64,000 nt of DNA, taken from Sarcina sp. DSM 11001. Lineage in GTDB: Bacteria; Bacillota; Clostridia; Lachnospirales; Lachnospiraceae. The notes beneath the pieces were generated by a model. It was not told where the DNA came from, ran no database searches, and was given only the letters and a program-made list of their open reading frames with translations. Location: the NCBI RefSeq assembly GCF_900101015.1, contig NZ_FNFZ01000001.1, forward strand, positions 199,412 to 263,411. Reading direction: 5' to 3'. The position numbers and the translations under genes were made by a program. The first letter of the stretch is position 1; every line of letters starts with the position of its first letter. Shown here piece by piece: positions 1 to 64,000 of this stretch.

Positions 1-275
1 ATATCATGTACGGCAAGGGCATCTCCTACGTCGGCGACGTCCTGGACCTTGCCGCTGCCTGCGACATCGTCAACAAAAGCGGCGCATGGTATAACTACGA
101 GGGAAACCGCGTCGGCCAGGGCCGCGAGAACTCCAAACAGTTCCTTTTGGATCATCCGGATATCCTCGCCGAGATCGACCGCAAGGTCCGTGAGCACTAT
201 AACCTCGATCCGGAGGGGGCCAGGACCTTTACACCGGAGGCTGCCGATGAGCTGCCGGAAAAAGAAGAACAGTAA
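1..275 (+). CDS. recA: RecA recombinase, C-terminal fragment
   Basis: This is the C-terminal end of RecA, the ATP-dependent strand-exchange protein that also triggers LexA self-cleavage. The reading frame is open from base 3 and the gene begins before the window. The visible part matches the RecA C-terminal domain: a GKGIS...GDVLDLA segment, the [10 protein letters not shown] core and an [10 protein letters not shown] helix, followed by an acidic tail rich in Glu and Asp ([12 protein letters not shown]), which in RecA modulates DNA binding. The recX gene follows on the same strand, the usual recA-recX arrangement in Firmicutes. The ATPase core cannot be judged because it is outside the window. 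Confidence 0.95.
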
Positions 276-382
276 CTGTTCAGAACCACCGCTTTCGGGG
301 TGATCTCCTGTTTTGCGAAAAAATGATACAGCCGTTTTCATGAAATGTCATGAAATGACCCGAAGAACAAGGTTTGATTGGA

Positions 383-457
383 GATGGAATCTTGGAAGAT
401 GAGAACTTGAAAGATGAGATCTTGAAGGATGAAAGCTGGAAAGATGAGAATTTGAAG
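383..457 (+). repeat. 15-bp tandem array (5 units) ending at the recX start
   Basis: Five consecutive 15-bp units of the type GATGAGAACTTGAAA lie at 383, 398, 413, 428 and 443, and the array ends exactly at the ATG at 458. The array is in frame with recX and could be translated from a TTG at 374, giving a Lys/Asp/Glu-rich leader, or could be untranslated. Several units contain purine-rich GGA or AGATGAG that could act as weak ribosome binding sites. Confidence 0.8.
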
Positions 458-1219
458 ATGATTCTTTCCATCGAAAAACTGGACAGATACGGCAGAGTGA
501 CAGAGTACATCCCGGAACCAACAGAGCCCACCTTATCCAAAGGGAACAGGATGACAGACTGCATGAAAACGGAGCGGCCAACCTCAGAATATTCTAAGGG
601 TGGTCCATCTTCCAGGGGCAGTAGAATATCCGGCCGCCTGCGGGTGACGATGCAAGACGGCGAATCCTTTACAATATCCGAACGTCAGGCACTTCGTCTG
701 GGCCTTGAGTCGGGAGCCGGGATGACACAGGATGTTTATGAAGAGATCCTTTCGGATCTCAGGAGTTCCTGTATGCGGCGCTGCGGAGCTCTCCTCGGGA
801 ACCGGGACTACACAGTAAAAAGACTTCGTACAAAGCTGGGAGAGGCCGGGTTCCCCCCTCTGATTATTGAAGAGTGTATCGGAAAGCTTATTGATGCCCA
901 TTACCTGGATGACCGACGCTATGCCCAGAGCTATGTGCGCAGCCATTTGAACGACAGAAGCAGGCTGAGGATCACGCAGGATTTAATGGGACGCGGAATA
1001 GCAGAATATGTGATCGAAGAAGCTTTTGCGGCGGCAGGGGAGGAGACAGATCCGGAAGAGGCACAGTTCAGACAGATTCGGTATCTGTTGAAAAAAAGAG
1101 GTTTTGACCCGGATGCACCCGATTTTAAAGAAAAGCAGAAAACCATGGCTTTTCTGCACCGAAAGGGTTATGAGCCTGACCTGATCCGGCGGGCGATGGA
1201 GTGCAGAGATGATCTATAA
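458..1219 (+). CDS. recX: RecX regulatory protein
   Basis: RecX binds RecA filaments in the cytoplasm and limits recombinase activity. The protein has the three-helix RecX repeats: RRCGALLGNRDYTVKRLRTKL, LIDAHYLDDRRYAQSYVR and a third repeat near the end (MAFLHRKGYEPDLIRRAM). From ATG 458 it has 253 residues, long for the family because about 75 N-terminal residues precede the first recognisable helix. An in-frame TTG at 374 would add 28 residues encoded by a 15-bp repeat; I prefer 458 because the repeat stops there, but neither start has a strong ribosome binding site. It sits about 180 bp after recA, probably in the same transcript. Confidence 0.88.
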   Translation: MILSIEKLDRYGRVTEYIPEPTEPTLSKGNRMTDCMKTERPTSEYSKGGPSSRGSRISGRLRVTMQDGESFTISERQALRLGLESGAGMTQDVYEEILSDLRSSCMRRCGALLGNRDYTVKRLRTKLGEAGFPPLIIEECIGKLIDAHYLDDRRYAQSYVRSHLNDRSRLRITQDLMGRGIAEYVIEEAFAAAGEETDPEEAQFRQIRYLLKKRGFDPDAPDFKEKQKTMAFLHRKGYEPDLIRRAMECRDDL

Positions 1220-1597
1220 AGTGCTATAGCACATGATAAGCCTCCTCTTTTTACTATTATCATGATTAAGCAGATCAAGGTGTACCTCGAAGTATTGAAC
1301 GGGAAAGGATTCTTGATCTTTCTCTGTGAGCATTAGATGCCTCCTTTGCAAACGACAACCTGTTTGCAAAGGAGGCATTATTTTTGAAATAATGTAGTTT
1401 GATTACGAACATCTCTCTTTTGGAAAAGAAATCATTTGTGTTCATAATGACCGCGACAGGCTGCAATGAAAACTTTCGAGGGGTGTACTGCCGCCTTTTG
1501 ATTGTAATATCTGATTGCAGGTCGTGATTTCGGGCTTGAATGGAGGTGACTTGAAAAACGGTTTCTGACAGTGGTTTTTGTCATCTGTTTTACAGAA
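1220..1597. other. Intergenic region after recX
   Basis: No convincing gene is present. A 12-bp perfect palindrome GTGCTATAGCAC lies at 1221-1232, directly after the recX stop, and a strong terminator hairpin lies at 1337-1385. From 1386 to 1597 I see nothing I can name. Confidence 0.6.
1337..1385 (+). terminator. Rho-independent terminator of recA-recX
   Basis: A 17-bp perfect stem (ATGCCTCCTTTGCAAAC at 1337-1353 pairing with 1362-1378) closes an 8-nt loop and is followed by ATTTTTG. It separates recA-recX from the liv operon. Confidence 0.85.
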
Positions 1598-1626
1598 TTG
1601 ACAATCAGCCCGGTAATCATTAGAAT
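1598..1626 (+). promoter_or_regulatory. Sigma-A-type promoter of the liv operon
   Basis: TTGACA at 1598-1603 and TAGAAT at 1621-1626 are separated by 17 bp. Transcription would start near 1633, leaving a leader of about 90 nt that carries an inverted repeat (1654-1675) before livJ. Confidence 0.8.
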
Positions 1627-1653
1627 ATTTATTAATTTATCAGACTCCTGATT

Positions 1654-1675
1654 GTATACTATCGTGATAGTATAC
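1654..1675. promoter_or_regulatory. Inverted repeat downstream of the liv promoter (candidate operator)
   Basis: Two perfect 10-bp arms, GTATACTATC and GATAGTATAC, flank a 2-bp centre. The site lies about 20-40 bp after the predicted transcription start and before the AAGGAGG of livJ. A dimeric repressor site is the simplest reading; a short leader hairpin is the alternative. There is no T-tract, so it is not a terminator. Confidence 0.6.
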
Positions 1676-1721
1676 AGGCGGGAAAAGATACAAATCATAC
1701 TATTAAGGAGGAAATAGTAAA

Positions 1722-2954
1722 ATGAAAAAGTTGATCGTTTTTCTGTTGGCAGGAGTAATGGCTCTGAGTCTGGCAGCCTGCGGCGGTTCAGGCGGCTCTA
1801 CTACAGCTCCGGCGCAGAATGCCGGCGGTGATGCAGCTCCCGCGGAAGGCAGCGCTTCAGGCGATGTGATCAGGATCGGTGTCTTCGAGCCTTCCACCGG
1901 TGATTCCGCATCGGGCGGCAAGAAGGAAACCCTCGGCATGCAGTATGCCAACAAGAATACTCCTACCGTCGAAGCCGGCGGCAAGACCTATCAGGTAGAG
2001 CTGGTTTACGCGGACAACGGTTCTTCTTCCGACAAGGCTCCCTCCGCAGCTTCCGAGCTGATCGGTAAGGATGTCTCTCTGGTCCTGGGTTCCTATGGTT
2101 CCGGCGTTTCCATGGCGGGCGGTCCCAAGTTTGAGGAAGCCGGTCTTGCAGCGATCGGTGTCACCTGCACGAACCCCAATGTCACAGCGGGCAACGACTA
2201 CTATTTCCGCATCTGCTTCCTGGACAACTTCCAGGCGGACGTCCTGGCAAACTTTGCCATGGAGAAATTCTCCGCCAAGAAGGCTTACTGCCTGGGCGAG
2301 AACGGAAACGAGTATGACCAGGGCCTTATCGCTTTCTTTGAGAAGGTATTTACCGCAGCCGGCGGTCAGGTCATCAAAGACTCCTTCCCCACCAACAACT
2401 CTGACTTTACTTCCTACCTGAATAAGGCCAAGAGCGAGGGCGTGGATGTTATCTTCACTCCCGTCTCTATCGCCTATGCGAAGCAGATCATGGAGCAGGC
2501 GGCCTCTCTTTCGATCGAGATTCCCTTCCTCGGTTCTGATACACTCGATGACAACATGGTCCTCGAGGCAACAGCAGGAACGAACCTCAAGCTTTATGTC
2601 TCCACCTTCTACCAGGAGGGCGGCGACGAGACATTTGACCAGGGCATTAAGGAATACATCAACAGCGATTCCGCTGCTCTGACCAACAACGGCGGCAACG
2701 ACACCATCTCCGCGGTCACAGCCATGGGTTACGATGCCTATTATGTTGCCCTTGAGGCAATCAAGGCGGCCGGCGGTCCCGACAAGGCTGCGATCAAGGG
2801 CGCTATCGGCGGCGTGACCTATGACGGAGTCTCCGGCTCCATCGCGTTTGACGCACAGGGCGATGCAGTACGTGATACCGCTTACATCAAGACAGCAGAT
2901 ACCGAGAACGGCACATGGGCATTCGAAAAGGTTCAGACCGGTTCCGGCAACTGA
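1722..2954 (+). CDS. livJ: Branched-chain amino-acid ABC transporter, substrate-binding lipoprotein
   Basis: This is the extracellular receptor of a LIV-type amino-acid importer. Residues 1-20 form a lipoprotein signal peptide ending in the lipobox LAAC, with Cys20 the predicted lipid anchor, followed by a Gly/Ser/Ala linker to about residue 45. The rest is a periplasmic-binding-protein fold of the Peripla_BP_6 family, starting at IRIGVFEPSTGDSASGG, with the expected SELIGKDVSLVLGSYGSG segment of the first lobe. It has 410 residues, normal for the family. AAGGAGG sits 7-10 bases before the ATG. It is the first gene of livJHMGF. The exact ligand (Leu/Ile/Val or another amide) cannot be read from sequence. 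Confidence 0.93.
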   Translation: MKKLIVFLLAGVMALSLAACGGSGGSTTAPAQNAGGDAAPAEGSASGDVIRIGVFEPSTGDSASGGKKETLGMQYANKNTPTVEAGGKTYQVELVYADNGSSSDKAPSAASELIGKDVSLVLGSYGSGVSMAGGPKFEEAGLAAIGVTCTNPNVTAGNDYYFRICFLDNFQADVLANFAMEKFSAKKAYCLGENGNEYDQGLIAFFEKVFTAAGGQVIKDSFPTNNSDFTSYLNKAKSEGVDVIFTPVSIAYAKQIMEQAASLSIEIPFLGSDTLDDNMVLEATAGTNLKLYVSTFYQEGGDETFDQGIKEYINSDSAALTNNGGNDTISAVTAMGYDAYYVALEAIKAAGGPDKAAIKGAIGGVTYDGVSGSIAFDAQGDAVRDTAYIKTADTENGTWAFEKVQTGSGN

Positions 2955-3038
2955 TAGTTTCGGACGAACTCAGGTATAAAAGTTTATAAGTTTGTATATT
3001 TATAAGTGTTTTTATAAGTAACTGATATTAGTCTGCGG

Positions 3039-3071
3039 TTTCTCCCGGAGGGGGTTCCCCTTCGGGAGAAA
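3039..3071 (+). other. Long hairpin between livJ and livH
   Basis: Arms 3039-3053 and 3057-3071 pair over 15 positions (one G-U) around a 3-nt loop. No T-run follows, so it is not a classic terminator. In binding-protein transporter operons, hairpins here often stabilise the receptor mRNA so that receptor outnumbers permease; that role is inferred. Confidence 0.6.
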
Positions 3072-3113
3072 TGCTGTTACAGCTGTTGTTACTGCTGCAA
3101 GAGGAAAACAATT

Positions 3114-4001
3114 ATGGAATATGTCATTTCGGTTCTGCTCTCCGGTATATCCGTAGGAGGCCAATATGCGCTGATCGCGATCGGTTATACGCTGGTCTAC
3201 GGGATCCTGCGCCTGATCAACTTCGCACACGGTGATGTGTTCATGGTAGCCGGACTGATGGGAATCTATTTTACCGCGGTCCTTCCAATCACCCTGTCGA
3301 TCCCGCTGGTCATCCTGGTCACAGTGGCGCTGGGCTTTGCCATAGAACGCGTTGCCTATAAACCGCTTCGGGACGCGCCGCGTATGTCTGTTATGATCTC
3401 TGCCATCGGCGTGAGCTATCTGCTCCAGAATTCGGCGACCTATGTCACCGGCGGCCAGCCCATGACATATCCGAAGATCCCGTTTCTGTCCAATACGATC
3501 AATGTTGCCGGCACTCAGACCAAGTGGGTGGTCATCCTGACTCCTTTCCTGGTGCTGGCTCTGGTTTTTGTCCTCACCCAGCTGATCGACCGGACCAAGA
3601 TTGGTATGGCCATGAGGGCGGTGTCCAAGGATTTCGAGACCAGCCGCCTGATGGGAATCAAAATCAACAGTGTCATTTCCACGACCTTTATTATCGGCTC
3701 CGCGCTCGCGGCAGTCGGGTCGGTTCTCTTTTTTACAAATTATCCTGCGATCACACCTATGGCAGGTGCCATGCCCGGGCTTAAGGCATTTGTCGCAGCT
3801 GTTTTCGGAGGGATCGGATCGATCCCCGGAGCTGTCATCGGAGCTTTCCTGATCGGGATTTGTGAGACCATTATCAAGGGCCTGCCTTCGGCCTGGGATG
3901 TGTCGGTATTCTCTGACGCCTTTACCTTTGCGCTGCTGATCATAATCCTGATCTTCAAGCCTCAGGGACTTTTCGGCGAAGCAGCCACGGACAAGGTATA
4001 A
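3114..4001 (+). CDS. livH: Branched-chain amino-acid ABC transporter permease LivH
   Basis: This integral membrane subunit pairs with LivM to form the channel of the importer. It has 295 residues, typical for LivH, and hydrophobic segments along its whole length. Family hallmarks are the N-terminal SGISVGGQYALIAIGYTLVYG, the INFAHGDVFM motif near residue 40, and the C-terminal LKAFVAAVFGGIGSIPGAVIGA region that contacts the ATPase. It ends in IFKPQGLFGE, also typical. The gap of about 160 bp to livJ holds a hairpin; the gap to livM holds a 17-bp tandem array. Confidence 0.95.
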   Translation: MEYVISVLLSGISVGGQYALIAIGYTLVYGILRLINFAHGDVFMVAGLMGIYFTAVLPITLSIPLVILVTVALGFAIERVAYKPLRDAPRMSVMISAIGVSYLLQNSATYVTGGQPMTYPKIPFLSNTINVAGTQTKWVVILTPFLVLALVFVLTQLIDRTKIGMAMRAVSKDFETSRLMGIKINSVISTTFIIGSALAAVGSVLFFTNYPAITPMAGAMPGLKAFVAAVFGGIGSIPGAVIGAFLIGICETIIKGLPSAWDVSVFSDAFTFALLIIILIFKPQGLFGEAATDKV

Positions 4002-4032
4002 CAAAAAATAAAAACGATTGAGAAGACGCTGA

Positions 4033-4157
4033 GTACAGATGCTAAAATATAACAGCCGCTAAAGCGTTACAGCTGTTGAAACATAACAGCTGTCAAAACG
4101 TTACAGCCGCTGAAACCCTACAGCTGCCAAAACGTAAACGTCACGGCTGGCAAAACA
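4033..4157. repeat. 17-bp tandem array between livH and livM
   Basis: Six contiguous 17-bp units occupy 4033-4134 (for example TTACAGCTGTTGAAACA at 4067 and TTACAGCCGCTGAAACC at 4101). A seventh, more diverged unit lies at 4141-4157 after a 6-bp insertion. Four of the seven units contain CAGCTG or CAGCCG. There is no long open frame, and livM begins 34 bp downstream. Confidence 0.9.
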
Positions 4158-4190
4158 TGTATGATGAAATCGTAAAAAAGGAAGTGACAC

Positions 4191-5555
4191 ATGAAACAGA
4201 GTAATACAACCGGGATCTCCCGAAAACTGTCCGCCATGATCAGCATCGGCGTACTGCTGCTTCTGGTGATCCTGCTGGAAAATCTGAGTACATTTTTCCC
4301 CGGTGTCCCCCAGGTGCTGCAGCCCACGAGTCCTCTGTTCACAGTACTTAAAAAGGGCGCTGTCTATTCTCTGGTGGCAGTGACTATGAACCTGTTGAAC
4401 GGTTTTACAGGCCTGTTTTCACTGGGCCAGGCGGGTTTTATGCTGCTGGGCGCCTATACCTATGCGATCCTGACAGTTCCCGCAGCCATGAAGGAGCAGG
4501 TCTACTATCTGTTCGGGGGCTGTGCTTTCGAGTCCTCCCTGGTAGACCTTTTCGGCGCTGTTTTCGGGACCTCCGGTCCCGGACGGGCGGTCGCCATGAT
4601 CCTGGGAGTTATCCTGGCCCTGATCCTGGCGGGCTGTGTGGCGGGATTCTTTGCTTTTCTGATCGGACTTCCGGTCCTTCGTCTCAAGAGTGACTATCTG
4701 GCCATCGCGACGCTGGGCTTCGCGGAGATTCTGCGCGCCATTTTTCAGTGGCAGAAGCTGGGACCTGTGACCAATGGTGCCAATATGATCAAGGGGTTTC
4801 CCACATTTTCCAGCTTTAATATCACAGACGGGTCCGGGAGGGTCATCCTGCGCTTGTCCACCTTTATTCCCTTTCTGGTATCATCGATCTGCATCCTGCT
4901 GATCGTTCTTCTGATCAATTCTTCCTACGGGCGGGCTTTTAAATCGATCAGGGACGATGAGATCGCTTCCGAAGCGATGGGGATCAGCCTCTCAAAGCAC
5001 AAGATGATCTCCTTTGTCATCTCGAGCTTTTTTGCCGGAATCGGCGGCGGACTCTTTGCCATGTACGTGGCAAACGCCCAGGCCAAGGCTTTTACCTCCA
5101 CTATGACCTATGAGATCCTGCTGATCGTCGTTGTCGGCGGTATCGGCTCTGTCTCAGGCTCGGTCATCGCCACCTTCCTCTATGTGGCGTGCTCGGAATG
5201 GTGGCTGCGCTTCCTCGACAGTGAAATTGTCTTAAAAAGCGGCTTCAAGGTACCGCTTCTCAGAAACGGATTCAGAATGGTGGTCTTCTCGATCGTCATC
5301 ATGGTCATCGTTCTGTTTTTCTCTCAGGGTATTATGGGAGACCGGGAGATCAATATCGGCGCCCTGTTTTCGGGAGGCAGCAGACGTAAAAAGGCGGCGG
5401 CTGCGGCCGGCTCCGCCGGAACTGTTGACATTTCAGTGTCTGCGGCAGACAAAACCGCTCCGGCAAAAGAGATTTCGGCAGGAGAAGGCGGATCCGCGGA
5501 TGAGAATTTAAAAGAAACTGTAAACGATGCCGCACAGGACGAGGTAAAAAAATGA
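4191..5555 (+). CDS. livM: Branched-chain amino-acid ABC transporter permease LivM
   Basis: This is the second channel subunit of the LIV importer. The LivM signature is clear: NLLNGFTGLFSLGQAGFMLLGAYTYA near residues 65-90, LRLKSDYLAIATLGFAEILR around 163-182, and GRAFKSIRDDEIASEAMGI, the cytoplasmic coupling region. At 454 residues it is longer than usual. The excess is an insertion near residues 100-125 and a hydrophilic Ala/Glu/Lys tail of about 75 residues after FFSQGIMGDREI, probably a disordered cytosolic tail. The stop overlaps the livG start by 4 bases (ATGA), so translation is likely coupled. Confidence 0.95.
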   Translation: MKQSNTTGISRKLSAMISIGVLLLLVILLENLSTFFPGVPQVLQPTSPLFTVLKKGAVYSLVAVTMNLLNGFTGLFSLGQAGFMLLGAYTYAILTVPAAMKEQVYYLFGGCAFESSLVDLFGAVFGTSGPGRAVAMILGVILALILAGCVAGFFAFLIGLPVLRLKSDYLAIATLGFAEILRAIFQWQKLGPVTNGANMIKGFPTFSSFNITDGSGRVILRLSTFIPFLVSSICILLIVLLINSSYGRAFKSIRDDEIASEAMGISLSKHKMISFVISSFFAGIGGGLFAMYVANAQAKAFTSTMTYEILLIVVVGGIGSVSGSVIATFLYVACSEWWLRFLDSEIVLKSGFKVPLLRNGFRMVVFSIVIMVIVLFFSQGIMGDREINIGALFSGGSRRKKAAAAAGSAGTVDISVSAADKTAPAKEISAGEGGSADENLKETVNDAAQDEVKK

Positions 5556-6499
5556 GTACTGACAGTGTAATAAACACACAGAACCAGACAGCCGGTGCGG
5601 CGGATCCGGGAAGCCATGGACCCAGCCGCGGGAATGAACCTCTCGCCCTGCACCTGGAAAATGTGACTATGCAGTTTGGCGGCGTCGTGTCTGTCAACAA
5701 TCTGAGCCTTGATGTCCCTCAGGGAAAGATCATCGCCCTGATTGGCCCCAACGGAGCCGGTAAAACAACAGCTTTCAACTGTATCACCGGCGTTTACCAG
5801 CCCACCAACGGACTGATCGAGTTTATGGGTCAGCCCATGGTGCGGACCTATCCCAGAGGGAAGGACGCGAAAATCTATAAGGGCCAGAACAGGGAAAAAT
5901 ACGCAGGTCAGCATGTGCTGACGCCTACACCGGATCAGATCACCCAGCTGGGCATCGCCAGGACTTTTCAGAATATCCGGCTCTGGAAGAGCATGACTGT
6001 TTTTGAAAATGTTTTGACCGCAAAGCATATGCGGGCAAAGCAGAATGTTTTTTCCGCCATTTTGCGGATGAACCTGGCAGAGGAAAAGAGAATGCGCGAG
6101 GAGACGATGGATCTTCTTCGCGAGCAGGGGCTGGAGACCGTAAAGGACGAGCTGGCGACCAGTCTGCCCTACGGCCTGCAGAGACGCCTTGAGATCGCGC
6201 GCGCACTGGCGACGAATCCGAAGCTCCTCCTTCTGGATGAGCCGGCAGCCGGCATGAACCCCCAGGAGACCCTGGAGCTGGCGGATTTTGTCCAGGAAAT
6301 CCGTGAAAAATACGGCCTTACCGTGTTCCTGATCGAACACCACATGGATCTGGTCATGAATATTTCCGACTATATCTATGTCATCGATTTCGGCAGCGAG
6401 ATCGCCCAGGGTGTCCCGGAGACGGTCCAGTCCGACCGCAGAGTCATCGAAGCTTATCTGGGCATCAGTGAAGATCAAGAGGATAAGAGCAATACTTAA
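5552..6499 (+). CDS. livG: Branched-chain amino-acid ABC transporter ATPase LivG
   Basis: This is one of the two cytoplasmic ATPases driving the importer. Walker A is GPNGAGKT at residues 65-72. The signature is degenerate, as is normal in LivG (LPYGLQRRLEIARAL), and Walker B is LLLLDEPAAGMNP. The C-terminal TVFLIEHHMDLVM contains the switch His. About 30 residues precede the usual start of the domain. The insertion with basic residues between GQPMVRTYP and the QLGIARTFQNIRLW Q-loop is typical of LivG and slightly expanded here. Its last codons are copied into a 36-bp tandem repeat. Confidence 0.95.
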   Translation: MSTDSVINTQNQTAGAADPGSHGPSRGNEPLALHLENVTMQFGGVVSVNNLSLDVPQGKIIALIGPNGAGKTTAFNCITGVYQPTNGLIEFMGQPMVRTYPRGKDAKIYKGQNREKYAGQHVLTPTPDQITQLGIARTFQNIRLWKSMTVFENVLTAKHMRAKQNVFSAILRMNLAEEKRMREETMDLLREQGLETVKDELATSLPYGLQRRLEIARALATNPKLLLLDEPAAGMNPQETLELADFVQEIREKYGLTVFLIEHHMDLVMNISDYIYVIDFGSEIAQGVPETVQSDRRVIEAYLGISEDQEDKSNT

Positions 6500-6592
6500 A
6501 ACAGATATGCAACAGATAAATGTTACAATTCTTAAGACAGATATGTAACAGACAAGTGTGATAGTCCTTAAAAACAGACAGGTGTAATTATT
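6495..6592. repeat. 36-bp tandem repeat spanning the livG stop codon
   Basis: Units begin CTTAAAACAGATATGC at 6495-6530, CTTAAGACAGATATGT at 6531-6566, and a shortened copy at 6567-6592. The TAA of livG lies inside the first unit. Confidence 0.85.
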
Positions 6593-6641
6593 GGATCAGA
6601 GACAGGCGTACAATAATCCGCCTGAGGGGAAGGAGATTAAA

Positions 6642-7358
6642 ATGGGTGAGATCCTGCAGATACGGGATTTAAAGGTCAGTTACGGCGGAATCGATGCCGT
6701 ACGCGGCATCAGCTTTGATGTCCGTGAGGGCGAGGTCGTAACCTTGATCGGCGCCAACGGCGCCGGAAAGAGTTCGACACTGCGGGCGATCTCGGGACTG
6801 GTCAAACCCAGGGGCGGTAATATCCTGTTTAACGGAGAGGATATTACAGGTAAGGATTCGACGCAGATCGTTTCCAAAGGCCTGATGATGGTTCCCGAGG
6901 GCAGGAAGATTTTCCCCAACCTGACTGTACTTGAGAACCTCAGGATCGGCGCTTATCTGAGAAACGATGACCTGACCAGCGACCTGGAGATGGTGTTCAA
7001 TTATTTCCCCAGGCTGAAGGAACGTTCCTGGCAGGCCGGTGGAACCCTTTCCGGAGGCGAACAGCAGATGCTTGCTGTCGGCCGCGCCCTGATGGGCAGA
7101 CCGAAGCTCCTGATGATGGACGAGCCTTCTTTAGGACTTGCCCCTATTGTCGTGCAGGGGATTTTTGAGATCATCAACCGGATCCATCAGGACGGGACTA
7201 CAGTTCTTCTGATCGAGCAGAACGCCAATATGGCGCTCCACGTGGCGGACCGCGCCTATGTCATCGAGAATGGAAGAATAACCATGGAAGGCTCCGGCAG
7301 AGAACTGCTGGAGGATGAGAGTGTGAAGGCAGCTTATCTGGGAACTACAGGAAGTTGA
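6642..7358 (+). CDS. livF: Branched-chain amino-acid ABC transporter ATPase LivF
   Basis: This is the second ATPase of the LIV importer. Walker A is GANGAGKSS, the signature LSGGEQQMLAVGRALM, Walker B LLMMDEPSLGLAP, and the switch region VLLIEQNA. I place the start at ATG 6642 because GAAGGAG lies 6 bases upstream. An in-frame TTG at 6591 would add 17 residues unlike LivF and would start inside a repeat. From 6642 the protein has 238 residues, the standard LivF length. Confidence 0.95.
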   Translation: MGEILQIRDLKVSYGGIDAVRGISFDVREGEVVTLIGANGAGKSSTLRAISGLVKPRGGNILFNGEDITGKDSTQIVSKGLMMVPEGRKIFPNLTVLENLRIGAYLRNDDLTSDLEMVFNYFPRLKERSWQAGGTLSGGEQQMLAVGRALMGRPKLLMMDEPSLGLAPIVVQGIFEIINRIHQDGTTVLLIEQNANMALHVADRAYVIENGRITMEGSGRELLEDESVKAAYLGTTGS

Positions 7359-7395
7359 TATTGTGTCATTGTCTTTGCGGAGGTCAATAAACACG

Positions 7396-7596
7396 ATGAA
7401 ACCACTTACTGAAATGAACAACCGGGAACTTTTTTCTGTCCTGACGGGATCGGATGTGATCAGCCAGGCCTTCCTGCAGAAAATCGTACGTCTCCATCTG
7501 CAGTATGTTCATGAGAATAATATCCATGAGGATGCTGACCTGAAGACCATGGTCAGGGAGTATACAGAAGGGCTCTATAAAGAAAAGCCTGAGTAA
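7396..7596 (+). CDS. Small protein of unknown function, last gene of the liv operon
   Basis: I do not recognise this 66-residue protein. It begins MKPLTEMNNRELFSVLTGSD and is soluble, helical-looking and ends in KEKPE. The ATG at 7396 is preceded by CGGAGG 12 bases upstream. It follows livF by 37 bp and precedes a terminator, so it is probably the last gene of the liv transcript. An upstream GTG at 7363 would add 11 residues but has no ribosome binding site. Confidence 0.6.
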   Translation: MKPLTEMNNRELFSVLTGSDVISQAFLQKIVRLHLQYVHENNIHEDADLKTMVREYTEGLYKEKPE

Positions 7597-7659
7597 ACAG
7601 GACAGAAGTTTTGAAAGAAATTTTTGAGAGAAGTTTTGAGAGAAGTTTTGAAAATAGAA

Positions 7660-7711
7660 GAGTCACCGGGGAGAATGCTGATCTTCCGCCGCTCCCCGGC
7701 GGCTCTTTTTT
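7660..7711 (+). terminator. Terminator of the liv operon
   Basis: GAGTCACCGGGGAG (7660-7673) pairs with 7692-7705 with one mismatch and one G-U, followed directly by TTTTTT. Confidence 0.9.
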
Positions 7712-7793
7712 ACTTGATTCATAAGGCTATATCTGAGATCCCGATGGTGTATTAGGAACCGCCGGGAGCGCCGCTCCACTATTGAACTTGTCC

Positions 7794-7822
7794 TTGACAT
7801 AGACACTTATTAAGATTAAAAT
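7794..7822 (+). promoter_or_regulatory. Promoter of rny
   Basis: TTGACA at 7794-7799 and TAAAAT at 7817-7822 are 17 bp apart, giving a leader of about 110 nt before rny. Confidence 0.8.
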
Positions 7823-7937
7823 CAAAATGTTGTGAGTTTGTTCGTAGAATTGACGGTTTCCTGCTGTTTTCTGGGATGCAGGTCTGGATATTCTATACAA
7901 ATACAAACAGGTCAATTGAATAAGGAGGTGCTCCTGT

Positions 7938-9491
7938 ATGCCGTTTATGGGAATCATAGTTGCAGTGATTCTCACACTGGCTGCAGCAGTTCCCATCACC
8001 TGGTACGTCACTTCCGAAAACCACAGGAAGCAGGACGAGATCAAGGTGGACAGTGCGGATGCCCGGGCAAGGTCGATCATTGATGAAGCCCTTCGGGAAG
8101 CCGAATCCAAAAAGCGTGAGGCCATGCTGGAGATCAGGGAAGAGACGTTCAAATCAAAGAACGAGCTTGAAAAAGAGATCCAGAACAGGCGCAACGAAGT
8201 GCAGAAAAACGAGCGCAGGATTCAGCAGAAGGAAGAGCAGATCGACAACAAGGTCGAGCAGCTTGAGCGCAGGGAACAGAGTCTGGCAGCAAAGGAAGAG
8301 AACCTGCAGAAGCTTCAGAAAGAAGTTTCACAGTTAAACGAGCAGCGCATACAGGAACTCGAACGAATTTCAGGTCTGACCTCTGAACAGGCGAAAGAAC
8401 ACCTTTTAAAAATTGTTGAAGATGAAGTGAAGCTGGATTCTGCCAGAATGATCAAGGAGATCGAGGCAGAAGCCAAAGAGGAAGCCGAGAAACGCGCCAA
8501 GGAATATGTGGTCAGTGCCATACAGCGCTGTGCCGCGGACCATGTGTCCGAGGCGACGATCTCTGTCGTACAGCTGCCCGGCGATGAAATGAAGGGCAGG
8601 ATCATCGGCCGCGAGGGGCGCAATATCCGCACTCTCGAGACCATGACAGGTGTCGATCTGATCATTGACGATACACCTGAGGCGGTAGTCATCTCCGCAT
8701 TTGATCCGATCCGACGTGAAGTGGCGCGCGTAGCGCTGGAAAAACTGATCGTCGACGGGCGGATCCATCCCGCCAGGATCGAGGAGATGGTCACCAAGGC
8801 ACAGCGGGAAGTGGAAGCCAGGATCAAGGAGGAGGGCGAAGCAGCCACTCTGGAAGTCGGCGTCCACAGCATCCATCCGGAGCTGGTGAGGCTCCTGGGC
8901 AAGATGCGTTTCCGCACCAGCTATGGGCAGAATGCTCTCAAGCATTCTATTGAAGTGGCTCAGCTTTCAGGACTGCTGGCCAGCGAGCTGGGACTGGATG
9001 TCCGTCTCGCAAAGCGCGCAGGCCTGCTGCATGACATCGGCAAGGCTGTAGACCATGAGATGGAGGGGTCTCATGTACAGCTGGGCGCTGAACTCTGCAG
9101 AAAGTATAAAGAATCTCAGACAGTGATCAATTCCGTGGAAGCACACCACGGGGATGTTGAACCCGCCAGCCTGATCGCGTGCATCGTACAGGCAGCGGAT
9201 ACGATCTCCGCAGCCCGTCCGGGCGCCAGGAGAGAGACTCTTGAAGCCTACACTTTGAGGCTCAAACAGTTAGAAGAAATCACCAACAGTTTTAAAGGGG
9301 TAAGTAATTCATATGCCATTCAGGCAGGAAGAGAAGTTCGTGTCATGGTAGTTCCTGAGCAGATCAGTGATGCTGATATGGTGCTGCTGGCAAGAGATAT
9401 TTCCAAAAAGATCGAAGCAGATATGGAATATCCCGGACAGATCAAGGTCAATGTGATCCGTGAGTCCAGAGTTACGGATTACGCGAAATAA
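7938..9491 (+). CDS. rny: Ribonuclease Y
   Basis: RNase Y is the membrane-anchored endoribonuclease that starts bulk mRNA decay in Firmicutes. The order of parts is standard: one membrane segment (about residues 4-22), a long charged coiled coil to about residue 200, a KH RNA-binding domain with [13 protein letters not shown], and an HD phosphohydrolase domain with [12 protein letters not shown] carrying the metal-binding His-Asp. It has 517 residues, the usual length. AAGGAGG lies 9 bases before ATG 7938. In many Clostridia rny follows recX directly; here the liv operon lies between them. Confidence 0.97.
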
Positions 9492-9513
9492 ATAATATCG
9501 AAATAAATAATAC
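9484..9513. repeat. 15-bp direct repeat spanning the rny stop codon
   Basis: CGAAATAAATAATAT at 9484-9498 is followed by the near-identical CGAAATAAATAATAC at 9499-9513. The rny TAA is in the first copy. Confidence 0.75.
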
Positions 9514-9557
9514 CAGGATACTTCAGGATTATTATTTTATTTAAACTGTAAACAATA

Positions 9558-9606
9558 AGGAACTGCAGATGCCCGACAGGATTCTGCAGTTCCTCTTTCA
9601 TTTTTT
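9558..9606 (+). terminator. Terminator of rny
   Basis: A perfect 12-bp stem (AGGAACTGCAGA at 9558-9569 with 9583-9594) is followed by CTTTCATTTTTT. Confidence 0.88.
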
Positions 9607-9624
9607 CCTGACATCTGTGCAATG

Positions 9625-9686
9625 CCGGCAATTCTTTCCTGGTATGTGTCCAAGACCGGCAATTCTCTCCTGGTATCTGTCCAAAA
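9625..9686. repeat. 31-bp tandem repeat after the rny terminator
   Basis: Two 31-bp units start CCGGCAATTC at 9625 and 9656. A partial unit precedes them and another partial unit (CCGGCACTT) follows. With the terminator this fills most of the roughly 335-bp gap between rny and the next gene. Confidence 0.85.
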
Positions 9687-9827
9687 CCGGCACTTATTAT
9701 TTTTTTCTCTGTGCAAAATTTTTTCTCTGTGCAAATAGCTTTCATTTACCCGGTACCTGTGTCGTACTGACTGTCATTTTCGGTGAATGAATGTATATAT
9801 TATTCGCACAACTCCGAGGGTGTGGAT

Positions 9828-10376
9828 ATGAACAAGACAGAACAGCTGCTGACGCAGGAAGAGATCAGGCGAATCCTGGATCTGCCCGATGCCGGTACCT
9901 GCGCGGGAAGGCGGGACAGGGCCCTTCTGAGCCTTTTGTGCGATGCCGGCCTCAAGACGCAGGAATTGCTGGACCTGAGGCTGGAGAACCTTGACCTGCA
10001 GATATCCTGTGTGCTGCTTCCCGGGCAAAAAAGCGGGGAGAAAGTCCGTATGGTCCCTTTCGGTGAGAGAACGCGTTCAGCCCTGGTTGATTATCTCTAT
10101 GATATCCGAGGAAGGGCTGAGGGTCCTTTGACCAGGGTGTTCACGGGAAGGAACAACGGGGTGCTCTCCAGGCAGGCTGTTTGGAAGCTGGTCAGAAAAT
10201 ATGGAAAGGCCGCAGGCGTCGGGGAAGGGCTTTCTCCGGAAAATCTTCGCTCTTCATTTGCGGTCAGCCTCCTTGTGAGAGGCGCGGAGCCCGCCAGTGT
10301 ATCCCGGATGCTGGGAATTGGGACTGCCGCGGTGAAAAAATATGTTTTACTGGCAAAAAAAGCGAAAAATCCCTGA
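9828..10376 (+). CDS. Tyrosine-recombinase-like protein, catalytic fold only, active site degenerate
   Basis: The protein (182 residues from ATG 9828) matches only the C-terminal catalytic domain of XerC/XerD-type recombinases and has no core-binding domain. Compared with XerD, the first catalytic Arg is Lys (AGLKTQELL), the HxxR motif reads ENLR with Arg kept and His lost, the following His is Ser, and the last His/Trp position is Ile (MLGIGTAA). The β-hairpin Lys (GQKSGEK) and the Tyr (VKKYVLL) remain. Strand cleavage is therefore doubtful; a DNA-binding or regulatory role, or decay, is more likely. No att-like repeats flank it. An in-frame ATG at 9783 is possible. Confidence 0.8.
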   Translation: MNKTEQLLTQEEIRRILDLPDAGTCAGRRDRALLSLLCDAGLKTQELLDLRLENLDLQISCVLLPGQKSGEKVRMVPFGERTRSALVDYLYDIRGRAEGPLTRVFTGRNNGVLSRQAVWKLVRKYGKAAGVGEGLSPENLRSSFAVSLLVRGAEPASVSRMLGIGTAAVKKYVLLAKKAKNP

Positions 10377-10391
10377 TTTTTGAAAAAATCT

Positions 10392-10422
10392 TTGAGCATA
10401 TTGACTCCAAATAAGGTATAAT
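10392..10422 (+). promoter_or_regulatory. Possible glgA promoter
   Basis: A consensus TATAAT lies at 10417-10422, about 120 bp before glgA. The best -35 is weak and at long spacing (TTGAGC at 10392, 19 bp); a TTGACT at 10401 is too close. Confidence 0.4.
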
Positions 10423-10540
10423 GGATTAGGAATGTTTCATTTGCCAGTTCCGGTTGTGAGAGACTGCTGTTACTGCCGGTGCAAAAATGGCATAGTTTAT
10501 AGCATATCATTTCAGTACAGTAACAGGGGGTCATTGACTT

Positions 10541-11989
10541 ATGAAAAAAATTCTTTTTGTGGCATCAGAAGGCGTTCCTTTTATCAAGACAGGAGGTCTG
10601 GCAGATGTTGTCGGATCCCTTCCCAAGGAACTGGATAAAGAATATTATGATGTCAGAGTGATCATGCCCAAGTATTCCTGCATGAAGCAGGATATGAAAG
10701 ACAAGATGGAGTATGTCACTCACTTCTATATGGATTTCCACTGGAAGAGTGAGTATGTCGGAGTTCTCCAGGCCGAGGTCGATGGGATCAAGTTTTACTT
10801 CGTCGACAATGAGGGCTTCTTTACCAGCGACAAGCCCTATACCGATGATCCCATGTTTGAGATCACCCGGTTTGCATTCTTCTCCAAAGCTGTCCTGTCT
10901 GTGCTCCCTGCCATCGATTTCCACCCCGACCTGATCCACTGCCACGACTGGCAGACCGGTCTGGTGCCCGTCTATCTCAAAGAGCGGTTTGCGGGCGGCG
11001 AGTTCTTCCAGGGGATCAAGACTGTCATGACGATCCACAATCTGAAGTTCCAGGGCAAATGGAATGTCAGGGATGTCGAGGATATCACAGGTCTTTCCGG
11101 TTATTATTTCACACCGGACAAGCTGGAAGCCTATAAGGACGCGAACCTCCTCAAGGGCGGTCTTGTCTATGCGGACGCGATCACGACCGTTTCTCCGACC
11201 TATGCCGAGGAAATCAAGACGCAGTTCTACGGCGAAGGTCTCGACGGTCTGATGAATGCCAGGAGCCATGACCTGCGAGGCATTATCAACGGCATTGATT
11301 ACACCGACTTTTCACCGGACAATGACAAGAAGATCCCCCAGCCCTACACGGTGGACAATTTCCGCAAGTTGAAGGTCAAAAATAAACTTGCCCTTCAGAA
11401 GGAACTGGGCCTGAAGGTCGATGAGAAGTGCTTCATGATCGGTATTGTCTCCAGGCTGACTGACCAGAAAGGCTTTGACCTGATCGCCTATGTCCTCGAG
11501 GAGATCCTTTCCCTTGACGCGATCCAGATGGTCGTTCTGGGAACAGGTGAAGAGCGCTATGAGAATATGTTCCGCTACTTCGACTGGAAGTACAACGACA
11601 AGATCTCCGCGAATATCTACTATTCGGATGAGCTCTCTCACAAGATTTATGCTTCCTCCGATGCTTTCCTGATGCCTTCCCTGTTTGAGCCCTGCGGACT
11701 GAGCCAGCTCATGTCCCTGCGCTACGGCACTCTTCCGATCGTCCGCGAGACCGGCGGCCTCAAGGATACGGTCGAGCCTTACAATGAATTTGAGGGCACC
11801 GGGACAGGCTTTACCTTCGCGAACTACAATGCTCACGAGATGATGCACTCGATCCGTTACGCTGAGCAGGTCTACTATGACAAGCGCCTCGAGTGGAACA
11901 AGATGGTTGAGCGCGCCATGCGCGCGGACTTCTCCTGGGCACAGTCCGCAGCCAAGTATCAGGAGATGTACGACTGGCTCATCGGCTGA
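10541..11989 (+). CDS. glgA: Glycogen synthase
   Basis: GlgA extends α-1,4-glucan chains from ADP-glucose in the cytoplasm. The N-terminal GT5 signature is present (KTGGLADV at residues 16-23), as are FHPDLIHCHDWQTGL, the TIHNLKFQG segment and the GT-B C-terminal nucleotide site (SLFEPCGLSQL, preceded by IYASSDAFLMPS). Its 482 residues match the family. The gene is followed by a 65-bp duplication and a nested terminator. No other glg gene is in the window. Confidence 0.97.
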   Translation: MKKILFVASEGVPFIKTGGLADVVGSLPKELDKEYYDVRVIMPKYSCMKQDMKDKMEYVTHFYMDFHWKSEYVGVLQAEVDGIKFYFVDNEGFFTSDKPYTDDPMFEITRFAFFSKAVLSVLPAIDFHPDLIHCHDWQTGLVPVYLKERFAGGEFFQGIKTVMTIHNLKFQGKWNVRDVEDITGLSGYYFTPDKLEAYKDANLLKGGLVYADAITTVSPTYAEEIKTQFYGEGLDGLMNARSHDLRGIINGIDYTDFSPDNDKKIPQPYTVDNFRKLKVKNKLALQKELGLKVDEKCFMIGIVSRLTDQKGFDLIAYVLEEILSLDAIQMVVLGTGEERYENMFRYFDWKYNDKISANIYYSDELSHKIYASSDAFLMPSLFEPCGLSQLMSLRYGTLPIVRETGGLKDTVEPYNEFEGTGTGFTFANYNAHEMMHSIRYAEQVYYDKRLEWNKMVERAMRADFSWAQSAAKYQEMYDWLIG

Positions 11990-12086
11990 GTGACAGCCTG
12001 ACCGGTTTGAAGGTATTCCTAAGCTGTTTCTGTTTCTTCGAAATCAGCGGCTGGGTGACTGCCCGATCAGTTTGAAGGCCGATGAA
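11983..12086. repeat. 65-bp-spaced repeat spanning the glgA stop codon
   Basis: The segment starting CGGCTGAGTGAC at 11983, which contains the glgA stop, reappears as CGGCTGGGTGAC at 12048. Similarity continues through the AGTTTGAAGG-type region (about 30 bp). Confidence 0.65.
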
Positions 12087-12394
12087 AGCCGATGATCCAA
12101 TCAGTCCGGAGGGCCGGAGTTTTTCTGGATGTACTTCCGGGGTGAACCGCTTTCCTGGAATAGCTTGAGGCTCCGGGAGCCGGATAGTATTCCGGATGAT
12201 GGATAATAATACCGGTAATAAGGATAATAAAAGGATAGTAATAAAAAGAGATGACTGTGCAGATCCTGCACAGGCTGCCGCGGCAGGATAGCGATTGTCC
12301 TGCCGCGATTTTCTTGCACAGGATCTGCCGGGGGGGTTACGCCCTGATCTCTGCGATAATCGTCAGCTCAAAGTAAAATCCGCAGGCTGCTTAC
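12087..12394. other. Intergenic region between glgA and the flippase gene
   Basis: Besides the terminator at 12259-12328 it holds a run of imperfect GGATAATAA-type repeats at about 12196-12245. I see no gene and no clear promoter for the downstream flippase. Confidence 0.5.
12259..12328 (+). terminator. Nested double-stem terminator after glgA
   Basis: The inner stem CGCGGCAGGA (12279-12288) pairs with 12298-12307 and is followed by ATTTTCTT. The outer arms GCAGATCCTG (12259-12268) and 12319-12328 also pair perfectly and enclose the whole, including the T-rich stretch. This is an unusual nesting that could let two alternative structures form. Confidence 0.75.
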
Positions 12395-12464
12395 AGACTG
12401 CACAACAGATCACGCAGCGGATGACGCAAAGACTGCACAACAGGTCATGCAGCGGATGACGCAG
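12395..12464. repeat. 35-bp direct repeat upstream of the flippase gene
   Basis: Two 35-bp units, AGACTGCACAACAG..., lie head to tail at 12395-12429 and 12430-12464 with three differences. Confidence 0.85.
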
Positions 12465-12505
12465 GCAGATCAATCACAGACTGTTTTATAGAAAGAACCC
12501 GGGAA

Positions 12506-14185
12506 ATGAACGATCAGAAAAAGATAAAAAAGAACAGTGAGGCTCCTGTTTCGGGAGGGAGTATTGCGGTGCAGGCGGGAGTCCTGGCGATCGCGACGAT
12601 CGTGGTCCGTATCATCGGGCTTCTCTACAGGGCGCCCCTGACGGCGATCATCGGAGATGAGGGCAACGGCTATTACGGCGCGGCCTATAATATTTATACG
12701 ATCATCCTGATCCTTTCCTCCTATTCGCTGCCGGCGGCTATTTCCCGGCAGATGTCCACCAAGATCGCTGTCGGGCAGTACAGGAATGCGCAGCGCGCTT
12801 TTCACTGCGCGCTTATATACTCTCTGATCGTAGGGGCTATGGGGAGCCTGCTCCTGTACTTTGGAGCTGGAGTCCTGGTAAAACACAATGCGGTTCCCGT
12901 TCTGCGGGTTTTTGCGCCGACGATCTTTCTGTTCGGGATCCTGGGCGCGGTGCGAGGGTATTTCCAGGCGAATCAGTCGATGGTCCAGACCTCGGTCTCC
13001 CAGATCCTGGAGCAGGTTGCCAATGCGGGCATCAGTATCGGAGCCGCCATCCTTCTGATCAGGTCTGCTCCTGCGCTGGCCACTGAGACGGAGCGGGCTG
13101 TGCGGGGAGCCATGGGAAGCGCCATGGGAACCGGGAGCGGTGTCATCACAGCTCTGATCTTTATGACGGCCGCCTATCTCCGCTACCGGAAGGGGTTTAT
13201 CCGGAGGATCGGGACGGACAAAGGGCCAGTGGAATCCTACGGAGCGATCATGAAGAGCACTATCCTCGTGATCACTCCCTTTGTCGTGAGCAATTTTATC
13301 CTGAATCTGACGACGACACTGGACCAGATGATCTACCTCAATATGCTGATCGACGGGAGAAAGCTGTCGGAGGCCGCGGTGACGACTGTCTTCGGTCTTT
13401 TTTCCAATAAAGCCGTTGTCATCATCAACATTCCGGTCTCAGTCGCCACAGCCGTCTCGGCGGCGATCATACCGAATATCGCCACAGCCCATGCCTCCGG
13501 TGATCTCAAAGAGACCCGCAGGCGGTCTGTCAATGCAGCGCGCATGGCTTTGGTGATTGCCGTTCCCTGTGCCGTCGGCCTGACGGTGCTGGCAAGGCCC
13601 GTTACGATGCTGATGTTCCCTCAGTGGGAGACGCTGGAGCTTGCCTCCGTTCTTCTGGCCCTGCAGGCTGTGACGGTCATCTTTTTATCCGTTGGTACGA
13701 TCACAAACGCCGTCCTGCAGGCCATTGGAAAAATGAACATGCCCATCGTCAGCGCGGGCGCGGCCCTCATTATCCAGACAGCGGTCCTCGCCTGGTTTCT
13801 GCGATTCACGGACTGGGGGATCTACGCGATGGTCTTTGTCAGCGTCCTGTACGCAGCGATCATCTTTGCTCTGAACGAGCTCTTCCTGAGGCACTATCTC
13901 GGTCTGAGGATCGATCCGGTCCAGGTCTATCTCAAACCGATCCTGAGCGCGGCTGTCATGGGAGCGGCTGCATTTGGAGTCTACCGGGGGATCTTCAAGC
14001 TGGTTTCCGGGTTCGGAGGAGAATACTTCTCCAATTTTGCGGCTGTCCTCCCGGCGATCTTAGTCGCCATTCCGGTCTATTTCTTCGTATTGATAAAGAC
14101 CGGAGGATTTACCCGGGAAGACATCCTGGGGCTTCCTAAAGGAGACTCGCTGGCGCGGCTTCTGAAAAAGCTGCACTGGCTGTAG
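12506..14185 (+). CDS. MurJ/SpoVB-family lipid flippase (polysaccharide biosynthesis protein)
   Basis: This is a MOP-superfamily membrane protein of 559 residues with about 14 hydrophobic segments. The start of the transmembrane part (GSIAVQAGVLAIATIVVRIIGLLYRAPL) and GNGYYGAAYNIYTIILILSSYSLP match the SpoVB/YtgP branch, which includes lipid II flippases and sporulation-cortex flippases. The expected role is flipping a lipid-linked cell-wall or polysaccharide precursor across the membrane; which one cannot be decided from sequence. It stands alone between glgA and the convergent rqcH. Confidence 0.88.
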   Translation: MNDQKKIKKNSEAPVSGGSIAVQAGVLAIATIVVRIIGLLYRAPLTAIIGDEGNGYYGAAYNIYTIILILSSYSLPAAISRQMSTKIAVGQYRNAQRAFHCALIYSLIVGAMGSLLLYFGAGVLVKHNAVPVLRVFAPTIFLFGILGAVRGYFQANQSMVQTSVSQILEQVANAGISIGAAILLIRSAPALATETERAVRGAMGSAMGTGSGVITALIFMTAAYLRYRKGFIRRIGTDKGPVESYGAIMKSTILVITPFVVSNFILNLTTTLDQMIYLNMLIDGRKLSEAAVTTVFGLFSNKAVVIINIPVSVATAVSAAIIPNIATAHASGDLKETRRRSVNAARMALVIAVPCAVGLTVLARPVTMLMFPQWETLELASVLLALQAVTVIFLSVGTITNAVLQAIGKMNMPIVSAGAALIIQTAVLAWFLRFTDWGIYAMVFVSVLYAAIIFALNELFLRHYLGLRIDPVQVYLKPILSAAVMGAAAFGVYRGIFKLVSGFGGEYFSNFAAVLPAILVAIPVYFFVLIKTGGFTREDILGLPKGDSLARLLKKLHWL

Positions 14186-14313
14186 ATCGGTTCTATACTT
14201 TATTCATACATGTTTGTGGGCGCTCGCCTATGGCCGCAAGTATGGATACCCCTGCGCGGGCAGATTCATCGCAAAAAACAGGTCCGGGGCCGCGGCCGCA
14301 CTGAAGGGCGTCT

Positions 14314-16116
14314 TTATTCGGTCACTTCCTTCAGGGCACTGATATCTGTCTTTGCCAGGATAGAGTAGTTGGTATAGTAGACGACGAAGCCGGGGGCGGC
14401 GCCGGAGGGCTTTTTGACATTTTTTCTCTCGAGATAATCAATCTCGACCTTACCCTGGCTGCGCCCGCTGGAGTACCAGGCGGCGAGGGAGGCGGCTTCC
14501 TCAAACGCGCGGTCGGGGATCTCATCTATGGTTTTTCCGCCGGTGCGGAGCAGGACGTGAGAGCCGGGCATATCGTTGGCGTGGAACCAGATGTCGCGGC
14601 TGTCCGCCATCCGGAAGGTGATCTCTTCATTCTGAAGGTTGTTTTTTCCAACATAAATGTCATAGCCGTCGCTGCTGATGTAATGGAGAGGCCTGCTCTG
14701 GGGAGGGCGGGACCGGTTCACTTTGCGCCCGCTGTTCTGCCCGGCGTATTTGCGGCGCAGATAACCGCTTTCCTCCATCTCCTGCCGGATCTGGGAAAGA
14801 TCAGAGTCCGTCGTGGAGAATTCGAGGGCGTTCTGGATGCTCCGGAGGTGGTCGATCTCGGCTTTTACCTGTGCTGTCAGACTGGTCAGGGCTTCGCTGG
14901 TTCTCTTCATGCGGGCATAGCGGTCAAAATATTTTTTGGCGTTCTGCTGCGGCGTGAGGGAGGGATCGAGCGGGATCGTCATCTTCTCGCCGGTATAATA
15001 GTTGTCGACTACGCAGCTTGCTTCTCCGGAGGGGATGGAGTAGCCGTAGGCATTCAGAAGTTCTCCGTAGAGCCTGTATTTGTCCTTTTTTTCCGTGTCC
15101 CTGATCTGCCTGCACTGGAGGTCATATTTGTGGACATCCCGCTCCAGGATCGTCTGCACGATGTGGCGGAGGTCTGCGCTCCTCTGCCGGATGCGGGTGT
15201 ACAGATTTTTTCTGGCGTAAAAATCCTCGAGCAGGGCAGAGGGAGAGTCATAGGGGACTTCTGTACAGTCCGCGTAGTGGCTGAGGGGAATGAGGGAAAA
15301 CTCCGCAGGAGCGCCCGCATTTGCCCCTTCTCCTTTTCTGCAGTACATGGCTGGGGCAAAGCTTCCGGAGCGGACAGTCCGGATCAGGGCTTCAAACTGA
15401 GTCCAGAGAGTCTCCTTTTCCTCGGCGGTCAGAAGGGCAGCCGACCTGTCCTGTGAGAGATCTGCCCTGTCACAGAGCTCCTGGGCGATGACAGTGGAAA
15501 AGCCGGTATAGTTGCGCACGAGAAGTTTGGGCGCCTCTGTATGCCCGTTTTCCAGAACTGCCATGAATCCTTCCTTCGTCTCTGTGAGAGGATCTTTTTT
15601 GGACTGGGTGTCCGGAATGAACCAGGGCCTGCCGGGAAGGACCTCGCGGACGGAGCTGACCATTGAAGAGATGTGCCGGATGCTGTCCACAATCATGTCG
15701 CTGTCATCCAGAAAGATGATATTGCTGTGCTTGCCCATGATCTCCACGACCAGGACATGGGTACACAGATCGCCCATCTCGTTGCGGTGTTCGACCGTGA
15801 TGCGCAGGACGCGCTCCAGACCGGGCTGTTCGACAGAAAGGATGCGTCCGTTCTGAAGATGTTTGCGCAGCAGCATGCAGAAGGCCGGCGCCTGCAGGGG
15901 AGCCTGCCTGGAGGTCCGTGTCAGATAGACGAGGGGGAGGGACGGGTCGGAGCAGAGGTAGAGGCGGAGCTGGCCGCCGCCCCGGTCCGCGGCAGGACGG
16001 ATGGTGAGCACCAGCTCGTTTCTGTCTGTCTGCGCGATTTTATAAATTCGGCCGCCGGTGAGTGTTTCCTGCAGCTCTCTGCAGAGCCCGGCGACAGTGA
16101 TTCCATCAAAAGCCAT
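14314..16116 (-). CDS. rqcH: RqcH, ribosome-associated quality-control factor (NFACT family)
   Basis: RqcH (formerly fibronectin-binding-protein-like FbpA) binds 50S subunits with stalled nascent chains and recruits tRNA-Ala to add C-terminal alanine tails for degradation. The N-terminal NFACT-N domain starts MAFDGITVAGLCRELQ, a coiled-coil middle lies around residues 380-440, and the C-terminal NFACT-R domain holds RDIWFHANDMPGSHVLLR. It has 600 residues, typical. It is encoded alone on the minus strand with TAGGAGAAC before the ATG; a minus-strand TATACT lies at 16150-16155. Confidence 0.95.
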   Translation of the reverse strand: MAFDGITVAGLCRELQETLTGGRIYKIAQTDRNELVLTIRPAADRGGGQLRLYLCSDPSLPLVYLTRTSRQAPLQAPAFCMLLRKHLQNGRILSVEQPGLERVLRITVEHRNEMGDLCTHVLVVEIMGKHSNIIFLDDSDMIVDSIRHISSMVSSVREVLPGRPWFIPDTQSKKDPLTETKEGFMAVLENGHTEAPKLLVRNYTGFSTVIAQELCDRADLSQDRSAALLTAEEKETLWTQFEALIRTVRSGSFAPAMYCRKGEGANAGAPAEFSLIPLSHYADCTEVPYDSPSALLEDFYARKNLYTRIRQRSADLRHIVQTILERDVHKYDLQCRQIRDTEKKDKYRLYGELLNAYGYSIPSGEASCVVDNYYTGEKMTIPLDPSLTPQQNAKKYFDRYARMKRTSEALTSLTAQVKAEIDHLRSIQNALEFSTTDSDLSQIRQEMEESGYLRRKYAGQNSGRKVNRSRPPQSRPLHYISSDGYDIYVGKNNLQNEEITFRMADSRDIWFHANDMPGSHVLLRTGGKTIDEIPDRAFEEAASLAAWYSSGRSQGKVEIDYLERKNVKKPSGAAPGFVVYYTNYSILAKTDISALKEVTE

Positions 16117-16248
16117 AATAGTTCTCCTAACAGTTTTCTTTACTGAAATAGTATAGCACTTCTTTCTTGTCTACGGGAATATCATACAACGTTCTTTCAA
16201 GAACCCGGGGATAATGATACAGACAACGTTATTCTCTGTAACTATATT

Positions 16249-16298
16249 TGACAACTATTCATAATGATAACTATTTAAAATTGATAACTATTTATAAT
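16249..16298. repeat. 17-bp tandem repeat in the pepT promoter region
   Basis: Three AT-rich units (16249-16264, TGATAACTATTTAAAAT at 16265-16281, 16282-16298) lie directly before pepT. The first overlaps a TTGACA (16248-16253), and TATTTA at 16272-16277 could be the -10 at 18-bp spacing, so copy number could alter promoter strength. Confidence 0.7.
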
Positions 16299-16312
16299 TA
16301 AGAAGGAAAAAA

Positions 16313-17533
16313 ATGAGAGCGTATAAGCGTCTACTGAAATATGTCACGGTCAATACAACAAGCCATGAAGAGGTGGAGAAAACACCTTCGGGAGAGGGAG
16401 AGTTTGTCCTTGCGCATCTTTTGGCAGATGAAATGAAATCTTTGGGCATGACAGATGTCCACGTTGATGAGCATGCCTATGTCTATGGCTTTTTGCCGGC
16501 AGCGTCAGGCTGCGAAGGATGCAGATCTGTTGGTTTCATCTCTCACATGGATACAGTAGATGACTGCGGAGGGACGGAAACCCGGCCGCAGTTGATCCTG
16601 AATTATGACGGGAAACCCATCTCTTTGGGGACATCCGGGAAGACCTTGGATCCGGATGCCTTCCCGCATCTGAAAGAATGCCGGGGGAAAACTATCCTGA
16701 CAACGGATGGTACCTCTGTCCTCGGGGCAGATGACAAGGCCGGTATTGCAGAGATCATGACAATGTGTGAGCGGCTGGTCAGGGAGAAAAGGCCGCATGG
16801 CAGGATTTGCGTCTGCTTTACCCCGGACGAGGAGATCGGACATGGGGCTGTGTATCTGGATGTAGGTGCTTTTGGTGCAGATTTTGCATATACAGTGGAT
16901 GGTTCCGCACCGGACGAGGTGGAGTACGAGACCTTTAACGCAGCAGCGGTCCATCTGACAGCCCATGGTTTTTCGGTGCATCCCGGAGATGCAAAAGGGC
17001 GGATGATCAATGCTATGAAGGTACTGATGGAATTCAATGGCATGCTTCCACCGGACGAGGTGCCGGAAAAAACAGAAGGCCGTGAAGGTTTTTATCATTT
17101 AACTGGTGCCGAAGGAAATGTCAGTGAAGCAACAGCTGACTATATCCTGCGGGATCATGACGCGGAGATATTTGACCGGAGAAAGCAGAAAGTACAGGAG
17201 ACGGCGGAAAAGTTAAATCAAAAATATGGTGCAGGCACTGTGGACTATCAGATCAAAGACCAGTACCGGAACATGGCAGAAGTGGCAGCAAGACATCCCG
17301 AGGTAGTGGAGATCGCAAAATGTGCAATTCGCGCTGTCGGACTTACACCTGTCTCCAGGCCGGTTCGCGGGGGAACAGATGGTGCCCAGCTTTCCTTCAG
17401 GGGCCTGCCCTGTCCTAACCTGGGCACGGGCGGCTACGCATACCACGGTTATTATGAACATGCTGTTGCAGAAGAGATGGATCAGTGCGTGGAAATCCTG
17501 CTGGAAGTGGTAAAAGCAATTGCTGAAAAATAA
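16313..17533 (+). CDS. pepT: Peptidase T (tripeptide aminopeptidase)
   Basis: PepT is a cytoplasmic dizinc aminopeptidase that removes the N-terminal residue from tripeptides. M20-family landmarks are present: GFISHMDTVDDC with the metal His and Asp, GADDKAGIAEI with the bridging Asp, and DEEIGHGA with the catalytic Glu pair. The C-terminal PVRGGTDGAQLSFRGLPCPNLGTGG contains the substrate and metal site. It has 406 residues, typical. The ATG follows AGAAGGA. Confidence 0.96.
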   Translation: MRAYKRLLKYVTVNTTSHEEVEKTPSGEGEFVLAHLLADEMKSLGMTDVHVDEHAYVYGFLPAASGCEGCRSVGFISHMDTVDDCGGTETRPQLILNYDGKPISLGTSGKTLDPDAFPHLKECRGKTILTTDGTSVLGADDKAGIAEIMTMCERLVREKRPHGRICVCFTPDEEIGHGAVYLDVGAFGADFAYTVDGSAPDEVEYETFNAAAVHLTAHGFSVHPGDAKGRMINAMKVLMEFNGMLPPDEVPEKTEGREGFYHLTGAEGNVSEATADYILRDHDAEIFDRRKQKVQETAEKLNQKYGAGTVDYQIKDQYRNMAEVAARHPEVVEIAKCAIRAVGLTPVSRPVRGGTDGAQLSFRGLPCPNLGTGGYAYHGYYEHAVAEEMDQCVEILLEVVKAIAEK

Positions 17534-17544
17534 ACAGAAATAAA

Positions 17545-17700
17545 CGCTCCGACACACCGAAGGTGTGTTGGATGCACCACGCGTGCGGTGCGGAAGATGT
17601 TCCCCTTGTCTTTACAAGACAAAGATAAGGAAAACCCGTAGATGTGAACCCATGTTGCGCATAGGCGCAAGATTCGAAAGCGAGTCTTGAACTTGGGAGG
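17545..17700. other. Hairpin-rich intergenic element
   Basis: Several short perfect hairpins follow one another: ACACACC/GGTGTGT (17552-17568), GCACC/GGTGC (17574-17591), TTGTCTT/AAGACAA (about 17606-17622), and AAGATTCG/CGAGTCTT (17669-17688, one mismatch). The style resembles the dispersed elements at 30764 and 45263 but I cannot align it to them. The last module resembles the hairpin at 35345-35364. Confidence 0.45.
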
Positions 17701-17796
17701 AGGCACTCTTGCTAATATATTTCTGCCATGATATTATTTTGAAGTTCAGGTACATGTAAATAAGGTACATTTCAGGATGCACAAGGAGTTTTACCG

Positions 17797-19476
17797 ATGA
17801 AAAGAGTGAAAATCACCGATAAAAGACAGAGTTTTGCCACCGACAGCAGAAGTTTTATGGAGGATTCCATAGAATTTATCCATACTTCCCTGAGCGAACT
17901 GGGGATTGCAGAGAAACTTGTTACCAAAACAGAGCTTCTGGCTGAAGAAATGATCGTTCAGATGATACAGCATGCCACCACAACGGACGCCGTCCTTTAC
18001 ATAAGGATCCGGCGGTTCCTGGGGGATACGAGCGTCAATTTCCACATGCAGGGCGATGAATTCAACCCTTTTGCCGACGCCGTGGAGACCGTCCGTCTGA
18101 CTGAAAAAGACGACAAGGACATGGAGGAAGCCATCCGTTCCATCGTGATGCGCTCCTTTGGGGAAAACTTCAAGTACCGCCATATAAACAACGCCAACTG
18201 GGTACGGATCCTGTCAGGCCAGGCAGACCAGTCAATGCTGGTGCTCACGCTGACGGCGCTGGTACTGGGACTGATCTTCGGCGCATTGGCAAAACTGGTT
18301 TTCCCGGAAGTCCTGACGACCGGTCTTTGCACGTATCTCCTGACCCCGGTGAAGACAATCTTCATGAATGCACTGAAAGTCATCATTGCTCCCGTTGTCT
18401 TTTTCTCAATCGTCACCTGCATATCGCAATTCAACAGCATTCTAGAGCTCGGGCGCCTGGGTGCCAAGGTGATGGGAATGTATCTGCTGACCACTGTGAT
18501 CGCCGTGTTTCTGGGAATCAGCATTACCCTTCTGGTGCAGCCGGGGGAGTGGGCATTCGCACTGTCCGGAAGTGTCCCGACTGCGGCAGTCACTGTGGAT
18601 ACAAGCGTTGATACCTCAATCCTTAACACCATTGTCAATATTGTACCTTCCAACTTCATTGCTCCATTTGTGCAATCGGACACGCTGCAGATTATATTCC
18701 TGGCCATTGTTTGTGGAGTGGCCGTGGGAATGATCGGTAAATATTCCAAGACGCTTAAGGATTTGTTTGAGGCTTGTAATTCCTTGTTTCTGACTATTAC
18801 CACGATGATCGCCCGGTTCATCCCGGCAGCAGTGTTCTGCTCTGTGTCACTGCTGGTGATTGAACTGGGAGGCAGCTCTCTGCTTTCGGTCCTGGGAGCA
18901 GGCTTGACACATGTTCTGATAACCCTTTGTATGCTCTGTGTCTATGGCATACTGGTCCTCGTGATGGCCCGCCTGAATCCTCTCACGTTTTTCCGTAAGA
19001 ACCGGGAAGGTATGCTGACGAGCTTCACGCTCTGCTCAAGCTCCGCGTCGATGCCCACCAATCTTCGTACATGCACGGACAAGCTCGGAATTTCCCCTAA
19101 AGTGTGCAACTTCTCCATTCCTCTCGGCGCCACCGTCAACATGGATGGAACCTGTATCTATCTGTGTGTTATGGGACTGTTTCTGGCAAGGGCATACGGC
19201 GTAAGTGTCTCGCCTTCCTCTTTGTTCTCGATTGCGGTGACAATCATACTGCTATCCCTCGGTGCGCCGGGCGTCCCGGGAGCTGCTCTGGTCTGCATGA
19301 GCGTTGTGCTGACGGCACTGAATGTTCCCGTTGAGGCCATCGGTCTGATCATCGCGATTGATCCCCTCCTGGATATGTTTATCACCATGTCTAACACGAC
19401 CGGTGACGTGATGGCTGCACTGGTTGTAGCCAAGGCAGAGAAGCTGCTTGACCTGGAAAAGTACCAGAGTCCGTAA
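17797..19476 (+). CDS. Dicarboxylate/amino-acid:cation symporter with an N-terminal GHKL-ATPase-like domain
   Basis: Residues from about 150 onward form a sodium- or proton-coupled DAACS symporter. The hairpin serine motif reads LCSSSASMPTN, the unwound transmembrane 7 motif NMDGTCIYLC, and the HP2-like segment LLSLGAPGVPGAALV. Normal family members begin close to the first membrane helix, but here about 145 soluble residues precede it. They contain ELLAEEMIVQMIQHA, like the N-box helix of RsbW-type ATPases with Gln at the usual Asn, and FHMQGDEFNPFAD at the place of the Asp-box. This suggests a degenerate GHKL domain sensing a nucleotide or a partner; the resemblance is my reading of motifs only. 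Confidence 0.85.
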   Translation: MKRVKITDKRQSFATDSRSFMEDSIEFIHTSLSELGIAEKLVTKTELLAEEMIVQMIQHATTTDAVLYIRIRRFLGDTSVNFHMQGDEFNPFADAVETVRLTEKDDKDMEEAIRSIVMRSFGENFKYRHINNANWVRILSGQADQSMLVLTLTALVLGLIFGALAKLVFPEVLTTGLCTYLLTPVKTIFMNALKVIIAPVVFFSIVTCISQFNSILELGRLGAKVMGMYLLTTVIAVFLGISITLLVQPGEWAFALSGSVPTAAVTVDTSVDTSILNTIVNIVPSNFIAPFVQSDTLQIIFLAIVCGVAVGMIGKYSKTLKDLFEACNSLFLTITTMIARFIPAAVFCSVSLLVIELGGSSLLSVLGAGLTHVLITLCMLCVYGILVLVMARLNPLTFFRKNREGMLTSFTLCSSSASMPTNLRTCTDKLGISPKVCNFSIPLGATVNMDGTCIYLCVMGLFLARAYGVSVSPSSLFSIAVTIILLSLGAPGVPGAALVCMSVVLTALNVPVEAIGLIIAIDPLLDMFITMSNTTGDVMAALVVAKAEKLLDLEKYQSP

Positions 19477-19605
19477 TACACCGATACGCGGGGTTTTCCA
19501 TAATCACTTCTCTGCTGCTTTCCATTCTGGCAGTCCTTCCGGTCTTTGTCTGCCGTGCAAACAACATTTTTATTTAAGAATCTTCTTTTTTTGACATTTG
19601 AGAAT

Positions 19606-19663
19606 GTGCAAAATGGCTCCATTTTCAAATTTGGAGCTATTTTGCACGTTTCTTATGTTTCTT
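19606..19663 (+). terminator. Terminator after the symporter
   Basis: A 16-position stem (GTGCAAAATGGCTCCA at 19606-19621 with 19632-19647, one mismatch) is followed by the T-rich GTTTCTTATGTTTCTT. Confidence 0.8.
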
Positions 19664-19678
19664 ATGTCAGGGTATTTC

Positions 19679-19706
19679 TTGACGGCTTGGAGTATAATGC
19701 TATAAT
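19679..19706 (+). promoter_or_regulatory. Promoter of the yicC-remA-gmk-rpoZ cluster
   Basis: TTGACG at 19679-19684 and TATAAT at 19701-19706 are 16 bp apart. A second TATAAT at 19693 lacks a matching -35. Confidence 0.75.
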
Positions 19707-19790
19707 GGTTACTGGTTTTATCTCTGCCCGCGGGCATGCGGACATCTTATTTGTGTGCCCTCAGGAGGCAGCCCCCCACAGGAGGTGCAG

Positions 19791-20669
19791 ATGGTCAGAA
19801 GTATGACAGGATACGGCAGGAGCGAATTTTCCGATGACTCCTGCAGGGTCGCGGTTGAGATCAAGTCAGTCAACAACAGATACCTGGACATCAATATCAA
19901 GATGCCGAGACAGCTCAATCAGCTCGAAGCGCAGATCCGCAAAGAACTGAAAAAATATATGCAGCGGGGTAAGGTGGATGTTTTCATCTCCTATGAAGAC
20001 CTGACGGAAGCCAACAAGACAGTCATGTACAATTCCCGCATTGCGCAGGAATACTGGAAGCATTTTTCTGAGATGGCAGATCAGTTCGGGATCAGAAACG
20101 ATATTACTGTTTCCTCCCTGTCCCGTTTTCCGGATGTCTTTTCCATGGAAGAGGAACCCGCCGATCCCGAAGGAATCTGGGATGTCCTGCTCAGGGTTCT
20201 CACAGAAGCCGTGAAGATGTTTGACGAGGCGAGGATCCGTGAAGGGGAATTCCTCAGAAAAGATATGATCGCCAAGCTGGATGAAATGTGCGGTTATGTC
20301 GACTGTATTTCTCAGAAAGCGCCGGAGCTCATCGAGCGGTACCGGACTTCCCTGAGGGAAAAGGTCGCCGAGCTTCTGGCCGGTTCCGGCATCGATGAAT
20401 CAAGGATCGCCCAGGAGGTCACGATCTATGCGGATAAGGTCTGTGTGGATGAAGAGCTGGTGAGGCTGAGCAGCCACATCGAGGCGACGCGCCACGAGCT
20501 TTCCAAGAGCGGAAGCATCGGGCGGAAGCTTGATTTCATCGCCCAGGAGATGAACAGAGAATCCAATACCATTCTCTCCAAATCCGATGACCGCGAGGTC
20601 TCCGATCACGCGATCGAACTCAAGACGTCAGTGGAAAAGATCCGCGAGCAGGTCCAGAACATAGAATAA
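19791..20669 (+). CDS. yicC: YicC-family endoribonuclease
   Basis: YicC-family proteins are cytoplasmic endoribonucleases; the E. coli member helps degrade the RyhB small RNA. The N-terminal MVRSMTGYGRSEF is the family hallmark. The C-terminal domain carries EELVRLSSHIEATR and the Gly/Arg-containing GRKLDFIAQEMNRESNTILSKS. The start at 19791 follows AGGAGG by 5 bases and gives 292 residues, the usual length. An upstream in-frame ATG at 19755 would add 12 residues outside the family alignment. It heads the conserved yicC-remA-gmk-rpoZ order. Confidence 0.95.
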   Translation: MVRSMTGYGRSEFSDDSCRVAVEIKSVNNRYLDINIKMPRQLNQLEAQIRKELKKYMQRGKVDVFISYEDLTEANKTVMYNSRIAQEYWKHFSEMADQFGIRNDITVSSLSRFPDVFSMEEEPADPEGIWDVLLRVLTEAVKMFDEARIREGEFLRKDMIAKLDEMCGYVDCISQKAPELIERYRTSLREKVAELLAGSGIDESRIAQEVTIYADKVCVDEELVRLSSHIEATRHELSKSGSIGRKLDFIAQEMNRESNTILSKSDDREVSDHAIELKTSVEKIREQVQNIE

Positions 20670-20743
20670 TATAGAACATAATCTGGGATCTGTTATAGAA
20701 TAAGGATATTATATAATAAGGAACAGAAGCGGCAGGAAAAAGT

Positions 20744-21061
20744 ATGACCGGTAACAGGCTGATCCATGTCGGATTCGGAAATATCGTGAACGCGGAAAAG
20801 ATCATCGCGATCGTGAGCCCGGAGTCGGCTCCGGTCCGCCGCCTGGTTTCACAGGCCAAAAATGACGGGCGGACGATCGATGCCACTCAGGGGAGAAAGA
20901 CGAAATCTGTCATTGTTATGGAAAATGACAGGATCGTCCTGTCCGCTCTCCTGCCTGAAACGATCCGGGGCAGAGCCATGTCGGAAGACGACGGCGATGA
21001 GACTCAGGGATCGGGTCAGAGTCCTGCAGCCAAAGATCCGGCAGAGACAGATACCGATTAG
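20744..21061 (+). CDS. remA: RemA-family extracellular matrix regulator (DUF370)
   Basis: RemA is a small DNA-binding protein that in Bacillus activates biofilm-matrix and osmoprotection genes. Residues 1-78 match closely: LIHVGFGNIVNAEKIIAIVSPESAP, then DATQGRKTKSVIVM and LSALLPETI. The family is normally about 85-90 residues; this one has 105 because of an acidic disordered tail (EDDGDETQGSGQ and onward) whose last codons are part of a 41-bp repeat. It sits between yicC and gmk, its usual place in Firmicutes. Confidence 0.93.
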   Translation: MTGNRLIHVGFGNIVNAEKIIAIVSPESAPVRRLVSQAKNDGRTIDATQGRKTKSVIVMENDRIVLSALLPETIRGRAMSEDDGDETQGSGQSPAAKDPAETDTD

Positions 21062-21168
21062 ACAGGCACTGCACAGACGCAGCATAGACAGATACCGAAC
21101 AGGCAGACACTGTGCAGATGCGGCAGAGACAGGTATCGTATTGGCAGACACTGCACAGATGCGGCAGA
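21046..21168. repeat. 41-bp tandem repeat spanning the remA stop codon
   Basis: Three exact-length units lie at 21046-21086, 21087-21127 and 21128-21168, each starting GACAGATACC or GACAGGTATC. The first holds the remA TAG, the last ends 18 bp before the gmk ATG. Confidence 0.92.
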
Positions 21169-21186
21169 ACAGATGAGGCAGTAAGT

Positions 21187-21900
21187 ATGGAAGGAAAACT
21201 GGTTGTGATCTCCGGCTTCAGCGGAGCAGGCAAGGGAACAGTAGTTCGCAGGCTCATGGAGGAGTACGGCGATTATGTGCTTTCAATCTCCATGACCACC
21301 AGGCAGCCCAGAAGCGGTGAGCGGAACGGTGTGGAATACCATTTTGTCACAAATGAAGAATTCGAAGACCTGGTCCGTCAGGAAGGTTTTCTCGAACATG
21401 CCGGATATGTAAATCATTACTACGGCACTCCCCGTGCTTTTGCGGAGCAGAATATGAATGCGGGCAGAGATGTCCTGCTCGAGATCGAAGTGCAGGGTGC
21501 CATGCAGATCCGGAAGCGTTTTCCTGAGGCGGTCCTTATTTTTGTTTCTCCAAGGAATGCGCAAGAGCTGGAGAGGAGACTGGTCGGAAGAGGGACGGAC
21601 AGTGCGGAAACTGTGACGAAAAGACTTCGGCAGGCTCTGCAGGAGATTTCCTCTGTCCCCGAGTATCCCTTCCTGGTGTTTAATGACGAAGTAGAGACCT
21701 GTGCGTCCGATATCAACTCTCTGATCAGGGGAGACAGGGGAGCCTGTCAGACCGGGGCAGGAGCCCGGGCAGACGTCGGTGCCGCTGCCCTTTCCGGAGG
21801 GAGGATCCTCACATCCCGGGAAAACAAGGAGGCGTTCTCTGAAAGATTTGAAGAAGAACTCAATCAGGTGCTGGCCAGGAGAGATAACCAGGAGAAATAA
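21187..21900 (+). CDS. gmk: Guanylate kinase
   Basis: Gmk phosphorylates GMP to GDP with ATP. The P-loop is SGFSGAGKGT at residues 9-18, followed by the GMP-binding TTRQPRSGERNGVEYHFV and YGTPRAF, and the lid EIEVQGAMQIRKRFPEAVLIF. The protein is 237 residues against about 200-210 in the family. The excess is an inserted Gly/Ala-rich segment near residues 182-205 (ACQTGAGARADVGAAALSGG) before the last helix, away from the active site. I start at ATG 21187; the frame extends upstream through the repeat but that is not Gmk-like. Confidence 0.95.
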   Translation: MEGKLVVISGFSGAGKGTVVRRLMEEYGDYVLSISMTTRQPRSGERNGVEYHFVTNEEFEDLVRQEGFLEHAGYVNHYYGTPRAFAEQNMNAGRDVLLEIEVQGAMQIRKRFPEAVLIFVSPRNAQELERRLVGRGTDSAETVTKRLRQALQEISSVPEYPFLVFNDEVETCASDINSLIRGDRGACQTGAGARADVGAAALSGGRILTSRENKEAFSERFEEELNQVLARRDNQEK

Positions 21901-22055
21901 TAGACGAGAATATTAAGAGAAAAAATCAGAGAGAAAAAATAAGAAAGAAAAATTATAATAGAAAAAAAGAAAGAAAAAGTAAGAAAAAATAACCAGGGGT
22001 ACATCTGTTATCCTGTTTTTAAGACACGAAAATCGTTTCAGAAAGGAAAATGTTT

Positions 22056-22649
22056 ATGATTCATCCGTCCTATGTGGATCTTATGGAAGTTGTCAACAAA
22101 GATGTCGAAGAGGGAGAGACTCCTGTCATCAACAGCCGCTATTCCATCGTGATGGCTACTGCAAAACGTGCCCGCCAGATCGTGGACGGGGACGAGCCTC
22201 TTGTCAAGGTCTCCAGAGGAGAAAAGCCTCTTTCGATCGCGGTCGATGAGCTTAACCAGGGCGAGATCCGTATTCTTGCGGAGGACGAGGTCGAAGAGGA
22301 GTATATCCTGCCCGGCAGTGAAGAAGTGATCGGAGAGGAAGGGGAAGAATTCGGAGAAGAAGACGCCGTTGAAGTTTCCGAATCCGAAGAGCCTGCAGCT
22401 GAAGCACAGGTGTTTTCTGACGAAATTTCTGCTGTTGATGATTCTGCTGAGGAGGCCTCTGTTCTTTCCCTGCGGGAAGCAGAGGATTCTGTAGAGGAGA
22501 AGCTGCCGGCGGAGGAGCCTGTTGAGGAGGAACTGCTGGAAGAAGAACCCGTAGAGGAAGTCCTTTTAGAGGAAGAGCCCATCGGCGGAGTCCTGTCAGA
22601 AACTGCCGGAGAGGAAATTTCAGCGGAAGAAGCCGGGGCTGAGGCATGA
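22056..22649 (+). CDS. rpoZ: RNA polymerase omega subunit with a long acidic C-terminal extension
   Basis: The omega subunit helps assemble RNA polymerase by holding the β' subunit. Residues 1-70 are ordinary omega: MIHPSYVDLM, NSRYSIVMATAKRARQI and KPLSIAVDELNQGEIRI. After that comes an acidic region of about 125 residues, dominated by Glu with imperfect EEPVEE and LLEEEP repeats. Omega is usually 65-110 residues; this is 197. ATG 22056 is 8 bases from AAAGGA; ATG 22050, two codons upstream, is too close to it. The stop overlaps the rimO start (ATGA). Confidence 0.93.
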   Translation: MIHPSYVDLMEVVNKDVEEGETPVINSRYSIVMATAKRARQIVDGDEPLVKVSRGEKPLSIAVDELNQGEIRILAEDEVEEEYILPGSEEVIGEEGEEFGEEDAVEVSESEEPAAEAQVFSDEISAVDDSAEEASVLSLREAEDSVEEKLPAEEPVEEELLEEEPVEEVLLEEEPIGGVLSETAGEEISAEEAGAEA

Positions 22650-23986
22650 AGATCCTGTTTGTTTCTCTGGGATGTGATAAAAACCTGATCGATTCCGAAG
22701 AGATGCTCGGCGACCTGATGAAAGAAGGGTTTGAATTTACTGACGATGAAGAGGAAGCGGAAGCTGCCGTTGTCAATACCTGCTGTTTCATCAATGACGC
22801 GAAAAAAGAGAGCATAGAGAGTATCCTGGAACTGGCGGAAAGACGGACTGCGGGGCAGCTCAAAGCCCTGATCGTCACTGGCTGCCTGGCCCAGCGTTAC
22901 AGTGAGGATATCCTCAGGGAGATTCCGGAGGTGGATGCTGTCATCGGGACGACCGCTCAGGGAACGTTGACAGAGACGCTCCGGACAGTTTTGAAAAGCG
23001 GTAAGATACAGGGGCAGGAAGCGATCCGCCTGGAGGATCTGCGCAGAAAGCCGCGCGTTGGCGCGGACCGTGTGCTGACTACGGCAAACGGGTCCGGATA
23101 TCTGCGCCTGGCGGAAGGCTGCAATAAGCACTGCACCTACTGTGTGATCCCTTCCATCCGCGGTCCCTACAGGAGCGTTCCCATGGAGGAGATCCTGAGG
23201 ACGGCGGGGGAGCTCGCCGGACAGGGTGTCCGGGAGCTGATCCTGGTCGCCCAGGAGACAACGGTCTATGGGACAGACCTGTACGGAAAGAAGATGCTGT
23301 CAGAGCTCCTGCACGAACTGGCAAAGATCGAAGGGATCGAATGGATCCGGCTTCTGTACTGTTACCCTGAAGAAGTCACCGGGGAACTGATCCGGACGAT
23401 CAAAGAGGAACCCAAGGTCCTGCACTATATTGATATGCCGGTCCAGCATGCTTCGGATGAGATCCTGAAAAAGATGGGGCGCCGGACCGACCGGAAGCAG
23501 CTCGAGGAGGTCATTGCCCTTCTCCGCGTCGAGATCCCGGACATCTGTATCAGGACGACACTGATCACAGGCTTTCCCGGGGAGACGGAAAAGGATCACC
23601 GCACGCTCAAGAGCTTTGTGCGCCGGATGAAATTTGACCGGCTCGGTGTATTTGCCTATTCCCGGGAGGAGGGAACGCCTGCCGCGAAAATGCAGGGACA
23701 GATCCCCGCGCCTGTCAAAAAGAAACGTCTGCGGGAACTGATGCTCCTGCAGCAGGAGATCGCCTTTAAAAAAGCCCGCCGCATGAAAGGCCGGACAGTC
23801 CGGGCAATCGTGGAAGGCAGGATCGCGGGAGAGGATGTCTATACAGCCCGCACCTATATGGATGCGCCCGGTGTGGACGGAACCCTGTTCATTGAGACAC
23901 AGAGGGAACTGATGACCGGGGACATGATCGATGTCCGTATCACCGGCTCGGATCAATATGACCTGATCGGCCTTCCGGCTGATTGA
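22646..23986 (+). CDS. rimO: Ribosomal protein S12 methylthiotransferase RimO
   Basis: RimO is a radical-SAM enzyme that methylthiolates Asp of ribosomal protein S12. It has three parts. The N-terminal UPF0004 domain binds the auxiliary Fe-S cluster (SLGCDKNLIDSE, NTCCFINDAK and the later VTGCLAQRY Cys). The radical-SAM core contains GCNKHCTYCVIPSIRGPYRS. A C-terminal TRAM domain follows from about residue 380. It has 446 residues, normal for RimO, and the IRGPYRS context favours RimO over MiaB. It is translationally coupled to rpoZ. Confidence 0.95.
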   Translation: MKILFVSLGCDKNLIDSEEMLGDLMKEGFEFTDDEEEAEAAVVNTCCFINDAKKESIESILELAERRTAGQLKALIVTGCLAQRYSEDILREIPEVDAVIGTTAQGTLTETLRTVLKSGKIQGQEAIRLEDLRRKPRVGADRVLTTANGSGYLRLAEGCNKHCTYCVIPSIRGPYRSVPMEEILRTAGELAGQGVRELILVAQETTVYGTDLYGKKMLSELLHELAKIEGIEWIRLLYCYPEEVTGELIRTIKEEPKVLHYIDMPVQHASDEILKKMGRRTDRKQLEEVIALLRVEIPDICIRTTLITGFPGETEKDHRTLKSFVRRMKFDRLGVFAYSREEGTPAAKMQGQIPAPVKKKRLRELMLLQQEIAFKKARRMKGRTVRAIVEGRIAGEDVYTARTYMDAPGVDGTLFIETQRELMTGDMIDVRITGSDQYDLIGLPAD

Positions 23987-24077
23987 GGAGCTCATTGTCT
24001 GACTGAGGGATTTTTTTTTGATCGAGAATTATTATATGATTGAGGAGCTTTTCGTTGGATTGAGGAGCTTTTTGTCT
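23981..24077. repeat. ~20-bp degenerate tandem repeat spanning the rimO stop codon
   Basis: Five units of 18-20 bp start GATTGAGGAGCT, GACTGAGGGATT, GATCGAGAAT, GATTGAGGAGCT and GATTGAGGAGCT (23981, 24001, 24020, 24038, 24058). The TGA of rimO is in the first. Confidence 0.75.
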
Positions 24078-24102
24078 GTTGTGTAAAAGGGAGGTAATAG
24101 TA

Positions 24103-24645
24103 ATGAATCTGCCCAATAAACTGACTGTGCTGCGAGTGATCCTGGTGCCCTTTTTTGTGGCATTTCTGCTGCTTTCAAAATCATCGGAATCCTTGAAATG
24201 GATCGCGCTGATCCTTTTTATCGCAGCCTCTCTGACAGACCTTCTGGATGGTAAGATCGCACGAAAATACAATCTTGTCACGACATTTGGGAAATTTATG
24301 GATCCCCTGGCGGACAAGGTCCTGACGATCTCCGGTATGATCTGCCTGATCGAGTTGGGGCGTATCCCCTCCTGGATCGTTGTGATCATCGTCGCCAGAG
24401 AGTTCATTATCAGCGGCTTCAGACTGATCGCGACAGAGCACGGGATCGTCATTGCGGCCAACTATTGGGGAAAATGGAAGACCACCTTCCAGATGATCAT
24501 GATCATCCTCATGATCGTCAATCTGCCTGCCCTCGCCATGGTCACACAGATCGTCATGTGGATTGCTCTTGCCCTTACAATCATTTCCCTGATCACCTAT
24601 ATCCAGCAGAATATGGATGTGGTCAGGACCATGGAACTGAAGTAA
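24103..24645 (+). CDS. pgsA: CDP-diacylglycerol-glycerol-3-phosphate 3-phosphatidyltransferase
   Basis: PgsA makes phosphatidylglycerol phosphate, the first committed step to phosphatidylglycerol and cardiolipin. The CDP-alcohol phosphotransferase motif is present as TDLLDGKIARKYNLVTTFGKFMDPLADK, with the DG...AR...G...D...D spacing of metal-binding residues around positions 46-70. It is a 180-residue membrane protein with several helices. ATG 24103 follows AAGGGAGGT by 7 bases; an upstream in-frame start at 24079 is not needed. Confidence 0.95.
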   Translation: MNLPNKLTVLRVILVPFFVAFLLLSKSSESLKWIALILFIAASLTDLLDGKIARKYNLVTTFGKFMDPLADKVLTISGMICLIELGRIPSWIVVIIVAREFIISGFRLIATEHGIVIAANYWGKWKTTFQMIMIILMIVNLPALAMVTQIVMWIALALTIISLITYIQQNMDVVRTMELK

Positions 24646-24653
24646 ATCAGATA

Positions 24654-24823
24654 ATCTGCCGGAGATTTGAAACAGACCGGGAATGGAACCTGCCGGAGAT
24701 TTGAAACAGACCAGAAATTGAATCTGCCAAAGATTTGGAACAGACCGGGAACAGAACCTGCCAGAGATTTGAAACAGACCGGGAATTGAGTCTGCCAAAG
24801 ATTTGTGACAAATCGGGAATGGG
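24654..24823. repeat. 34-bp tandem array, five units, between pgsA and thiN
   Basis: Exact 34-bp units start at 24654, 24688, 24722, 24756 and 24790, with a partial sixth after 24823. The core is CTGCCGGAGATTTGAAACAG. Units 2 and 4 resemble each other, as do 3 and 5, suggesting amplification of a 68-bp dimer. Confidence 0.95.
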
Positions 24824-24874
24824 ACCTGCCGAAATTCAGGTGTGTGACCGGATTGAGCGCGGCATGAAGAAAAC

Positions 24875-25627
24875 ATGAAAAAGACTTGCAGTATAGCCCC
24901 GCGGGCGATCCTGATGTGCGCGGGTGAATATGAAAAAATGGAGATCCTCCGCCGGGCGGAGGATCTTGTCATAGCGGTGGACGGCGGACTGCCCCGTCTC
25001 CTCGCCCAGGGGATCGAGCCGGACCTGATCCTGGGGGATTTTGATTCCCTGGGAGAAGACCTCTTTCCTCTCCTGGAAAAACTGGAGAGATGCGGGAGAA
25101 AAAAGGTCCTGCGCCTGCCCCGGGAAAAGGATGACACCGACACGATCTACGCTGCCAGGCTGTGCCTGGAGCAGGGATACAGGGACTTCCTGATCTATGG
25201 AGCCCTGGGAGGGCGGCTGGATCACACGATGGCAAATATCCAGACCCTTGCCTGGCTGAGGGAAAGAGACGCCCGGGCCTACCTGGTCGGGAAGACAACG
25301 CTGGTCAGTGTGCTCAGCAGCGAGAAAGTCACCTTTCCGGAGAACTTTGAAGGGATCTTTTCCCTTTTGGCCCTGGACAGCAGAGTGACGGGAGTCACAC
25401 TGGAGGGGATGAAATATCCCCTGCAGGATGGAGAGCTCACTAATTCTTTCCCCCTTGGGGTAAGCAATGAAATTTCATCTGAAATTTCGTACACACTGAG
25501 GGCATCTGTGACCGTCAGGGTAGGCAAAGCCCTGATGATCCTGACAAGAACCCGCGGGGACTTTTCCTCTTTTGATCCTTTGATGATCGAAAGGCAGCCG
25601 CTGACGGTCCGGTCAGAAGGATGCTGA
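24875..25627 (+). CDS. thiN: Thiamine diphosphokinase
   Basis: ThiN transfers pyrophosphate from ATP to thiamine, giving thiamine diphosphate directly. The catalytic domain has VIAVDGGLPRLLAQGI, LILGDFDSLGED, PREKDDTDTIYA and GGRLDHTMANI, the acidic motifs that bind metal and ATP, within residues 30-125. The C-terminal β-domain ends with TRTRGDFSSF-like sequence. It has 250 residues, slightly longer than the usual 210-220. I see no TPP riboswitch upstream; the leader is a tandem repeat. Confidence 0.93.
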   Translation: MKKTCSIAPRAILMCAGEYEKMEILRRAEDLVIAVDGGLPRLLAQGIEPDLILGDFDSLGEDLFPLLEKLERCGRKKVLRLPREKDDTDTIYAARLCLEQGYRDFLIYGALGGRLDHTMANIQTLAWLRERDARAYLVGKTTLVSVLSSEKVTFPENFEGIFSLLALDSRVTGVTLEGMKYPLQDGELTNSFPLGVSNEISSEISYTLRASVTVRVGKALMILTRTRGDFSSFDPLMIERQPLTVRSEGC

Positions 25628-25691
25628 ATACAGAAAAAATACTGTGTATAGAGAATACTGAATACAGAAAAATACTGAATACAGAAAAATA
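25624..25691. repeat. 16-18-bp tandem repeat spanning the thiN stop codon
   Basis: Four units of the type CTGAATACAGAAAAATA lie at 25624, 25642, 25658 and 25675, and a partial fifth runs into the terminator stem. The thiN TGA is in the first unit. Confidence 0.85.
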
Positions 25692-25694
25692 CTG

Positions 25695-25746
25695 AAAAAA
25701 CCCCTTTCCGGGCGGCTGTGACAGCAGCCTTCCGGAAAGGGGTTTT
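25695..25746. terminator. Bidirectional terminator between thiN and glnN
   Basis: AAAACCCCTTTCCGG (25697-25711) pairs perfectly with 25732-25746, with an inner GGCTG/CAGCC stem. A-runs and T-runs on the two sides let it serve both convergent genes. Confidence 0.92.
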
Positions 25747-25761
25747 GTATTTGCAGTTGGC

Positions 25762-27855
25762 TCAGATCTCGCTGAAGAGGAGGTCGGAGTAAACGGGGAT
25801 CGGCCAGGCATCCCTGGAGGTGATCGTCTCGAGTTCGTCCGCATAGCTGCGGCATTCGTCCATGTCGGGAACAAGGACTGTGCGGCTGTATCTCATGGCT
25901 TCTTCAGGATCCGCCGGGATATTGCGGAGGTCTTTTTCAAGCTGGTCACAGGCATCGCTGAGGCAGTTGGAGAGAAGGCAGTTGTTGCGGGCATTGTTCT
26001 CCTCGTATTTAGAGGGAAGACCCATAGCCTTGCGGCGCTCCAGTCCGGTGCAAAGGGTGGTCCCGTAGCTAGAGACGGCAGGCAGGATCTCCTTGCGGAG
26101 CATGTCGATCATGGTCCTGGCCTCGATGGAGATCGTAGCAGTGTAGTTCTGCACATGGATGTTGTAGCGGGCGTGCACCTCATCGCTGGTGTAGATCGCA
26201 TGGTCCGTGAAGAGGCGGATATTCTTTTCCGTGATATAGGCGGGCAGTGCGTCCACAGCGGAGACATTGTTGGACAGGCCGCGGCGCTTGGCCTCCTCGA
26301 TCCAGGCTTCGTCATAGCCGTTGCCGTCAAAGATGATCCGCTTGTGCGCCGTCAGTTCACGGCGGATAAGTGCGTGCAGGGCATTGTGGAAATCATCTGC
26401 TTTTTCAAGTTCGCCCGCGAATTGGTCGAGCTCCTCGGCCATCATGGTGTTGAGGACGATATTGGGGCCGGAAACAGAGAGCGAGGCGCCCACCATGCGG
26501 AATTCAAACTTGTTGCCGGTGAAGGCCATGGGGGAGGTGCGGTTGCGGTCCGTGTTGTCCATGGGGATAGGGGGCATGGTGTCCACACCGATCGCCAGAT
26601 TCCTCTTTCCCGCGTTTGTGTAGTCCGTATCATTGATGATGGAATCTACCACTGCGCTGAGTTCTTCACCGAGATAGACGGAGACGACGGCGGGCGGTGC
26701 CTCCTGGGCGCCCAGGCGGTGGTCATTTCCGGGAGTGGCGACCGTGGCGCGGAGCATGTCCTGATATTCGTCGACACCCTTGAGGAAGGCAGTCAGGAAG
26801 AGCAGGAACTGGGCGTTCTCTCTGGGTGTGGAACCGGGCTTAAAGAGATTTTCGCCGGTGTCCTTGGAGAGAGACCAGTTGTCATGCTTTCCGGATCCGT
26901 TGACGCCCGCAAAGGGCTTCTCGTGGAGAAGGCAGACCAGATTGTGGCGGTCTGCCACTTTTTTCATCATCTCCATGGTGATCTGGTTCTGGTCGCAGGC
27001 CCTGTTGGCATCTGTATAGATGGGAGCCATCTCGTGCTGTGATGGGGCAACTTCGTTGTGTTTGGTCTTGGAAAAGACTCCCAGCTGCCAGAGCTCGTTG
27101 TCCAGGTCCTGCATATAGGCCTGTACGCGGGGGCGGATAGCTCCGTAGTAATGGTCAGCGAGCTCCTGTCCCCGGGGAGGCTTGGCGCCGAACAGGGTCC
27201 GGCCCGTCATGATCAGGTCCTCCCGTTTCTTATACATATCCTTGTCGACCAGGAAGTATTCCTGTTCGGGCCCAACCTGGGCGATGACTCTCTTGGTCGT
27301 GGTGTCGCCGAAAAGCCGCAGGATCCTCACCGAGGCTTTGCTGACGGCGTCCATGGAGCGCAAAAGAGGGGTCTTCTTGTCCAGGGCGTGGCCGGAATAG
27401 GAGCAGAAGATCGTGGGAATGCAGAGAGAACCTTCTTTTATAAAAGCGAAGGAAGAGGGATCCCATGCCGTATAGCCGCGGGCTTCAAAGGTCGCGCGCA
27501 GTCCGCCGGAAGGAAAGGAGGAGGCATCGGGCTCTCCGCGCACCAGCTCCTTGCCGGAGAACTCCATGACGACTCTGCCGCCATCGTCCGTCTGAATAAA
27601 ACTGTCATGCTTCTCGGCAGTGAAGCCTGTCATAGGCTGGAACCAGTGTGTATAATGCGTGGCGCCTTTTTCCACCGCCCACTGCTTCATGGCTTCCGCA
27701 ATTTCATTGGCAGTGGAAATATCCAGTGGCGTGCCGTCGGAAACTGCCTTTTTCCATTCTTTATAGCAGGATGGAGAAAGGCGTTCCTTCATGGTCTGCT
27801 CATGAAAGACCATGCTTCCGAAAAGTTCGGGCAGACGCCGGGTTTCTTCGATCAT
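25762..27855 (-). CDS. glnN: Glutamine synthetase type III
   Basis: This cytoplasmic enzyme makes glutamine from glutamate, ammonia and ATP. At 697 residues it belongs to the large type III class. It shows THYTHWFQPMTGFTAEKHDSF, the glutamate-site region with GPEQEYFLVD, NEVAPSQHEMAPIY with the ATP-binding His, and NGSGKHDNWSLS. The C-terminal half has TNAGKRNLAIG and MDNTDRNRTSPMAFTGNKFEFR. The start ATG follows AAGGAGG on the minus strand. A promoter lies at 27983-28012, giving a leader of about 120 nt with a short hairpin (ATCGTTT/AAACGAT, around 27904-27919). Confidence 0.97.
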   Translation of the reverse strand: MIEETRRLPELFGSMVFHEQTMKERLSPSCYKEWKKAVSDGTPLDISTANEIAEAMKQWAVEKGATHYTHWFQPMTGFTAEKHDSFIQTDDGGRVVMEFSGKELVRGEPDASSFPSGGLRATFEARGYTAWDPSSFAFIKEGSLCIPTIFCSYSGHALDKKTPLLRSMDAVSKASVRILRLFGDTTTKRVIAQVGPEQEYFLVDKDMYKKREDLIMTGRTLFGAKPPRGQELADHYYGAIRPRVQAYMQDLDNELWQLGVFSKTKHNEVAPSQHEMAPIYTDANRACDQNQITMEMMKKVADRHNLVCLLHEKPFAGVNGSGKHDNWSLSKDTGENLFKPGSTPRENAQFLLFLTAFLKGVDEYQDMLRATVATPGNDHRLGAQEAPPAVVSVYLGEELSAVVDSIINDTDYTNAGKRNLAIGVDTMPPIPMDNTDRNRTSPMAFTGNKFEFRMVGASLSVSGPNIVLNTMMAEELDQFAGELEKADDFHNALHALIRRELTAHKRIIFDGNGYDEAWIEEAKRRGLSNNVSAVDALPAYITEKNIRLFTDHAIYTSDEVHARYNIHVQNYTATISIEARTMIDMLRKEILPAVSSYGTTLCTGLERRKAMGLPSKYEENNARNNCLLSNCLSDACDQLEKDLRNIPADPEEAMRYSRTVLVPDMDECRSYADELETITSRDAWPIPVYSDLLFSEI

Positions 27856-27982
27856 GTTTTTTCCTCCTTGTTACGAGCTTATATCGTAAAAATACATTCA
27901 TTTATCGTTTAAAACGATAGGCCGCCTCCGGATGATCCTGACCGACGGCGTACGATATATTTCATTCTTTTTAGACCGACTC

Positions 27983-28012
27983 AGTATAGCACACTATTGC
28001 GTTTTGTCTCAA
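27983..28012 (-). promoter_or_regulatory. Promoter of glnN
   Basis: On the minus strand TTGAGA (28007-28012) and TATACT (27983-27988) are 18 bp apart. Confidence 0.7.
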
Positions 28013-28370
28013 TCCTGATTTTTGCTTTAAAAACGGGCTTTTAAAACCGGGACCGGAAATCGGGAATGTAAAAAGGCTTAGGATCCGATCAGGAACGCTC
28101 ATTCAAAACCCTGTTGCCTGCTGGCCTATGGCGCTGATTGACCTCAGTCCCCTAAAACATTAAAAGAGATGTCTTTGTTTATTTTTTATGTTAGGAAGAA
28201 ATGGTTAATCTGTGCCTTTAAAGGCCGGTCTTTTGTTTTTTATGGAAAATCGTTTTTGAAAAAACAAAAGCAGCGGGAAAGACCAAAGGCTCAGGGATTT
28301 TTGAGAGGGATTTGAGAAAGGATCATGAGAAGGAATTATTGAGAAGGAAGTATTGAGAAGGGAAAGGGAA
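28013..28370. other. Intergenic region upstream of glnN and the SWIM-like gene
   Basis: No gene is evident. It has a GCCTTTAAAGGC palindrome followed by T-runs near 28216-28240 and GAGAAGGAATT-type imperfect repeats at about 28300-28365, just before the next start. Confidence 0.5.
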
Positions 28371-28697
28371 ATGGCAGTGAGCAGAAGGATGTCCACACGC
28401 CTACGGCGGGGCCGCTGCTATTTCCGCTCGGGAACGGTCGTCGTCCTCAAGATCCGTGGTGGCAGGGTGGAGGTCCGCGTCCAGGGCAACCGCAAGCTGC
28501 CCAACAAGGTGGACATTCGGATCAGCCCCCTTTCCGTGGAGAAATGTCAGACCATCATCGAGCGCTGCGGCCGCAAGATCAAGACGATTGACAAGCTGAT
28601 CAACGGGGAGTTCCCGGAGGAACTCAAGAACCTGTTCACAGGAGAAGGCGGACTGTTTCCTACGCCCGCGGAGGCTCCTCTCACAGGATTTTCTTAA
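28371..28697 (+). CDS. SWIM-zinc-finger-type protein, truncated before the zinc finger
   Basis: The 108 residues resemble the domain that precedes the SWIM finger in bacterial SWIM proteins: RRGRCYFRSGTVVVLKIRGG, RVQGNRKLPNKVDI and GEFPEELKNLFTGEGGLFPT follow the usual ARGrxYaxxGxV...VqGs...GexPeel...LFP pattern. In those proteins a CxC...CxH finger follows at once; here the frame ends at LTGFS and I find no CxC in any frame nearby. It is either a short variant or a decayed gene. ATG 28371 follows AAGGGAAAGGGAA; an in-frame start at 28353 is possible. Confidence 0.55.
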   Translation: MAVSRRMSTRLRRGRCYFRSGTVVVLKIRGGRVEVRVQGNRKLPNKVDIRISPLSVEKCQTIIERCGRKIKTIDKLINGEFPEELKNLFTGEGGLFPTPAEAPLTGFS

Positions 28698-28889
28698 TCC
28701 CGATCGTAACTTTTTCTCCGTACGAGTGCATCTCAATCCTGAGGACTGCCTCAAATCCCGCATGCCAGTCGTCGCGGAGGACTGTCCGGAGCTTCCTCAA
28801 CACTTCTCTGAGCCAGGCAATTTCTTTAAATCGCTCTGTTTAATAATACATGGGCGAACAGAAACAAGTACCTCAGATGATTTCTTTAA

Positions 28890-30467
28890 TTACTTGACAA
28901 ACCGCTCTATTTTGCAGGTGTGCGTCTTTTTGCTTTCATCATAGTTGATCCCGACGAACAACAGGCGGCCCTGGTAGTGAGAGAGGGAGTCAAAATACTG
29001 CCTGTCCCGGATTTGGCGGATCGCGCTGTCTGTAGAGCCGTTGCGCTTCAGCTCAATAATCATAGCGGGATCGGATTCCCGGAAAGGAATGAACACTACA
29101 TCTGCGAATCCTTTCCCCGCTGTCATTTCCCTGATTACCGTATAGCGGTTCAGGGCATAAATGAAAGCCAGGTAGATGGCGCTCTGCAGGGCGTCTTCAT
29201 TGTTGTAGCTGCGGTTGCTGGTGACATGGATATGGGAGATGTCCAGGGCTTTAGCGACGGCGTCCGCATTTCCCTGGAGAGTTTCGGCGAGCAGTTCCTT
29301 TGAGGACTGGATGATTTGTGAGGTGACGGCGTATTCTTCAGGAATCTTGTTCAGGGCGCGGAACCATTCTTCACGAACCTCTTTGTTGGGGATGCGGCAG
29401 GTGTTCTCGTCCTGGTTATACGCGAGATAGCCCAGATGGATCAGGTAACAGAATACGTCGTCCCTGCTGGTGAAATCCGTCATGGTATTCAGGTAGGAAT
29501 AGACATCCACATCTGCTTCTTCGCCTGCGAGCATCCGGATCACGGCGTCTTTCGTTCCGGCGAAGTTCTGTCTGATCCGGTCAGAGATGGCGGTGTAGGA
29601 GGAGGTCTGCCCCCAGTAGCTGCCAAAACGCCTGTCTTCTATGCATCGGACCACCGATTCCGGATTATAGATTTCATAGCCGTTCTGACGATATCCGTCA
29701 TACCAGCGGCGGCACTCTTCGTAATTGACCCCGCCTTTTTCGCACTCTGCCCGGACCTCCTGTGACGTGAATCCGACAAACTCCGCCAGTGGGCCTGCGT
29801 TCAGGATCGTATATTCGCGGAAGTTGTTGAGCTTTGACTGGATCTTGTCCCGGACGACCGGCAGGATTCCGGTCAGGTAAGCGAGGGAAATCGCCGGACG
29901 CAAGGTGTCGCTCTTAAACAATCCGTTGAGAAAGGAAAGGTATGCGTCGAACAGTTCCGGGCTGGCCTGTTCCCGCACCAGCACGTCATATTCATCGATG
30001 AGGATGATGAAGGTCTCGCCGGTGGAAGCATAAATCCGAAGGATGCACTGTGCCAGCGAATCGTCCTCTTCAAAAGCAATGTCAGGAAAAGAAGCCTTCA
30101 TTTCTTTTTTTATTTCTCTTGTCAGTCGAAGAAGCATGCGACTCTTGTTGAGAGTATTCTGGTATTCGCTGTTCATGTCGATCTTGATGACATTATATTG
30201 ATTCAGCTTGTCTCTGTATCCGCCAGCGGACGCGATTTTAAAGCGCGCAAACAGATCCGAAGAATCACAGCCCTTCGAATAATAGGCGCTGAGCATATTG
30301 CCGGCAAGGGTCTTTCCGAAACGGCGCGGACGGGAAATGCAGATATAATTGTTTCCTTTATCGATAAAACGGTTTGTCGCCTCAATCAGCATTGTTTTAT
30401 CGACATAGACATCTGCTATGGATGCGCGTCTGAAATTTTCATTTCCCGGATTTAAGTAGATTCCCAC
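28890..30467 (-). CDS. AAA-ATPase-like protein with C-terminal PD-(D/E)XK nuclease domain
   Basis: This is a member of the large gut-bacterial family of AAA-ATPase_like plus PDDEXK_9 proteins (DUF1703). The N-terminal ATPase has a modified Walker A (SRPRRFGKT, residues 45-53) and Walker B LILIDEYD near 155-161. The C-terminal third has a nuclease-like pattern, FADVVFIP then AMIIELKRNG (about 445-475). It has 525 residues, normal and intact. The GTG start at 30467 follows TAGGAG by 9 bases. Function is unproven; these genes occur in many copies and are thought to be mobile or to act on foreign DNA. It stands alone here. Confidence 0.88.
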   Translation of the reverse strand: MGIYLNPGNENFRRASIADVYVDKTMLIEATNRFIDKGNNYICISRPRRFGKTLAGNMLSAYYSKGCDSSDLFARFKIASAGGYRDKLNQYNVIKIDMNSEYQNTLNKSRMLLRLTREIKKEMKASFPDIAFEEDDSLAQCILRIYASTGETFIILIDEYDVLVREQASPELFDAYLSFLNGLFKSDTLRPAISLAYLTGILPVVRDKIQSKLNNFREYTILNAGPLAEFVGFTSQEVRAECEKGGVNYEECRRWYDGYRQNGYEIYNPESVVRCIEDRRFGSYWGQTSSYTAISDRIRQNFAGTKDAVIRMLAGEEADVDVYSYLNTMTDFTSRDDVFCYLIHLGYLAYNQDENTCRIPNKEVREEWFRALNKIPEEYAVTSQIIQSSKELLAETLQGNADAVAKALDISHIHVTSNRSYNNEDALQSAIYLAFIYALNRYTVIREMTAGKGFADVVFIPFRESDPAMIIELKRNGSTDSAIRQIRDRQYFDSLSHYQGRLLFVGINYDESKKTHTCKIERFVK

Positions 30468-30528
30468 AGTATACGACTCCTAACCTGCATATAGCAGAAC
30501 AAAGATTGTTTTCCGAAAATAATGGGAC

Positions 30529-30575
30529 AAAGTGGACAGAGGTCAGAACACTCTCTGTCCACTTTCATTTTTCTT
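30529..30575 (+). terminator. Orphan terminator-like hairpin
   Basis: AAAGTGGACAGAG (30529-30541) pairs perfectly with 30553-30565, followed by CATTTTTCTT. No plus-strand gene lies upstream: the gene before it begins at 30467 on the minus strand. It may end a short untranslated RNA or be a remnant. Confidence 0.6.
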
Positions 30576-30763
30576 CAGTGCAGGCACTGCTCCTGTGGCA
30601 GATGCTCTATATGTGGACAGCATTTAGAATAAAGAAAAGCGGAAAGGACTGCTTCGAGGCGACATCTGTACGGAAACAGGGATTCTGCTGAATATAGTAT
30701 AACAAAAAGCTTTGATCTCAACATCATTAAATCTGAATCAATGTTATTTTGACGAAGCAGTGT

Positions 30764-30933
30764 GTTACTTTTCAGACCGGCACGAAATTCGAGGCGTTTT
30801 TCGCGGGTTTTTCGCGGAAAACCCGCGTGGAACGGCGTTCGCCCCATTCGCGAAGCGAATTCAGCATGGGCGAACGCAAGTTACTGCATTGCGAAGCAAT
30901 GATTCCGCCCCTCGAGGGGGCGTGGACAGTAAC
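30764..30933. repeat. Dispersed hairpin-rich element, copy A
   Basis: This ~170-bp element starts GTTACT and ends AGTAAC. It shares a ~60-bp left part (CAGACCGG...GAGGCGTTTTTCGCGG) and a right end (CGAGGGGGCGTGGACAGTAAC) with copy B at 45263-45437. Stems are CGCGGGTTTT (30802-30811/30818-30827), GCGTTCGCCC (30835-30844/30868-30877) enclosing ATTCGC/GCGAAT, ATTGC/GCAAT (30888-30900) and CGCCCC/GGGGCG (30906-30922). The first 15 bases and the complement of the last 15 match at 11 positions, like imperfect terminal inverted repeats. It lies 50 bp before the gpmI promoter. Confidence 0.85.
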
Positions 30934-30983
30934 AGCAGTGTTACCGTCGGCGCGAAACCATTTCTTCGCCCTCATTCCGGCAG

Positions 30984-31012
30984 TTGAACAATGGAATGAT
31001 TCGTAGTAGAAT
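30984..31012 (+). promoter_or_regulatory. Promoter of gpmI
   Basis: TTGAAC at 30984-30989 and TAGAAT at 31007-31012 are 17 bp apart. Confidence 0.72.
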
Positions 31013-31052
31013 AGCGACTGAAAGAGAAAGAATCCCGGCAGCGGAACGTTGG

Positions 31053-31104
31053 TGGTCACACAAGAGCCGACGGGCGACTGGTCACACAAAGGCCAACTGG
31101 TGAC
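31053..31104. repeat. 26-bp tandem repeat in the gpmI leader
   Basis: TGGTCACACAAGAGCC... (31053-31078) and TGGTCACACAAAGGCC... (31079-31104) are tandem, and a partial third copy follows. Confidence 0.85.
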
Positions 31105-31150
31105 TGGCAACAGAGGATCCCTAAAGACACATAGAAAAGGAGAGATGTGT

Positions 31151-32695
31151 ATGAGTCACAGACCAGTAGTTTTAATGATCCTGGATGGATACGGACTGAA
31201 TGATAATCCGGAAGCAAATGCCGTAGCGATGGCGAATACACCTGTTATGGATAAGCTGATGGCAGAGTGTCCTTTCCAGAAAGGTTATGCCAGCGGGATG
31301 GCGGTAGGTCTTCCCGACGGACAGATGGGCAATTCTGAGGTCGGCCATATGAACATGGGCGCGGGCCGCATTGTCTATCAGGAACTGACAAGGATTACCA
31401 AAGAGATTCAGGACGGAGTGTTCTTTGAGAACCCGGAACTTCTTGCCGCTATTAACAACTGCAAGATCCGCGGGTCGGATCTGCATCTCTATGGACTTCT
31501 CTCTGACGGCGGTGTGCACAGCCACAACACACATCTGTATGCTCTCCTTGAAATGGCGAAACGCAATGGTCTCGACAGGGTCTATGTCGACTGTTTCCTC
31601 GACGGCCGTGATACACCTCCCAGAAGCGGAATTGATTTCCTCGCCCAGCTCGAGGACAAGATGAAGGAGATCGGGGTCGGAAAGATCGCCATGATCAGCG
31701 GCCGTTACTATGCTATGGACCGGGACAACAACTATGACCGTGTCAAGATCGCCTATGATGCTCTGACAAAGGGTGAGGGCCTCACGGCCTCCAGCTCTGC
31801 CGAGGCGATCCAGGGCTCCTATGACCGCGATGAATCCGACGAGTTTGTCAAGCCCACTGTGATCACGGAAGACGGCAAGCCTGTCTCCCTGATCAAGGAC
31901 GGCGACTCGGTGATCTTCTTCAACTTCCGCCCCGACCGCGCCAGAGAGATCACACACTGCTTCTGCGACAACGACTTCACGATGTTTGACAGGGGACCCA
32001 GAAAGAAAGTCTTTTACGTCTGCTTCAAGGACTATGACCCCGAGATTCCCAACAAGGAGATCGCCTTCAAGAAGGTCGATGTCACCAATACCTTCGGTGA
32101 GTGGCTCGCTGCCCAGGGCATGAAGCAGGCCAGGATCGCCGAGACAGAGAAGTACGCCCATGTCACTTTCTTCTTTAACGGCGGCGTCGAGGAACCCAAT
32201 GAGAACGAGGACAGGATCCTGGTCCGTTCTCCCAAGGATGTCCCCACCTATGACCTCAAGCCCGAGATGAGTGCCTACGGCGTGCTCGAAAAGCTGATCG
32301 GAGCCATTGAGTCCGACAAGTATGATGCCATCGTGATCAACTTCGCCAACCCTGACATGGTAGGCCACACTGGCGTTCTTCCCGCTGCTATCAAGGCGGT
32401 CGAAGTCGTCGATGAATGTGTCGGCAAGGCGATCGAGGCTGTCAAGAAGGCCGGCGGTGTCGTCTTTATCTGCGCGGATCACGGCAACTGCGAGCAGATG
32501 ATCAATTACGAGACCGGCGCGCCCCATACCGCCCACACGACCAACCCGGTTCCCTTTATCCTGGTGAACTACGATGAAGATTACACGCTGGCTGAAGGCG
32601 GCGTTCTCGCCGATATCGTTCCCACCCTGATCCAGGTCATGGGTAAAGAGCAGCCTGTTGAAATGACAGGAAAATCCCTGCTCCTGAAAAAATAA
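31151..32695 (+). CDS. gpmI: 2,3-bisphosphoglycerate-independent phosphoglycerate mutase
   Basis: This glycolytic enzyme converts 3-phosphoglycerate to 2-phosphoglycerate with a phosphoserine intermediate and two manganese ions. It shows LMILDGYGLND (first metal Asp), GNSEVGHMNMGAGR with the catalytic Ser, SDGGVHSHNTH, and the C-terminal metal site CADHGNCEQM and GAPHTAHTTN. ATG 31151 follows AAAAGGAGA by 7 bases and gives 514 residues, the standard length. A longer in-frame reading from 31049 is just the repeat-rich leader. Confidence 0.97.
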   Translation: MSHRPVVLMILDGYGLNDNPEANAVAMANTPVMDKLMAECPFQKGYASGMAVGLPDGQMGNSEVGHMNMGAGRIVYQELTRITKEIQDGVFFENPELLAAINNCKIRGSDLHLYGLLSDGGVHSHNTHLYALLEMAKRNGLDRVYVDCFLDGRDTPPRSGIDFLAQLEDKMKEIGVGKIAMISGRYYAMDRDNNYDRVKIAYDALTKGEGLTASSSAEAIQGSYDRDESDEFVKPTVITEDGKPVSLIKDGDSVIFFNFRPDRAREITHCFCDNDFTMFDRGPRKKVFYVCFKDYDPEIPNKEIAFKKVDVTNTFGEWLAAQGMKQARIAETEKYAHVTFFFNGGVEEPNENEDRILVRSPKDVPTYDLKPEMSAYGVLEKLIGAIESDKYDAIVINFANPDMVGHTGVLPAAIKAVEVVDECVGKAIEAVKKAGGVVFICADHGNCEQMINYETGAPHTAHTTNPVPFILVNYDEDYTLAEGGVLADIVPTLIQVMGKEQPVEMTGKSLLLKK

Positions 32696-32758
32696 CAGAA
32701 TCGGAAAAACAATAGAAAAAAGACAATTCTATAGATGATTTTATAGATAACAGAACAG

Positions 32759-32806
32759 AGAATGCGGATCCCTTCAGGATAGGACGGATCCGCATTCTTT
32801 TTCTTC
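32759..32806 (+). terminator. Terminator of gpmI
   Basis: AGAATGCGGATCC (32759-32771) pairs perfectly with 32786-32798, followed by TTTTTCTT. Confidence 0.92.
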
Positions 32807-33042
32807 CCCAGATATTGACTTATTTTGTACGAATCAGCATACATATTGAAAAAACAGGGCGGATTTTCGCGATTTTTTTGTGAAAATGTTGAATACAGTG
32901 TATCCAAACAGAATAAAATGCATTATTATAAGTGTATATGTGCAGTAGTAGACTATCTTGAAATCATCAAGATATAGTATCCAGGTGACGGCACAGTCCG
33001 GTTGGACAGGTGTGCCGGTCCTGGGCGGACAGCTTGAAGACC
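32807..33042. other. Intergenic region before the ABC locus
   Basis: No gene is seen. TTGACT (32815) and TTGAAT (32889) are possible -35 elements but I cannot assign a clear -10. An inverted repeat lies at 32955-32973. Confidence 0.45.
32955..32973. promoter_or_regulatory. Inverted repeat upstream of the ABC locus (candidate operator)
   Basis: ATCTTGA and TCAAGAT flank a 5-bp centre about 70-90 bp before the first permease gene, with ATAGTAT just after it. Confidence 0.5.
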
Positions 33043-34056
33043 ATGGATTTGAAGAGGAAAATACCGGAGAAGTTCAAAGATGCGGGTGCATCTTTACATT
33101 CTGCCGGACAAAAACTCAACAGAGCGCTCAGGAAAAACGCGAACGGGCAGGATACCGGCAGCGGGCAGGCGGCAGCGAAGGAAAGCAGAATGTCGGTCAG
33201 GCAGCGCAGGGAGATCAGAGTGAGCTGGACCTTCCTCGCCCCCAGCATCATAGGGGTCGCCATGTTTTTTGTCCTTCCCTTTTTTGTGGTCATTTACTAT
33301 TCCATGATCGACAATCCCGTCCGGCACAGGCCTGTCGGGCTTGCCAATTACGTGAGGGTCTTTAACAACAGCGCTTTCAGGCTGGCGGCCTTAAATACGC
33401 TGAAGTTTTCCCTGGTCGCGGTTCCCCTGGCGGTTTCCCTGTCCCTGCTGCTTGCCGTAGTCATGGAGCAGAAGCTCCCGTGGAAGAGCAGGTTCAGGTC
33501 ATTTTTCCTAAGCCCCATGATGGTCCCCACTGCATCGGTCATCATGATCTGGCAGATCCTCTTTCATTACAATGGACTGGCCAATGTCCTGCTGGCGAAA
33601 TTCGGGGTCGGAAAGATCGACTGGCTCAAGTCCTCCTATGCGCAGGTGCCGATCATCCTTTTGTTTTTGTGGAAAAATCTGGGCTACAATATGATCCTGT
33701 TTATGTCGGGGCTGGCCAATATTCCCCGGGATCAGATCGAGGTGGCGAGGCTGGAGAGCGCGACGGAGTTTCAGATCTTCTGGCTCATCAAGATCAGATA
33801 TCTGTCTTCTACGATCCTTTTTGTGACGATCATGTCCCTGATCAATTCTTTCAAGGTCTTCAGGGAGACGTATCTGATGTCAGGGGATTATCCTTATGAT
33901 GCCCTTTATATGCTCCAGCATTTCATGAATAATACATTCCGTTCTCTGGATTATCAGAAGCTCAGTTCGGCCGCTGTCATGATGGCTCTGTTCATGATCG
34001 TTGTGATCGGGGCTCTGTTTCTGGCGGAGGACAGGTTCGGACGGGATCTGGAGTAA
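33043..34056 (+). CDS. Carbohydrate-type ABC transporter permease (MalF-like)
   Basis: This membrane subunit belongs to the binding-protein-dependent sugar importer class. After about 65 hydrophilic residues come six membrane segments starting VSWTFLAPSIIGVAMFFVLPF. The EAA loop that docks the ATPase is IPRDQIEVARLESATEFQIFWLIKI, near residues 225-250. The final periplasm-side motif ALYMLQHFMNNTFR is also family-like. The start is uncertain: ATG 33043 gives 337 residues; a GTG at 33010 would add 11. No strong ribosome binding site precedes either. It is the first gene of a five-gene locus. Confidence 0.88.
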   Translation: MDLKRKIPEKFKDAGASLHSAGQKLNRALRKNANGQDTGSGQAAAKESRMSVRQRREIRVSWTFLAPSIIGVAMFFVLPFFVVIYYSMIDNPVRHRPVGLANYVRVFNNSAFRLAALNTLKFSLVAVPLAVSLSLLLAVVMEQKLPWKSRFRSFFLSPMMVPTASVIMIWQILFHYNGLANVLLAKFGVGKIDWLKSSYAQVPIILLFLWKNLGYNMILFMSGLANIPRDQIEVARLESATEFQIFWLIKIRYLSSTILFVTIMSLINSFKVFRETYLMSGDYPYDALYMLQHFMNNTFRSLDYQKLSSAAVMMALFMIVVIGALFLAEDRFGRDLE

Positions 34057-34123
34057 AAAAGCATAATCCGGGGGATTGACAACAGTTCGGGCGCATGTGT
34101 GTGCGCTCAGAGGGAGTTGCAGT

Positions 34124-35299
34124 TTGAATCTGGGAAACAGGAAGAACGGGCCGGGAAAGAATATTGTCGGCAGCATCAGGGACCGGGTCAAATTTGAGCA
34201 GGGGCCTCCCGTTCTTTATCCTTTTAAAAAACCAAGTGAAAATGACCAGGACAAAGATGGATCCGCCGCAGGGGAAGCGGAGGCTCCGGCTGAGATTCCT
34301 GCGGAGGCCCCGGCGGCGGCTCCGGTAAAGGAGCCGGAAGCTGCAGGGCCGGACGCACTAAAGAGTCTGTCCGACCTGTCTGCCGCGAGGATCGCCAGTG
34401 CGCGGAAAGCTCTGACGAAAGAGCGGCGCGAAATGATCCGAATGGTTCTCCGCACTGTGATCGCAGGCTTTTTTGCCATCCTTTTCCTCATGCCGATCGT
34501 ACTGACGATCACGAATTCACTGATGACGGTGTCGGAGATCAATGCCAACTACGGCGTGATCTTCGCGAAAAAGAACGGGGTGCGCGTCTTCATCAGCCAG
34601 ACCGTGAACCTGAAGTTTATTCCGGATATAATTTCTTTCAGCCAGTATTTCAAGGTGCTGGTCATGAGTCCGGAATACCTCATGAAGTTCTGGAACTCCG
34701 TTTTCTACACCGTTCCGATCGTCCTTTTCCAGCTGGCGATCGCTTCCCTGGCTTCCTATGGCTTTGCCAGGTACAGGGGGCGGGTGAGGGAGGTCATCTT
34801 TTTCGCTTACATCATCCTGATGCTGATGCCTTATCAGGTAACTCTGGTGCCGAATTTCCTGGTGTCCTCCTGGCTCAGGATCATAGACACCAGATGGGCA
34901 ATATGGCTGCCGGGCTTTTTTTCACCCTTTGCAGTCTATATGCTCACAAAATATATGCGCAGGATCCCGAAATCCATTTATGAGGCCGCAGAAATAGACG
35001 GCGCGGGGGAATGGCAGATCTTTACAAAGATCTGTCTGCCGAACTGCAAAGGAGGCCTTGCATCGATCGCGATCCTGCTGTTTATCGATTACTGGAATAT
35101 GGTCGAGCAGCCGCTGATCCTGCTCAGCGATGAGCAGATGCACCCCTTGTCTGTGTTCCTTTCGAAGATCAATACAGGCGAGATCTCGCTGGCTTTTGCC
35201 GTCGCGGTCATCTATATGGTCCTTCCCATGATGGTCTTCCTGTACGGAGAGGAATCTCTGGTAGAGGGCATTGTCTATCAGGGCGGTATCAAGGAATAG
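34124..35299 (+). CDS. Carbohydrate-type ABC transporter permease (MalG-like) with extended N terminus
   Basis: This is the second importer permease. The membrane part begins MVLRTVIAGFFAILFLMPIVLTITNSLM near residue 106, and the EAA loop is IPKSIYEAAEIDGAGEWQIFTKICLPNCKGG. About 100 hydrophilic residues precede the first helix, including an Ala/Pro/Glu stretch (AEAPAEIPAEAPAAAP) that MalG proteins normally lack. I start at TTG 34124 because GAGGGAG lies 7 bases upstream; the frame is open back to 34076. It has 391 residues against about 280 in the family. Confidence 0.88.
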   Translation: MNLGNRKNGPGKNIVGSIRDRVKFEQGPPVLYPFKKPSENDQDKDGSAAGEAEAPAEIPAEAPAAAPVKEPEAAGPDALKSLSDLSAARIASARKALTKERREMIRMVLRTVIAGFFAILFLMPIVLTITNSLMTVSEINANYGVIFAKKNGVRVFISQTVNLKFIPDIISFSQYFKVLVMSPEYLMKFWNSVFYTVPIVLFQLAIASLASYGFARYRGRVREVIFFAYIILMLMPYQVTLVPNFLVSSWLRIIDTRWAIWLPGFFSPFAVYMLTKYMRRIPKSIYEAAEIDGAGEWQIFTKICLPNCKGGLASIAILLFIDYWNMVEQPLILLSDEQMHPLSVFLSKINTGEISLAFAVAVIYMVLPMMVFLYGEESLVEGIVYQGGIKE

Positions 35300-35344
35300 G
35301 TAGTTTGTCCTTTCTTTCAGCGGGGAATCCGCACACGGGGGAGA

Positions 35345-35364
35345 AAGACTCGCGATCGAGTCTT
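35345..35364. other. Palindromic hairpin before the HlyD-like gene
   Basis: AAGACTCG and CGAGTCTT flank CGAT and are followed by GAATCATAC. The same module, with one change, lies at 17669-17688. There is no T-run. Confidence 0.5.
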
Positions 35365-35406
35365 GAATCATACATGTTTGTGAACAGGAGGTCATGGTAC
35401 AGGAGT

Positions 35407-36924
35407 ATGAATATCGAAGATAAGGAACTGGAACAGTTTCGGAGATCCCAGAGACGAAAAGATATCATCAAAAACATCACGATCGTGTTTTTGCTGATCC
35501 TGCTGGCGCTGACCTTCTTTTCCAGGACGATCATGAACCTCACGCTGCCCCAGGTGGCGACGCACATCGTCAGTGAGGGTGAGGTGTCGCCGAGGATCAG
35601 GGGACAGGGGACTGCGGAAGTCGATGATCCCTTTTCTGTGACTGTAGCCCAGGCGAGAACGATCAAGAGCGTGGCAGTCCGTCAGGACCAGAAGGTGAAG
35701 CGTGGGGACGTGCTTTACTACCTCGAAGACAGCGAATCCGAGGAACTGAGGAATGCCAGGCAGGAGCTGGACGACCAGAAGGCGAACTTCACCAAGCGCC
35801 TTTTTGACGGTACCCTGTCAGACAGTGATATCACCAGAATGAGGGCGGGTAACTACCGCTCTGATGATGAACTCCAGTCGGAGCTCGCCTCGATCAACAG
35901 ACGCTACGAACGTGCCAACAGAGAAAAGGCGGCGGCGGACGCGGCGTATGAGAAACTCCTTGCGGAGGAGGATGACAGTGAACCCTCTTCGAGTACGCCG
36001 GTTGAGGAAGAGGTTCCTGACGACGACGTTGCCGTCGCTGCTAAAAAGACAAATACCGGGATAGATGCTCCGGAGGACGCCAGCGAAGGAACTACGGATG
36101 ATGATCCCACAAGAAGGAAAAAGAGCAAATATCAGAAGAAGCTCGAAAAGGCCAATATCCGCAAGATCGACGCGGATCTGGCGCTTGCGGAGATCACGGC
36201 CGAGAAGGAAAAGGTGATCAACAGCATCAGCGCGGAGCTGGAGCTCAAGGGGATCCAGGACGCGATCACCAAGGCGGAGGCCAAGGTGGAGAGGCTCGAG
36301 AAGGAAGAAATCGGAGCGACGATCACTGCCCCTGTCGACGGAACCGTGACTTCGCTCAGCTACGGCGCCGGAGAGACGACATCAGCGGATTCTCCTGTCG
36401 CTATTATCCGTCTGGCGGGCAAAAGCCTGACGGTCAGCTTTTCCGTGACAAAGGAGCAGGCGCAGAAGCTTAAAGTGGGGGATGAGGCAAAGCCCCAGAA
36501 TCCATGGGAATATGAAGATGACTTCAAGGCTGTCCTGCGGCAGATCGCAGCGGATTCCAGCGACCCCAAAAACCAGAGACTTCTGAAATTTGAGATCACC
36601 AGCTCCTCCGTTACGGCCGGAGACTCCGTGCAGCTGCAGCTGGCTGAGAGCACCAAGAGCTATGACCTGGTCGTTCCTAATTCTGCGGTCCGCACCGATG
36701 CCAACGGCAAATTCGTCCTGGTGCTGCAGACAAGGCAGAGCCCTCTCGGAAACCGTTACGTTGCCATGAGGGAGGATGTCAAGGTACTCGCAAAAGATGA
36801 TTCCAACACTGCGATCAGCGGTGCGATCGGAGCATATACCTTCGTGATCACGACTTCAAACAAGTCAGTAAAGTCCGGTGATCAGGTCCGTCTGGCCGAT
36901 GAGGAGGAGAGGACTGAAGAGTAA
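35407..36924 (+). CDS. HlyD/RND-adaptor-like membrane protein
   Basis: This is a single-pass protein with the layout of a periplasmic adaptor (membrane fusion) protein. It has a short cytosolic start, one membrane helix (TIVFLLILLALTFF, about residues 24-40), a biotinyl-lipoyl-like first half (VAVRQDQKVKRGDVLYYLEDSE), a long coiled coil interrupted by an acidic Ser/Pro linker (about 195-240), the second lipoyl half (ATITAPVDGTVTSLSYGAGETT), and a β-barrel domain. Such proteins belong to efflux or export systems, so its place inside a sugar-importer locus is odd. The start is uncertain: ATG 35407 has AGGAG too close and AGGAGG 15 bases away. Confidence 0.82.
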   Translation: MNIEDKELEQFRRSQRRKDIIKNITIVFLLILLALTFFSRTIMNLTLPQVATHIVSEGEVSPRIRGQGTAEVDDPFSVTVAQARTIKSVAVRQDQKVKRGDVLYYLEDSESEELRNARQELDDQKANFTKRLFDGTLSDSDITRMRAGNYRSDDELQSELASINRRYERANREKAAADAAYEKLLAEEDDSEPSSSTPVEEEVPDDDVAVAAKKTNTGIDAPEDASEGTTDDDPTRRKKSKYQKKLEKANIRKIDADLALAEITAEKEKVINSISAELELKGIQDAITKAEAKVERLEKEEIGATITAPVDGTVTSLSYGAGETTSADSPVAIIRLAGKSLTVSFSVTKEQAQKLKVGDEAKPQNPWEYEDDFKAVLRQIAADSSDPKNQRLLKFEITSSSVTAGDSVQLQLAESTKSYDLVVPNSAVRTDANGKFVLVLQTRQSPLGNRYVAMREDVKVLAKDDSNTAISGAIGAYTFVITTSNKSVKSGDQVRLADEEERTEE

Positions 36925-36972
36925 GGAATTGTGCGAAAGTCATAAAGTTTCAGTTCCTAAGGGGTAGAGGTT

Positions 36973-38799
36973 TTGAAAAAGGCAGCTATGGAAGACAGCA
37001 AACTGAATAGGGCTTTCGATGCTGCCGGAAAGGGAGCGCGCCGGGCGGCGTCTGCGGCGTCAGGCGCCCTGAGCAGGCTCCGTCTGTGGCAGAAGGCCGG
37101 TCTGATCCTCTGCGCAGTCTTCTGGATCCTCTCTGCAGTCATCGGGGCAGTGCTCGACGGGATCACATCGACAATGCCGGACCAGACCTACCGGTCCAGA
37201 TGGTCGCCTGAGGGAAACTGTGCGCAGATCAGCACCTATCTGTCCGAATCCGCGGCAGCTTCCGATGATACTGTAAAAGAGCTGCGCGCTGCTTTTTCGA
37301 ACGCGCTTCAATCTGAATCGATCGCCCTGACCGAAAAGCAGCTCGAAAACGGGGCCAGCCTCATGGACGACTGTTACTGCGGGATCGCGTCCGCTGACGT
37401 TTCGACGCCGGATGATTCCGTAAGTGTGACCATGATCGGCGTGGGCGGTGATTTTTTCAATTTTCATCCCCTGGAGCTTCAGTCCGGCTATTATTTTTCC
37501 GAGGAAGAGCTCATGAGGGACAGGGTGCTGCTTGATGACCAGACAGCATGGCGCCTGTTCGGGTCCCCCGATGTCGTAGGCCTGTCTGTGCAGATCGGAG
37601 GCGAGCCGCATTATATTGCGGGCGTTTTCAAAAGGCCGGAGGGGAGATTTTACAGTGCGGCAGGAATGGGAGACTATCTGATCTTTGCCTCTTATGAATC
37701 TTTATGTAAATATACCGAAAAGGGAGTCCCTGACGGAGGCGGAGACGGAGACGGTGCAGGCGGATCTCTGAGTCCGGAGGCTTCGATCCGGGATGAAAAA
37801 AAAGTTGACGCGGGAATGCCCGCACAGGTCGGCGGCGGCAGTGCTGCTGCCGGTAAAGCTTTTCCTGCCGCCGCAGCATGGAGATTTGTTTCCGGAGATG
37901 CGGCGGTTCTGTATGCGCTGGAGGACACGGACATGGACTCCGGCTCAGACAGTGATACTGACTCATCGGACGAAGGTGCTGATTCCGGAACAGTGGAGGA
38001 AAAGACTGAACCGGAGGACCTCGATGATCATATGTCGGACAGCGACAGAGGCGCTTCGAGCGGTTCTGCTCCGTCCGGGGTCGGCGACGAGGACCAGAAG
38101 GAGGTTGACCGCTCAAGGCTCACTGTCTATGAGGTCATCCTTCCGGATCCCGTGACCGGATTTGCCCTCAAAATGGTACGGGGCGTGATGACTGAGGCAG
38201 GGATTTCTTCTGAACAGATGACCATAGTGGACAATTCCGCGCGCTATGAAACCACCAGACTGGCTCTTTTAGCAGCAGAACCGGGACTGCGCAGCATGCA
38301 GACCGCCGCCATACGCTATCCCTATTGGGAAAACGTGGCTCTGGCCTGGGAGGATCTGCTGATCCCCTATGCTCTTTTTCAGCTCATTCTGCGATTTTCC
38401 CCTTTTCTCTTCCTGCTATATCTGGTACTCTGGTATGCGACGCATAAAAGCTGGACTCTGGGCGGGATCATCCGCAATGTACAGGATGAGATCTATGACC
38501 GTCAGTCCGAGAAGATCTACGGCAGACGTCCCGGCGCTGCACTGGAAGCAGATAATGAGAATGCTGTCACAGCCAGCGGAGAAAACATATCCACACCCGG
38601 CGTGGAAGATTCTGTTACACCCGGTTTGGAAAATAAAGCCCCGGCCGGTGAGGAAAGTGCTTTCGCGCCCGGCCTGGAAAATAAAGCCCCGGCCGGTGAG
38701 GAAAATGCTCTCACTCCCGACGGGGACAATACACCTGCAGCCGGCGGAGAAAATGACGCATCGGCTGGCAGTGAAACTATAGAGAAAGGAACAAGATGA
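36973..38799 (+). CDS. Membrane protein with MacB/FtsX-like extracellular domain
   Basis: The 608-residue protein has a membrane helix at about residues 40-65 and a second hydrophobic pair near 455-490 (LIPYALFQLILRFSPFLFLLYLVLWY). Between them is an extracellular domain whose start (GVGGDFFNFHPLELQSGYYFSEEELMRDRVLLDDQTAWRLFG) closely resembles the periplasmic core of MacB-type permeases. That domain is interrupted by acidic Gly/Ser/Asp stretches (about 253-290 and 325-370). The C-terminal tail holds two 16-residue repeats. With two or three membrane passes it is short of the usual four. TTG start at 36973 after AAGGGG; the stop overlaps the next start (ATGA). I cannot assign a precise function. 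Confidence 0.7.
   Translation: MKKAAMEDSKLNRAFDAAGKGARRAASAASGALSRLRLWQKAGLILCAVFWILSAVIGAVLDGITSTMPDQTYRSRWSPEGNCAQISTYLSESAAASDDTVKELRAAFSNALQSESIALTEKQLENGASLMDDCYCGIASADVSTPDDSVSVTMIGVGGDFFNFHPLELQSGYYFSEEELMRDRVLLDDQTAWRLFGSPDVVGLSVQIGGEPHYIAGVFKRPEGRFYSAAGMGDYLIFASYESLCKYTEKGVPDGGGDGDGAGGSLSPEASIRDEKKVDAGMPAQVGGGSAAAGKAFPAAAAWRFVSGDAAVLYALEDTDMDSGSDSDTDSSDEGADSGTVEEKTEPEDLDDHMSDSDRGASSGSAPSGVGDEDQKEVDRSRLTVYEVILPDPVTGFALKMVRGVMTEAGISSEQMTIVDNSARYETTRLALLAAEPGLRSMQTAAIRYPYWENVALAWEDLLIPYALFQLILRFSPFLFLLYLVLWYATHKSWTLGGIIRNVQDEIYDRQSEKIYGRRPGAALEADNENAVTASGENISTPGVEDSVTPGLENKAPAGEESAFAPGLENKAPAGEENALTPDGDNTPAAGGENDASAGSETIEKGTR
38620..38715. repeat. In-frame 48-bp tandem repeat in the MacB-like gene
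   Basis: Two 48-bp units (38620-38667, 38668-38715) encode near-identical 16-residue segments containing LENKAPAGEE. Diverged copies flank them. Confidence 0.85.
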
Positions 38800-41468
38800 A
38801 TATGAAAAAGAGATTCCGGCGTGCTGCCGCGGTACTGATCGTGATTTCCATGCTGTTGTCACTGGTTGCCTGTGGTTCAGGCTCAGGCAGCAACGGAGGA
38901 AATACCCCCACAACCCCTTCTTCCAGCCAGGGGCCTTCCATGCCCGAGGTCAGTGTCAGGGACGGCGTCGCCCGCTCCACGCAGGTTACTTTTTCCAATC
39001 CGGATTTCAGAACTGACGGTCTGCAGATCCTTGCCATTGAAGGGGATCGGATGTATGCCGCCAATAACAGCTTTGAGGAGGACGGCCTTGAGGAGTATCA
39101 GCTCCTGAGCTTTGGCATTGATGGAAGTGATCTGAAAACGGTCAATTACAAGATAGACATTGATGAAAAGGATGTGGCGGCAGCGGCATTTCGCGACGGC
39201 TGTTTCTATCTGGCGGTCACTTCCTATACCAATTCTCCTGCACTGGATTATGCCCTCGCCAATGAAGGCGCGACTGATTTTGATGCCATGGAGATCCCGG
39301 ATGAGTATAGTGAGGATGCTTCCAGCATCTATGAACTCTGCTGCGTGGATCTGGACGGAAAGGAAAAGTGGAAGATCACTCTCGATGAGGCAGCTGCGAG
39401 TGACTACTACTATGTCAATTCGATCGAAGTGACTGAAAACGGCGTTATGGTCCTCTCCTCTGAGGGTATCTCCTCTTATTCCAAAGAGGATGGCTCTTTT
39501 ATAGAAAAGGCCTGCACAGTCAAGGCGGACGAGCTGACAGGAAATCTGTATGCCCTCAACGATGGCAGGATCATCATGGTGGACGACGCTGCAGCCAACG
39601 TGAAGATCAATACTTATGATAAAGGATCCGGTAAGTTTACGGAAAGTATGACACTTCCGGCAGCGCTTGCGGCTTCGACGCTGTTTGTGGGGAAGTCCTA
39701 TGATTTTTATGTGGCCGGGGATGACGGCATCTATGGGGCAAACCTGGGCTCGGATGCCCTGGCGCCTGTCGTGAACTTTGTCAATTCCGATCTCGATGTC
39801 CAGGGAATCGTCAGGGTCATCGAGATCGAGGACGGAAAGCTTGTGATCCAGGTCTACAGCAATGAGAGTACTCTTGACACTTATATTCTGGATCCCGTTG
39901 CGCCGGAGGATGTCGAGGAGAAAAAGGAGCTGACCCTGGGCGGTCATTATATCGATTATGAGGTCCGCAGTGAGGTGATCAGTTTCAATAAGGAGAGCAA
40001 GGACTACCGTATCCGGATCATTGACTACAGCCAGTACAATCTGGAAGACGATGATTATGAGAACTCTACCGGTATTGACAGAATGAACACAGACATCGTC
40101 ACCGGCAATGCTCCTGATATCATGCTGCTCACCGAAAGGATGCCCGCGGACAATTATATTGCCAAGGGTGTATTCCTGGATCTGACGGACAAATTCAATG
40201 AAGATAAGGGAATTGAAAAAGAAGATTTCCTCCAGAACATCATTGATGCCTTTAAGACGGATGGACGTATGTACGTCGCTGTCCCCGGGTTCACAGTCAC
40301 CGGTATTTCCGGAAAGACCAAATATATCGGAGACGGGAAGGATCTCACGATCAAAAAATTAAAAGAGATCGCAGCCGCCCGCGGAATAAAAGATTCCGAT
40401 ATTTTCGGAATCGTATTAAGAGACCAGGTCCTTTCTTCTGCAGTCGAGTTTTCAGGCGATCAGTTTATTGACCGGGAGACCAGCACCTGCCATTTTGACA
40501 GCGATGAGTTCAAAGAGCTTCTTGAATTTGTGAAGGTATTTCCGGAGCAGATCAATGACGACCAGTACAACGACTATTTCACGCAGTATCTCATGGACAA
40601 GGCGCTCGTAGGGATCCAGTATATCAATACCCTGTATGACTATGAGTATATGACCAGGCAGCTGTACGGTGATCTGGATGTGACGGTGACCGGTTTCCCT
40701 TCAAGGGAAAACAAAGGACCTGCGGTTGCGGCGACCTTTAAAATGGGGATCAATAATAACACCGCTGATCCTGACGGATGCTGGGAGTTTGTCCGGCGCT
40801 TCTACCTGCCTGAATACCAGACCAAGATGGAATCCTGCCTGCCTGTCAGTGAAAAGGCGATCGACGAGCAGGGCAAGATCATCATTGAGGAAGAGAAGAA
40901 GGCAAGAGAGGAATACGAAGCTCTCATGAAGGAAAACGATGAGATGACAGGCGTCAGCTCTCTGATCTCCGAGGAGCCCATGCCGGAGGAGGTTAAGGAA
41001 TTAATGGAAGACTCCGGTAAGGCCGGGACCGGCGCGGCTGCTGAGTTTGCTGCTGATACAGCGGCAGCGGCTGAAGAAGTCACGGAGTCCGAAGACCTCA
41101 CAGGAAAACCTGTGTCGGAAGAGGATTTCAACGGTACACACGAGGAGTATCTCCAGTATCTGGAAGATGAAAAAGCGCGCGCGGATACCAGTGAGCAGGC
41201 GGAGGAAGTTGTTATCGATGGCGAGGAGGCCATGCAGGAGGACGGTGTCCAGATGGATCTGAACACCATGCCCGACTTTAATGAGGAAGATCTGGCGAAG
41301 CTCAAAGCCATACTGAAAGGTCTGACTTTCCCTGTCAACGGCGGATCGGATATTCTGAATATCATCGCGGAAGAGTCCGGCGCTTACTTTGCCGGTCAGA
41401 AGAGTGTTGACGAAGTGGCGGATATTATCCAGAGCCGCGTACAGGTCTATCTCAAGGAGAATGAGTAA
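38796..41468 (+). CDS. Large extracellular solute-binding lipoprotein with propeller-like N-terminal half
   Basis: A signal peptide ends in the lipobox SLVAC (Cys about 27), followed by a Gly/Ser/Pro linker. Residues about 60-390 contain repeated short β-strand blocks (LQILAIEGDRMYAAN, LYALNDGRIIMVDD, IEIEDGKLVIQVYS) like a β-propeller. From about 395 it is a family 1 solute-binding protein: VISFNKESKDYRIRIIDYSQYN, a GNAPDIMLL motif and a C-terminal SGAYFAGQKSVDEVADIIQSRVQVYLKE typical of clostridial sugar receptors. An acidic insertion lies near 690-835. At 890 residues it is about twice the normal length. It is coupled to the preceding gene by ATGA. Confidence 0.87.
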   Translation: MNMKKRFRRAAAVLIVISMLLSLVACGSGSGSNGGNTPTTPSSSQGPSMPEVSVRDGVARSTQVTFSNPDFRTDGLQILAIEGDRMYAANNSFEEDGLEEYQLLSFGIDGSDLKTVNYKIDIDEKDVAAAAFRDGCFYLAVTSYTNSPALDYALANEGATDFDAMEIPDEYSEDASSIYELCCVDLDGKEKWKITLDEAAASDYYYVNSIEVTENGVMVLSSEGISSYSKEDGSFIEKACTVKADELTGNLYALNDGRIIMVDDAAANVKINTYDKGSGKFTESMTLPAALAASTLFVGKSYDFYVAGDDGIYGANLGSDALAPVVNFVNSDLDVQGIVRVIEIEDGKLVIQVYSNESTLDTYILDPVAPEDVEEKKELTLGGHYIDYEVRSEVISFNKESKDYRIRIIDYSQYNLEDDDYENSTGIDRMNTDIVTGNAPDIMLLTERMPADNYIAKGVFLDLTDKFNEDKGIEKEDFLQNIIDAFKTDGRMYVAVPGFTVTGISGKTKYIGDGKDLTIKKLKEIAAARGIKDSDIFGIVLRDQVLSSAVEFSGDQFIDRETSTCHFDSDEFKELLEFVKVFPEQINDDQYNDYFTQYLMDKALVGIQYINTLYDYEYMTRQLYGDLDVTVTGFPSRENKGPAVAATFKMGINNNTADPDGCWEFVRRFYLPEYQTKMESCLPVSEKAIDEQGKIIIEEEKKAREEYEALMKENDEMTGVSSLISEEPMPEEVKELMEDSGKAGTGAAAEFAADTAAAAEEVTESEDLTGKPVSEEDFNGTHEEYLQYLEDEKARADTSEQAEEVVIDGEEAMQEDGVQMDLNTMPDFNEEDLAKLKAILKGLTFPVNGGSDILNIIAEESGAYFAGQKSVDEVADIIQSRVQVYLKENE

Positions 41469-41544
41469 TCCAGCTGCAGGTTACACCCCGGTCAGGGCGT
41501 GACCAGAAGCGTAATTCACTGGCAATATGATCATATAGTCCGGC

Positions 41545-41583
41545 GCAGGCTCCCACAGCAGATCTGCATGGGAGCCTGCCTTT
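41545..41583 (+). terminator. Terminator-like hairpin after the ABC locus
   Basis: GCAGGCTCCCA (41545-41555) pairs perfectly with 41569-41579, but only CTTTC follows, so termination may be partial. Confidence 0.6.
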
Positions 41584-41605
41584 CAAAAATGGATAAAAAT
41601 CACTT

Positions 41606-43423
41606 ATGCAAAAGGAAATCACACAGGATAAAATCAGAAATTTCTGTATTGTCGCCCATATCGACCACGGAAAATCGACGCTGGCGGACCGCATGATCGA
41701 AAAGACGGGCCTCCTCACCAGTCGTGAAATGCAGGATCAGGTCCTCGATAACATGGAGCTGGAGCGGGAGAGAGGCATCACCATCAAATCACAGGCGGTG
41801 CGTCTGGTCTACACGGCCAGGGACGGGGAGGAGTATATCTTTAATCTGATCGATACCCCCGGTCACGTGGACTTCAATTACGAAGTGAGCCGGTCCCTGG
41901 CCGCCTGTGACGGCGCGATCCTGGTGGTCGATGCCACACAGGGGATCCAGGCCCAGACCCTTGCCAATGTATATCTGGCCCTGGAGCACAACCTGGATGT
42001 CTTTCCGGTCATCAACAAGATCGACCTGCCATCCGCCGAGCCGGAGAAGGTGCGGGAGGAGATCGAGGACGTCATCGGACTCGATGCCTCCGAAGCGCCG
42101 CTGATCTCCGCCAAACAGGGGATCGGCGTGGAGGATGTTCTGGAGGCGGTCATCAAAAATATCCCTGCCCCGGACGGAGACCCTGACGCGCCCCTCAAAG
42201 CCCTGATCTTTGATTCTCTGTACGATTCCTACAAGGGTGTCATCGTTTTCTGCCGTCTCAGGGACGGAAGGCTGAAACGCGGCACAAAAGTAAAAATGAT
42301 GGCGACCGGAGCAGTGGCTGAGGTCGTGGAGGTCGGCTATTTCGGTCCCGGCCAGTTCATCCCCTGCGACGAGCTTTCTGCCGGCATGGTCGGCTATTTT
42401 ACTGCTTCGATCAAGAATATCCGCGACGCCCGTGTCGGCGACACGGTGACGGAGAGTACTAATCCCTGCGCGGAACCTCTGCCGGGCTACAAGAAGGCCC
42501 AGCCCATGGTCTACTGCGGGCTCTATCCTTCCGAAACTCCCAGATACCCAGATCTCCGGGACGCTCTGGAAAAGCTCCAGCTCAATGACGCCTCGCTCTT
42601 TTTTGAGCCCGAGACCTCACTTGCCCTGGGCTTCGGATTCCGCTGCGGCTTCCTCGGCCTCCTCCACATGGAGGTCATTCTGGAGCGCCTCGAGCGCGAA
42701 TATGATCTGGACCTCATCTCGACAGCGCCGGGAGTCGTCTACAAGGTCTACAAGACCGACGGAACAATGATGGAGCTGACCAATCCCTCCAACCTGCCGG
42801 AACCCACAGCCATTGAAAGAATGGAGGAGCCGATCGTCAACGCGGAGATCATGGTCACCACTGAATTCATCGGGCCCATCATGCAGCTCTGCCAGGAACG
42901 GAGAGGACGCTACATCAGCACAGACTACATCGAGACGACCCGCGCCGTGCTCAAATACGAGCTGCCGCTCAACGAGATCATCTACGACTTTTTTGACGCC
43001 CTGAAATCCCGTTCCAGGGGCTATGCCTCTTTTGATTACGAGCTTAAGGGCTACGAGGACTCAAAGCTGGTCAAGATGGATATCCTGGTCAACAAGGAGC
43101 CTGTCGATGCCCTTTCCTTCATCGTCCACGCGGACGGCGCCTACGAGCGCGGCCGCAAGATGTGCGAGAAACTCAAGGATGAGATCCCGCGCCAGCTCTT
43201 TGACGTGCCTATCCAGGCTGCTGTCGGCGGCCGCGTCATCGCCCGCGAGACCGTCCGCCAGATGCGCAAGGACGTCCTCGCCAAGTGCTACGGCGGCGAC
43301 ATCTCCCGAAAGAAGAAGCTCCTCGAGAAACAGAAGGAGGGCAAGAAGCGTATGCAGACTGTCGGCAGCGTGGAGATCCCCAAGGAAGCCTTCATGAGTG
43401 TCCTCAAGCTGGATACCCAGTGA
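41606..43423 (+). CDS. lepA: Elongation factor 4 (LepA)
   Basis: LepA is a ribosome-associated translational GTPase. G motifs are complete: AHIDHGKST (G1), the RGITIKSQ switch I, DTPGHVDF (G3) and NKIDLPSA (G4). Domain IV and the LepA-specific C-terminal domain follow ([25 protein letters not shown], then [37 protein letters not shown]). Its 605 residues match the family. It starts 27 bp after the terminator-like hairpin, without a strong ribosome binding site. hemW follows, a common neighbour. Confidence 0.97.
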
Positions 43424-43632
43424 TGATCCTGAGAGATTTCGGACGGGTTTCCAGGAGAGGATCTTCAGTACCTGTTTCTCAGGGACAGTTTTTGAGATGA
43501 GAGTTTCCGGAAGGTATTTCTGAAACAGGTTTTTCAAACGGTAAGTACAGCGAGGCTTTCTGACACAGCAATCAAGTAGAAAGACAAGCAGAGTGTACAG
43601 ATTAATGCTTAACAGCGCCTAAGCGAGTGACC

Positions 43633-44901
43633 ATGAATAGTGAAAGGATAGTCAGCCTGGCACAACGAACGGCTTTCCGGGATCCGGAGAATAACTACAA
43701 AGAAAATACAGAGATTAAGAACACGGTGTGTCAGGGGGATTATCCTCCTGACACTTCGTTGTATCTGCATATTCCCTTTTGTATCAGAAAATGCAGCTAC
43801 TGTGATTTTCTCTCTTCCCCGCAGGATGAAGGGACATGGGAGGAATATGTGCAGGCGCTGATCCGGGAGATCCTGGTTCAGGGGGACTGTTTCTCCGGCA
43901 CAAAAGTCGATACCATTTTCTTTGGGGGCGGTACGCCGTCAATCCTGACAGAAAAGCAGATCAGCCGGATCATGGAGGCAGTGCATGCTTATTTTTATGT
44001 GCGGCCTGATGCGGAGATCAGTCTGGAAATGAATCCGGGCACGGCAGAACCGGATAAGCTGCGCGCCTTCCGTCAGGCCGGTATCAACCGCCTGTCCATC
44101 GGCGTACAGTCTCTGCATGATGATGAACTCCGTCTGCTGGGAAGGATCCATACTGCTGCCCAGGCAGAAACAGCTTTCCTGCAGGCCAGGGAAGCAGGCT
44201 TTGAAAACATAAATATTGACCTGATCAGTGCCCTCCCCGGACAGACGCCGGAAAAATGGGAGTACAATCTGTCTAAAGCCATTAACTGGAAGCCGGAGCA
44301 CATCTCTGCCTACAGCCTGATCATCGAGCCGGGTACTGCATTCGCCGAAATGCAGGAAAAAGGACAGCTGCTGCCTGTTCCCGGGGAAGAAGACGACAGA
44401 ACCATTTATCATACTACAGGAAAAATATTGGGCAGAGCCGGTTACCGCCAGTATGAGATCTCCAACTATGCTCTTCCGGGAAAAGAATGCCGCCACAATA
44501 TCGGCTACTGGACGGGTCACGAGTATCTGGGCTTTGGTATCGGGGCGGCCTCATACATCCGCGGATGCAGGTTTTCCAATACGCCAGATCTGTCCTTTTA
44601 TCTGGAAGCACTGAAAAAAGCTGCGGATGGATCTGACCTTGAAAGCATCCGGGAAGAGGTCCATTCTCTCACAGACAAGGAAAAGATGGAGGAATTCCTG
44701 TTCCTTGGCCTGCGCATGACGGACGGAACAGATGCCGGGGAATTTGAGCGCAGATTCGGCAGATCACTGGAATCCGTATACGGGGATGTGATCCGCAGGC
44801 ATATCCGCCAGGGAGTTGCTGAGCGCACACAAAAAGGGATCCGCCTGACCGCACGCGGGATTGATGTGAGCAATTATGTCCTGGCGGATTATCTGCTGTA
44901 A
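43633..44901 (+). CDS. hemW: HemW, radical-SAM haem chaperone
   Basis: HemW resembles coproporphyrinogen dehydrogenase but acts in haem transfer. The radical-SAM motif is CIRKCSYCDF near residue 50, with Phe after the last Cys as in HemW. FFGGGTPSIL, EMNPGTAEPDKL and the GINRLSIGVQSLHDDEL stretch follow, and a HemN_C domain ends the protein (LRMTDGTDAGEFERRFG). It has 422 residues with an N-terminal extension of about 40. ATG 43633 was chosen over GTG 43627; neither has a clear ribosome binding site. Confidence 0.92.
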   Translation: MNSERIVSLAQRTAFRDPENNYKENTEIKNTVCQGDYPPDTSLYLHIPFCIRKCSYCDFLSSPQDEGTWEEYVQALIREILVQGDCFSGTKVDTIFFGGGTPSILTEKQISRIMEAVHAYFYVRPDAEISLEMNPGTAEPDKLRAFRQAGINRLSIGVQSLHDDELRLLGRIHTAAQAETAFLQAREAGFENINIDLISALPGQTPEKWEYNLSKAINWKPEHISAYSLIIEPGTAFAEMQEKGQLLPVPGEEDDRTIYHTTGKILGRAGYRQYEISNYALPGKECRHNIGYWTGHEYLGFGIGAASYIRGCRFSNTPDLSFYLEALKKAADGSDLESIREEVHSLTDKEKMEEFLFLGLRMTDGTDAGEFERRFGRSLESVYGDVIRRHIRQGVAERTQKGIRLTARGIDVSNYVLADYLL

Positions 44902-44936
44902 AAGAGAAGAAAACGGAATGTAAAAAAGGAATAAGC

Positions 44937-45248
44937 ATGGATAATAAAACAGAATGGCGCCGTTCCCGTGACAGACTGATCCGCACCCTGACCTCCCTGG
45001 GATTTCCCGGGGAACTGGGGAATGCTATCGTCAAAAATCTCGGCAGTCCCAGGGCGATGGACCGGATGACAGTATATCTGGAAAATGTAAAGCCGAAAAA
45101 AGCGGAGGTCGTCGTGGACGAAATGCTGGCGATCAGATCCGAGATCGAAGCGTGGAGAAAGAAAAAAGAAGCACAGCTGGCCAATGCTTATTACAATGAG
45201 GTTTTGTATTACGGCCTCGGGACTGATCCGGACCCGGATCCTGAGTGA
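44937..45248 (+). CDS. Small protein of unknown function downstream of hemW
   Basis: I do not recognise this 103-residue protein. It is charged and helical (RRSRDRLIRTLTSLGFPGEL, then VVVDEMLAIRSEIEAWRKKKEAQ), soluble, and ends in an Asp/Pro tail. AAAAGGA lies 6-8 bases before the ATG and hemW ends 35 bp upstream, so it is likely cotranscribed with hemW. Confidence 0.65.
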   Translation: MDNKTEWRRSRDRLIRTLTSLGFPGELGNAIVKNLGSPRAMDRMTVYLENVKPKKAEVVVDEMLAIRSEIEAWRKKKEAQLANAYYNEVLYYGLGTDPDPDPE

Positions 45249-45262
45249 GCATTAGTTACAAG

Positions 45263-45437
45263 GTTACAGTACAGACCGGCTCGAAACTCGAGGCGTTTTT
45301 CGCGGCTTTTTTGCGAAAAACCCGAGTGCAACGGCGCAAACACACTCGCAGAGTGTGTTGCGCACAGCGAAGCGTATTGGAATCGCCGCGCGCAAGCGTT
45401 ACATGTCCACGCCCTTCGAGGGGGCGTGGACAGTAAC
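45263..45437. repeat. Dispersed hairpin-rich element, copy B
   Basis: This copy shares both ends with copy A at 30764-30933. Its stems sit at equivalent places but differ in sequence: CGGCTTTTT with AAAAACCCG (45303-45324, one mismatch), a 13-bp stem with one bulge at 45334-45347/45351-45363 ending CACACTC/GAGTGTG, and TGTCCACGCCC/GGGCGTGGACA (45404-45432). It lies between the unknown gene after hemW and the radical-SAM promoter. Confidence 0.85.
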
Positions 45438-45477
45438 GTTACAAGTCACACCTGTGCCAGCCTCGATGTGCTTTCAA

Positions 45478-45505
45478 TTGATATTATCCCGTCACCTGAT
45501 ATAAT
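45478..45505 (+). promoter_or_regulatory. Promoter of the AmmeMemoRadiSam genes
   Basis: TTGATA at 45478-45483 and TATAAT at 45500-45505 are 16 bp apart. Confidence 0.75.
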
Positions 45506-45544
45506 TAAAAACAACAAGAACATTGTCTTATTTTGAGGGGTGCC

Positions 45545-46630
45545 ATGAGAGCGATCTGCAATGTCTGCTGCCATCACTGCAGCCTGGAGGAGGGCCGGAC
45601 AGGAGCCTGCGGGGCCCGCACGAATAAGGGAGGACAGATCACAGCTTCCAACTACGGAAGGCTGACAGCTCTGGCACTCGATCCGATCGAGAAGAAGCCT
45701 CTGGCGCGGTTTATGCCGGGCAGCCTGATCCTTTCCGTGGGCAGTTATGGCTGCAGCCTGCGCTGTCCCTTTTGCCAGAATTACGAGATCGCCTCGGCAA
45801 GACCGGCCTGCATGGACAATGCCTGTGGGGAATCAGCGGGCAGGAATACTGATCGTACTACCGGGTCGGCGGTCACCAGCAGCGGCCCCGGGAGGGAGAG
45901 CGGGGCAACAGCCATAACCAGTAGTGATCCCGGGCAGGAGAGTGGATCATCCATTACCTGCAGCGGCCCCGGGCAGGAGAGCGGGAATAATAAAATTATT
46001 ACCTACAAAGACCCCGGACCGTTGATCGGGAAAAACAGCGGAGGCCGTGAACACAGGCTGGAAATTGCGGAGTACACGCCGCAGGAACTGTGCAGCCTTG
46101 CGCTTGACCTTCGCACGCGCGGCAATATCGGGATCGCCTTCACCTATAATGAGCCGCTGGTCGGGTGGGAATTTGTGCGTGACACTGCCAGGCTTTTTCA
46201 CGAAAACGGCATGAAGACTGTGCTCGTCACGAACGGCATGGCTTCTCAGGAGATCCTGCAGGAGCTGCTTCCCTGCATAGATGCCATGAATATTGACCTG
46301 AAAGGATTTACTGAGGATTATTACCGGGAATTCGTGGGCGGAGACCTGAATATGGTAAAGGATTTTATCTCCGCGGCGGCAGAAGGCTGCCACGTCGAGA
46401 TCACGAAACTCATCATTCCCGGGAAAAATGACAGCGAGAGCGAGATGCGCAGGATGGCCGCCTGGATCGCTTCTTTGAGGGGCGGAACGGGAAAAGATAT
46501 CCCGATCCACGTTTCCCGTTATTTTCCCCGCTACAAATGGACGGCTCCCGCGACGAGCGTAAAGACTGTCTACAGACTGGCAGAAACCGCGCGGGAAAAA
46601 CTGGACTATGTTTATACCGGCAATTGCTGA
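45545..46630 (+). CDS. AmmeMemoRadiSam-system radical-SAM enzyme with an internal repeat insertion
   Basis: This belongs to the PflA-like radical-SAM family that is found with Memo and AMMECR1 proteins; the substrate is unknown. The cluster motif is CSLRCPFC (within GCSLRCPFCQNYEIA), and GNIGIAFTYNEPL, TNGMASQEIL and NIDLKGFTEDYYRE follow. An N-terminal Cys-rich segment (CNVCCHHCSL...CGAR) is typical. Between EIA and the YTPQEL helix, where relatives have a short link, there are about 85 extra residues with a GPGQESG repeat. The Memo-AMMECR1 fusion follows 160 bp downstream. ATG 45545 follows GAGGGG. Confidence 0.9.
   Translation: MRAICNVCCHHCSLEEGRTGACGARTNKGGQITASNYGRLTALALDPIEKKPLARFMPGSLILSVGSYGCSLRCPFCQNYEIASARPACMDNACGESAGRNTDRTTGSAVTSSGPGRESGATAITSSDPGQESGSSITCSGPGQESGNNKIITYKDPGPLIGKNSGGREHRLEIAEYTPQELCSLALDLRTRGNIGIAFTYNEPLVGWEFVRDTARLFHENGMKTVLVTNGMASQEILQELLPCIDAMNIDLKGFTEDYYREFVGGDLNMVKDFISAAAEGCHVEITKLIIPGKNDSESEMRRMAAWIASLRGGTGKDIPIHVSRYFPRYKWTAPATSVKTVYRLAETAREKLDYVYTGNC
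45881..46003. repeat. In-frame 39-42-bp tandem repeat in the radical-SAM gene
   Basis: Three units (45881-45922, 45923-45961, 45962-46003) share CCCGGGCAGGAGAG and encode PGRESG or PGQESG. All unit lengths are multiples of three. Confidence 0.9.
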
Positions 46631-46738
46631 AGGTGCTTTTTCTCAGCTGCAGAAGGTGTTTTTTACCTTTGCTGAAGACGTTTTCCGGTAACTGCAGAAG
46701 GTGGTTTTTTACAGCTGCAGAATACGCTTTCCGGCAAG
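46627..46738. repeat. Degenerate 20-25-bp tandem repeat spanning the radical-SAM stop codon
   Basis: About five units begin CTGAAGGTG, CTGCAGAAGGTG, CTGAAGACG, CTGCAGAAGGTGG and CTGCAGAATACG. The TGA at 46628-46630 is in the first. Confidence 0.7.
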
Positions 46739-46793
46739 TGGCCAGGGTGCTTTGGCAGCTGCTGTGGATGTTTTAGACCAGGAGGAAAAGAAA

Positions 46794-48203
46794 ATGTCAA
46801 TTACAGGCGGTGTGATGGTGCCCCATCCCCCGATCATCCTCCCGGAGATCGGACGGGGAGAAGAAAAGAAGATCAAGGCGACGTCGGATGCATTTAAAAA
46901 AGCCATGTCTTTTGCGGCGTCCCTGGAACCGGAGACACTGGTGATCACGTCTCCCCACAGTATCATGTACAGGGATTATTTCCACATTTCGCCGGGAGTG
47001 GAAGCGAGGGGGGATTTCCGCAATTTCCGTGCCCGCGATGTCGGGATCCATGTGGAATATGACTATGAATTTGTTCATACCCTCAGCGGGCTCTGCGACA
47101 GAGATGTTTTTCCGGCGGGGACCATGGGAGAACGTGATCCGGAGCTCGACCACGGGACCATGATCCCTCTATACTTCCTGAATCAGTTTATGGATCCCTC
47201 CCGATACAGGATCGTCCGCATCGGTCTCTCCGGGCTGCCGCTTGAGGACCATTACCGGCTGGGAATGAAGATCAGGGAGGCGGCAGACCGCCTGGGCCGC
47301 CGGATCGTTTTTATCGCCAGCGGCGATCTGTCCCACAAATTAAAGGACGACGGTCCTTATGGATTTGATGAAAACGGGCCGGTGTACGATGACCGGATCA
47401 TGGATGTCATGGGAAGAGGGCAGTTTGACGAACTCCTGGATTTTGACGAGACCCTCTGCGACAGAGCCGCGGAATGCGGGCACAGGAGCTTTGTCATGAT
47501 GGCCGGTGCCCTGGACGGCATGGCCGTCCGGACCCACAGGCTCTCTCATGAGGGGACCTTCGGTGTCGGATACGGCGTGTGCACTTATGAAGTGACCGGA
47601 GCGGATGAGATGAGGCATTTTCTGGATCTGTGGACCGAAAAAAAGAAGCAGGAAAACCTTAAGAGGCGGGCCGGTGAAGACCTGTTTGTACAGCTTGCGC
47701 GGGCGGGTGTGGAATCCGCAGTCCTCAGGCACAAAAAGCTTCCCGACAAAGAGATCCGCGCGCTGATCGGAGATGCGGATGACCTTCTCAACCGGCAGGC
47801 AGGCACCTTTGTCTCCATCCACAAGAACGGCCGTCTGCGCGGCTGCATCGGGACGATCGCCCCGACCTGCAGCTGCATAGCCCAGGAGATCGCCCAGAAT
47901 GCTGTGAGCGCTTCCCTCAAAGATCCCAGATTTAACGAGATCCGTCCCGATGAACTGGATTCTCTGGAGATCACTGTGGATGTGCTCGGGGAAACGGAAA
48001 AGATCGATTCCCCTGATCAGCTCGACGTCAAACGCTATGGCGTCATCGTATCCAAAGGGTTCAGACGGGGACTTCTTCTGCCCAACCTGGACGGCGTGGA
48101 TACCGTGGAGGAACAGATCAGCATCGCCCTTCAGAAGGCCGGGCTCAAGGTGAACGAGAAAAACTACCAGCTGGAGAGATTTGAAGTGGTGCGGCATTTC
48201 TGA
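46794..48203 (+). CDS. Memo-AMMECR1 fusion (AmmeMemoRadiSam system proteins B and A)
   Basis: Residues about 1-265 form a Memo-like class III extradiol dioxygenase fold: GGVMVPHPPIILPEIG carries one metal His, and LVITSPHS, the HTLSGLCDRD region and FIASGDLSHKL follow. Residues about 300-465 form an AMMECR1 domain with the conserved GRLRGCIGTI and RFNEIRPDELDSLEITVDVL. In many genomes these are separate genes; fusion supports joint action with the radical-SAM enzyme. The reaction is unknown. ATG 46794 follows CAGGAGG; the frame upstream to 46701 is repeat sequence. Confidence 0.93.
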   Translation: MSITGGVMVPHPPIILPEIGRGEEKKIKATSDAFKKAMSFAASLEPETLVITSPHSIMYRDYFHISPGVEARGDFRNFRARDVGIHVEYDYEFVHTLSGLCDRDVFPAGTMGERDPELDHGTMIPLYFLNQFMDPSRYRIVRIGLSGLPLEDHYRLGMKIREAADRLGRRIVFIASGDLSHKLKDDGPYGFDENGPVYDDRIMDVMGRGQFDELLDFDETLCDRAAECGHRSFVMMAGALDGMAVRTHRLSHEGTFGVGYGVCTYEVTGADEMRHFLDLWTEKKKQENLKRRAGEDLFVQLARAGVESAVLRHKKLPDKEIRALIGDADDLLNRQAGTFVSIHKNGRLRGCIGTIAPTCSCIAQEIAQNAVSASLKDPRFNEIRPDELDSLEITVDVLGETEKIDSPDQLDVKRYGVIVSKGFRRGLLLPNLDGVDTVEEQISIALQKAGLKVNEKNYQLERFEVVRHF

Positions 48204-48306
48204 CCTTACCGGTCACACTCCGGCCGGGGTGGCACCATGAAAACACCTTGAGACCGGTCAACGAGTTACATTTTTACAAACCAACACTTTCGGGAGAATG
48301 AGCAAA

Positions 48307-49542
48307 ATGAAAGATCTGACAGGAAAATGTGTGCTTTTAGGGATCACCGGCGGGATCGCCGCCTACAAAATGGCAAATGTCGCAAGCGCGCTGCACAAGG
48401 CCGGCGCAAAGGTCCATGTCATCATGACAGAAAACGCGGCAAAATTTATCACGCCGCTGACCTTTGAGACCCTGACCGGGTCAAAGTGCATGATCGATAC
48501 TTTTGACCGTGAGTTTCAGTTTGATGTCCGCCATATTTCGGTCGCCAAGGAGGCGGACGTCATCCTGGTCGCACCGGCTACGGCAAATGTCATCGCAAAG
48601 ATGGCGCACGGTATCGCTGACGATATGCTGACGACGGTCGTTCTTGCCGCCAAATGCAAAAAGCTCGTCTCTCCTTCGATGAACACCGCGATGCTGGAAA
48701 ATCCCGTCACCCGGGATAATATCGAGATCCTGAGAAAATACGGCTTTACGATCATTGATTCCGCGAGCGGTTATCTTGCCTGCGGCGATACGGGCAGCGG
48801 CAAGCTTCCTGAGCCTGAAGTCCTCTGCCAGTGGATCGAAAGGGAGGTCGCCTATCTGGACAAGCCCATGAAGGGCAAAAAGGTCGTTGTGACAGCCGGC
48901 CCCACCCAGGAGGCTCTCGACCCGGTCCGCTACCTCACCAATCACAGCACCGGAAAAATGGGATATGCCATCGCCCATGAGGCCATGCTGCGCGGTGCCG
49001 ACGTCACTCTAGTATCCGGACCTGTCTCCCTTCCGACTGCTCCTTTTGTCCGTCAGAGAAATATTGTTTCCGCCGCGGACATGTTTGAAGCCATCAAGGA
49101 GGAACTGCCGGATACGGATATCCTGATCAAATCCGCTGCTGTGGCGGATTACCGGCCTGCTGTTGTCGCTGAGAACAAGATCAAAAAAGGCATCGACGAT
49201 GAAAACAACCCCATTGTCACGGATGGCAGCGGTATGTATATCCCGCTTGCCCGCACACAGGACATCCTGGGATGGGTCGCCGAAAACCATCATCCCGGCC
49301 TGTTTGTCTGCGGCTTCTCCATGGAGACTGAAAACCTCCTGGCAAATTCTTCCAAAAAGCTGGAGAAAAAGAAGCTCAACATGATCGTCGCCAACAGCCT
49401 TCGGACTGCGGGTGCCGGCTTCGGCACAGATACCAACGTGGTCACCCTCATTACTAAGGACGGGGCACAGGAGCTCCCCATCATGAGCAAGGACGATGTC
49501 GCCGCGAGGATCCTGGACCGGATCAGTGAAATGTCCGAGTAA
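48307..49542 (+). CDS. coaBC: Bifunctional phosphopantothenoylcysteine decarboxylase/synthetase
   Basis: CoaBC adds cysteine to phosphopantothenate with CTP and decarboxylates the product, two steps of coenzyme A synthesis. The N-terminal flavin-binding CoaC half has GITGGIAAYKMANV, a catalytic His (VRHISVAKEADVILVAPATANVIAK) and PSMNTAMLENPVT with the PxMNxxMW-like motif (Leu in place of Trp). The CoaB half has VTAGPTQEALDPVRYLTNHSTGKMG and IKSAAVADYRP. ATG 48307 lies 10 bases after GGGAG; ATG 48298 is in frame but too close. 411 residues, typical. It lies away from its usual rpoZ neighbourhood, before coaX. Confidence 0.96.
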   Translation: MKDLTGKCVLLGITGGIAAYKMANVASALHKAGAKVHVIMTENAAKFITPLTFETLTGSKCMIDTFDREFQFDVRHISVAKEADVILVAPATANVIAKMAHGIADDMLTTVVLAAKCKKLVSPSMNTAMLENPVTRDNIEILRKYGFTIIDSASGYLACGDTGSGKLPEPEVLCQWIEREVAYLDKPMKGKKVVVTAGPTQEALDPVRYLTNHSTGKMGYAIAHEAMLRGADVTLVSGPVSLPTAPFVRQRNIVSAADMFEAIKEELPDTDILIKSAAVADYRPAVVAENKIKKGIDDENNPIVTDGSGMYIPLARTQDILGWVAENHHPGLFVCGFSMETENLLANSSKKLEKKKLNMIVANSLRTAGAGFGTDTNVVTLITKDGAQELPIMSKDDVAARILDRISEMSE

Positions 49543-49635
49543 TAAATGACCGAGTAATAAATGTCTGAGTAGTAAATGTCTGAGTAGTAAATGTCCGAGT
49601 AATAAATGTTCGAGTAATAAATGCCCGAGTAATAG
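49531..49635. repeat. 15-bp tandem array, seven units, starting in coaBC's last codons
   Basis: Seven perfect-length units ATGTCCGAGTAATAA (with point changes) run from 49531 to 49635. The first supplies the final Met-Ser-Glu and stop of CoaBC, so every unit carries ATG, two codons and a double stop in the same frame. Between the array and coaX (49636-49853) there is an AGTAATTACT palindrome and no clear promoter. Confidence 0.97.
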
Positions 49636-49853
49636 TGGAGAAGCAGCTGTGGGTTTGTGAAACTGTAGTAATTACTGTATCGGGGAGCGTTTCGCCATAC
49701 CGACTGACTCACAGCTTCATCGTTCGTTGCCGCGGCATTCGCCGTATGTATCAGAAAATGCCTTTCGTCTGCCTGTGAGCAGGCTCACAGCGGCTGCCGT
49801 CATTTTCATCTGCGCATGGGCTCATTGCTGCGCGAAAGAAGGGAGACCCCGTC

Positions 49854-50717
49854 TTGGTACTCGCAATCGATATAGGAAACACGACAATCGCATTTACAGG
49901 ACTGGAACCGCAGTTCAATGAAGCGGGGGATAGGACCGGCACTTCCGCCTCAACAGAAAAGCATCCATTTCAACCCGGTCTGCCCTCGGATTATGAGATC
50001 TGTTTTATGGAGAAGATTCCCACACAGACAGGGAAAGATCTGCCCTCTTTTATGGAGGCTGCGGAAGGGATCCTGAGGCGGAATGTCTCACCGGATAAGA
50101 AGATTGTGGCGGCCGCTGTTTCCAGCGTCGTTCCGGCCTGTACTCCTGCGGCTGCTGCCTTTGCCGAAAAAATCTGCGGAGTCTCTCCGGTAGTCGTCAA
50201 CTGCCACTGCGATTCCGGCCTGCTTTTTTCCGATATTCCGGTTCCGGAAAAAGTCGGAGCGGACAGGATCGCGGATGCCGCCTGGGCAGCTGAACGATAT
50301 CCTCTGCCGGTAATGACAGCGGATCTGGGGACTGCGACGACCATCAATGTCGTCAGCGGAAACAGGGAATTTCTAGGCGGCATGATCGCCGCAGGCGTGC
50401 GGACCTCCCTGAACGCCCTCCGCTCGGGAACGGCCCAGCTCCCTCAGTTGGAACCCGGACACGTCAAGAAAGAAGACCTGATCGGACGGGATACGGCGGG
50501 GTGTATGCTTTCCGCCGCAGTCATTGGAGCGGCAGCCATGATCGACGGCCTGGCAGCCCATGTGGAAGAGCAGCTTGGCTGCCCGCTGACCCTGGTCCTG
50601 ACAGGCGGAAACGCCGGAGTGGTCTCAGAATGGATCAGGCACCCTTATATCCATGAACCCGACCTGGCAGCAAAAGGTACAGCCCTGATCGCGCAGCGCG
50701 AACATGCAGCGAAATAA
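49854..50717 (+). CDS. coaX: Type III pantothenate kinase
   Basis: CoaX phosphorylates pantothenate, the first step to coenzyme A. The ASKHA-fold phosphate motif is AIDIGNTTIAF at the N terminus. EKVGADRIADAAWA carries the GADR substrate motif and ADLGTATTINVV the second phosphate motif. It has 287 residues with a small insertion near residues 25-45. The start is TTG 49854, 9 bases after GGGAG. Together with coaBC it gives most of the route from pantothenate to phosphopantetheine. Confidence 0.95.
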   Translation: MVLAIDIGNTTIAFTGLEPQFNEAGDRTGTSASTEKHPFQPGLPSDYEICFMEKIPTQTGKDLPSFMEAAEGILRRNVSPDKKIVAAAVSSVVPACTPAAAAFAEKICGVSPVVVNCHCDSGLLFSDIPVPEKVGADRIADAAWAAERYPLPVMTADLGTATTINVVSGNREFLGGMIAAGVRTSLNALRSGTAQLPQLEPGHVKKEDLIGRDTAGCMLSAAVIGAAAMIDGLAAHVEEQLGCPLTLVLTGGNAGVVSEWIRHPYIHEPDLAAKGTALIAQREHAAK

Positions 50718-50760
50718 CAGATACATCCCTGATCCCATATCAGAAAGGGGGAAACAAAAA

Positions 50761-51846
50761 ATGGATATAGTAAAGGTCTCCCTGGATTCTTTTCCCGGGA
50801 TAAGGATCGGACAGACAGAAAACAAAGCCGGCGGTACCGGGATCACAGTCCTTCTCTGTGAAGACCCGGAGGGAATGCGCGCAGGCCTGCACATCGGAGG
50901 GGGCGGTCCCGCGGCGCGGGAAACCGGCATCCTCAATCCGGTAGCGACGGCACAGAGGATCCATGCTGCCGTTCTGGGCGGCGGGAGCGCTTTTGGCCTC
51001 GATGCTGCGGGCGGTGTCATGCGTTATCTGGAGAAAAAGGGATTTGGCGTGGAAGTCCGCGATATCCATGTTCCCCTGGTCACACAGGTGGACATTTTTG
51101 ATTTGCCGGTGGGTGACCCGCGCGTCCGCCCGGATCAGGAAATGGGTTACGCCGCCTGCCAGATGGCAGAGGCCGGAAAGAGAGGAAACTTTCGCAGCGG
51201 AAACTATGGCGCAGGGTGCGGAGCCACTGTTGGTAAATACGCAGGCGGAGATCATGCCATGAAAGGCGGGATCGGTTCCTGCGTACTCAGACAAGGCCGC
51301 CTCATGGTCGGCGCTATTGTGGCAGTTAATGCCTTCGGGGATATCTATAACTGGAAGACCGGACAGAAGATCGCCGGCGCGCGCACAGACGACGGCAGAC
51401 TGTACGGAATGGAGGATATGGTCTCTTTTCTGAGAAAAAACGAAGCCTCCAGGATTCAGGATGCTCCTGCGGCGGAGACAGCTCTCAATACCACGATCGG
51501 TATCGTGTTTACCAATGCTTCTTTAAGCAAGGCTGAGCTGTGCAAGATGGCGGCCATGGCCCATGACGGATTTGCCAGATCCATTTCCCCGATCCACACA
51601 TCCGGAGACGGGGACAGCATCATCGCCCTCTCGGTCACCCGGGGCGGCAGCCACCATTTTGAAGTCATAGATGCCGACTGTGATACGGAAAGCACAGGGG
51701 AGATTCCCGCAGGAATTGATACAGTGGGAACTCTGGCAGCCTGGGCAGTTTCGGAAGCTATTCTCGACGGGGTACAGAATGCGGAGACCGCATATGGTTA
51801 TCCTGCCATGTCGGATCTGCATAAGACCAGAATCTTTCCGGAATAA
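50761..51846 (+). CDS. P1-family aminopeptidase (DmpA/S58 type)
   Basis: This is an N-terminal-nucleophile aminopeptidase that self-cleaves into two chains. It shows GIRIGQTENKAGGTGITVLL, the Gly-rich VLGGGSAFGLDAAGGVMRYL, GNYGAGCGATVGKY, and the cleavage region LNTTIGIVFTNASLSKAEL near residue 243. The active-site tail reads ARSISPIHTSGDGDSIIAL. It has 361 residues. ATG 50761 follows AAAGGGGG by several bases; the earlier ATG 50704 overlaps coaX. It lies 43 bp after coaX. The physiological substrate is unknown. Confidence 0.92.
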   Translation: MDIVKVSLDSFPGIRIGQTENKAGGTGITVLLCEDPEGMRAGLHIGGGGPAARETGILNPVATAQRIHAAVLGGGSAFGLDAAGGVMRYLEKKGFGVEVRDIHVPLVTQVDIFDLPVGDPRVRPDQEMGYAACQMAEAGKRGNFRSGNYGAGCGATVGKYAGGDHAMKGGIGSCVLRQGRLMVGAIVAVNAFGDIYNWKTGQKIAGARTDDGRLYGMEDMVSFLRKNEASRIQDAPAAETALNTTIGIVFTNASLSKAELCKMAAMAHDGFARSISPIHTSGDGDSIIALSVTRGGSHHFEVIDADCDTESTGEIPAGIDTVGTLAAWAVSEAILDGVQNAETAYGYPAMSDLHKTRIFPE

Positions 51847-51914
51847 AGAAAAAACTTTTCAGAATAAAAAAAAACTTTTCGGCCAAAAGAAAAAACTTTC
51901 CAGAATAAAAAAGG
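51839..51914. repeat. ~21-bp tandem repeat spanning the P1-peptidase stop codon
   Basis: Units CGGAATAAAGAAAAAACTTT (51839), CAGAATAAAAAAAAACTTTT (51860) and CGGCCAAAAGAAAAAACTTT (51880), and a partial fourth at 51901, contain or copy the TAA stop. An A-rich stretch of GGAACAATAGA-type repeats follows to about 51990. Confidence 0.8.
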
Positions 51915-52000
51915 TTGAAGAGAAATAAAAAAGGAATAATAGAAAAGGAACAATAGATAAGGAACAATCGAGAAGAAAGAGAAGAAACAATAATAAGAAT

Positions 52001-52040
52001 AAAAGCCGCCGGGTCTGATCATACTGTCCCGGCGGCTTTT
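52001..52040. terminator. Bidirectional terminator between the P1 peptidase and cotH-like genes
   Basis: AAAAGCCGCCGGG (52001-52013) pairs perfectly with 52028-52040. Flanking A and T runs suit both convergent genes. Confidence 0.93.
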
Positions 52041-52055
52041 CTGGTTTTTCAGCTC

Positions 52056-53933
52056 TTATTCTTCAGAATCATCCTGAAAGTTTTCCTCCAGTATCTTTTC
52101 AACGATGCTGTATCTGTCGGTAAAGAAATCCCGGATTTCAGTCTCTGTGATCTGATTGAAATCGAGCTCGGAATCCTCCCCGAAAAACCGCTTGAGATGC
52201 AGTTTCATGGGTTCGGTCAGTTCTGCCTCGTACTCGTCCGTCTTTTCGTTTACGGATTCAGGAGAAAAGACCGTGCGCCCGTATTCCAGGATCTGGCGGG
52301 AAAACTGTTCCCGAAAGCCGGGGTTTTTACTCAGGCTTTCGAACATTTTACTGGTCTTGATGACATATTGCAGAGTATCGTGCTGATTCTGCTTCAGTTC
52401 AGAGGAGATCGCGGCCGAATTGACATCGAACAGGACCCAGCGCCAGCGGCCGTCCCGGTAGGGGGATCCTCCTCCGGAAGCAGCAGGTGCCGGAGTGGTC
52501 TCCTTTTTTTCCTGTATCTCCTGTGTCTTCTGTGTTTCCTGTGCTTCAGGATCTGCGGGAGGCCTCGTTCTCCACAGGGCAAAGTTTCCGCTCGGCCAGT
52601 CGCCGCACCTGGCGCAGTAGGTCAGAACAGCAAAGTAATTGATAAAGCTGTCCATATCCATCAGGCCGCAGGCTTTTTCATAATTTTCTTCGACCGACAT
52701 ATCGGATTCTTCGATGAAGGATTTCATTTCCTCATACAGAGCGAGGTCCTCTTTTGTCCCCACCTCGATCGAGTTGTTCTTGATCTCCAGGACTTCTTCC
52801 TCGGGAACATCGTAATAATAACTGAAATACTTCTCGTCATATTTTTCCGTCAGATGGTAGACGCCCCAGAATTCACCATCAAGGAAAAGGAAGACCGGCA
52901 CATAATGCATGATGGCAAAATCCTGATCCGCTGTCAGCTCCGAGACCAGCCTGTCCTTCTGCTTCGTATAGACATCGTCGCCGCCGGTCGTGAGCGTCAG
53001 GCGTTTTGCCTCAAATCCCGTGTCAAAGAAATCATAGTGAAAGCGGGAGTTGCCGTCATAATCCTTACGGGCGTAGAGATTAAGGCTCTTGGGATAGAAA
53101 CCCCGGCTGCCGCCGCCCTGGATCCGGATGCCGGCTTCCTGCTGCAAAAGGAGCTGCCCGTCTTTGTCAAAAAACTGGACATTGGCCTGCCGCTCCCAGT
53201 CCCGGCCGCCGTTGCGGTAGTTGGCGTCCCACCACCACCAGAAGTGGCGGTACCACTTGTGGCTGTCATTAAATCCATCCGCCTTTACGAAATCGTCAAA
53301 AGCCTTACCGGTGACGTAGATTCCTTTTTCATAGTCAAAAAGGTTTGCGGGGTCGGTCACAATGGAAACCGTCCTGATCCCGCCGTATCCCTCCCGGCCC
53401 TCAAAACCGATAAACCAGGCGCCTGTCTGGATCTCGCTCCGTTCCCCGTCATCATTATAGAAAGCTGCGCGCAGGATCGTGCACTTGTCGACTTTATAAT
53501 CGGGAACCTGATAATTCATGGGCCGCCGGTTTTTGCTGAGCTCCTCCACAGCCTTCAGGTCAAAGCCTGTGGTCACATCCGTGCGCATGGAATGGACATT
53601 ATCATTGTCTGTGGCGTCCGTGATCTCCACACCCTCCCGCGTATATTGGAAGGTGCCTTCCTGCCCGCGCACGGGATCCGTCCCGTCCAGGGTATAGTAG
53701 ATCTCCGAAGTGGGAGCCTTGATCTTTAGAGTGAAAGGATCCCTATAAAAGCCGGAGGGCTTTGAAAAAATGATCCGGCTGTTCTTGACATCGTTGTTCT
53801 CATACTCCTGCCGCGGCGCCCTGAAAGCAAGATCGGGGGTGAACAGAAAAACAGTCAGCAGGACTGCAGCGAACAGGAGGACCAGGACGGATCTGAATCC
53901 ATGTTTTTTTAAATTATATAGAAGCTGATTCAT
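52056..53933 (-). CDS. CotH-like protein kinase with chitobiase/CHB_HEX_C-type domain
   Basis: CotH-family proteins are secreted or membrane-anchored atypical kinases; the Bacillus member phosphorylates spore coat proteins. A membrane helix lies at about residues 15-33. Next comes a β-sandwich module (YRDPFTLKIKAPTSEIYYTLDGTDP, about 60-90), then the CotH domain: GGGSRGFYPKSLNLYARKDY with the ATP-contact Lys, YVPVFLFLDGEFWGVYHLTEKYD and WVLFDVNSAA holding the catalytic-type Asp. It has 625 residues. An acidic/Pro linker near 480-510 contains Gln-Glu-Thr repeats. Downstream of three other minus-strand genes but with a weak ribosome binding site. Confidence 0.9.
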   Translation of the reverse strand: MNQLLYNLKKHGFRSVLVLLFAAVLLTVFLFTPDLAFRAPRQEYENNDVKNSRIIFSKPSGFYRDPFTLKIKAPTSEIYYTLDGTDPVRGQEGTFQYTREGVEITDATDNDNVHSMRTDVTTGFDLKAVEELSKNRRPMNYQVPDYKVDKCTILRAAFYNDDGERSEIQTGAWFIGFEGREGYGGIRTVSIVTDPANLFDYEKGIYVTGKAFDDFVKADGFNDSHKWYRHFWWWWDANYRNGGRDWERQANVQFFDKDGQLLLQQEAGIRIQGGGSRGFYPKSLNLYARKDYDGNSRFHYDFFDTGFEAKRLTLTTGGDDVYTKQKDRLVSELTADQDFAIMHYVPVFLFLDGEFWGVYHLTEKYDEKYFSYYYDVPEEEVLEIKNNSIEVGTKEDLALYEEMKSFIEESDMSVEENYEKACGLMDMDSFINYFAVLTYCARCGDWPSGNFALWRTRPPADPEAQETQKTQEIQEKKETTPAPAASGGGSPYRDGRWRWVLFDVNSAAISSELKQNQHDTLQYVIKTSKMFESLSKNPGFREQFSRQILEYGRTVFSPESVNEKTDEYEAELTEPMKLHLKRFFGEDSELDFNQITETEIRDFFTDRYSIVEKILEENFQDDSEE

Positions 53934-54030
53934 AATTTTGACTGTGTTTACCTCGTTACAAAACTAATCCTCATAAATAATTCCTCGATGGGCTTTTCTT
54001 ACAGGCTGCCGTCTCCGATGACTGCCCGGT

Positions 54031-54960
54031 TTAGTCCCTCCTGCTGTGCAGGACAGCCAGATGTTCGACGTTTCCAAGGTTGAGTACCAGCTTGATCATA
54101 TGGAAGAAGACCAGAAGGACCAGAATCGGGATCACGCAGGATGTGATGATCATGACTGCAATCGATTCCAGAAAATTGTTGAGCATGACTTCAAGCTCTT
54201 TGATCTTTTCCTCTGAGACCTGCGTGACGCTGGCAACGACGTCGGACGCGGATTCTGAGAAGGCGGAAGGAATATCCTTTATTCTTTCCAGCAGACCCTT
54301 TTGCGCCTCTTCCTCCTTTTTTCGCTCTTCCTCGAGCCTCTTGGCTTCTTCTTCCTGTTCTTTCTGTGCCTTGGCTTCTCTGGAAAGCTCGTTTGCCGCT
54401 TCAACAGCACTCTGCACGGAGGAATTATAAGTAGTTTCAATGATATCCGTGATCCTTACACTGATCGGGATCACGAAATAGAGAGCCAGCCCGAAGAGCA
54501 GAACTCTCAAAGAGAGCAGCCTGCACATCCGCCTTCGCCAGAACAAAGAAACCCCCATGATCACCATGGCAAAGGGGATGATATAACGGAAGGTCACCAT
54601 ACCCATGACCGTCACCAGATACTTTTCCAAATAGATCGCGCACAGAACGATCAGCATGTATGTACTCAGGTCAGCCATCTTATCCGCGACCGGAGTCGCG
54701 GCATCGCCGGGAAGGAGCGTGATCCCTACAGAAGCAGCTGTGGCTGCAGCCGTCAGCTCCTGCACATCCTTTTTTTTCTCATCCAATGAGGTGATCGTGT
54801 GCTCCTGGACCTCAGGGGAAACTGCCCAGGGTTCCAGGAAAAAGACCGATACGAGACTGATGATCACCAGCATCAGCAGGAGGAAGATCCTGTTTCTGAG
54901 GAGCATGAAAATAACAGAATCACGGGAAAAAACCGAATCACGGGGAGGTCGTTTATTCAT
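54031..54960 (-). CDS. Membrane protein with cytosolic coiled coil, unknown function
   Basis: I do not recognise the family. The 309 residues show a first membrane segment at about 25-45, a cluster of three or four more between about 105 and 180, a charged Glu/Lys coiled coil (about 195-235, KEQEEEAKRLEEERKKEEE) and a last hydrophobic helix near 270-295. GGAGATACTCC precedes the ATG. It lies between cotH-like and FRG genes on the same strand; the 160-bp gap upstream contains a duplicated 15-bp unit with TATAAT. Confidence 0.7.
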   Translation of the reverse strand: MNKRPPRDSVFSRDSVIFMLLRNRIFLLLMLVIISLVSVFFLEPWAVSPEVQEHTITSLDEKKKDVQELTAAATAASVGITLLPGDAATPVADKMADLSTYMLIVLCAIYLEKYLVTVMGMVTFRYIIPFAMVIMGVSLFWRRRMCRLLSLRVLLFGLALYFVIPISVRITDIIETTYNSSVQSAVEAANELSREAKAQKEQEEEAKRLEEERKKEEEAQKGLLERIKDIPSAFSESASDVVASVTQVSEEKIKELEVMLNNFLESIAVMIITSCVIPILVLLVFFHMIKLVLNLGNVEHLAVLHSRRD

Positions 54961-55002
54961 GGAGTATCTCCTTTTGCAATACCTTTTGAAAAAAACGTAA
55001 AA

Positions 55003-55032
55003 CTAATTATAGCTCTTATAATTATAGCTCTT
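55003..55032. repeat. 15-bp direct repeat carrying a duplicated minus-strand TATAAT
   Basis: TAATTATAGCTCTTA at 55003-55017 is repeated at 55018-55032. On the minus strand each copy contains TATAAT, so it could duplicate the -10 element of the membrane-protein gene. Confidence 0.65.
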
Positions 55033-55119
55033 AAAAACTTATGACAGCTCTTGTGATTACTTCCTTTATCAATCTTTTATAATAATACTCTGAACGGAAT
55101 GCTCTAAACGCCTGTTCCT

Positions 55120-55923
55120 TCAGCTTTTTACAAAATAATGACGTCCCAGCCATCTGGAAAGGCCGTCAAGCCCGGGATAAACAATGCGCTCCGTTATATT
55201 GTGGTGGTCGAGCATATCGCGGATCCGCCATCGGAGCTTTTTGTCAATGATATAGCGGGCTGTGAGGTTTGTGTGCCTGTTCAGAAACTCTGTCACATTT
55301 TCCATCTTCCCCGGTACCACAGAAAAAAATGAATACTGGTTAATGATCCTGGGATCGAATGAGGGCGGTTCAATGACAGCCATGCAGCGGTCCTGCATAT
55401 CTTCGTCATACTGGTGCAGACTGCTGCAGGCTTCGTTGAGCATGTCGACAGAGAAGACTGTCGTGTTGTATTTGCGGATGATCCTCCGGTATTTGAGCGG
55501 CAGCATGGCATGCAGCTCATGAATGTCGATGCGCCAGACGACAGAATCGTGGGCATCCATCATCTCAAGGTCATTTTCTGTCATCGCAAAATGCAGAGCC
55601 ACCATGGGAGAGAAGGTCCAGTCCAGAAGGCGGGTGGGCAGTCCGTGATGCTGCCCCAGGATCATCTGGTTCCAGATCGACTTCTCGATCGTCGGCTCCT
55701 CCAGTACAGCGTACTTGGTAAAATTGAGCAGCATGGTGGGCTCAAGCAGTGTCCTCTTATCTTTGCAGTTCCGCTTCAGGCTCGTAGAGAGCGTAAAAGA
55801 AGCATCCGGTTCGCCGCGGTAGACGAACAGGTCCCTGTTGCGGCCCAGATCTTCCCGGTATTCCTGCTCCGAAACCATACGGAAAAGATCATCCATAGTA
55901 TGGATCTCAATATCATGAATCAT
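55120..55923 (-). CDS. FRG-domain protein
   Basis: The FRG domain (named for conserved Phe, Arg, Gly residues) is of unknown biochemical function and is often carried by accessory or mobile regions. Motifs seen are LFVYRGEPDASFTLSTSLKR near residue 30, GQHHGLPTRLLDWTFSPMVALHFA near 88-110, and NQYSFFSVVPG near 205. It has 267 residues from the ATG at 55923, which follows GGAGGT by 6 bases; the frame runs 10 codons further upstream without a ribosome binding site. It follows the ATPase gene by 72 bp and is probably its operon partner. Confidence 0.88.
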   Translation of the reverse strand: MIHDIEIHTMDDLFRMVSEQEYREDLGRNRDLFVYRGEPDASFTLSTSLKRNCKDKRTLLEPTMLLNFTKYAVLEEPTIEKSIWNQMILGQHHGLPTRLLDWTFSPMVALHFAMTENDLEMMDAHDSVVWRIDIHELHAMLPLKYRRIIRKYNTTVFSVDMLNEACSSLHQYDEDMQDRCMAVIEPPSFDPRIINQYSFFSVVPGKMENVTEFLNRHTNLTARYIIDKKLRWRIRDMLDHHNITERIVYPGLDGLSRWLGRHYFVKS

Positions 55924-55995
55924 AAGGTTACCTCCGCCGGAAACACATAACATAGTTTAACATGGAAGAGAGCATAGCGCCATGCCGCTGTCGGC

Positions 55996-57045
55996 TCATG
56001 CATACAGTTCCTTCTTCTGGATGAATCTTTCAAAGCCGGGAAGAGCAAGACGGAGCTGTCCATATAGACGCCCGTCCACGACCCCTTTGTGCACCAGCCG
56101 GTCCCGATAGACGCCATATGCGTTTTTTGTTATCCCGGTGGCATCCCTGATCTTCATGCTGCGGGCATACTGGCTGCCTGCCTTTTTTACAATTGTATGC
56201 AGGATCAGCCTCTCCTTTTCTGTCAGCCCGTACCAGATTTTGTCATACACATAATCGGCGAGATAATGGTCAAATTCCGGGAGCAGATTCTTTATTTCAG
56301 CGGGTTTTCGTTCCCACTTCAGATATCCGAGGACCTGATAGGCAAATGCGTAACCTCCGGTGAGTTTTGCCATCTCAACGGAGACAGAAGGCTCCTGATC
56401 AAATACAGCCGAATAGCTTTCTGCAATCATGTCAAAACTGAGAGGCTCCAGAAAAACTTTTGGTGCTCTGTACAGGAAGGTCAGAGATTTCTCATTTTGC
56501 AGTTCATACAGATTCTCATATAACCCCGTCATCAGAAGAAAAATATCATAATCCTGGCGAAGATATATCTGAAAAGCATGCGCAAACTCCCGGATATAAG
56601 GATTGTTCACCGCTTCATCCACAGCAAGCAGGAGATGTTTGTGGTGTTTTTTCAGCACTTTCAGCATTCTTTCCACAATAACTTCATAATCATCCACCGG
56701 TGTGTTGTCGATAGTAAATCCAAAGCCCATGCTGGAGACACTGATACCCGCATTGGAAAAAAGGTGTTTCAATGTATCTAAGTTATACAGCTTGGAGGCG
56801 AGGCTCTTTAAAACATCCTTTTCCGGGTTCAGTTCCAGGACTGTCCAGTCTTTTCTGTTTCGGAGAACATTGCAGATTTCCGTCATCATGACAGTTTTTC
56901 CGGATCCACGTACCCCTGTGATCATGAAGGTATGTGTCGGAGCCTGATCAGACGTGAAAGCATCGATAATTTCGTTAGTCTGCGCAGGCCTGGAGATCAG
57001 TTTTTGCGGCAGCATTCCAAAAGAGATCGTAAAAGGGTTGTTCAT
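55996..57045 (-). CDS. P-loop (STAND-like) ATPase with C-terminal winged helix
   Basis: This 349-residue protein resembles the archaeal-type ATPases common in gut Clostridia. Walker A is GVRGSGKT at 44-51, Walker B LLLAVDEA at 138-145, and a sensor-like FLLMTGLYENL follows. The end (LTEKERLILHTIVKKAG...AYGVYRDRLVHKGVVDGR) reads as a winged-helix DNA-binding domain. GGGAGGCG precedes the ATG. A strong promoter lies upstream. Such proteins can act as regulators or as NTPase cores of defence systems; the FRG neighbour makes the second reading attractive but unproven. Confidence 0.85.
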   Translation of the reverse strand: MNNPFTISFGMLPQKLISRPAQTNEIIDAFTSDQAPTHTFMITGVRGSGKTVMMTEICNVLRNRKDWTVLELNPEKDVLKSLASKLYNLDTLKHLFSNAGISVSSMGFGFTIDNTPVDDYEVIVERMLKVLKKHHKHLLLAVDEAVNNPYIREFAHAFQIYLRQDYDIFLLMTGLYENLYELQNEKSLTFLYRAPKVFLEPLSFDMIAESYSAVFDQEPSVSVEMAKLTGGYAFAYQVLGYLKWERKPAEIKNLLPEFDHYLADYVYDKIWYGLTEKERLILHTIVKKAGSQYARSMKIRDATGITKNAYGVYRDRLVHKGVVDGRLYGQLRLALPGFERFIQKKELYA

Positions 57046-57117
57046 TATACGCCTCCCTCATAATCCTTCCTTTTAATTTTAATTAATTCTTTTTAACTTT
57101 TGTTAAATTTCAAATGC

Positions 57118-57146
57118 ATTTTAATTCCTGTTAATCTTTTTGTCAA
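57118..57146 (-). promoter_or_regulatory. Promoter of the ATPase-FRG operon
   Basis: On the minus strand TTGACA (57141-57146) and TAAAAT (57118-57123) are 17 bp apart. Confidence 0.85.
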
Positions 57147-57238
57147 GAAATGAGAGGGAGATCTGGATTACATCTGGTGTAGTGGTCATGACTATACAAT
57201 GGAAGGAACCACAGGGGAAAAGAATAACAAATAGAAAA

Positions 57239-57286
57239 CAGATCGGATGGGTAGTCTTTTCCTGCCCCATCCGATCTGCTTGTTTA
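57239..57286 (+). terminator. Terminator-like hairpin in the divergent region
   Basis: CAGATCGGATGGG (57239-57251) pairs perfectly with 57266-57278, followed by CTTGTTT. No plus-strand gene is seen upstream of it within the gap, so it may end a small RNA or insulate the two operons. Confidence 0.7.
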
Positions 57287-57442
57287 CGAAAATACCATTC
57301 TCTTCATGTCCGTCAATATATCCGTTTGCCGTATGACTGACGTTCAAGTGTTCAATGCGGAGAAAGGAGTCACAACGGCGCTGCGATTGACAACAATGCC
57401 ACTCGAATATTGAAGTGAAAAGCAGGACCGATCATTTAACGA

Positions 57443-57471
57443 TTGTCCAATGGCGAATATTCCTGTATACT
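57443..57471 (+). promoter_or_regulatory. Candidate promoter of the helicase-ATPase operon
   Basis: TTGTCC (57443-57448) and TATACT (57466-57471) are 17 bp apart, giving a leader of about 170 nt. TTGACA at 57387 lacks a good -10. Confidence 0.55.
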
Positions 57472-57648
57472 GAGATTTAATGTTTTATGGCAGAGAAAGC
57501 ACTGTCCGCCATGTCTGTACTGGATTTGTAAGAATTTAAAGGTCACAAAGGGCTTTAAAAGGTCAAACAGGGATCTAAAAGGATTTCAGGCAGACAAAAG
57601 AACTGTCTTTTTCATTTTGCGCGGGACTTTTCCATTTGTGCGGGAGTT

Positions 57649-59217
57649 ATGAAGAACAAGAAGTTGTACGCCTGGCAGAAGGAATGCCTTGCTGCATGGG
57701 AGGGAAACCGGTTTCGGGGGATCATCAATGTAGTGACCGGAGCCGGTAAGACATATCTGGCTCTTGCGGCGATCGATCGGGCAAGGGACTTGTTTCCTGA
57801 CCTCATGGTCAGGATCGTGGTGCCCACGATCCCGCTCGCTCATCAGTGGGAGACGGCGCTTCTGCATCAGGCCGGTTCGGAAAAATGGAGGCCGGGGTTT
57901 TTCGGCGGCGGAAAAAGGGACGATCCAGAGCGGCGGGTGATGATCTATATCATCAATTCGGCCAGGGATACGCTTGCGGGGCACATCCGCAGGGACCTGG
58001 CTCTGCAAAGGCATGTCTTTTTGATCTGTGATGAATGCCACCATTATACCAGTAAAGAAAACCGGAAGATTTTTGGATTTGTGGAAGACCTGAATGAATC
58101 CTCAGACAGGCTGGAATCCCTGTATCTGTGCCTGGGACTGTCGGCGACGCCGTTCGGGACTTCCAATGACGAGGTTCTGCTCAGATCTCTGGGAAAGGAA
58201 ATTTATGAGTACGGCTTTGACGCCGCTGTAAAAGAAGGAATCATTTCTCCCTTTACAGTATGCGAGGTGTCAGCCTCTTTTTTTGCAGATGAGAGGCAGG
58301 AATATGCCGACCTCACCTACAGGATAGGGAGAACGCTCGTGCAGCTTCTCAGGGAACATCCGGAGCTGAAAAAGCTGAGGGAGCGAAGAGAGAAATCCTT
58401 CATCAGGGCTGTGATGCGTATCGCCAGGGAGGCGGACATGGATCCCGAGGAGACAGCCTGCGCCTATCTGATGCTGACCTGGCAGAGAAAGGAGATCAGC
58501 ACCCTGGCCAGGGCCAGGATCTCCTGCTGTCTCTCTATTTTGAGTCAGCTGAGGCGGGATGACCGGGTCCTGATCTTCTGCGAGAGGATCACCCAGGCTG
58601 AGGAGATGGTCGGACAGATCCGGAGGGCTTTTGGCAATGTATGCGGGATCTATCATTCGCAGATGACAAAGGAAGCGCGGGCACGGGTCCTGTCGGAATT
58701 CCGGAACCAGTCTTTCCGGATCCTGGTGAGCTGCAGGGCCCTGGATGAGGGAATTGATGTTCCGGATGCCAATATAGGGATCGTTTTAAGTTCAACAGCT
58801 GTGGAGCGCCAGCGTGTGCAGCGGTTGGGACGCGTGATACGACGGGCGCAGGGCAAGGCGGCAGCCTGCCTTTATTATATTTACATACGGGAATCGACAG
58901 ACGACGCCGCATTTCTTCCCGGACTGGAGGAATGTGATTCTTTCAGTCTGCGGTATTATACGGCTGAAGATGTTTTCGCCAACGATCTGTATGAATACGT
59001 CGGCGGCAGCCTGGTGCGGTCGGCGAGGGAGCGGGGATACGATACCGCGCAGCTCGAGGAGGTGCGAAGATGCCTCACTGAGGGCCTGGCCCGGGCGGAT
59101 TACCTGCTGCCTGCAAAGGTACAGGCGGAGAGAGCGCGGTCGTCAGAGGAGAGACACGACCGCAACTATTGGAGCGCCATGAAGCGCGTCGGGGATGCCT
59201 TCCGAGGCCGGAAATAA
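57649..59217 (+). CDS. SF2 DEAD/DEAH-type helicase
   Basis: This is a superfamily 2 helicase of 522 residues with both RecA-like lobes. Visible motifs: a Q-type start YAWQKECLAAW (7-17), Walker A VTGAGKT (29-35), DECH (128-131), motif III SATPFG (165-170), CRALDEGIDVPDANIG (motif V region, about 362-377) and motif VI QRLGRVIRR (391-399). It resembles restriction-type and XPB-like helicases rather than RNA helicases. A helical insertion lies between the lobes (about 225-290). GGGAG lies 4 bases before ATG 57649. It is the first gene of a four-gene operon with two P-loop ATPases. Confidence 0.92.
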   Translation: MKNKKLYAWQKECLAAWEGNRFRGIINVVTGAGKTYLALAAIDRARDLFPDLMVRIVVPTIPLAHQWETALLHQAGSEKWRPGFFGGGKRDDPERRVMIYIINSARDTLAGHIRRDLALQRHVFLICDECHHYTSKENRKIFGFVEDLNESSDRLESLYLCLGLSATPFGTSNDEVLLRSLGKEIYEYGFDAAVKEGIISPFTVCEVSASFFADERQEYADLTYRIGRTLVQLLREHPELKKLRERREKSFIRAVMRIAREADMDPEETACAYLMLTWQRKEISTLARARISCCLSILSQLRRDDRVLIFCERITQAEEMVGQIRRAFGNVCGIYHSQMTKEARARVLSEFRNQSFRILVSCRALDEGIDVPDANIGIVLSSTAVERQRVQRLGRVIRRAQGKAAACLYYIYIRESTDDAAFLPGLEECDSFSLRYYTAEDVFANDLYEYVGGSLVRSARERGYDTAQLEEVRRCLTEGLARADYLLPAKVQAERARSSEERHDRNYWSAMKRVGDAFRGRK

Positions 59218-59325
59218 GTCCGGAAAAAGGTATACGGATCAAAACACAGGCACAACAAGAAACGATCAGCAAACTATCAGAAAACGATCAGCAGACGATC
59301 GGCATATGAGAGGAGACAAACTGTC

Positions 59326-60117
59326 ATGCAGAATTATGAGGAACTCTACGGGGCGCTCCAGCCTCTGGAAAAGGCGCTGAAGGATTCGGCGGCGGCTGTC
59401 ACAAAGCAGCAGAAAGCGATCCAGAAGAATACAGAGACCGGCAACCTGGCGGAAGTGAAAAAAAGTCTTGAAGCCATCGCGGAAGCAGCGAAGACTTTGC
59501 AGGAGGGCATTGATGCCGTCCGGAGCGAAATAGATTCTTTTGACACAAGGGCATATTTTGCCGACGGAGATTTTACAAAGCAGCTTCTGGAGGCCTGTGC
59601 GGAAAAGGGTGTCGATGTGCGCGGCGAGACGGGCGTCTATGAGATGTTCCCCTTCAAGGTCAGGATCATCGGCGATGAGGAACACGACAGTGAGATCTGG
59701 ATCAACCGCAAAAAGCTGCCCAGCTTCCGGCCTTCTTTTGTGGCGGAATCCATTCACGCTGACCAGGCCAGGCTCTATAACGCCAAATTCAATGAACAGA
59801 CCTTTATGACAGAGCTGGCGGATGCCTATGAGCTGGCCTGCCTGAAGTCAAATGCCCGGACCGGCAGTACGCAGAGTCTGGATAAAATATATAAATTCCT
59901 TGCCCCTACTGCCCGTGCGAGAAAGGATTATGACAAGCAGGCCTATGCCTTTGACCTTGCAAGGCTCTACGAAAAAGGGACGGATGCCTGGGTTTCCAGA
60001 ACCGGCAGAAAATATTATTTCGGAACGAGCCGGGACGGGAAGAGCGGTATCCGGGTCCTGAGCAGTTCCGGTGTGGAATCTTTCATTAACACATTAAAGA
60101 TGATTAAAGAAGACTGA
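59326..60117 (+). CDS. Coiled-coil protein of unknown function in the helicase-ATPase operon
   Basis: I do not recognise this 263-residue protein. Residues about 5-75 are a predicted coiled coil (LEKALKDSAAAVTKQQKAIQ). The rest looks like a compact α/β domain containing EMFPFKVRIIGDEEHDSEIW and ending in RTGRKYYFGTSRDGKSGIRVLSSSG. There are no membrane segments and no obvious catalytic motif. AGGAGA precedes the ATG; the helicase ends 108 bp upstream and the next gene starts 14 bp downstream, so it is surely part of the operon. An adaptor or sensor role for the ATPases is a guess from position. Confidence 0.75.
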   Translation: MQNYEELYGALQPLEKALKDSAAAVTKQQKAIQKNTETGNLAEVKKSLEAIAEAAKTLQEGIDAVRSEIDSFDTRAYFADGDFTKQLLEACAEKGVDVRGETGVYEMFPFKVRIIGDEEHDSEIWINRKKLPSFRPSFVAESIHADQARLYNAKFNEQTFMTELADAYELACLKSNARTGSTQSLDKIYKFLAPTARARKDYDKQAYAFDLARLYEKGTDAWVSRTGRKYYFGTSRDGKSGIRVLSSSGVESFINTLKMIKED

Positions 60118-60131
60118 AAGGGGACGATCTC

Positions 60132-61358
60132 ATGACGGAGCAAATGGCGGGCGGCAGCATTGCGCTTGAACGGCTGGAAAAAGGGATGCCCCCGGGACGG
60201 GGCGCCCTTCTGGAAAAAATGACGGCCGGTCTGGATCCGCTGACAGCTTTTCTGTGTGACCAGTATCTGGAAAATTATATAAGCCGGGGCGGGAGCAAAA
60301 TGAAGTTCGTCACCGGACGGAGCGGGAGCGGTAAGACCCATTTTTCCATGCGTATGCTGGATGAAGCTGCGGCCAGGGGATTCCTGACGGTTTCCTTTTC
60401 CGCGAAAGATGTCTGGCTCCATGATTTCAGGGAAATCTACCTGGAGATCCTCCGGCAGTGCGATATCGAACATATCCTGCAGGGCTGTGCGGACCAGATC
60501 GTGCGGGAACTGGGCTATGACCCGGCGCAGATCGGCCCGGGGAAGAGCTTCATGGATCATCTCTCTGAGAAGGGAGAGGCAGATCCGATCTCCCGGGGAG
60601 AGATCCGCAGTGCTCTGCGGTCATATTTCACCAAAAACCCTCTGCTGGACAACAACTTTGCCTGCTGCTGTTCGATTCTGACCGGCGGGATCCTGGGGCA
60701 CCCTGTCCTGGAGCCGGCCAGCCGGGAGCTGGTCCTGTCTTTTTTATACGGAGACAAGTCTGTCAAGCTCGGGCAGCTCCGCACGCTGGGGCTGTCTCCT
60801 TCCAGAGTCACAAAAATCAATGCCCGCCATCTGCTGCGTTCTCTGGCCGAGGTCGTGCATCGGGCGGGATACAGGGGGCTGATCGTCTGTATCGACGATC
60901 TTGAGATGGTCATGAACCGGGCGGCAGGCAGTGCCATGCGCTACACGAAGCTTCGCCGCAACGATGCTTTCGAGAGCATCCGGCAGCTGATCGATGATAT
61001 CGACAACATGCGCTACATTATGTTCCTGTTCGGATTCGAGCGCGGCCTCATGGACAATGAAAACACCGGATTCAAGACTTATCAGGCTCTCTGGATGAGG
61101 ATCCAGAACGAAGTGGTGAGCACGCGGTTTAACCGGTTTGCGGATATCATTGACCTGGACCGCTACGCGGAGGAATTCTACACGGAGGATGTCCTGATCG
61201 AGATGTCCGGAAAGATCGCACAGGTCCTGTCTGACTATGGCAGGCCGGCAAAAATACTGGATAAGGAAAAAGCCGGCGGGCTTTTGGAACGATCAAAGTT
61301 CGGCGGGATCGGGCTTCCTTATCTGGTGGTGCGCGAAGTGCTGTCTGAAGATAATTGA
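60132..61358 (+). CDS. BREX-type (DUF2791-like) P-loop ATPase I
   Basis: The 408-residue protein has Walker A GRSGSGKT (62-69) and Walker B LIVCIDDLE (250-258), with a helical insertion between them. The layout and the N-terminal LEKMTAGLDP-type helix match ATPases annotated as BREX ATP-binding domain (DUF2791). The C-terminal part has FNRFADIIDLDRYAEEFYTED, probably a lid or helical domain. AAAGGGGA precedes the ATG. It is a diverged partner of the ATPase encoded downstream. No PglZ, methyltransferase or BrxA/B gene is nearby. Confidence 0.8.
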   Translation: MTEQMAGGSIALERLEKGMPPGRGALLEKMTAGLDPLTAFLCDQYLENYISRGGSKMKFVTGRSGSGKTHFSMRMLDEAAARGFLTVSFSAKDVWLHDFREIYLEILRQCDIEHILQGCADQIVRELGYDPAQIGPGKSFMDHLSEKGEADPISRGEIRSALRSYFTKNPLLDNNFACCCSILTGGILGHPVLEPASRELVLSFLYGDKSVKLGQLRTLGLSPSRVTKINARHLLRSLAEVVHRAGYRGLIVCIDDLEMVMNRAAGSAMRYTKLRRNDAFESIRQLIDDIDNMRYIMFLFGFERGLMDNENTGFKTYQALWMRIQNEVVSTRFNRFADIIDLDRYAEEFYTEDVLIEMSGKIAQVLSDYGRPAKILDKEKAGGLLERSKFGGIGLPYLVVREVLSEDN

Positions 61359-61456
61359 TGACTGACCGCCCGTTGACCAGCCTCGGCAGTTTTTGAGTGT
61401 CAAAGAGGTAAAAACTGTCGATATCAGCTGAGTCTGCGGAAAGAGGAGGGCTGTAA

Positions 61457-62701
61457 ATGATACAAGAGCAATCTGGACGCGAGCATGGGGAGACTGACTT
61501 CAATGCGCGTCATGTGATTGAAGCGCTGCGCAGCGGAGTGCCGTCCCGCGCGGTCGGCGAGTATTTTTCGGAGGCGCGGCCGGCAATGCTCCGCAGGGTG
61601 CAGGACCGGCTGGAGTCCGTGCGCGAGACGGGACGTTCCGGAGGCATGGTGTTTACCGGACGTTACGGAGAGGGAAAGACACACCTGCTCAATACCGTGT
61701 TCAGCATGGCGTTCGCGGAAAACATGGCGGTATCCTGCGTTTCTCTGGGCAAGGAGACCCCTGTCGACAAGCTTCATCAGCTGTACCCTAAGATCATTGC
61801 CAACACTTATCTGCCGGGTGCTGCCCAGCCGGGCTTCCGCAGGAAGCTGGAGGATCTGACACAGGGAAGCAATGTTTCCGGTGAACTTCTGGCCTATGCG
61901 GCAAAGGAGATGGAAACGGACAAACTCTATTTTCTCCTGCGCGCCTTTTTGGGAACACAGGAGGAAGAGGAGCGGTACGCCTTCCTCGCCGACCTCGAGG
62001 GTGACTTTACGACAGGTCCGCTGATCAAACGGAGCTACAGGAGGATCACAGGATCTGTAGCAAAATTTAATCAGAATTTCAGCAAGACAAAACATGTTTT
62101 TGATTATTTCTGCTTTATCAGCCATCTGTTCAAACAGCTCGGCTACAATGGATGGGTGCTGCTGTTTGACGAAGCGGAACTCATCGGGGGCATGGGCAAG
62201 AAGGCCCGCGCAAAAAGCTACGTAGAGATGCAGCGCTTTTTGAAGCCTTCTCCGAAGCTTGAAGGGGTGTTTTCCCTGTTTGCCTTCAGCTCTTCCTATG
62301 TGGAAGATGTGATCGATAAAAAGAAAGAATTTGAGAATGTGCGTGAAGTATTCGCCGAAGACGGCGATGCTCTCTCAGCGGCGGAAGCCTCGCTCAGAGC
62401 GATCGAAAACGCCCCTGAGCTAGCGCCTCTGACGAAGGAGGAGATCACCCGGATCCTCATGAGCATCCAGGATTTCCACGGAAAGGCATATGGCTGGCAC
62501 CCGGACGTCTCCGCCGAGTCCATCTATGCAGCGACCGAAGCCGGAGGCTACCTGCTCCGGACCAAGATCCGCGCCGCTATCGAATTTTTTGACCAGCTCT
62601 ACCAGTACGGCGAAGCCGGTAAGACCAGAATCACGGAACTTGGCAAAGAGACCTTTGAGGAAGACGATACACCGGAACTGCCGGATCTGGACGAGTTGTG
62701 A
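61457..62701 (+). CDS. BREX-type (DUF2791-like) P-loop ATPase II
   Basis: The 414-residue protein begins with the diagnostic ARHVIEALRSGVPSRAV helix, followed by Walker A GRYGEGKT (68-75) and Walker B WVLLFDEAEL (233-242). LFAFSSSYVEDVIDKKK follows as a sensor-like strand, and the C-terminal helical region ends in an acidic tail (EEDDTPELPDLDEL). This is the closer match of the two to DUF2791/BrxD-type ATPases. AAAGAGGAGG precedes ATG 61457; the gap to the first ATPase is 98 bp. Two unequal ATPases in tandem suggest a hetero-oligomeric ring. Confidence 0.83.
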   Translation: MIQEQSGREHGETDFNARHVIEALRSGVPSRAVGEYFSEARPAMLRRVQDRLESVRETGRSGGMVFTGRYGEGKTHLLNTVFSMAFAENMAVSCVSLGKETPVDKLHQLYPKIIANTYLPGAAQPGFRRKLEDLTQGSNVSGELLAYAAKEMETDKLYFLLRAFLGTQEEEERYAFLADLEGDFTTGPLIKRSYRRITGSVAKFNQNFSKTKHVFDYFCFISHLFKQLGYNGWVLLFDEAELIGGMGKKARAKSYVEMQRFLKPSPKLEGVFSLFAFSSSYVEDVIDKKKEFENVREVFAEDGDALSAAEASLRAIENAPELAPLTKEEITRILMSIQDFHGKAYGWHPDVSAESIYAATEAGGYLLRTKIRAAIEFFDQLYQYGEAGKTRITELGKETFEEDDTPELPDLDEL

Positions 62702-62733
62702 GAAAGGCAGTTGTGAGAAAGATAATTTTTCTC

Positions 62734-62762
62734 TTGCATGCCGTGGGAGTGCGTGATATAAT
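62734..62762 (+). promoter_or_regulatory. Promoter of rpmE
   Basis: TTGCAT (62734-62739) and a perfect TATAAT (62757-62762) are 17 bp apart. Confidence 0.85.
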
Positions 62763-62768
62763 CTGAAA

Positions 62769-62969
62769 TGCTGTTCAGGAAAACCCTGATAAATGGGAAA
62801 AGTCAGGATTTCACCACAGCAGTTCACTTGTGTATCCTGCACCAACGGACGCATATCACTTTTTTGAATCATACGGGGCGCTTAAACCAGTATCCGTATC
62901 CTCCCGGAGTCTTTTTCAGAAATCTACCGGAAGATTCGGCATCAGGCGCTCAGGTAAGGAGGAAAAATC
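62769..62969 (+). other. Long rpmE leader (candidate L31 autoregulatory RNA)
   Basis: The leader is about 200 nt and has no open frame with a ribosome binding site. It contains paired segments (ATACGG/CCGTAT near 62870-62900) and ends in AAGGAGG. Ribosomal protein L31 leaders are known in Firmicutes; whether this one matches a known L31 motif needs a covariance search. Confidence 0.4.
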
Positions 62970-63176
62970 ATGAGAGAGGGAATCCATCCCAAGTATTTCC
63001 AGGCAACTGTAACCTGCAACTGCGGCAATACCTTCGTGACCGGCTCCACTTCCAAGGAGATCCACGTCGAAGTTTGTTCCAAGTGCCATTCATTCTACAC
63101 CGGCACGCAGAAGACAGCGGCTGCCAAGGGTCGTATCGATAAGTTCAACAGGAAGTATGGCCTGGGCAACAACTAA
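62970..63176 (+). CDS. rpmE: 50S ribosomal protein L31, zinc-binding form
   Basis: L31 lies at the interface of the two ribosomal subunits. The 68 residues are an ordinary L31: [19 protein letters not shown] at the start, [13 protein letters not shown] and a basic [12 protein letters not shown] tail. Four Cys (CNC and CSKC) mark the zinc-dependent (C+) type. It has its own promoter, long leader and terminator. Confidence 0.97.
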
Positions 63177-63195
63177 TATTGATACAAAAATGCAG

Positions 63196-63245
63196 ACGGC
63201 AAGGCAGCAGCGGATTTTCCGCTGTGTCTTGCCGTTGTTGTTATA
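63196..63245 (+). terminator. Terminator of rpmE
   Basis: ACGGCAAGGCAGCAGCGGA (63196-63214) pairs with 63218-63235 with one bulge and one wobble, followed by TGTTGTTATAT. Confidence 0.85.
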
Positions 63246-63303
63246 TATAAAAGACAGATATAAGACAGACAAGGCCCACCTTGTCTGGTTAAAGAAACAG
63301 CAT

Positions 63304-64000
63304 ATGAATTCACGAACAAAAACAAAAGCAAATACAAATAAAAATACAGGTAATAGTGTTATTAAAGAATGCAGACAGCGCAATTCAGGAATCGGCGGAC
63401 AGGCTGTCCTCGAGGGCGTCATGATGCGCAACAAGGATAAATATGCCATTGCCGTGCGCAAAAGCGATGGGAGTATTGTTTTAAAAAAGGATACTTACAA
63501 GGGAATCCTGGCGGATTCCGTTTTGAAAAAGATCCCTTTTATCCGGGGCATTTTTGTCTTTATCGATTCCATGATCCTGGGACTGGGCTGCACGAATTAT
63601 TCCGCGGAGATCTATGCAGAGGATGATCCGGATGCCCATCCTGCGAATGCAGAAAAGAATGGGGAGAATCCGAAAGCCCATCCTGCGAATGCAGAAAAGA
63701 ATGAGGAGAATCCGAAAGCCCATTCTGCGAATGCAGAAAAGAATGGGGAGGAGTCGAATGCCCTTTCCTCGGATACAGGAAAGGATTCGGAAAACGCTGG
63801 TTCTGCGGTTTCGTCCCAAAATACGGACAAAGCGGATTCTCCTGCTCTTGAAAACGATCCGGGAGAGACCTCGGAAAAGAATTCCGATGAAAAAAAGGAA
63901 TCCTTCGGCGAACAGGCCCTGACAGCAGTTGTGATGGTCCTGAGCTTTGTTCTGGCAATCGGTCTGTTTATGGTGCTCCCCTATTTTCTGGCTTCTCATG
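63304..64000 (+). CDS. DUF1385 membrane protein, cut by the window end
   Basis: The frame is open from ATG 63304 to the end of the window. GIGGQAVLEGVMMRNKDKYAIAVR is the hallmark of the DUF1385 (YqhQ-like) family, membrane proteins of poorly known function often encoded next to rpmE and prfA in Clostridia. KIPFIRGIFVFIDSMILG is the first hydrophobic stretch. Before the next membrane helix (ALTAVVMVLSFVLAIGLFMVLPYF) lies an insertion of about 85 residues made of three 14-residue Ala/Asn/Glu/Lys repeats and a Ser/Asp-rich stretch. The ribosome binding site is weak. Confidence 0.88.
   Translation, partial: MNSRTKTKANTNKNTGNSVIKECRQRNSGIGGQAVLEGVMMRNKDKYAIAVRKSDGSIVLKKDTYKGILADSVLKKIPFIRGIFVFIDSMILGLGCTNYSAEIYAEDDPDAHPANAEKNGENPKAHPANAEKNEENPKAHSANAEKNGEESNALSSDTGKDSENAGSAVSSQNTDKADSPALENDPGETSEKNSDEKKESFGEQALTAVVMVLSFVLAIGLFMVLPYFLASH
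63628..63753. repeat. In-frame 42-bp tandem repeat in the DUF1385 gene
   Basis: Three 42-bp units (63628, 63670, 63712) encode repeats of PKAHPANAEKNEEN type. A fourth, diverged copy follows. Confidence 0.93.

Follow-up and report, generated by a model that had tools for sequence, protein, structure and literature searches.

Gene Content of the Locus

The computational analysis covered a 64,000-nucleotide stretch of the genome of Sarcina sp. DSM 11001, here called the window. Four open reading frames that a first-pass annotation had proposed at 57649..62701 were all recovered there on the forward strand and encode an SF2 helicase, a coiled-coil protein (cc) and two ATPases, ATP1 and ATP2 (Table 1). 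The genes do not overlap and are separated by gaps of 108, 14 and 98 bases, in agreement with the tight operon that had been described. Relatives of the four proteins were found again at about 35–90% identity, and chance open reading frames were ruled out because the same proteins are kept over this wide divergence. The four genes are real and are part of a coherent module.

Table 1. Positions and assignments of features in the window.
Feature	Positions	Strand	Length	Assignment
PD-(D/E)XK nuclease domain protein	28890-30467
AAA/nSTAND-like ATPase	55996..57045	-		nSTAND_NTPase5, 30.2 bits (under the cut-off, 34)
SF2 helicase	57649-59217	+	522 aa	ResIII 1e-20, Helicase_C 6.8e-20 (Pfam)
Three direct repeats	59260-59303		11 bases each	Upstream of cc
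cc	59326-60117	+	263 aa	Coiled-coil protein, predicted adaptor
ATP1	60132-61358	+	408 aa	BrxC/BrxD-family AAA+ ATPase, PF10923 1.5e-29
ATP2	61457-62701	+	414 aa	Second BrxC/BrxD-family ATPase, PF10923 4.1e-21
rpmE (L31), presumed from its sequence	62970-63176	+		Borders the insertion on the right

The set is an insertion between an FRG gene and the gene that we take to be rpmE, because three relatives that lack the set at this site have FRG directly beside rpmE. For the same reason FRG was rejected as a part of the system. The distribution of the set is accessory and patchy, with an empty site in relatives. The AAA/nSTAND-like gene shares the insertion with the set; it had no match in the rpmE regions of six relatives and no BLAST match at E 1e-4 in the first related loci.

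A Pfam scan of 30 window proteins from the larger open reading frames detected no PglZ, DNA methyltransferase, BrxA/B or TerB, nor PglX, BrxC or PglW. Among these proteins the earlier statement that such genes are missing holds except in respect of nucleases, as a protein with a PD-(D/E)XK domain is encoded 27 kb from the set.

A Conserved Trio and a Changing Motor

A search of 113 genomes yielded 30 with matches, of which 20 together with G461 and G419 were taken in and eight (G971, G967, G970, G933, G940, G913, G142 and G917) were left out. Weak matches in G636 and at L057 (G389), the latter without the ATPases, were dropped before counting, as was a second, weak place in G937. Loci L010 and L002 share a contig and were treated as one locus; L008 and L009 hardly differ. 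The genes cc, ATP1 and ATP2 occur in one order and on one strand in 56 of 57 related loci, the window included. The conserved unit is therefore this trio and not the four-gene set.

The motor beside the trio varies. Among the 57 loci it is a PbeA-like SF2 helicase at 21, an SF1 Upf1-like helicase at 13, an SNF2 protein at six and BrxL at one. Type I CRISPR-cas genes (I-B, I-D) are present at seven loci, with cc among the cas genes at all seven, the whole trio at six and Cas3 seen in five; in contrast, no cas genes were found next to the set in the window. The trio also occurs on two plasmids from other phyla, with a helicase that matches both BrxHI and SngC. On one of them, in Aulosira, a BREX locus is followed directly by the trio with a helicase of its own. 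Linkage to RloB genes was also seen in relatives. At 16 of the 21 loci with a PbeA-like helicase, the helicase gene and the trio are on opposite strands and divergent; the window and the relatives L008, L009, L010 and L018 are the only ones in which all four genes share a direction. The proposal of a minimal four-gene system held in part: the set recurs in Clostridia-like genomes and no BREX, TerB or Pbe partner was seen beside it, but three genes are retained and the motor changes. The genes were not dispersed in relatives, they did not belong to a larger housekeeping cluster, and the second gene was not a known TerB or BREX component. The trio is not described in the portions of the literature searched that were available, including those of PMC12839542, PMC10853773, PMC6459918, PMC10250203, PMC10212523, PMC12669027 and PMC8565338.

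Properties of the Proteins

Both ATPases match Pfam family BrxC_BrxD, consistent with their earlier designation as DUF2791-type, and the Walker A motifs read previously, GRSGSGKT in ATP1 and GRYGEGKT in ATP2, are present. Walker B is intact in ATP2 (FDE), whereas that of ATP1 ends in DD and not DE. The Walker-B glutamate is absent from ATP1 in 55/56 cases and Walker A in 12/56, mostly at CRISPR- or SNF2-linked loci; the CRISPR-linked trios differ from the window set in that ATP1 has lost Walker A in 6/6. The ATP2 active site is intact across the relatives (L041 and L113, which are too short, were left out of the count). The two proteins are therefore not equivalent but display a catalytic asymmetry, and the motifs predict that ATP2 is the hydrolyzing subunit. 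Scores against the BrxD equivalog were 83.7 bits for ATP1 and 44.1 bits for ATP2 (cut-off 350), and matches to SngB were weak (3.5e-13 and 9.2e-12) compared to that of the true SngB of the same genome (1.6e-186). ATP2 sequences group in a clade distinct from SngB and BrxD (54/54, support 0.999), and those of ATP1 likewise in one of their own (56/56, support 0.873). The two ATPases are distinct BrxD/SngB paralogues.

The cc protein, which had been considered unassignable, matched no Pfam family, TerB among them, at E 0.01, and gave no PADLOC match to SngA at 0.1. When 27 cc proteins were compared with Pfam at E 1, no TerB family was among the 25 listed of 38 families; these 25 matched weakly, each in one or two members. 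The protein is predicted to comprise a helical coiled-coil hairpin (residues 4–70), an alpha-beta domain (about 82–152) and a winged helix (about 155–263). As the C-terminal half, for which the structure prediction was of high confidence, resembles a winged helix, an adaptor or specificity role is likelier than that of an effector, which had been the other suggestion for the second gene. The three direct repeats ahead of cc were not seen in 18 other helicase-cc intergenic regions.

The best PADLOC family for the window helicase was PbeA (7.3e-63), with alignment confined to residues 250–630 of 672; SngC was not among the best 25 of 53 families. Scores against TIGR04095 (162 bits, cut-off 600) and XPB (67.3 bits, cut-off 610) were low, and Pfam revealed no PLD nuclease family in the protein. 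Of the 21 PbeA-like helicases, 19 were compared, those at L043 and L070 being too short; all 19 retain helicase motifs I and II, and 18/19 retain motif VI, the remaining protein having no residues in that region. The window helicase has a PbeA/XPB-like core, lacks the PLD nuclease domain and is the DNA motor of this lineage.

Comparison with Known Systems

The set is not BREX, Pbe or Shango. In type 2 BREX a BrxD-type ATPase also adjoins a helicase, and a loader role has been suggested for BrxD-BrxHI in the available text of PMC12839542; unlike the set, BREX has BrxC, PglX and PglZ. No BrxD above the cut-off was found in the window genome, and membership in BREX was rejected given that the two ATPases score far under that cut-off and that no partners were seen. 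Nor is the trio BrxD, because the BREX locus that precedes it in Aulosira already possesses BrxD and BrxHI. The Ssp systems combine an ORC/Cdc6 ATPase with SspB, a triple winged-helix protein, and so resemble the set by description in pairing such an ATPase with a winged-helix recognition subunit; in contrast, they belong to phosphorothioate modification (PMC10853773, available text).

Proposed Function and Alternatives

A defense role is the likeliest for the set, judged from its genomic context. The set is probably an antiviral system, at a probability of roughly 0.58, in which the trio would act as an ORC/Cdc6-like ATPase platform that recognizes the DNA of an invader and brings in or loads a motor. 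BrxD has been placed in the ORC-Cdc6 clade (PMC12839542, available text), and ATP1 and ATP2 possess the AAA+ BrxC/BrxD-family feature (PF10923) expected for an assembly of this type. The cc protein, with its predicted hairpin and winged helix, would be the DNA-binding adaptor, and ATP1 and ATP2 would form an asymmetric AAA+ assembly in which ATP2 hydrolyzes ATP and ATP1 mainly binds it, acting as a pseudo-ATPase in some lineages. This assembly would close on invader DNA or a replication intermediate and then recruit or load a DNA motor, in the window the PbeA-like helicase. Since this helicase has no nuclease domain, the likely outcome is that replication of the invader is remodeled or blocked rather than that its DNA is cleaved. 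Elsewhere the trio would work with an SF1 Upf1-like helicase, an SNF2 motor, Cas3 of type I CRISPR loci, BrxL or a BrxHI-like helicase. We infer a physical complex, motor loading, a replication block and independence of self-modification.

Rival accounts derive the set from known systems. The helicase is closest to PbeA, and solitary pbeAC genes are common (PMC6459918, available text), which would suit a phosphorothioate-gated restriction module of the PbeABCD type that has lost its partners. However, the helicase lacks the PLD nuclease region that PbeA has, cc, ATP1 and ATP2 have no match to PbeB, PbeC or PbeD other than that of cc to PbeC (0.0092), and DndC was found in 2/26 trio genomes (G898, with an SF1-type set, over the cut-off; G332, weak) and not in the window genome. 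Membership in Pbe was rejected on these grounds, and a Pbe remnant is very improbable. Shango (SngABC), which has experimental support against phage (PMC10250203, available text), likewise unites an adaptor, a BrxD-family AAA+ ATPase and an SF2 helicase in a single operon, but has a TerB protein in place of cc, a single ATPase where the set has two unequal paralogues, and another helicase type. Shango itself was rejected, as the set has no TerB and a complete, separate Shango (SngA 9.3e-72, SngB 1.6e-186, SngC 3e-283) is encoded elsewhere in the genome. A divergent Shango of unchanged mechanism, with cc substituted for SngA, SngB doubled to ATP1 and ATP2 and SngC swapped, would account for the shared layout, for the matches of both ATPases to SngB and for the SngC- and BrxHI-related helicase of the two plasmid trios. 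It is nevertheless unlikely: TerB accompanies a single BrxD-like ATPase in 10/10 of the TerB_C loci found, both ATPases form clades of their own, TerB did not appear among the families listed for cc proteins, and the genome already has its Shango.

Two further alternatives dispense with defense. Replication initiators are made up of ORC/Cdc6 proteins, winged helices and helicases, and the set could replicate or partition an integrated mobile element, as its make-up, its patchy and inserted distribution, the two plasmid copies and the direct repeats might suggest. This is improbable, more so than a divergent Shango, as the neighbors scanned from 49854 on include no integrase, relaxase or primase family, relatives stand within cas loci and behind a BREX locus, and the repeats did not appear in the 18 related intergenic regions. 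Moreover, ATP2 matched no phage record, and when four ATP2 queries were compared with 72,556 plasmid records two gave no match, one matched one record and one matched five, with the trio in two records (a Rhodococcus record was left out). SF1 Upf1-like and SNF2 helicases are also active in DNA repair, and the window helicase has its weak XPB score, but a repair or recombination module without a defense role is highly doubtful given the accessory distribution, the empty site and the links of relatives to CRISPR, BREX, BrxL and RloB genes.

The antiviral reading can be extended. The trio may, tentatively, be a general ORC-like, motor-recruiting platform of prokaryotic immunity that serves at least six kinds of motor: PbeA-like SF2, SF1 Upf1-like, SNF2, Cas3 (type I CRISPR), BrxL and BrxHI-like. 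ATP1 would decay stepwise as the partner changes, from an active enzyme to one without the catalytic glutamate and then to one without Walker A.

BrxD, SngB and related ATPases are found in known defense loci, where their role is unsettled. By keeping its ATPases while the neighboring motor changes, the trio provides a natural experiment, and the change of motor suggests that the ATPases serve motors generally and not one enzyme. The unequal pair, in which one partner is turning into a pseudo-ATPase, lends itself to point mutants with clear predictions. The CRISPR-linked form raises the question of whether type I interference in those bacteria needs an extra AAA+ module; if the platform reading is true, some type I CRISPR systems would rely on a loader ATPase dedicated to Cas3 or to the step of interference.

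Genomic setting of the operon

The first-pass annotation had described a compact operon of a helicase, a coiled-coil protein and two ATPases, and this description was confirmed: positions 57649–62701, within an assembly of 4.15 Mb, carry on the + strand the genes for an SF2 helicase, for cc, a coiled-coil protein of 263 residues, and for ATP1 and ATP2, both P-loop ATPases that belong to Pfam family BrxC_BrxD (1.5e-29 and 4.1e-21, respectively). The ATPases scored 83.7 and 44.1 bits, respectively, with the NCBIfam BrxD model for which the cut-off is 350, and cc matched no Pfam family at E 0.01. The nearest PADLOC family to the helicase was PbeA (7.3e-63). The alignment spanned only PbeA 250–630 of 672, and the window protein thus lacks the N-terminal part, which is a PLD domain according to PMC6459918. 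Pfam searches found no nuclease family in the four proteins.

In three same-genus genomes (loci L182–L184) an FRG gene directly adjoins rpmE with a gap of ~420–500 bases, and nothing in these regions matched the AAA gene or the four genes that fill this gap in the window. One of these genomes possesses the set on a different contig. Neither the FRG gene nor the set was found near rpmE in three further relatives (L185–L187).

Coordinates of features in the window and at compared loci (L-numbers)
Locus	Position	Feature	Remark
Window	28890–30467	Predicted AAA-ATPase with PD-(D/E)XK nuclease domain	PF09820, PF08011
Window	55120–55953	FRG-domain gene	PADLOC candidate PDC-S15, 4.8e-44
Window	55996–57045	AAA/nSTAND-like ATPase gene	Inside same insertion as the four genes
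Window	57649–59217 (+)	SF2 helicase	
Window	59260–59303	Three 11-base direct repeats immediately 5' of cc	Score exceeds 100 shuffles; none in 18 related intergenic regions
Window	59326–60117 (+)	cc	
Window	60132–61358 (+)	ATP1	
Window	61457–62701 (+)	ATP2	
Window	62970–63176 (+)	rpmE	
L017	9726–10861	ATP2 found in two reading frames	Copy may be broken or misassembled
L018	5323–6115	cc found in two reading frames	Copy may be broken or misassembled
L021	16736–19001	RloB-like and AAA_21 genes adjoining helicase	Possible second defence pair
L048	12828–19441	DUF6079 protein and N6/N4 DNA methylase	Near trio with helix-turn-helix protein, no motor
L051	12898–13479	~190-residue conserved protein between ATP2 and SNF2 helicase	No Pfam family
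L054	12858–13418	Same ~190-residue protein and position	
L110	1866–2423	Same ~190-residue protein and position	
L055	3901–10509	Four genes 3' of trio, including unknowns of 437, 545 and 643 residues	No motor seen; second gene presumably Hsp70-like, judged from protein start
L126 (G000:C40:74000-93900)	7577–14161	Complete Shango operon (SngA, SngB, SngC)	Window genome, other contig

A conserved trio with exchangeable motors

With the window genome counted in each case, cc was detected in six of 99 relatives and in 18 of 398 genomes of the phylum (one match weak), and a wider cc profile was positive in 7 of 391 genomes of the class (one match weak). The protein occurred in 30 of 113 genomes from the class of genome G461, and at 10 loci in a search of genome contigs. 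Among 57 loci examined, including the window, cc, ATP1 and ATP2 were present in that order and on the same strand at 56, the exception being L112 which has cc alone. Pairwise distances among the three proteins were strongly correlated across 54 loci (r 0.973, 0.942 and 0.948; 0/999 permutations as high), although plain vertical descent would also give such correlations. What is kept across these loci is the trio rather than the complete four-gene set, as the motor beside it varies.

Partners of the trio
Partner	Loci	Assignment
PbeA-like SF2 helicase	21: window, L008–L012, L015–L021, L040–L043, L069–L071, L094	
SF1 Upf1-like helicase	13: L097–L107, L109, L111	L097, L111 by Pfam AAA_11/AAA_12; rest by similarity to these two
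SNF2	6: L051, L054, L072, L073, L108, L110	Pfam; L110 by similarity
BrxL	1: L053	372.7 bits, above cut-off 329.3
cas genes	7: L044–L047, L095, L096, L112	L095, L096, L112 by similarity to genes of other cas loci
Helix-turn-helix protein, no motor adjoining trio	3: L048–L050	
No motor seen	L013, L014, L055, L056	
Contig too short to judge	L052, L113	

Of the 55 informative loci, 46 have a motor nearby. On each ATPase tree, a minimum of six changes of partner type is needed, compared to ~25 with shuffled labels.

The cas genes listed share the strand of cc, and Cas3 was seen at five of the seven loci (L044, L046, L047, L096 and L112). PADLOC assigned L044 to type I-D (Cas10d, Cas3d, Cas5d, Cas7d) and L046 to type I-B (Cas3b, Cas5b, Cas7b, Cas8b). 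Only Cas6 was seen at L045, close to a contig end. With a simple script, repeat arrays were detected at L044 (44 repeats) and L096 (46 repeats), and none in the stretches searched of the other five. The SNF2 locus L108, on a short contig, adjoins L096 on the tree and cas genes may therefore lie past its contig end.

The two ATPases are unequal

Motifs were compared in 56 ATP1 sequences and in the 54 ATP2 sequences that were long enough. The ATP2 Walker B motif ends in DE in every case, and Walker A follows G/A-x4-GK-S/T in 53, the exception being L069. The Walker B motif of ATP1 ends in DE in a single protein, in DD in 32, in DN in 12 and in other residues in the remainder. Moreover, ATP1 is devoid of Walker A in 12 of 56 proteins, namely all six that are CRISPR-linked, five of six that are SNF2-linked, and L020. 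The comparators SngB and BrxD have DE in 13/13. ATP1 (56/56, support 0.873) and ATP2 (54/54, support 0.999) each formed a clade apart from SngB/BrxD (13/13, support 0.587).

Sets on two plasmids outside Bacillota bear on the origin of this asymmetry. The Aulosira laxa (Cyanobacteriota) plasmid encodes BrxA, BrxC, PglX, PglZ, BrxD (2.1e-166) and BrxHI (6.5e-280). Behind these genes lie cc, ATP1 and ATP2, and then another, more distantly related BrxHI/SngC-like helicase. That of Desulfomonile tiedjei (Thermodesulfobacteriota) specifies cc, two ATPases and a BrxHI/SngC-like helicase, with BREX genes absent from the stretch seen. Their cc proteins matched the cc profile at 38 and 48 bits and aligned with it at probabilities of 96.0% and 97.0%, respectively. 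Walker B ends in DE in both ATPases of each set, and the absence of DE from ATP1 is thus probably a derived state. When the plasmid proteins were added to the tree, ATP2 remained a clade (56/56) and the plasmid ATP1s fell outside ATP1. No cc was found with the Deinococcus and Azospirillum plasmid hits; the former plasmid has another ATPase gene ~5 kb away.

Relationship to known systems and proposed mode of action

As the Aulosira laxa plasmid harbors both the trio and BrxD, the former is not BrxD under another name; BrxD exceeded the cut-off in one of 199 genomes, which is not the window genome. A TerB_C search was positive in 10 of 149 genomes, own genome counted, and all ten loci encode TerB, then one BrxD-like ATPase, then a large protein that begins like a helicase. 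A scan of the window genome's copy identified it as Shango. DndC was found in two of 26 trio genomes tested, one above the cut-off. The combination of a helicase and BrxD-like ATPase resembles Shango and BREX type 2, so that the window set is a variant of this kind. However, the trio differs in its unequal ATPase pair, cc family, motor exchange and CRISPR linkage, descriptions of which were not found in the accessible text of the literature searched.

The evidence is consistent with a platform like that of ORC/Cdc6 in which one ATPase would hydrolyze ATP and the other would be mainly structural, cc would act as adaptor through a probable DNA-binding fold, and the motor would be exchangeable. 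PMC12839542 proposes a function as loader for BrxD and BrxHI. As the four window proteins are without a nuclease family, the window form would be likelier to block or remodel invader DNA than to cleave it. No modification genes were seen near the window set, and recognition of DNA structure or replication state would therefore be likelier than that of a mark. Overall, the module is a conserved core with exchangeable motors, which extends beyond the original description, and is probably defensive.
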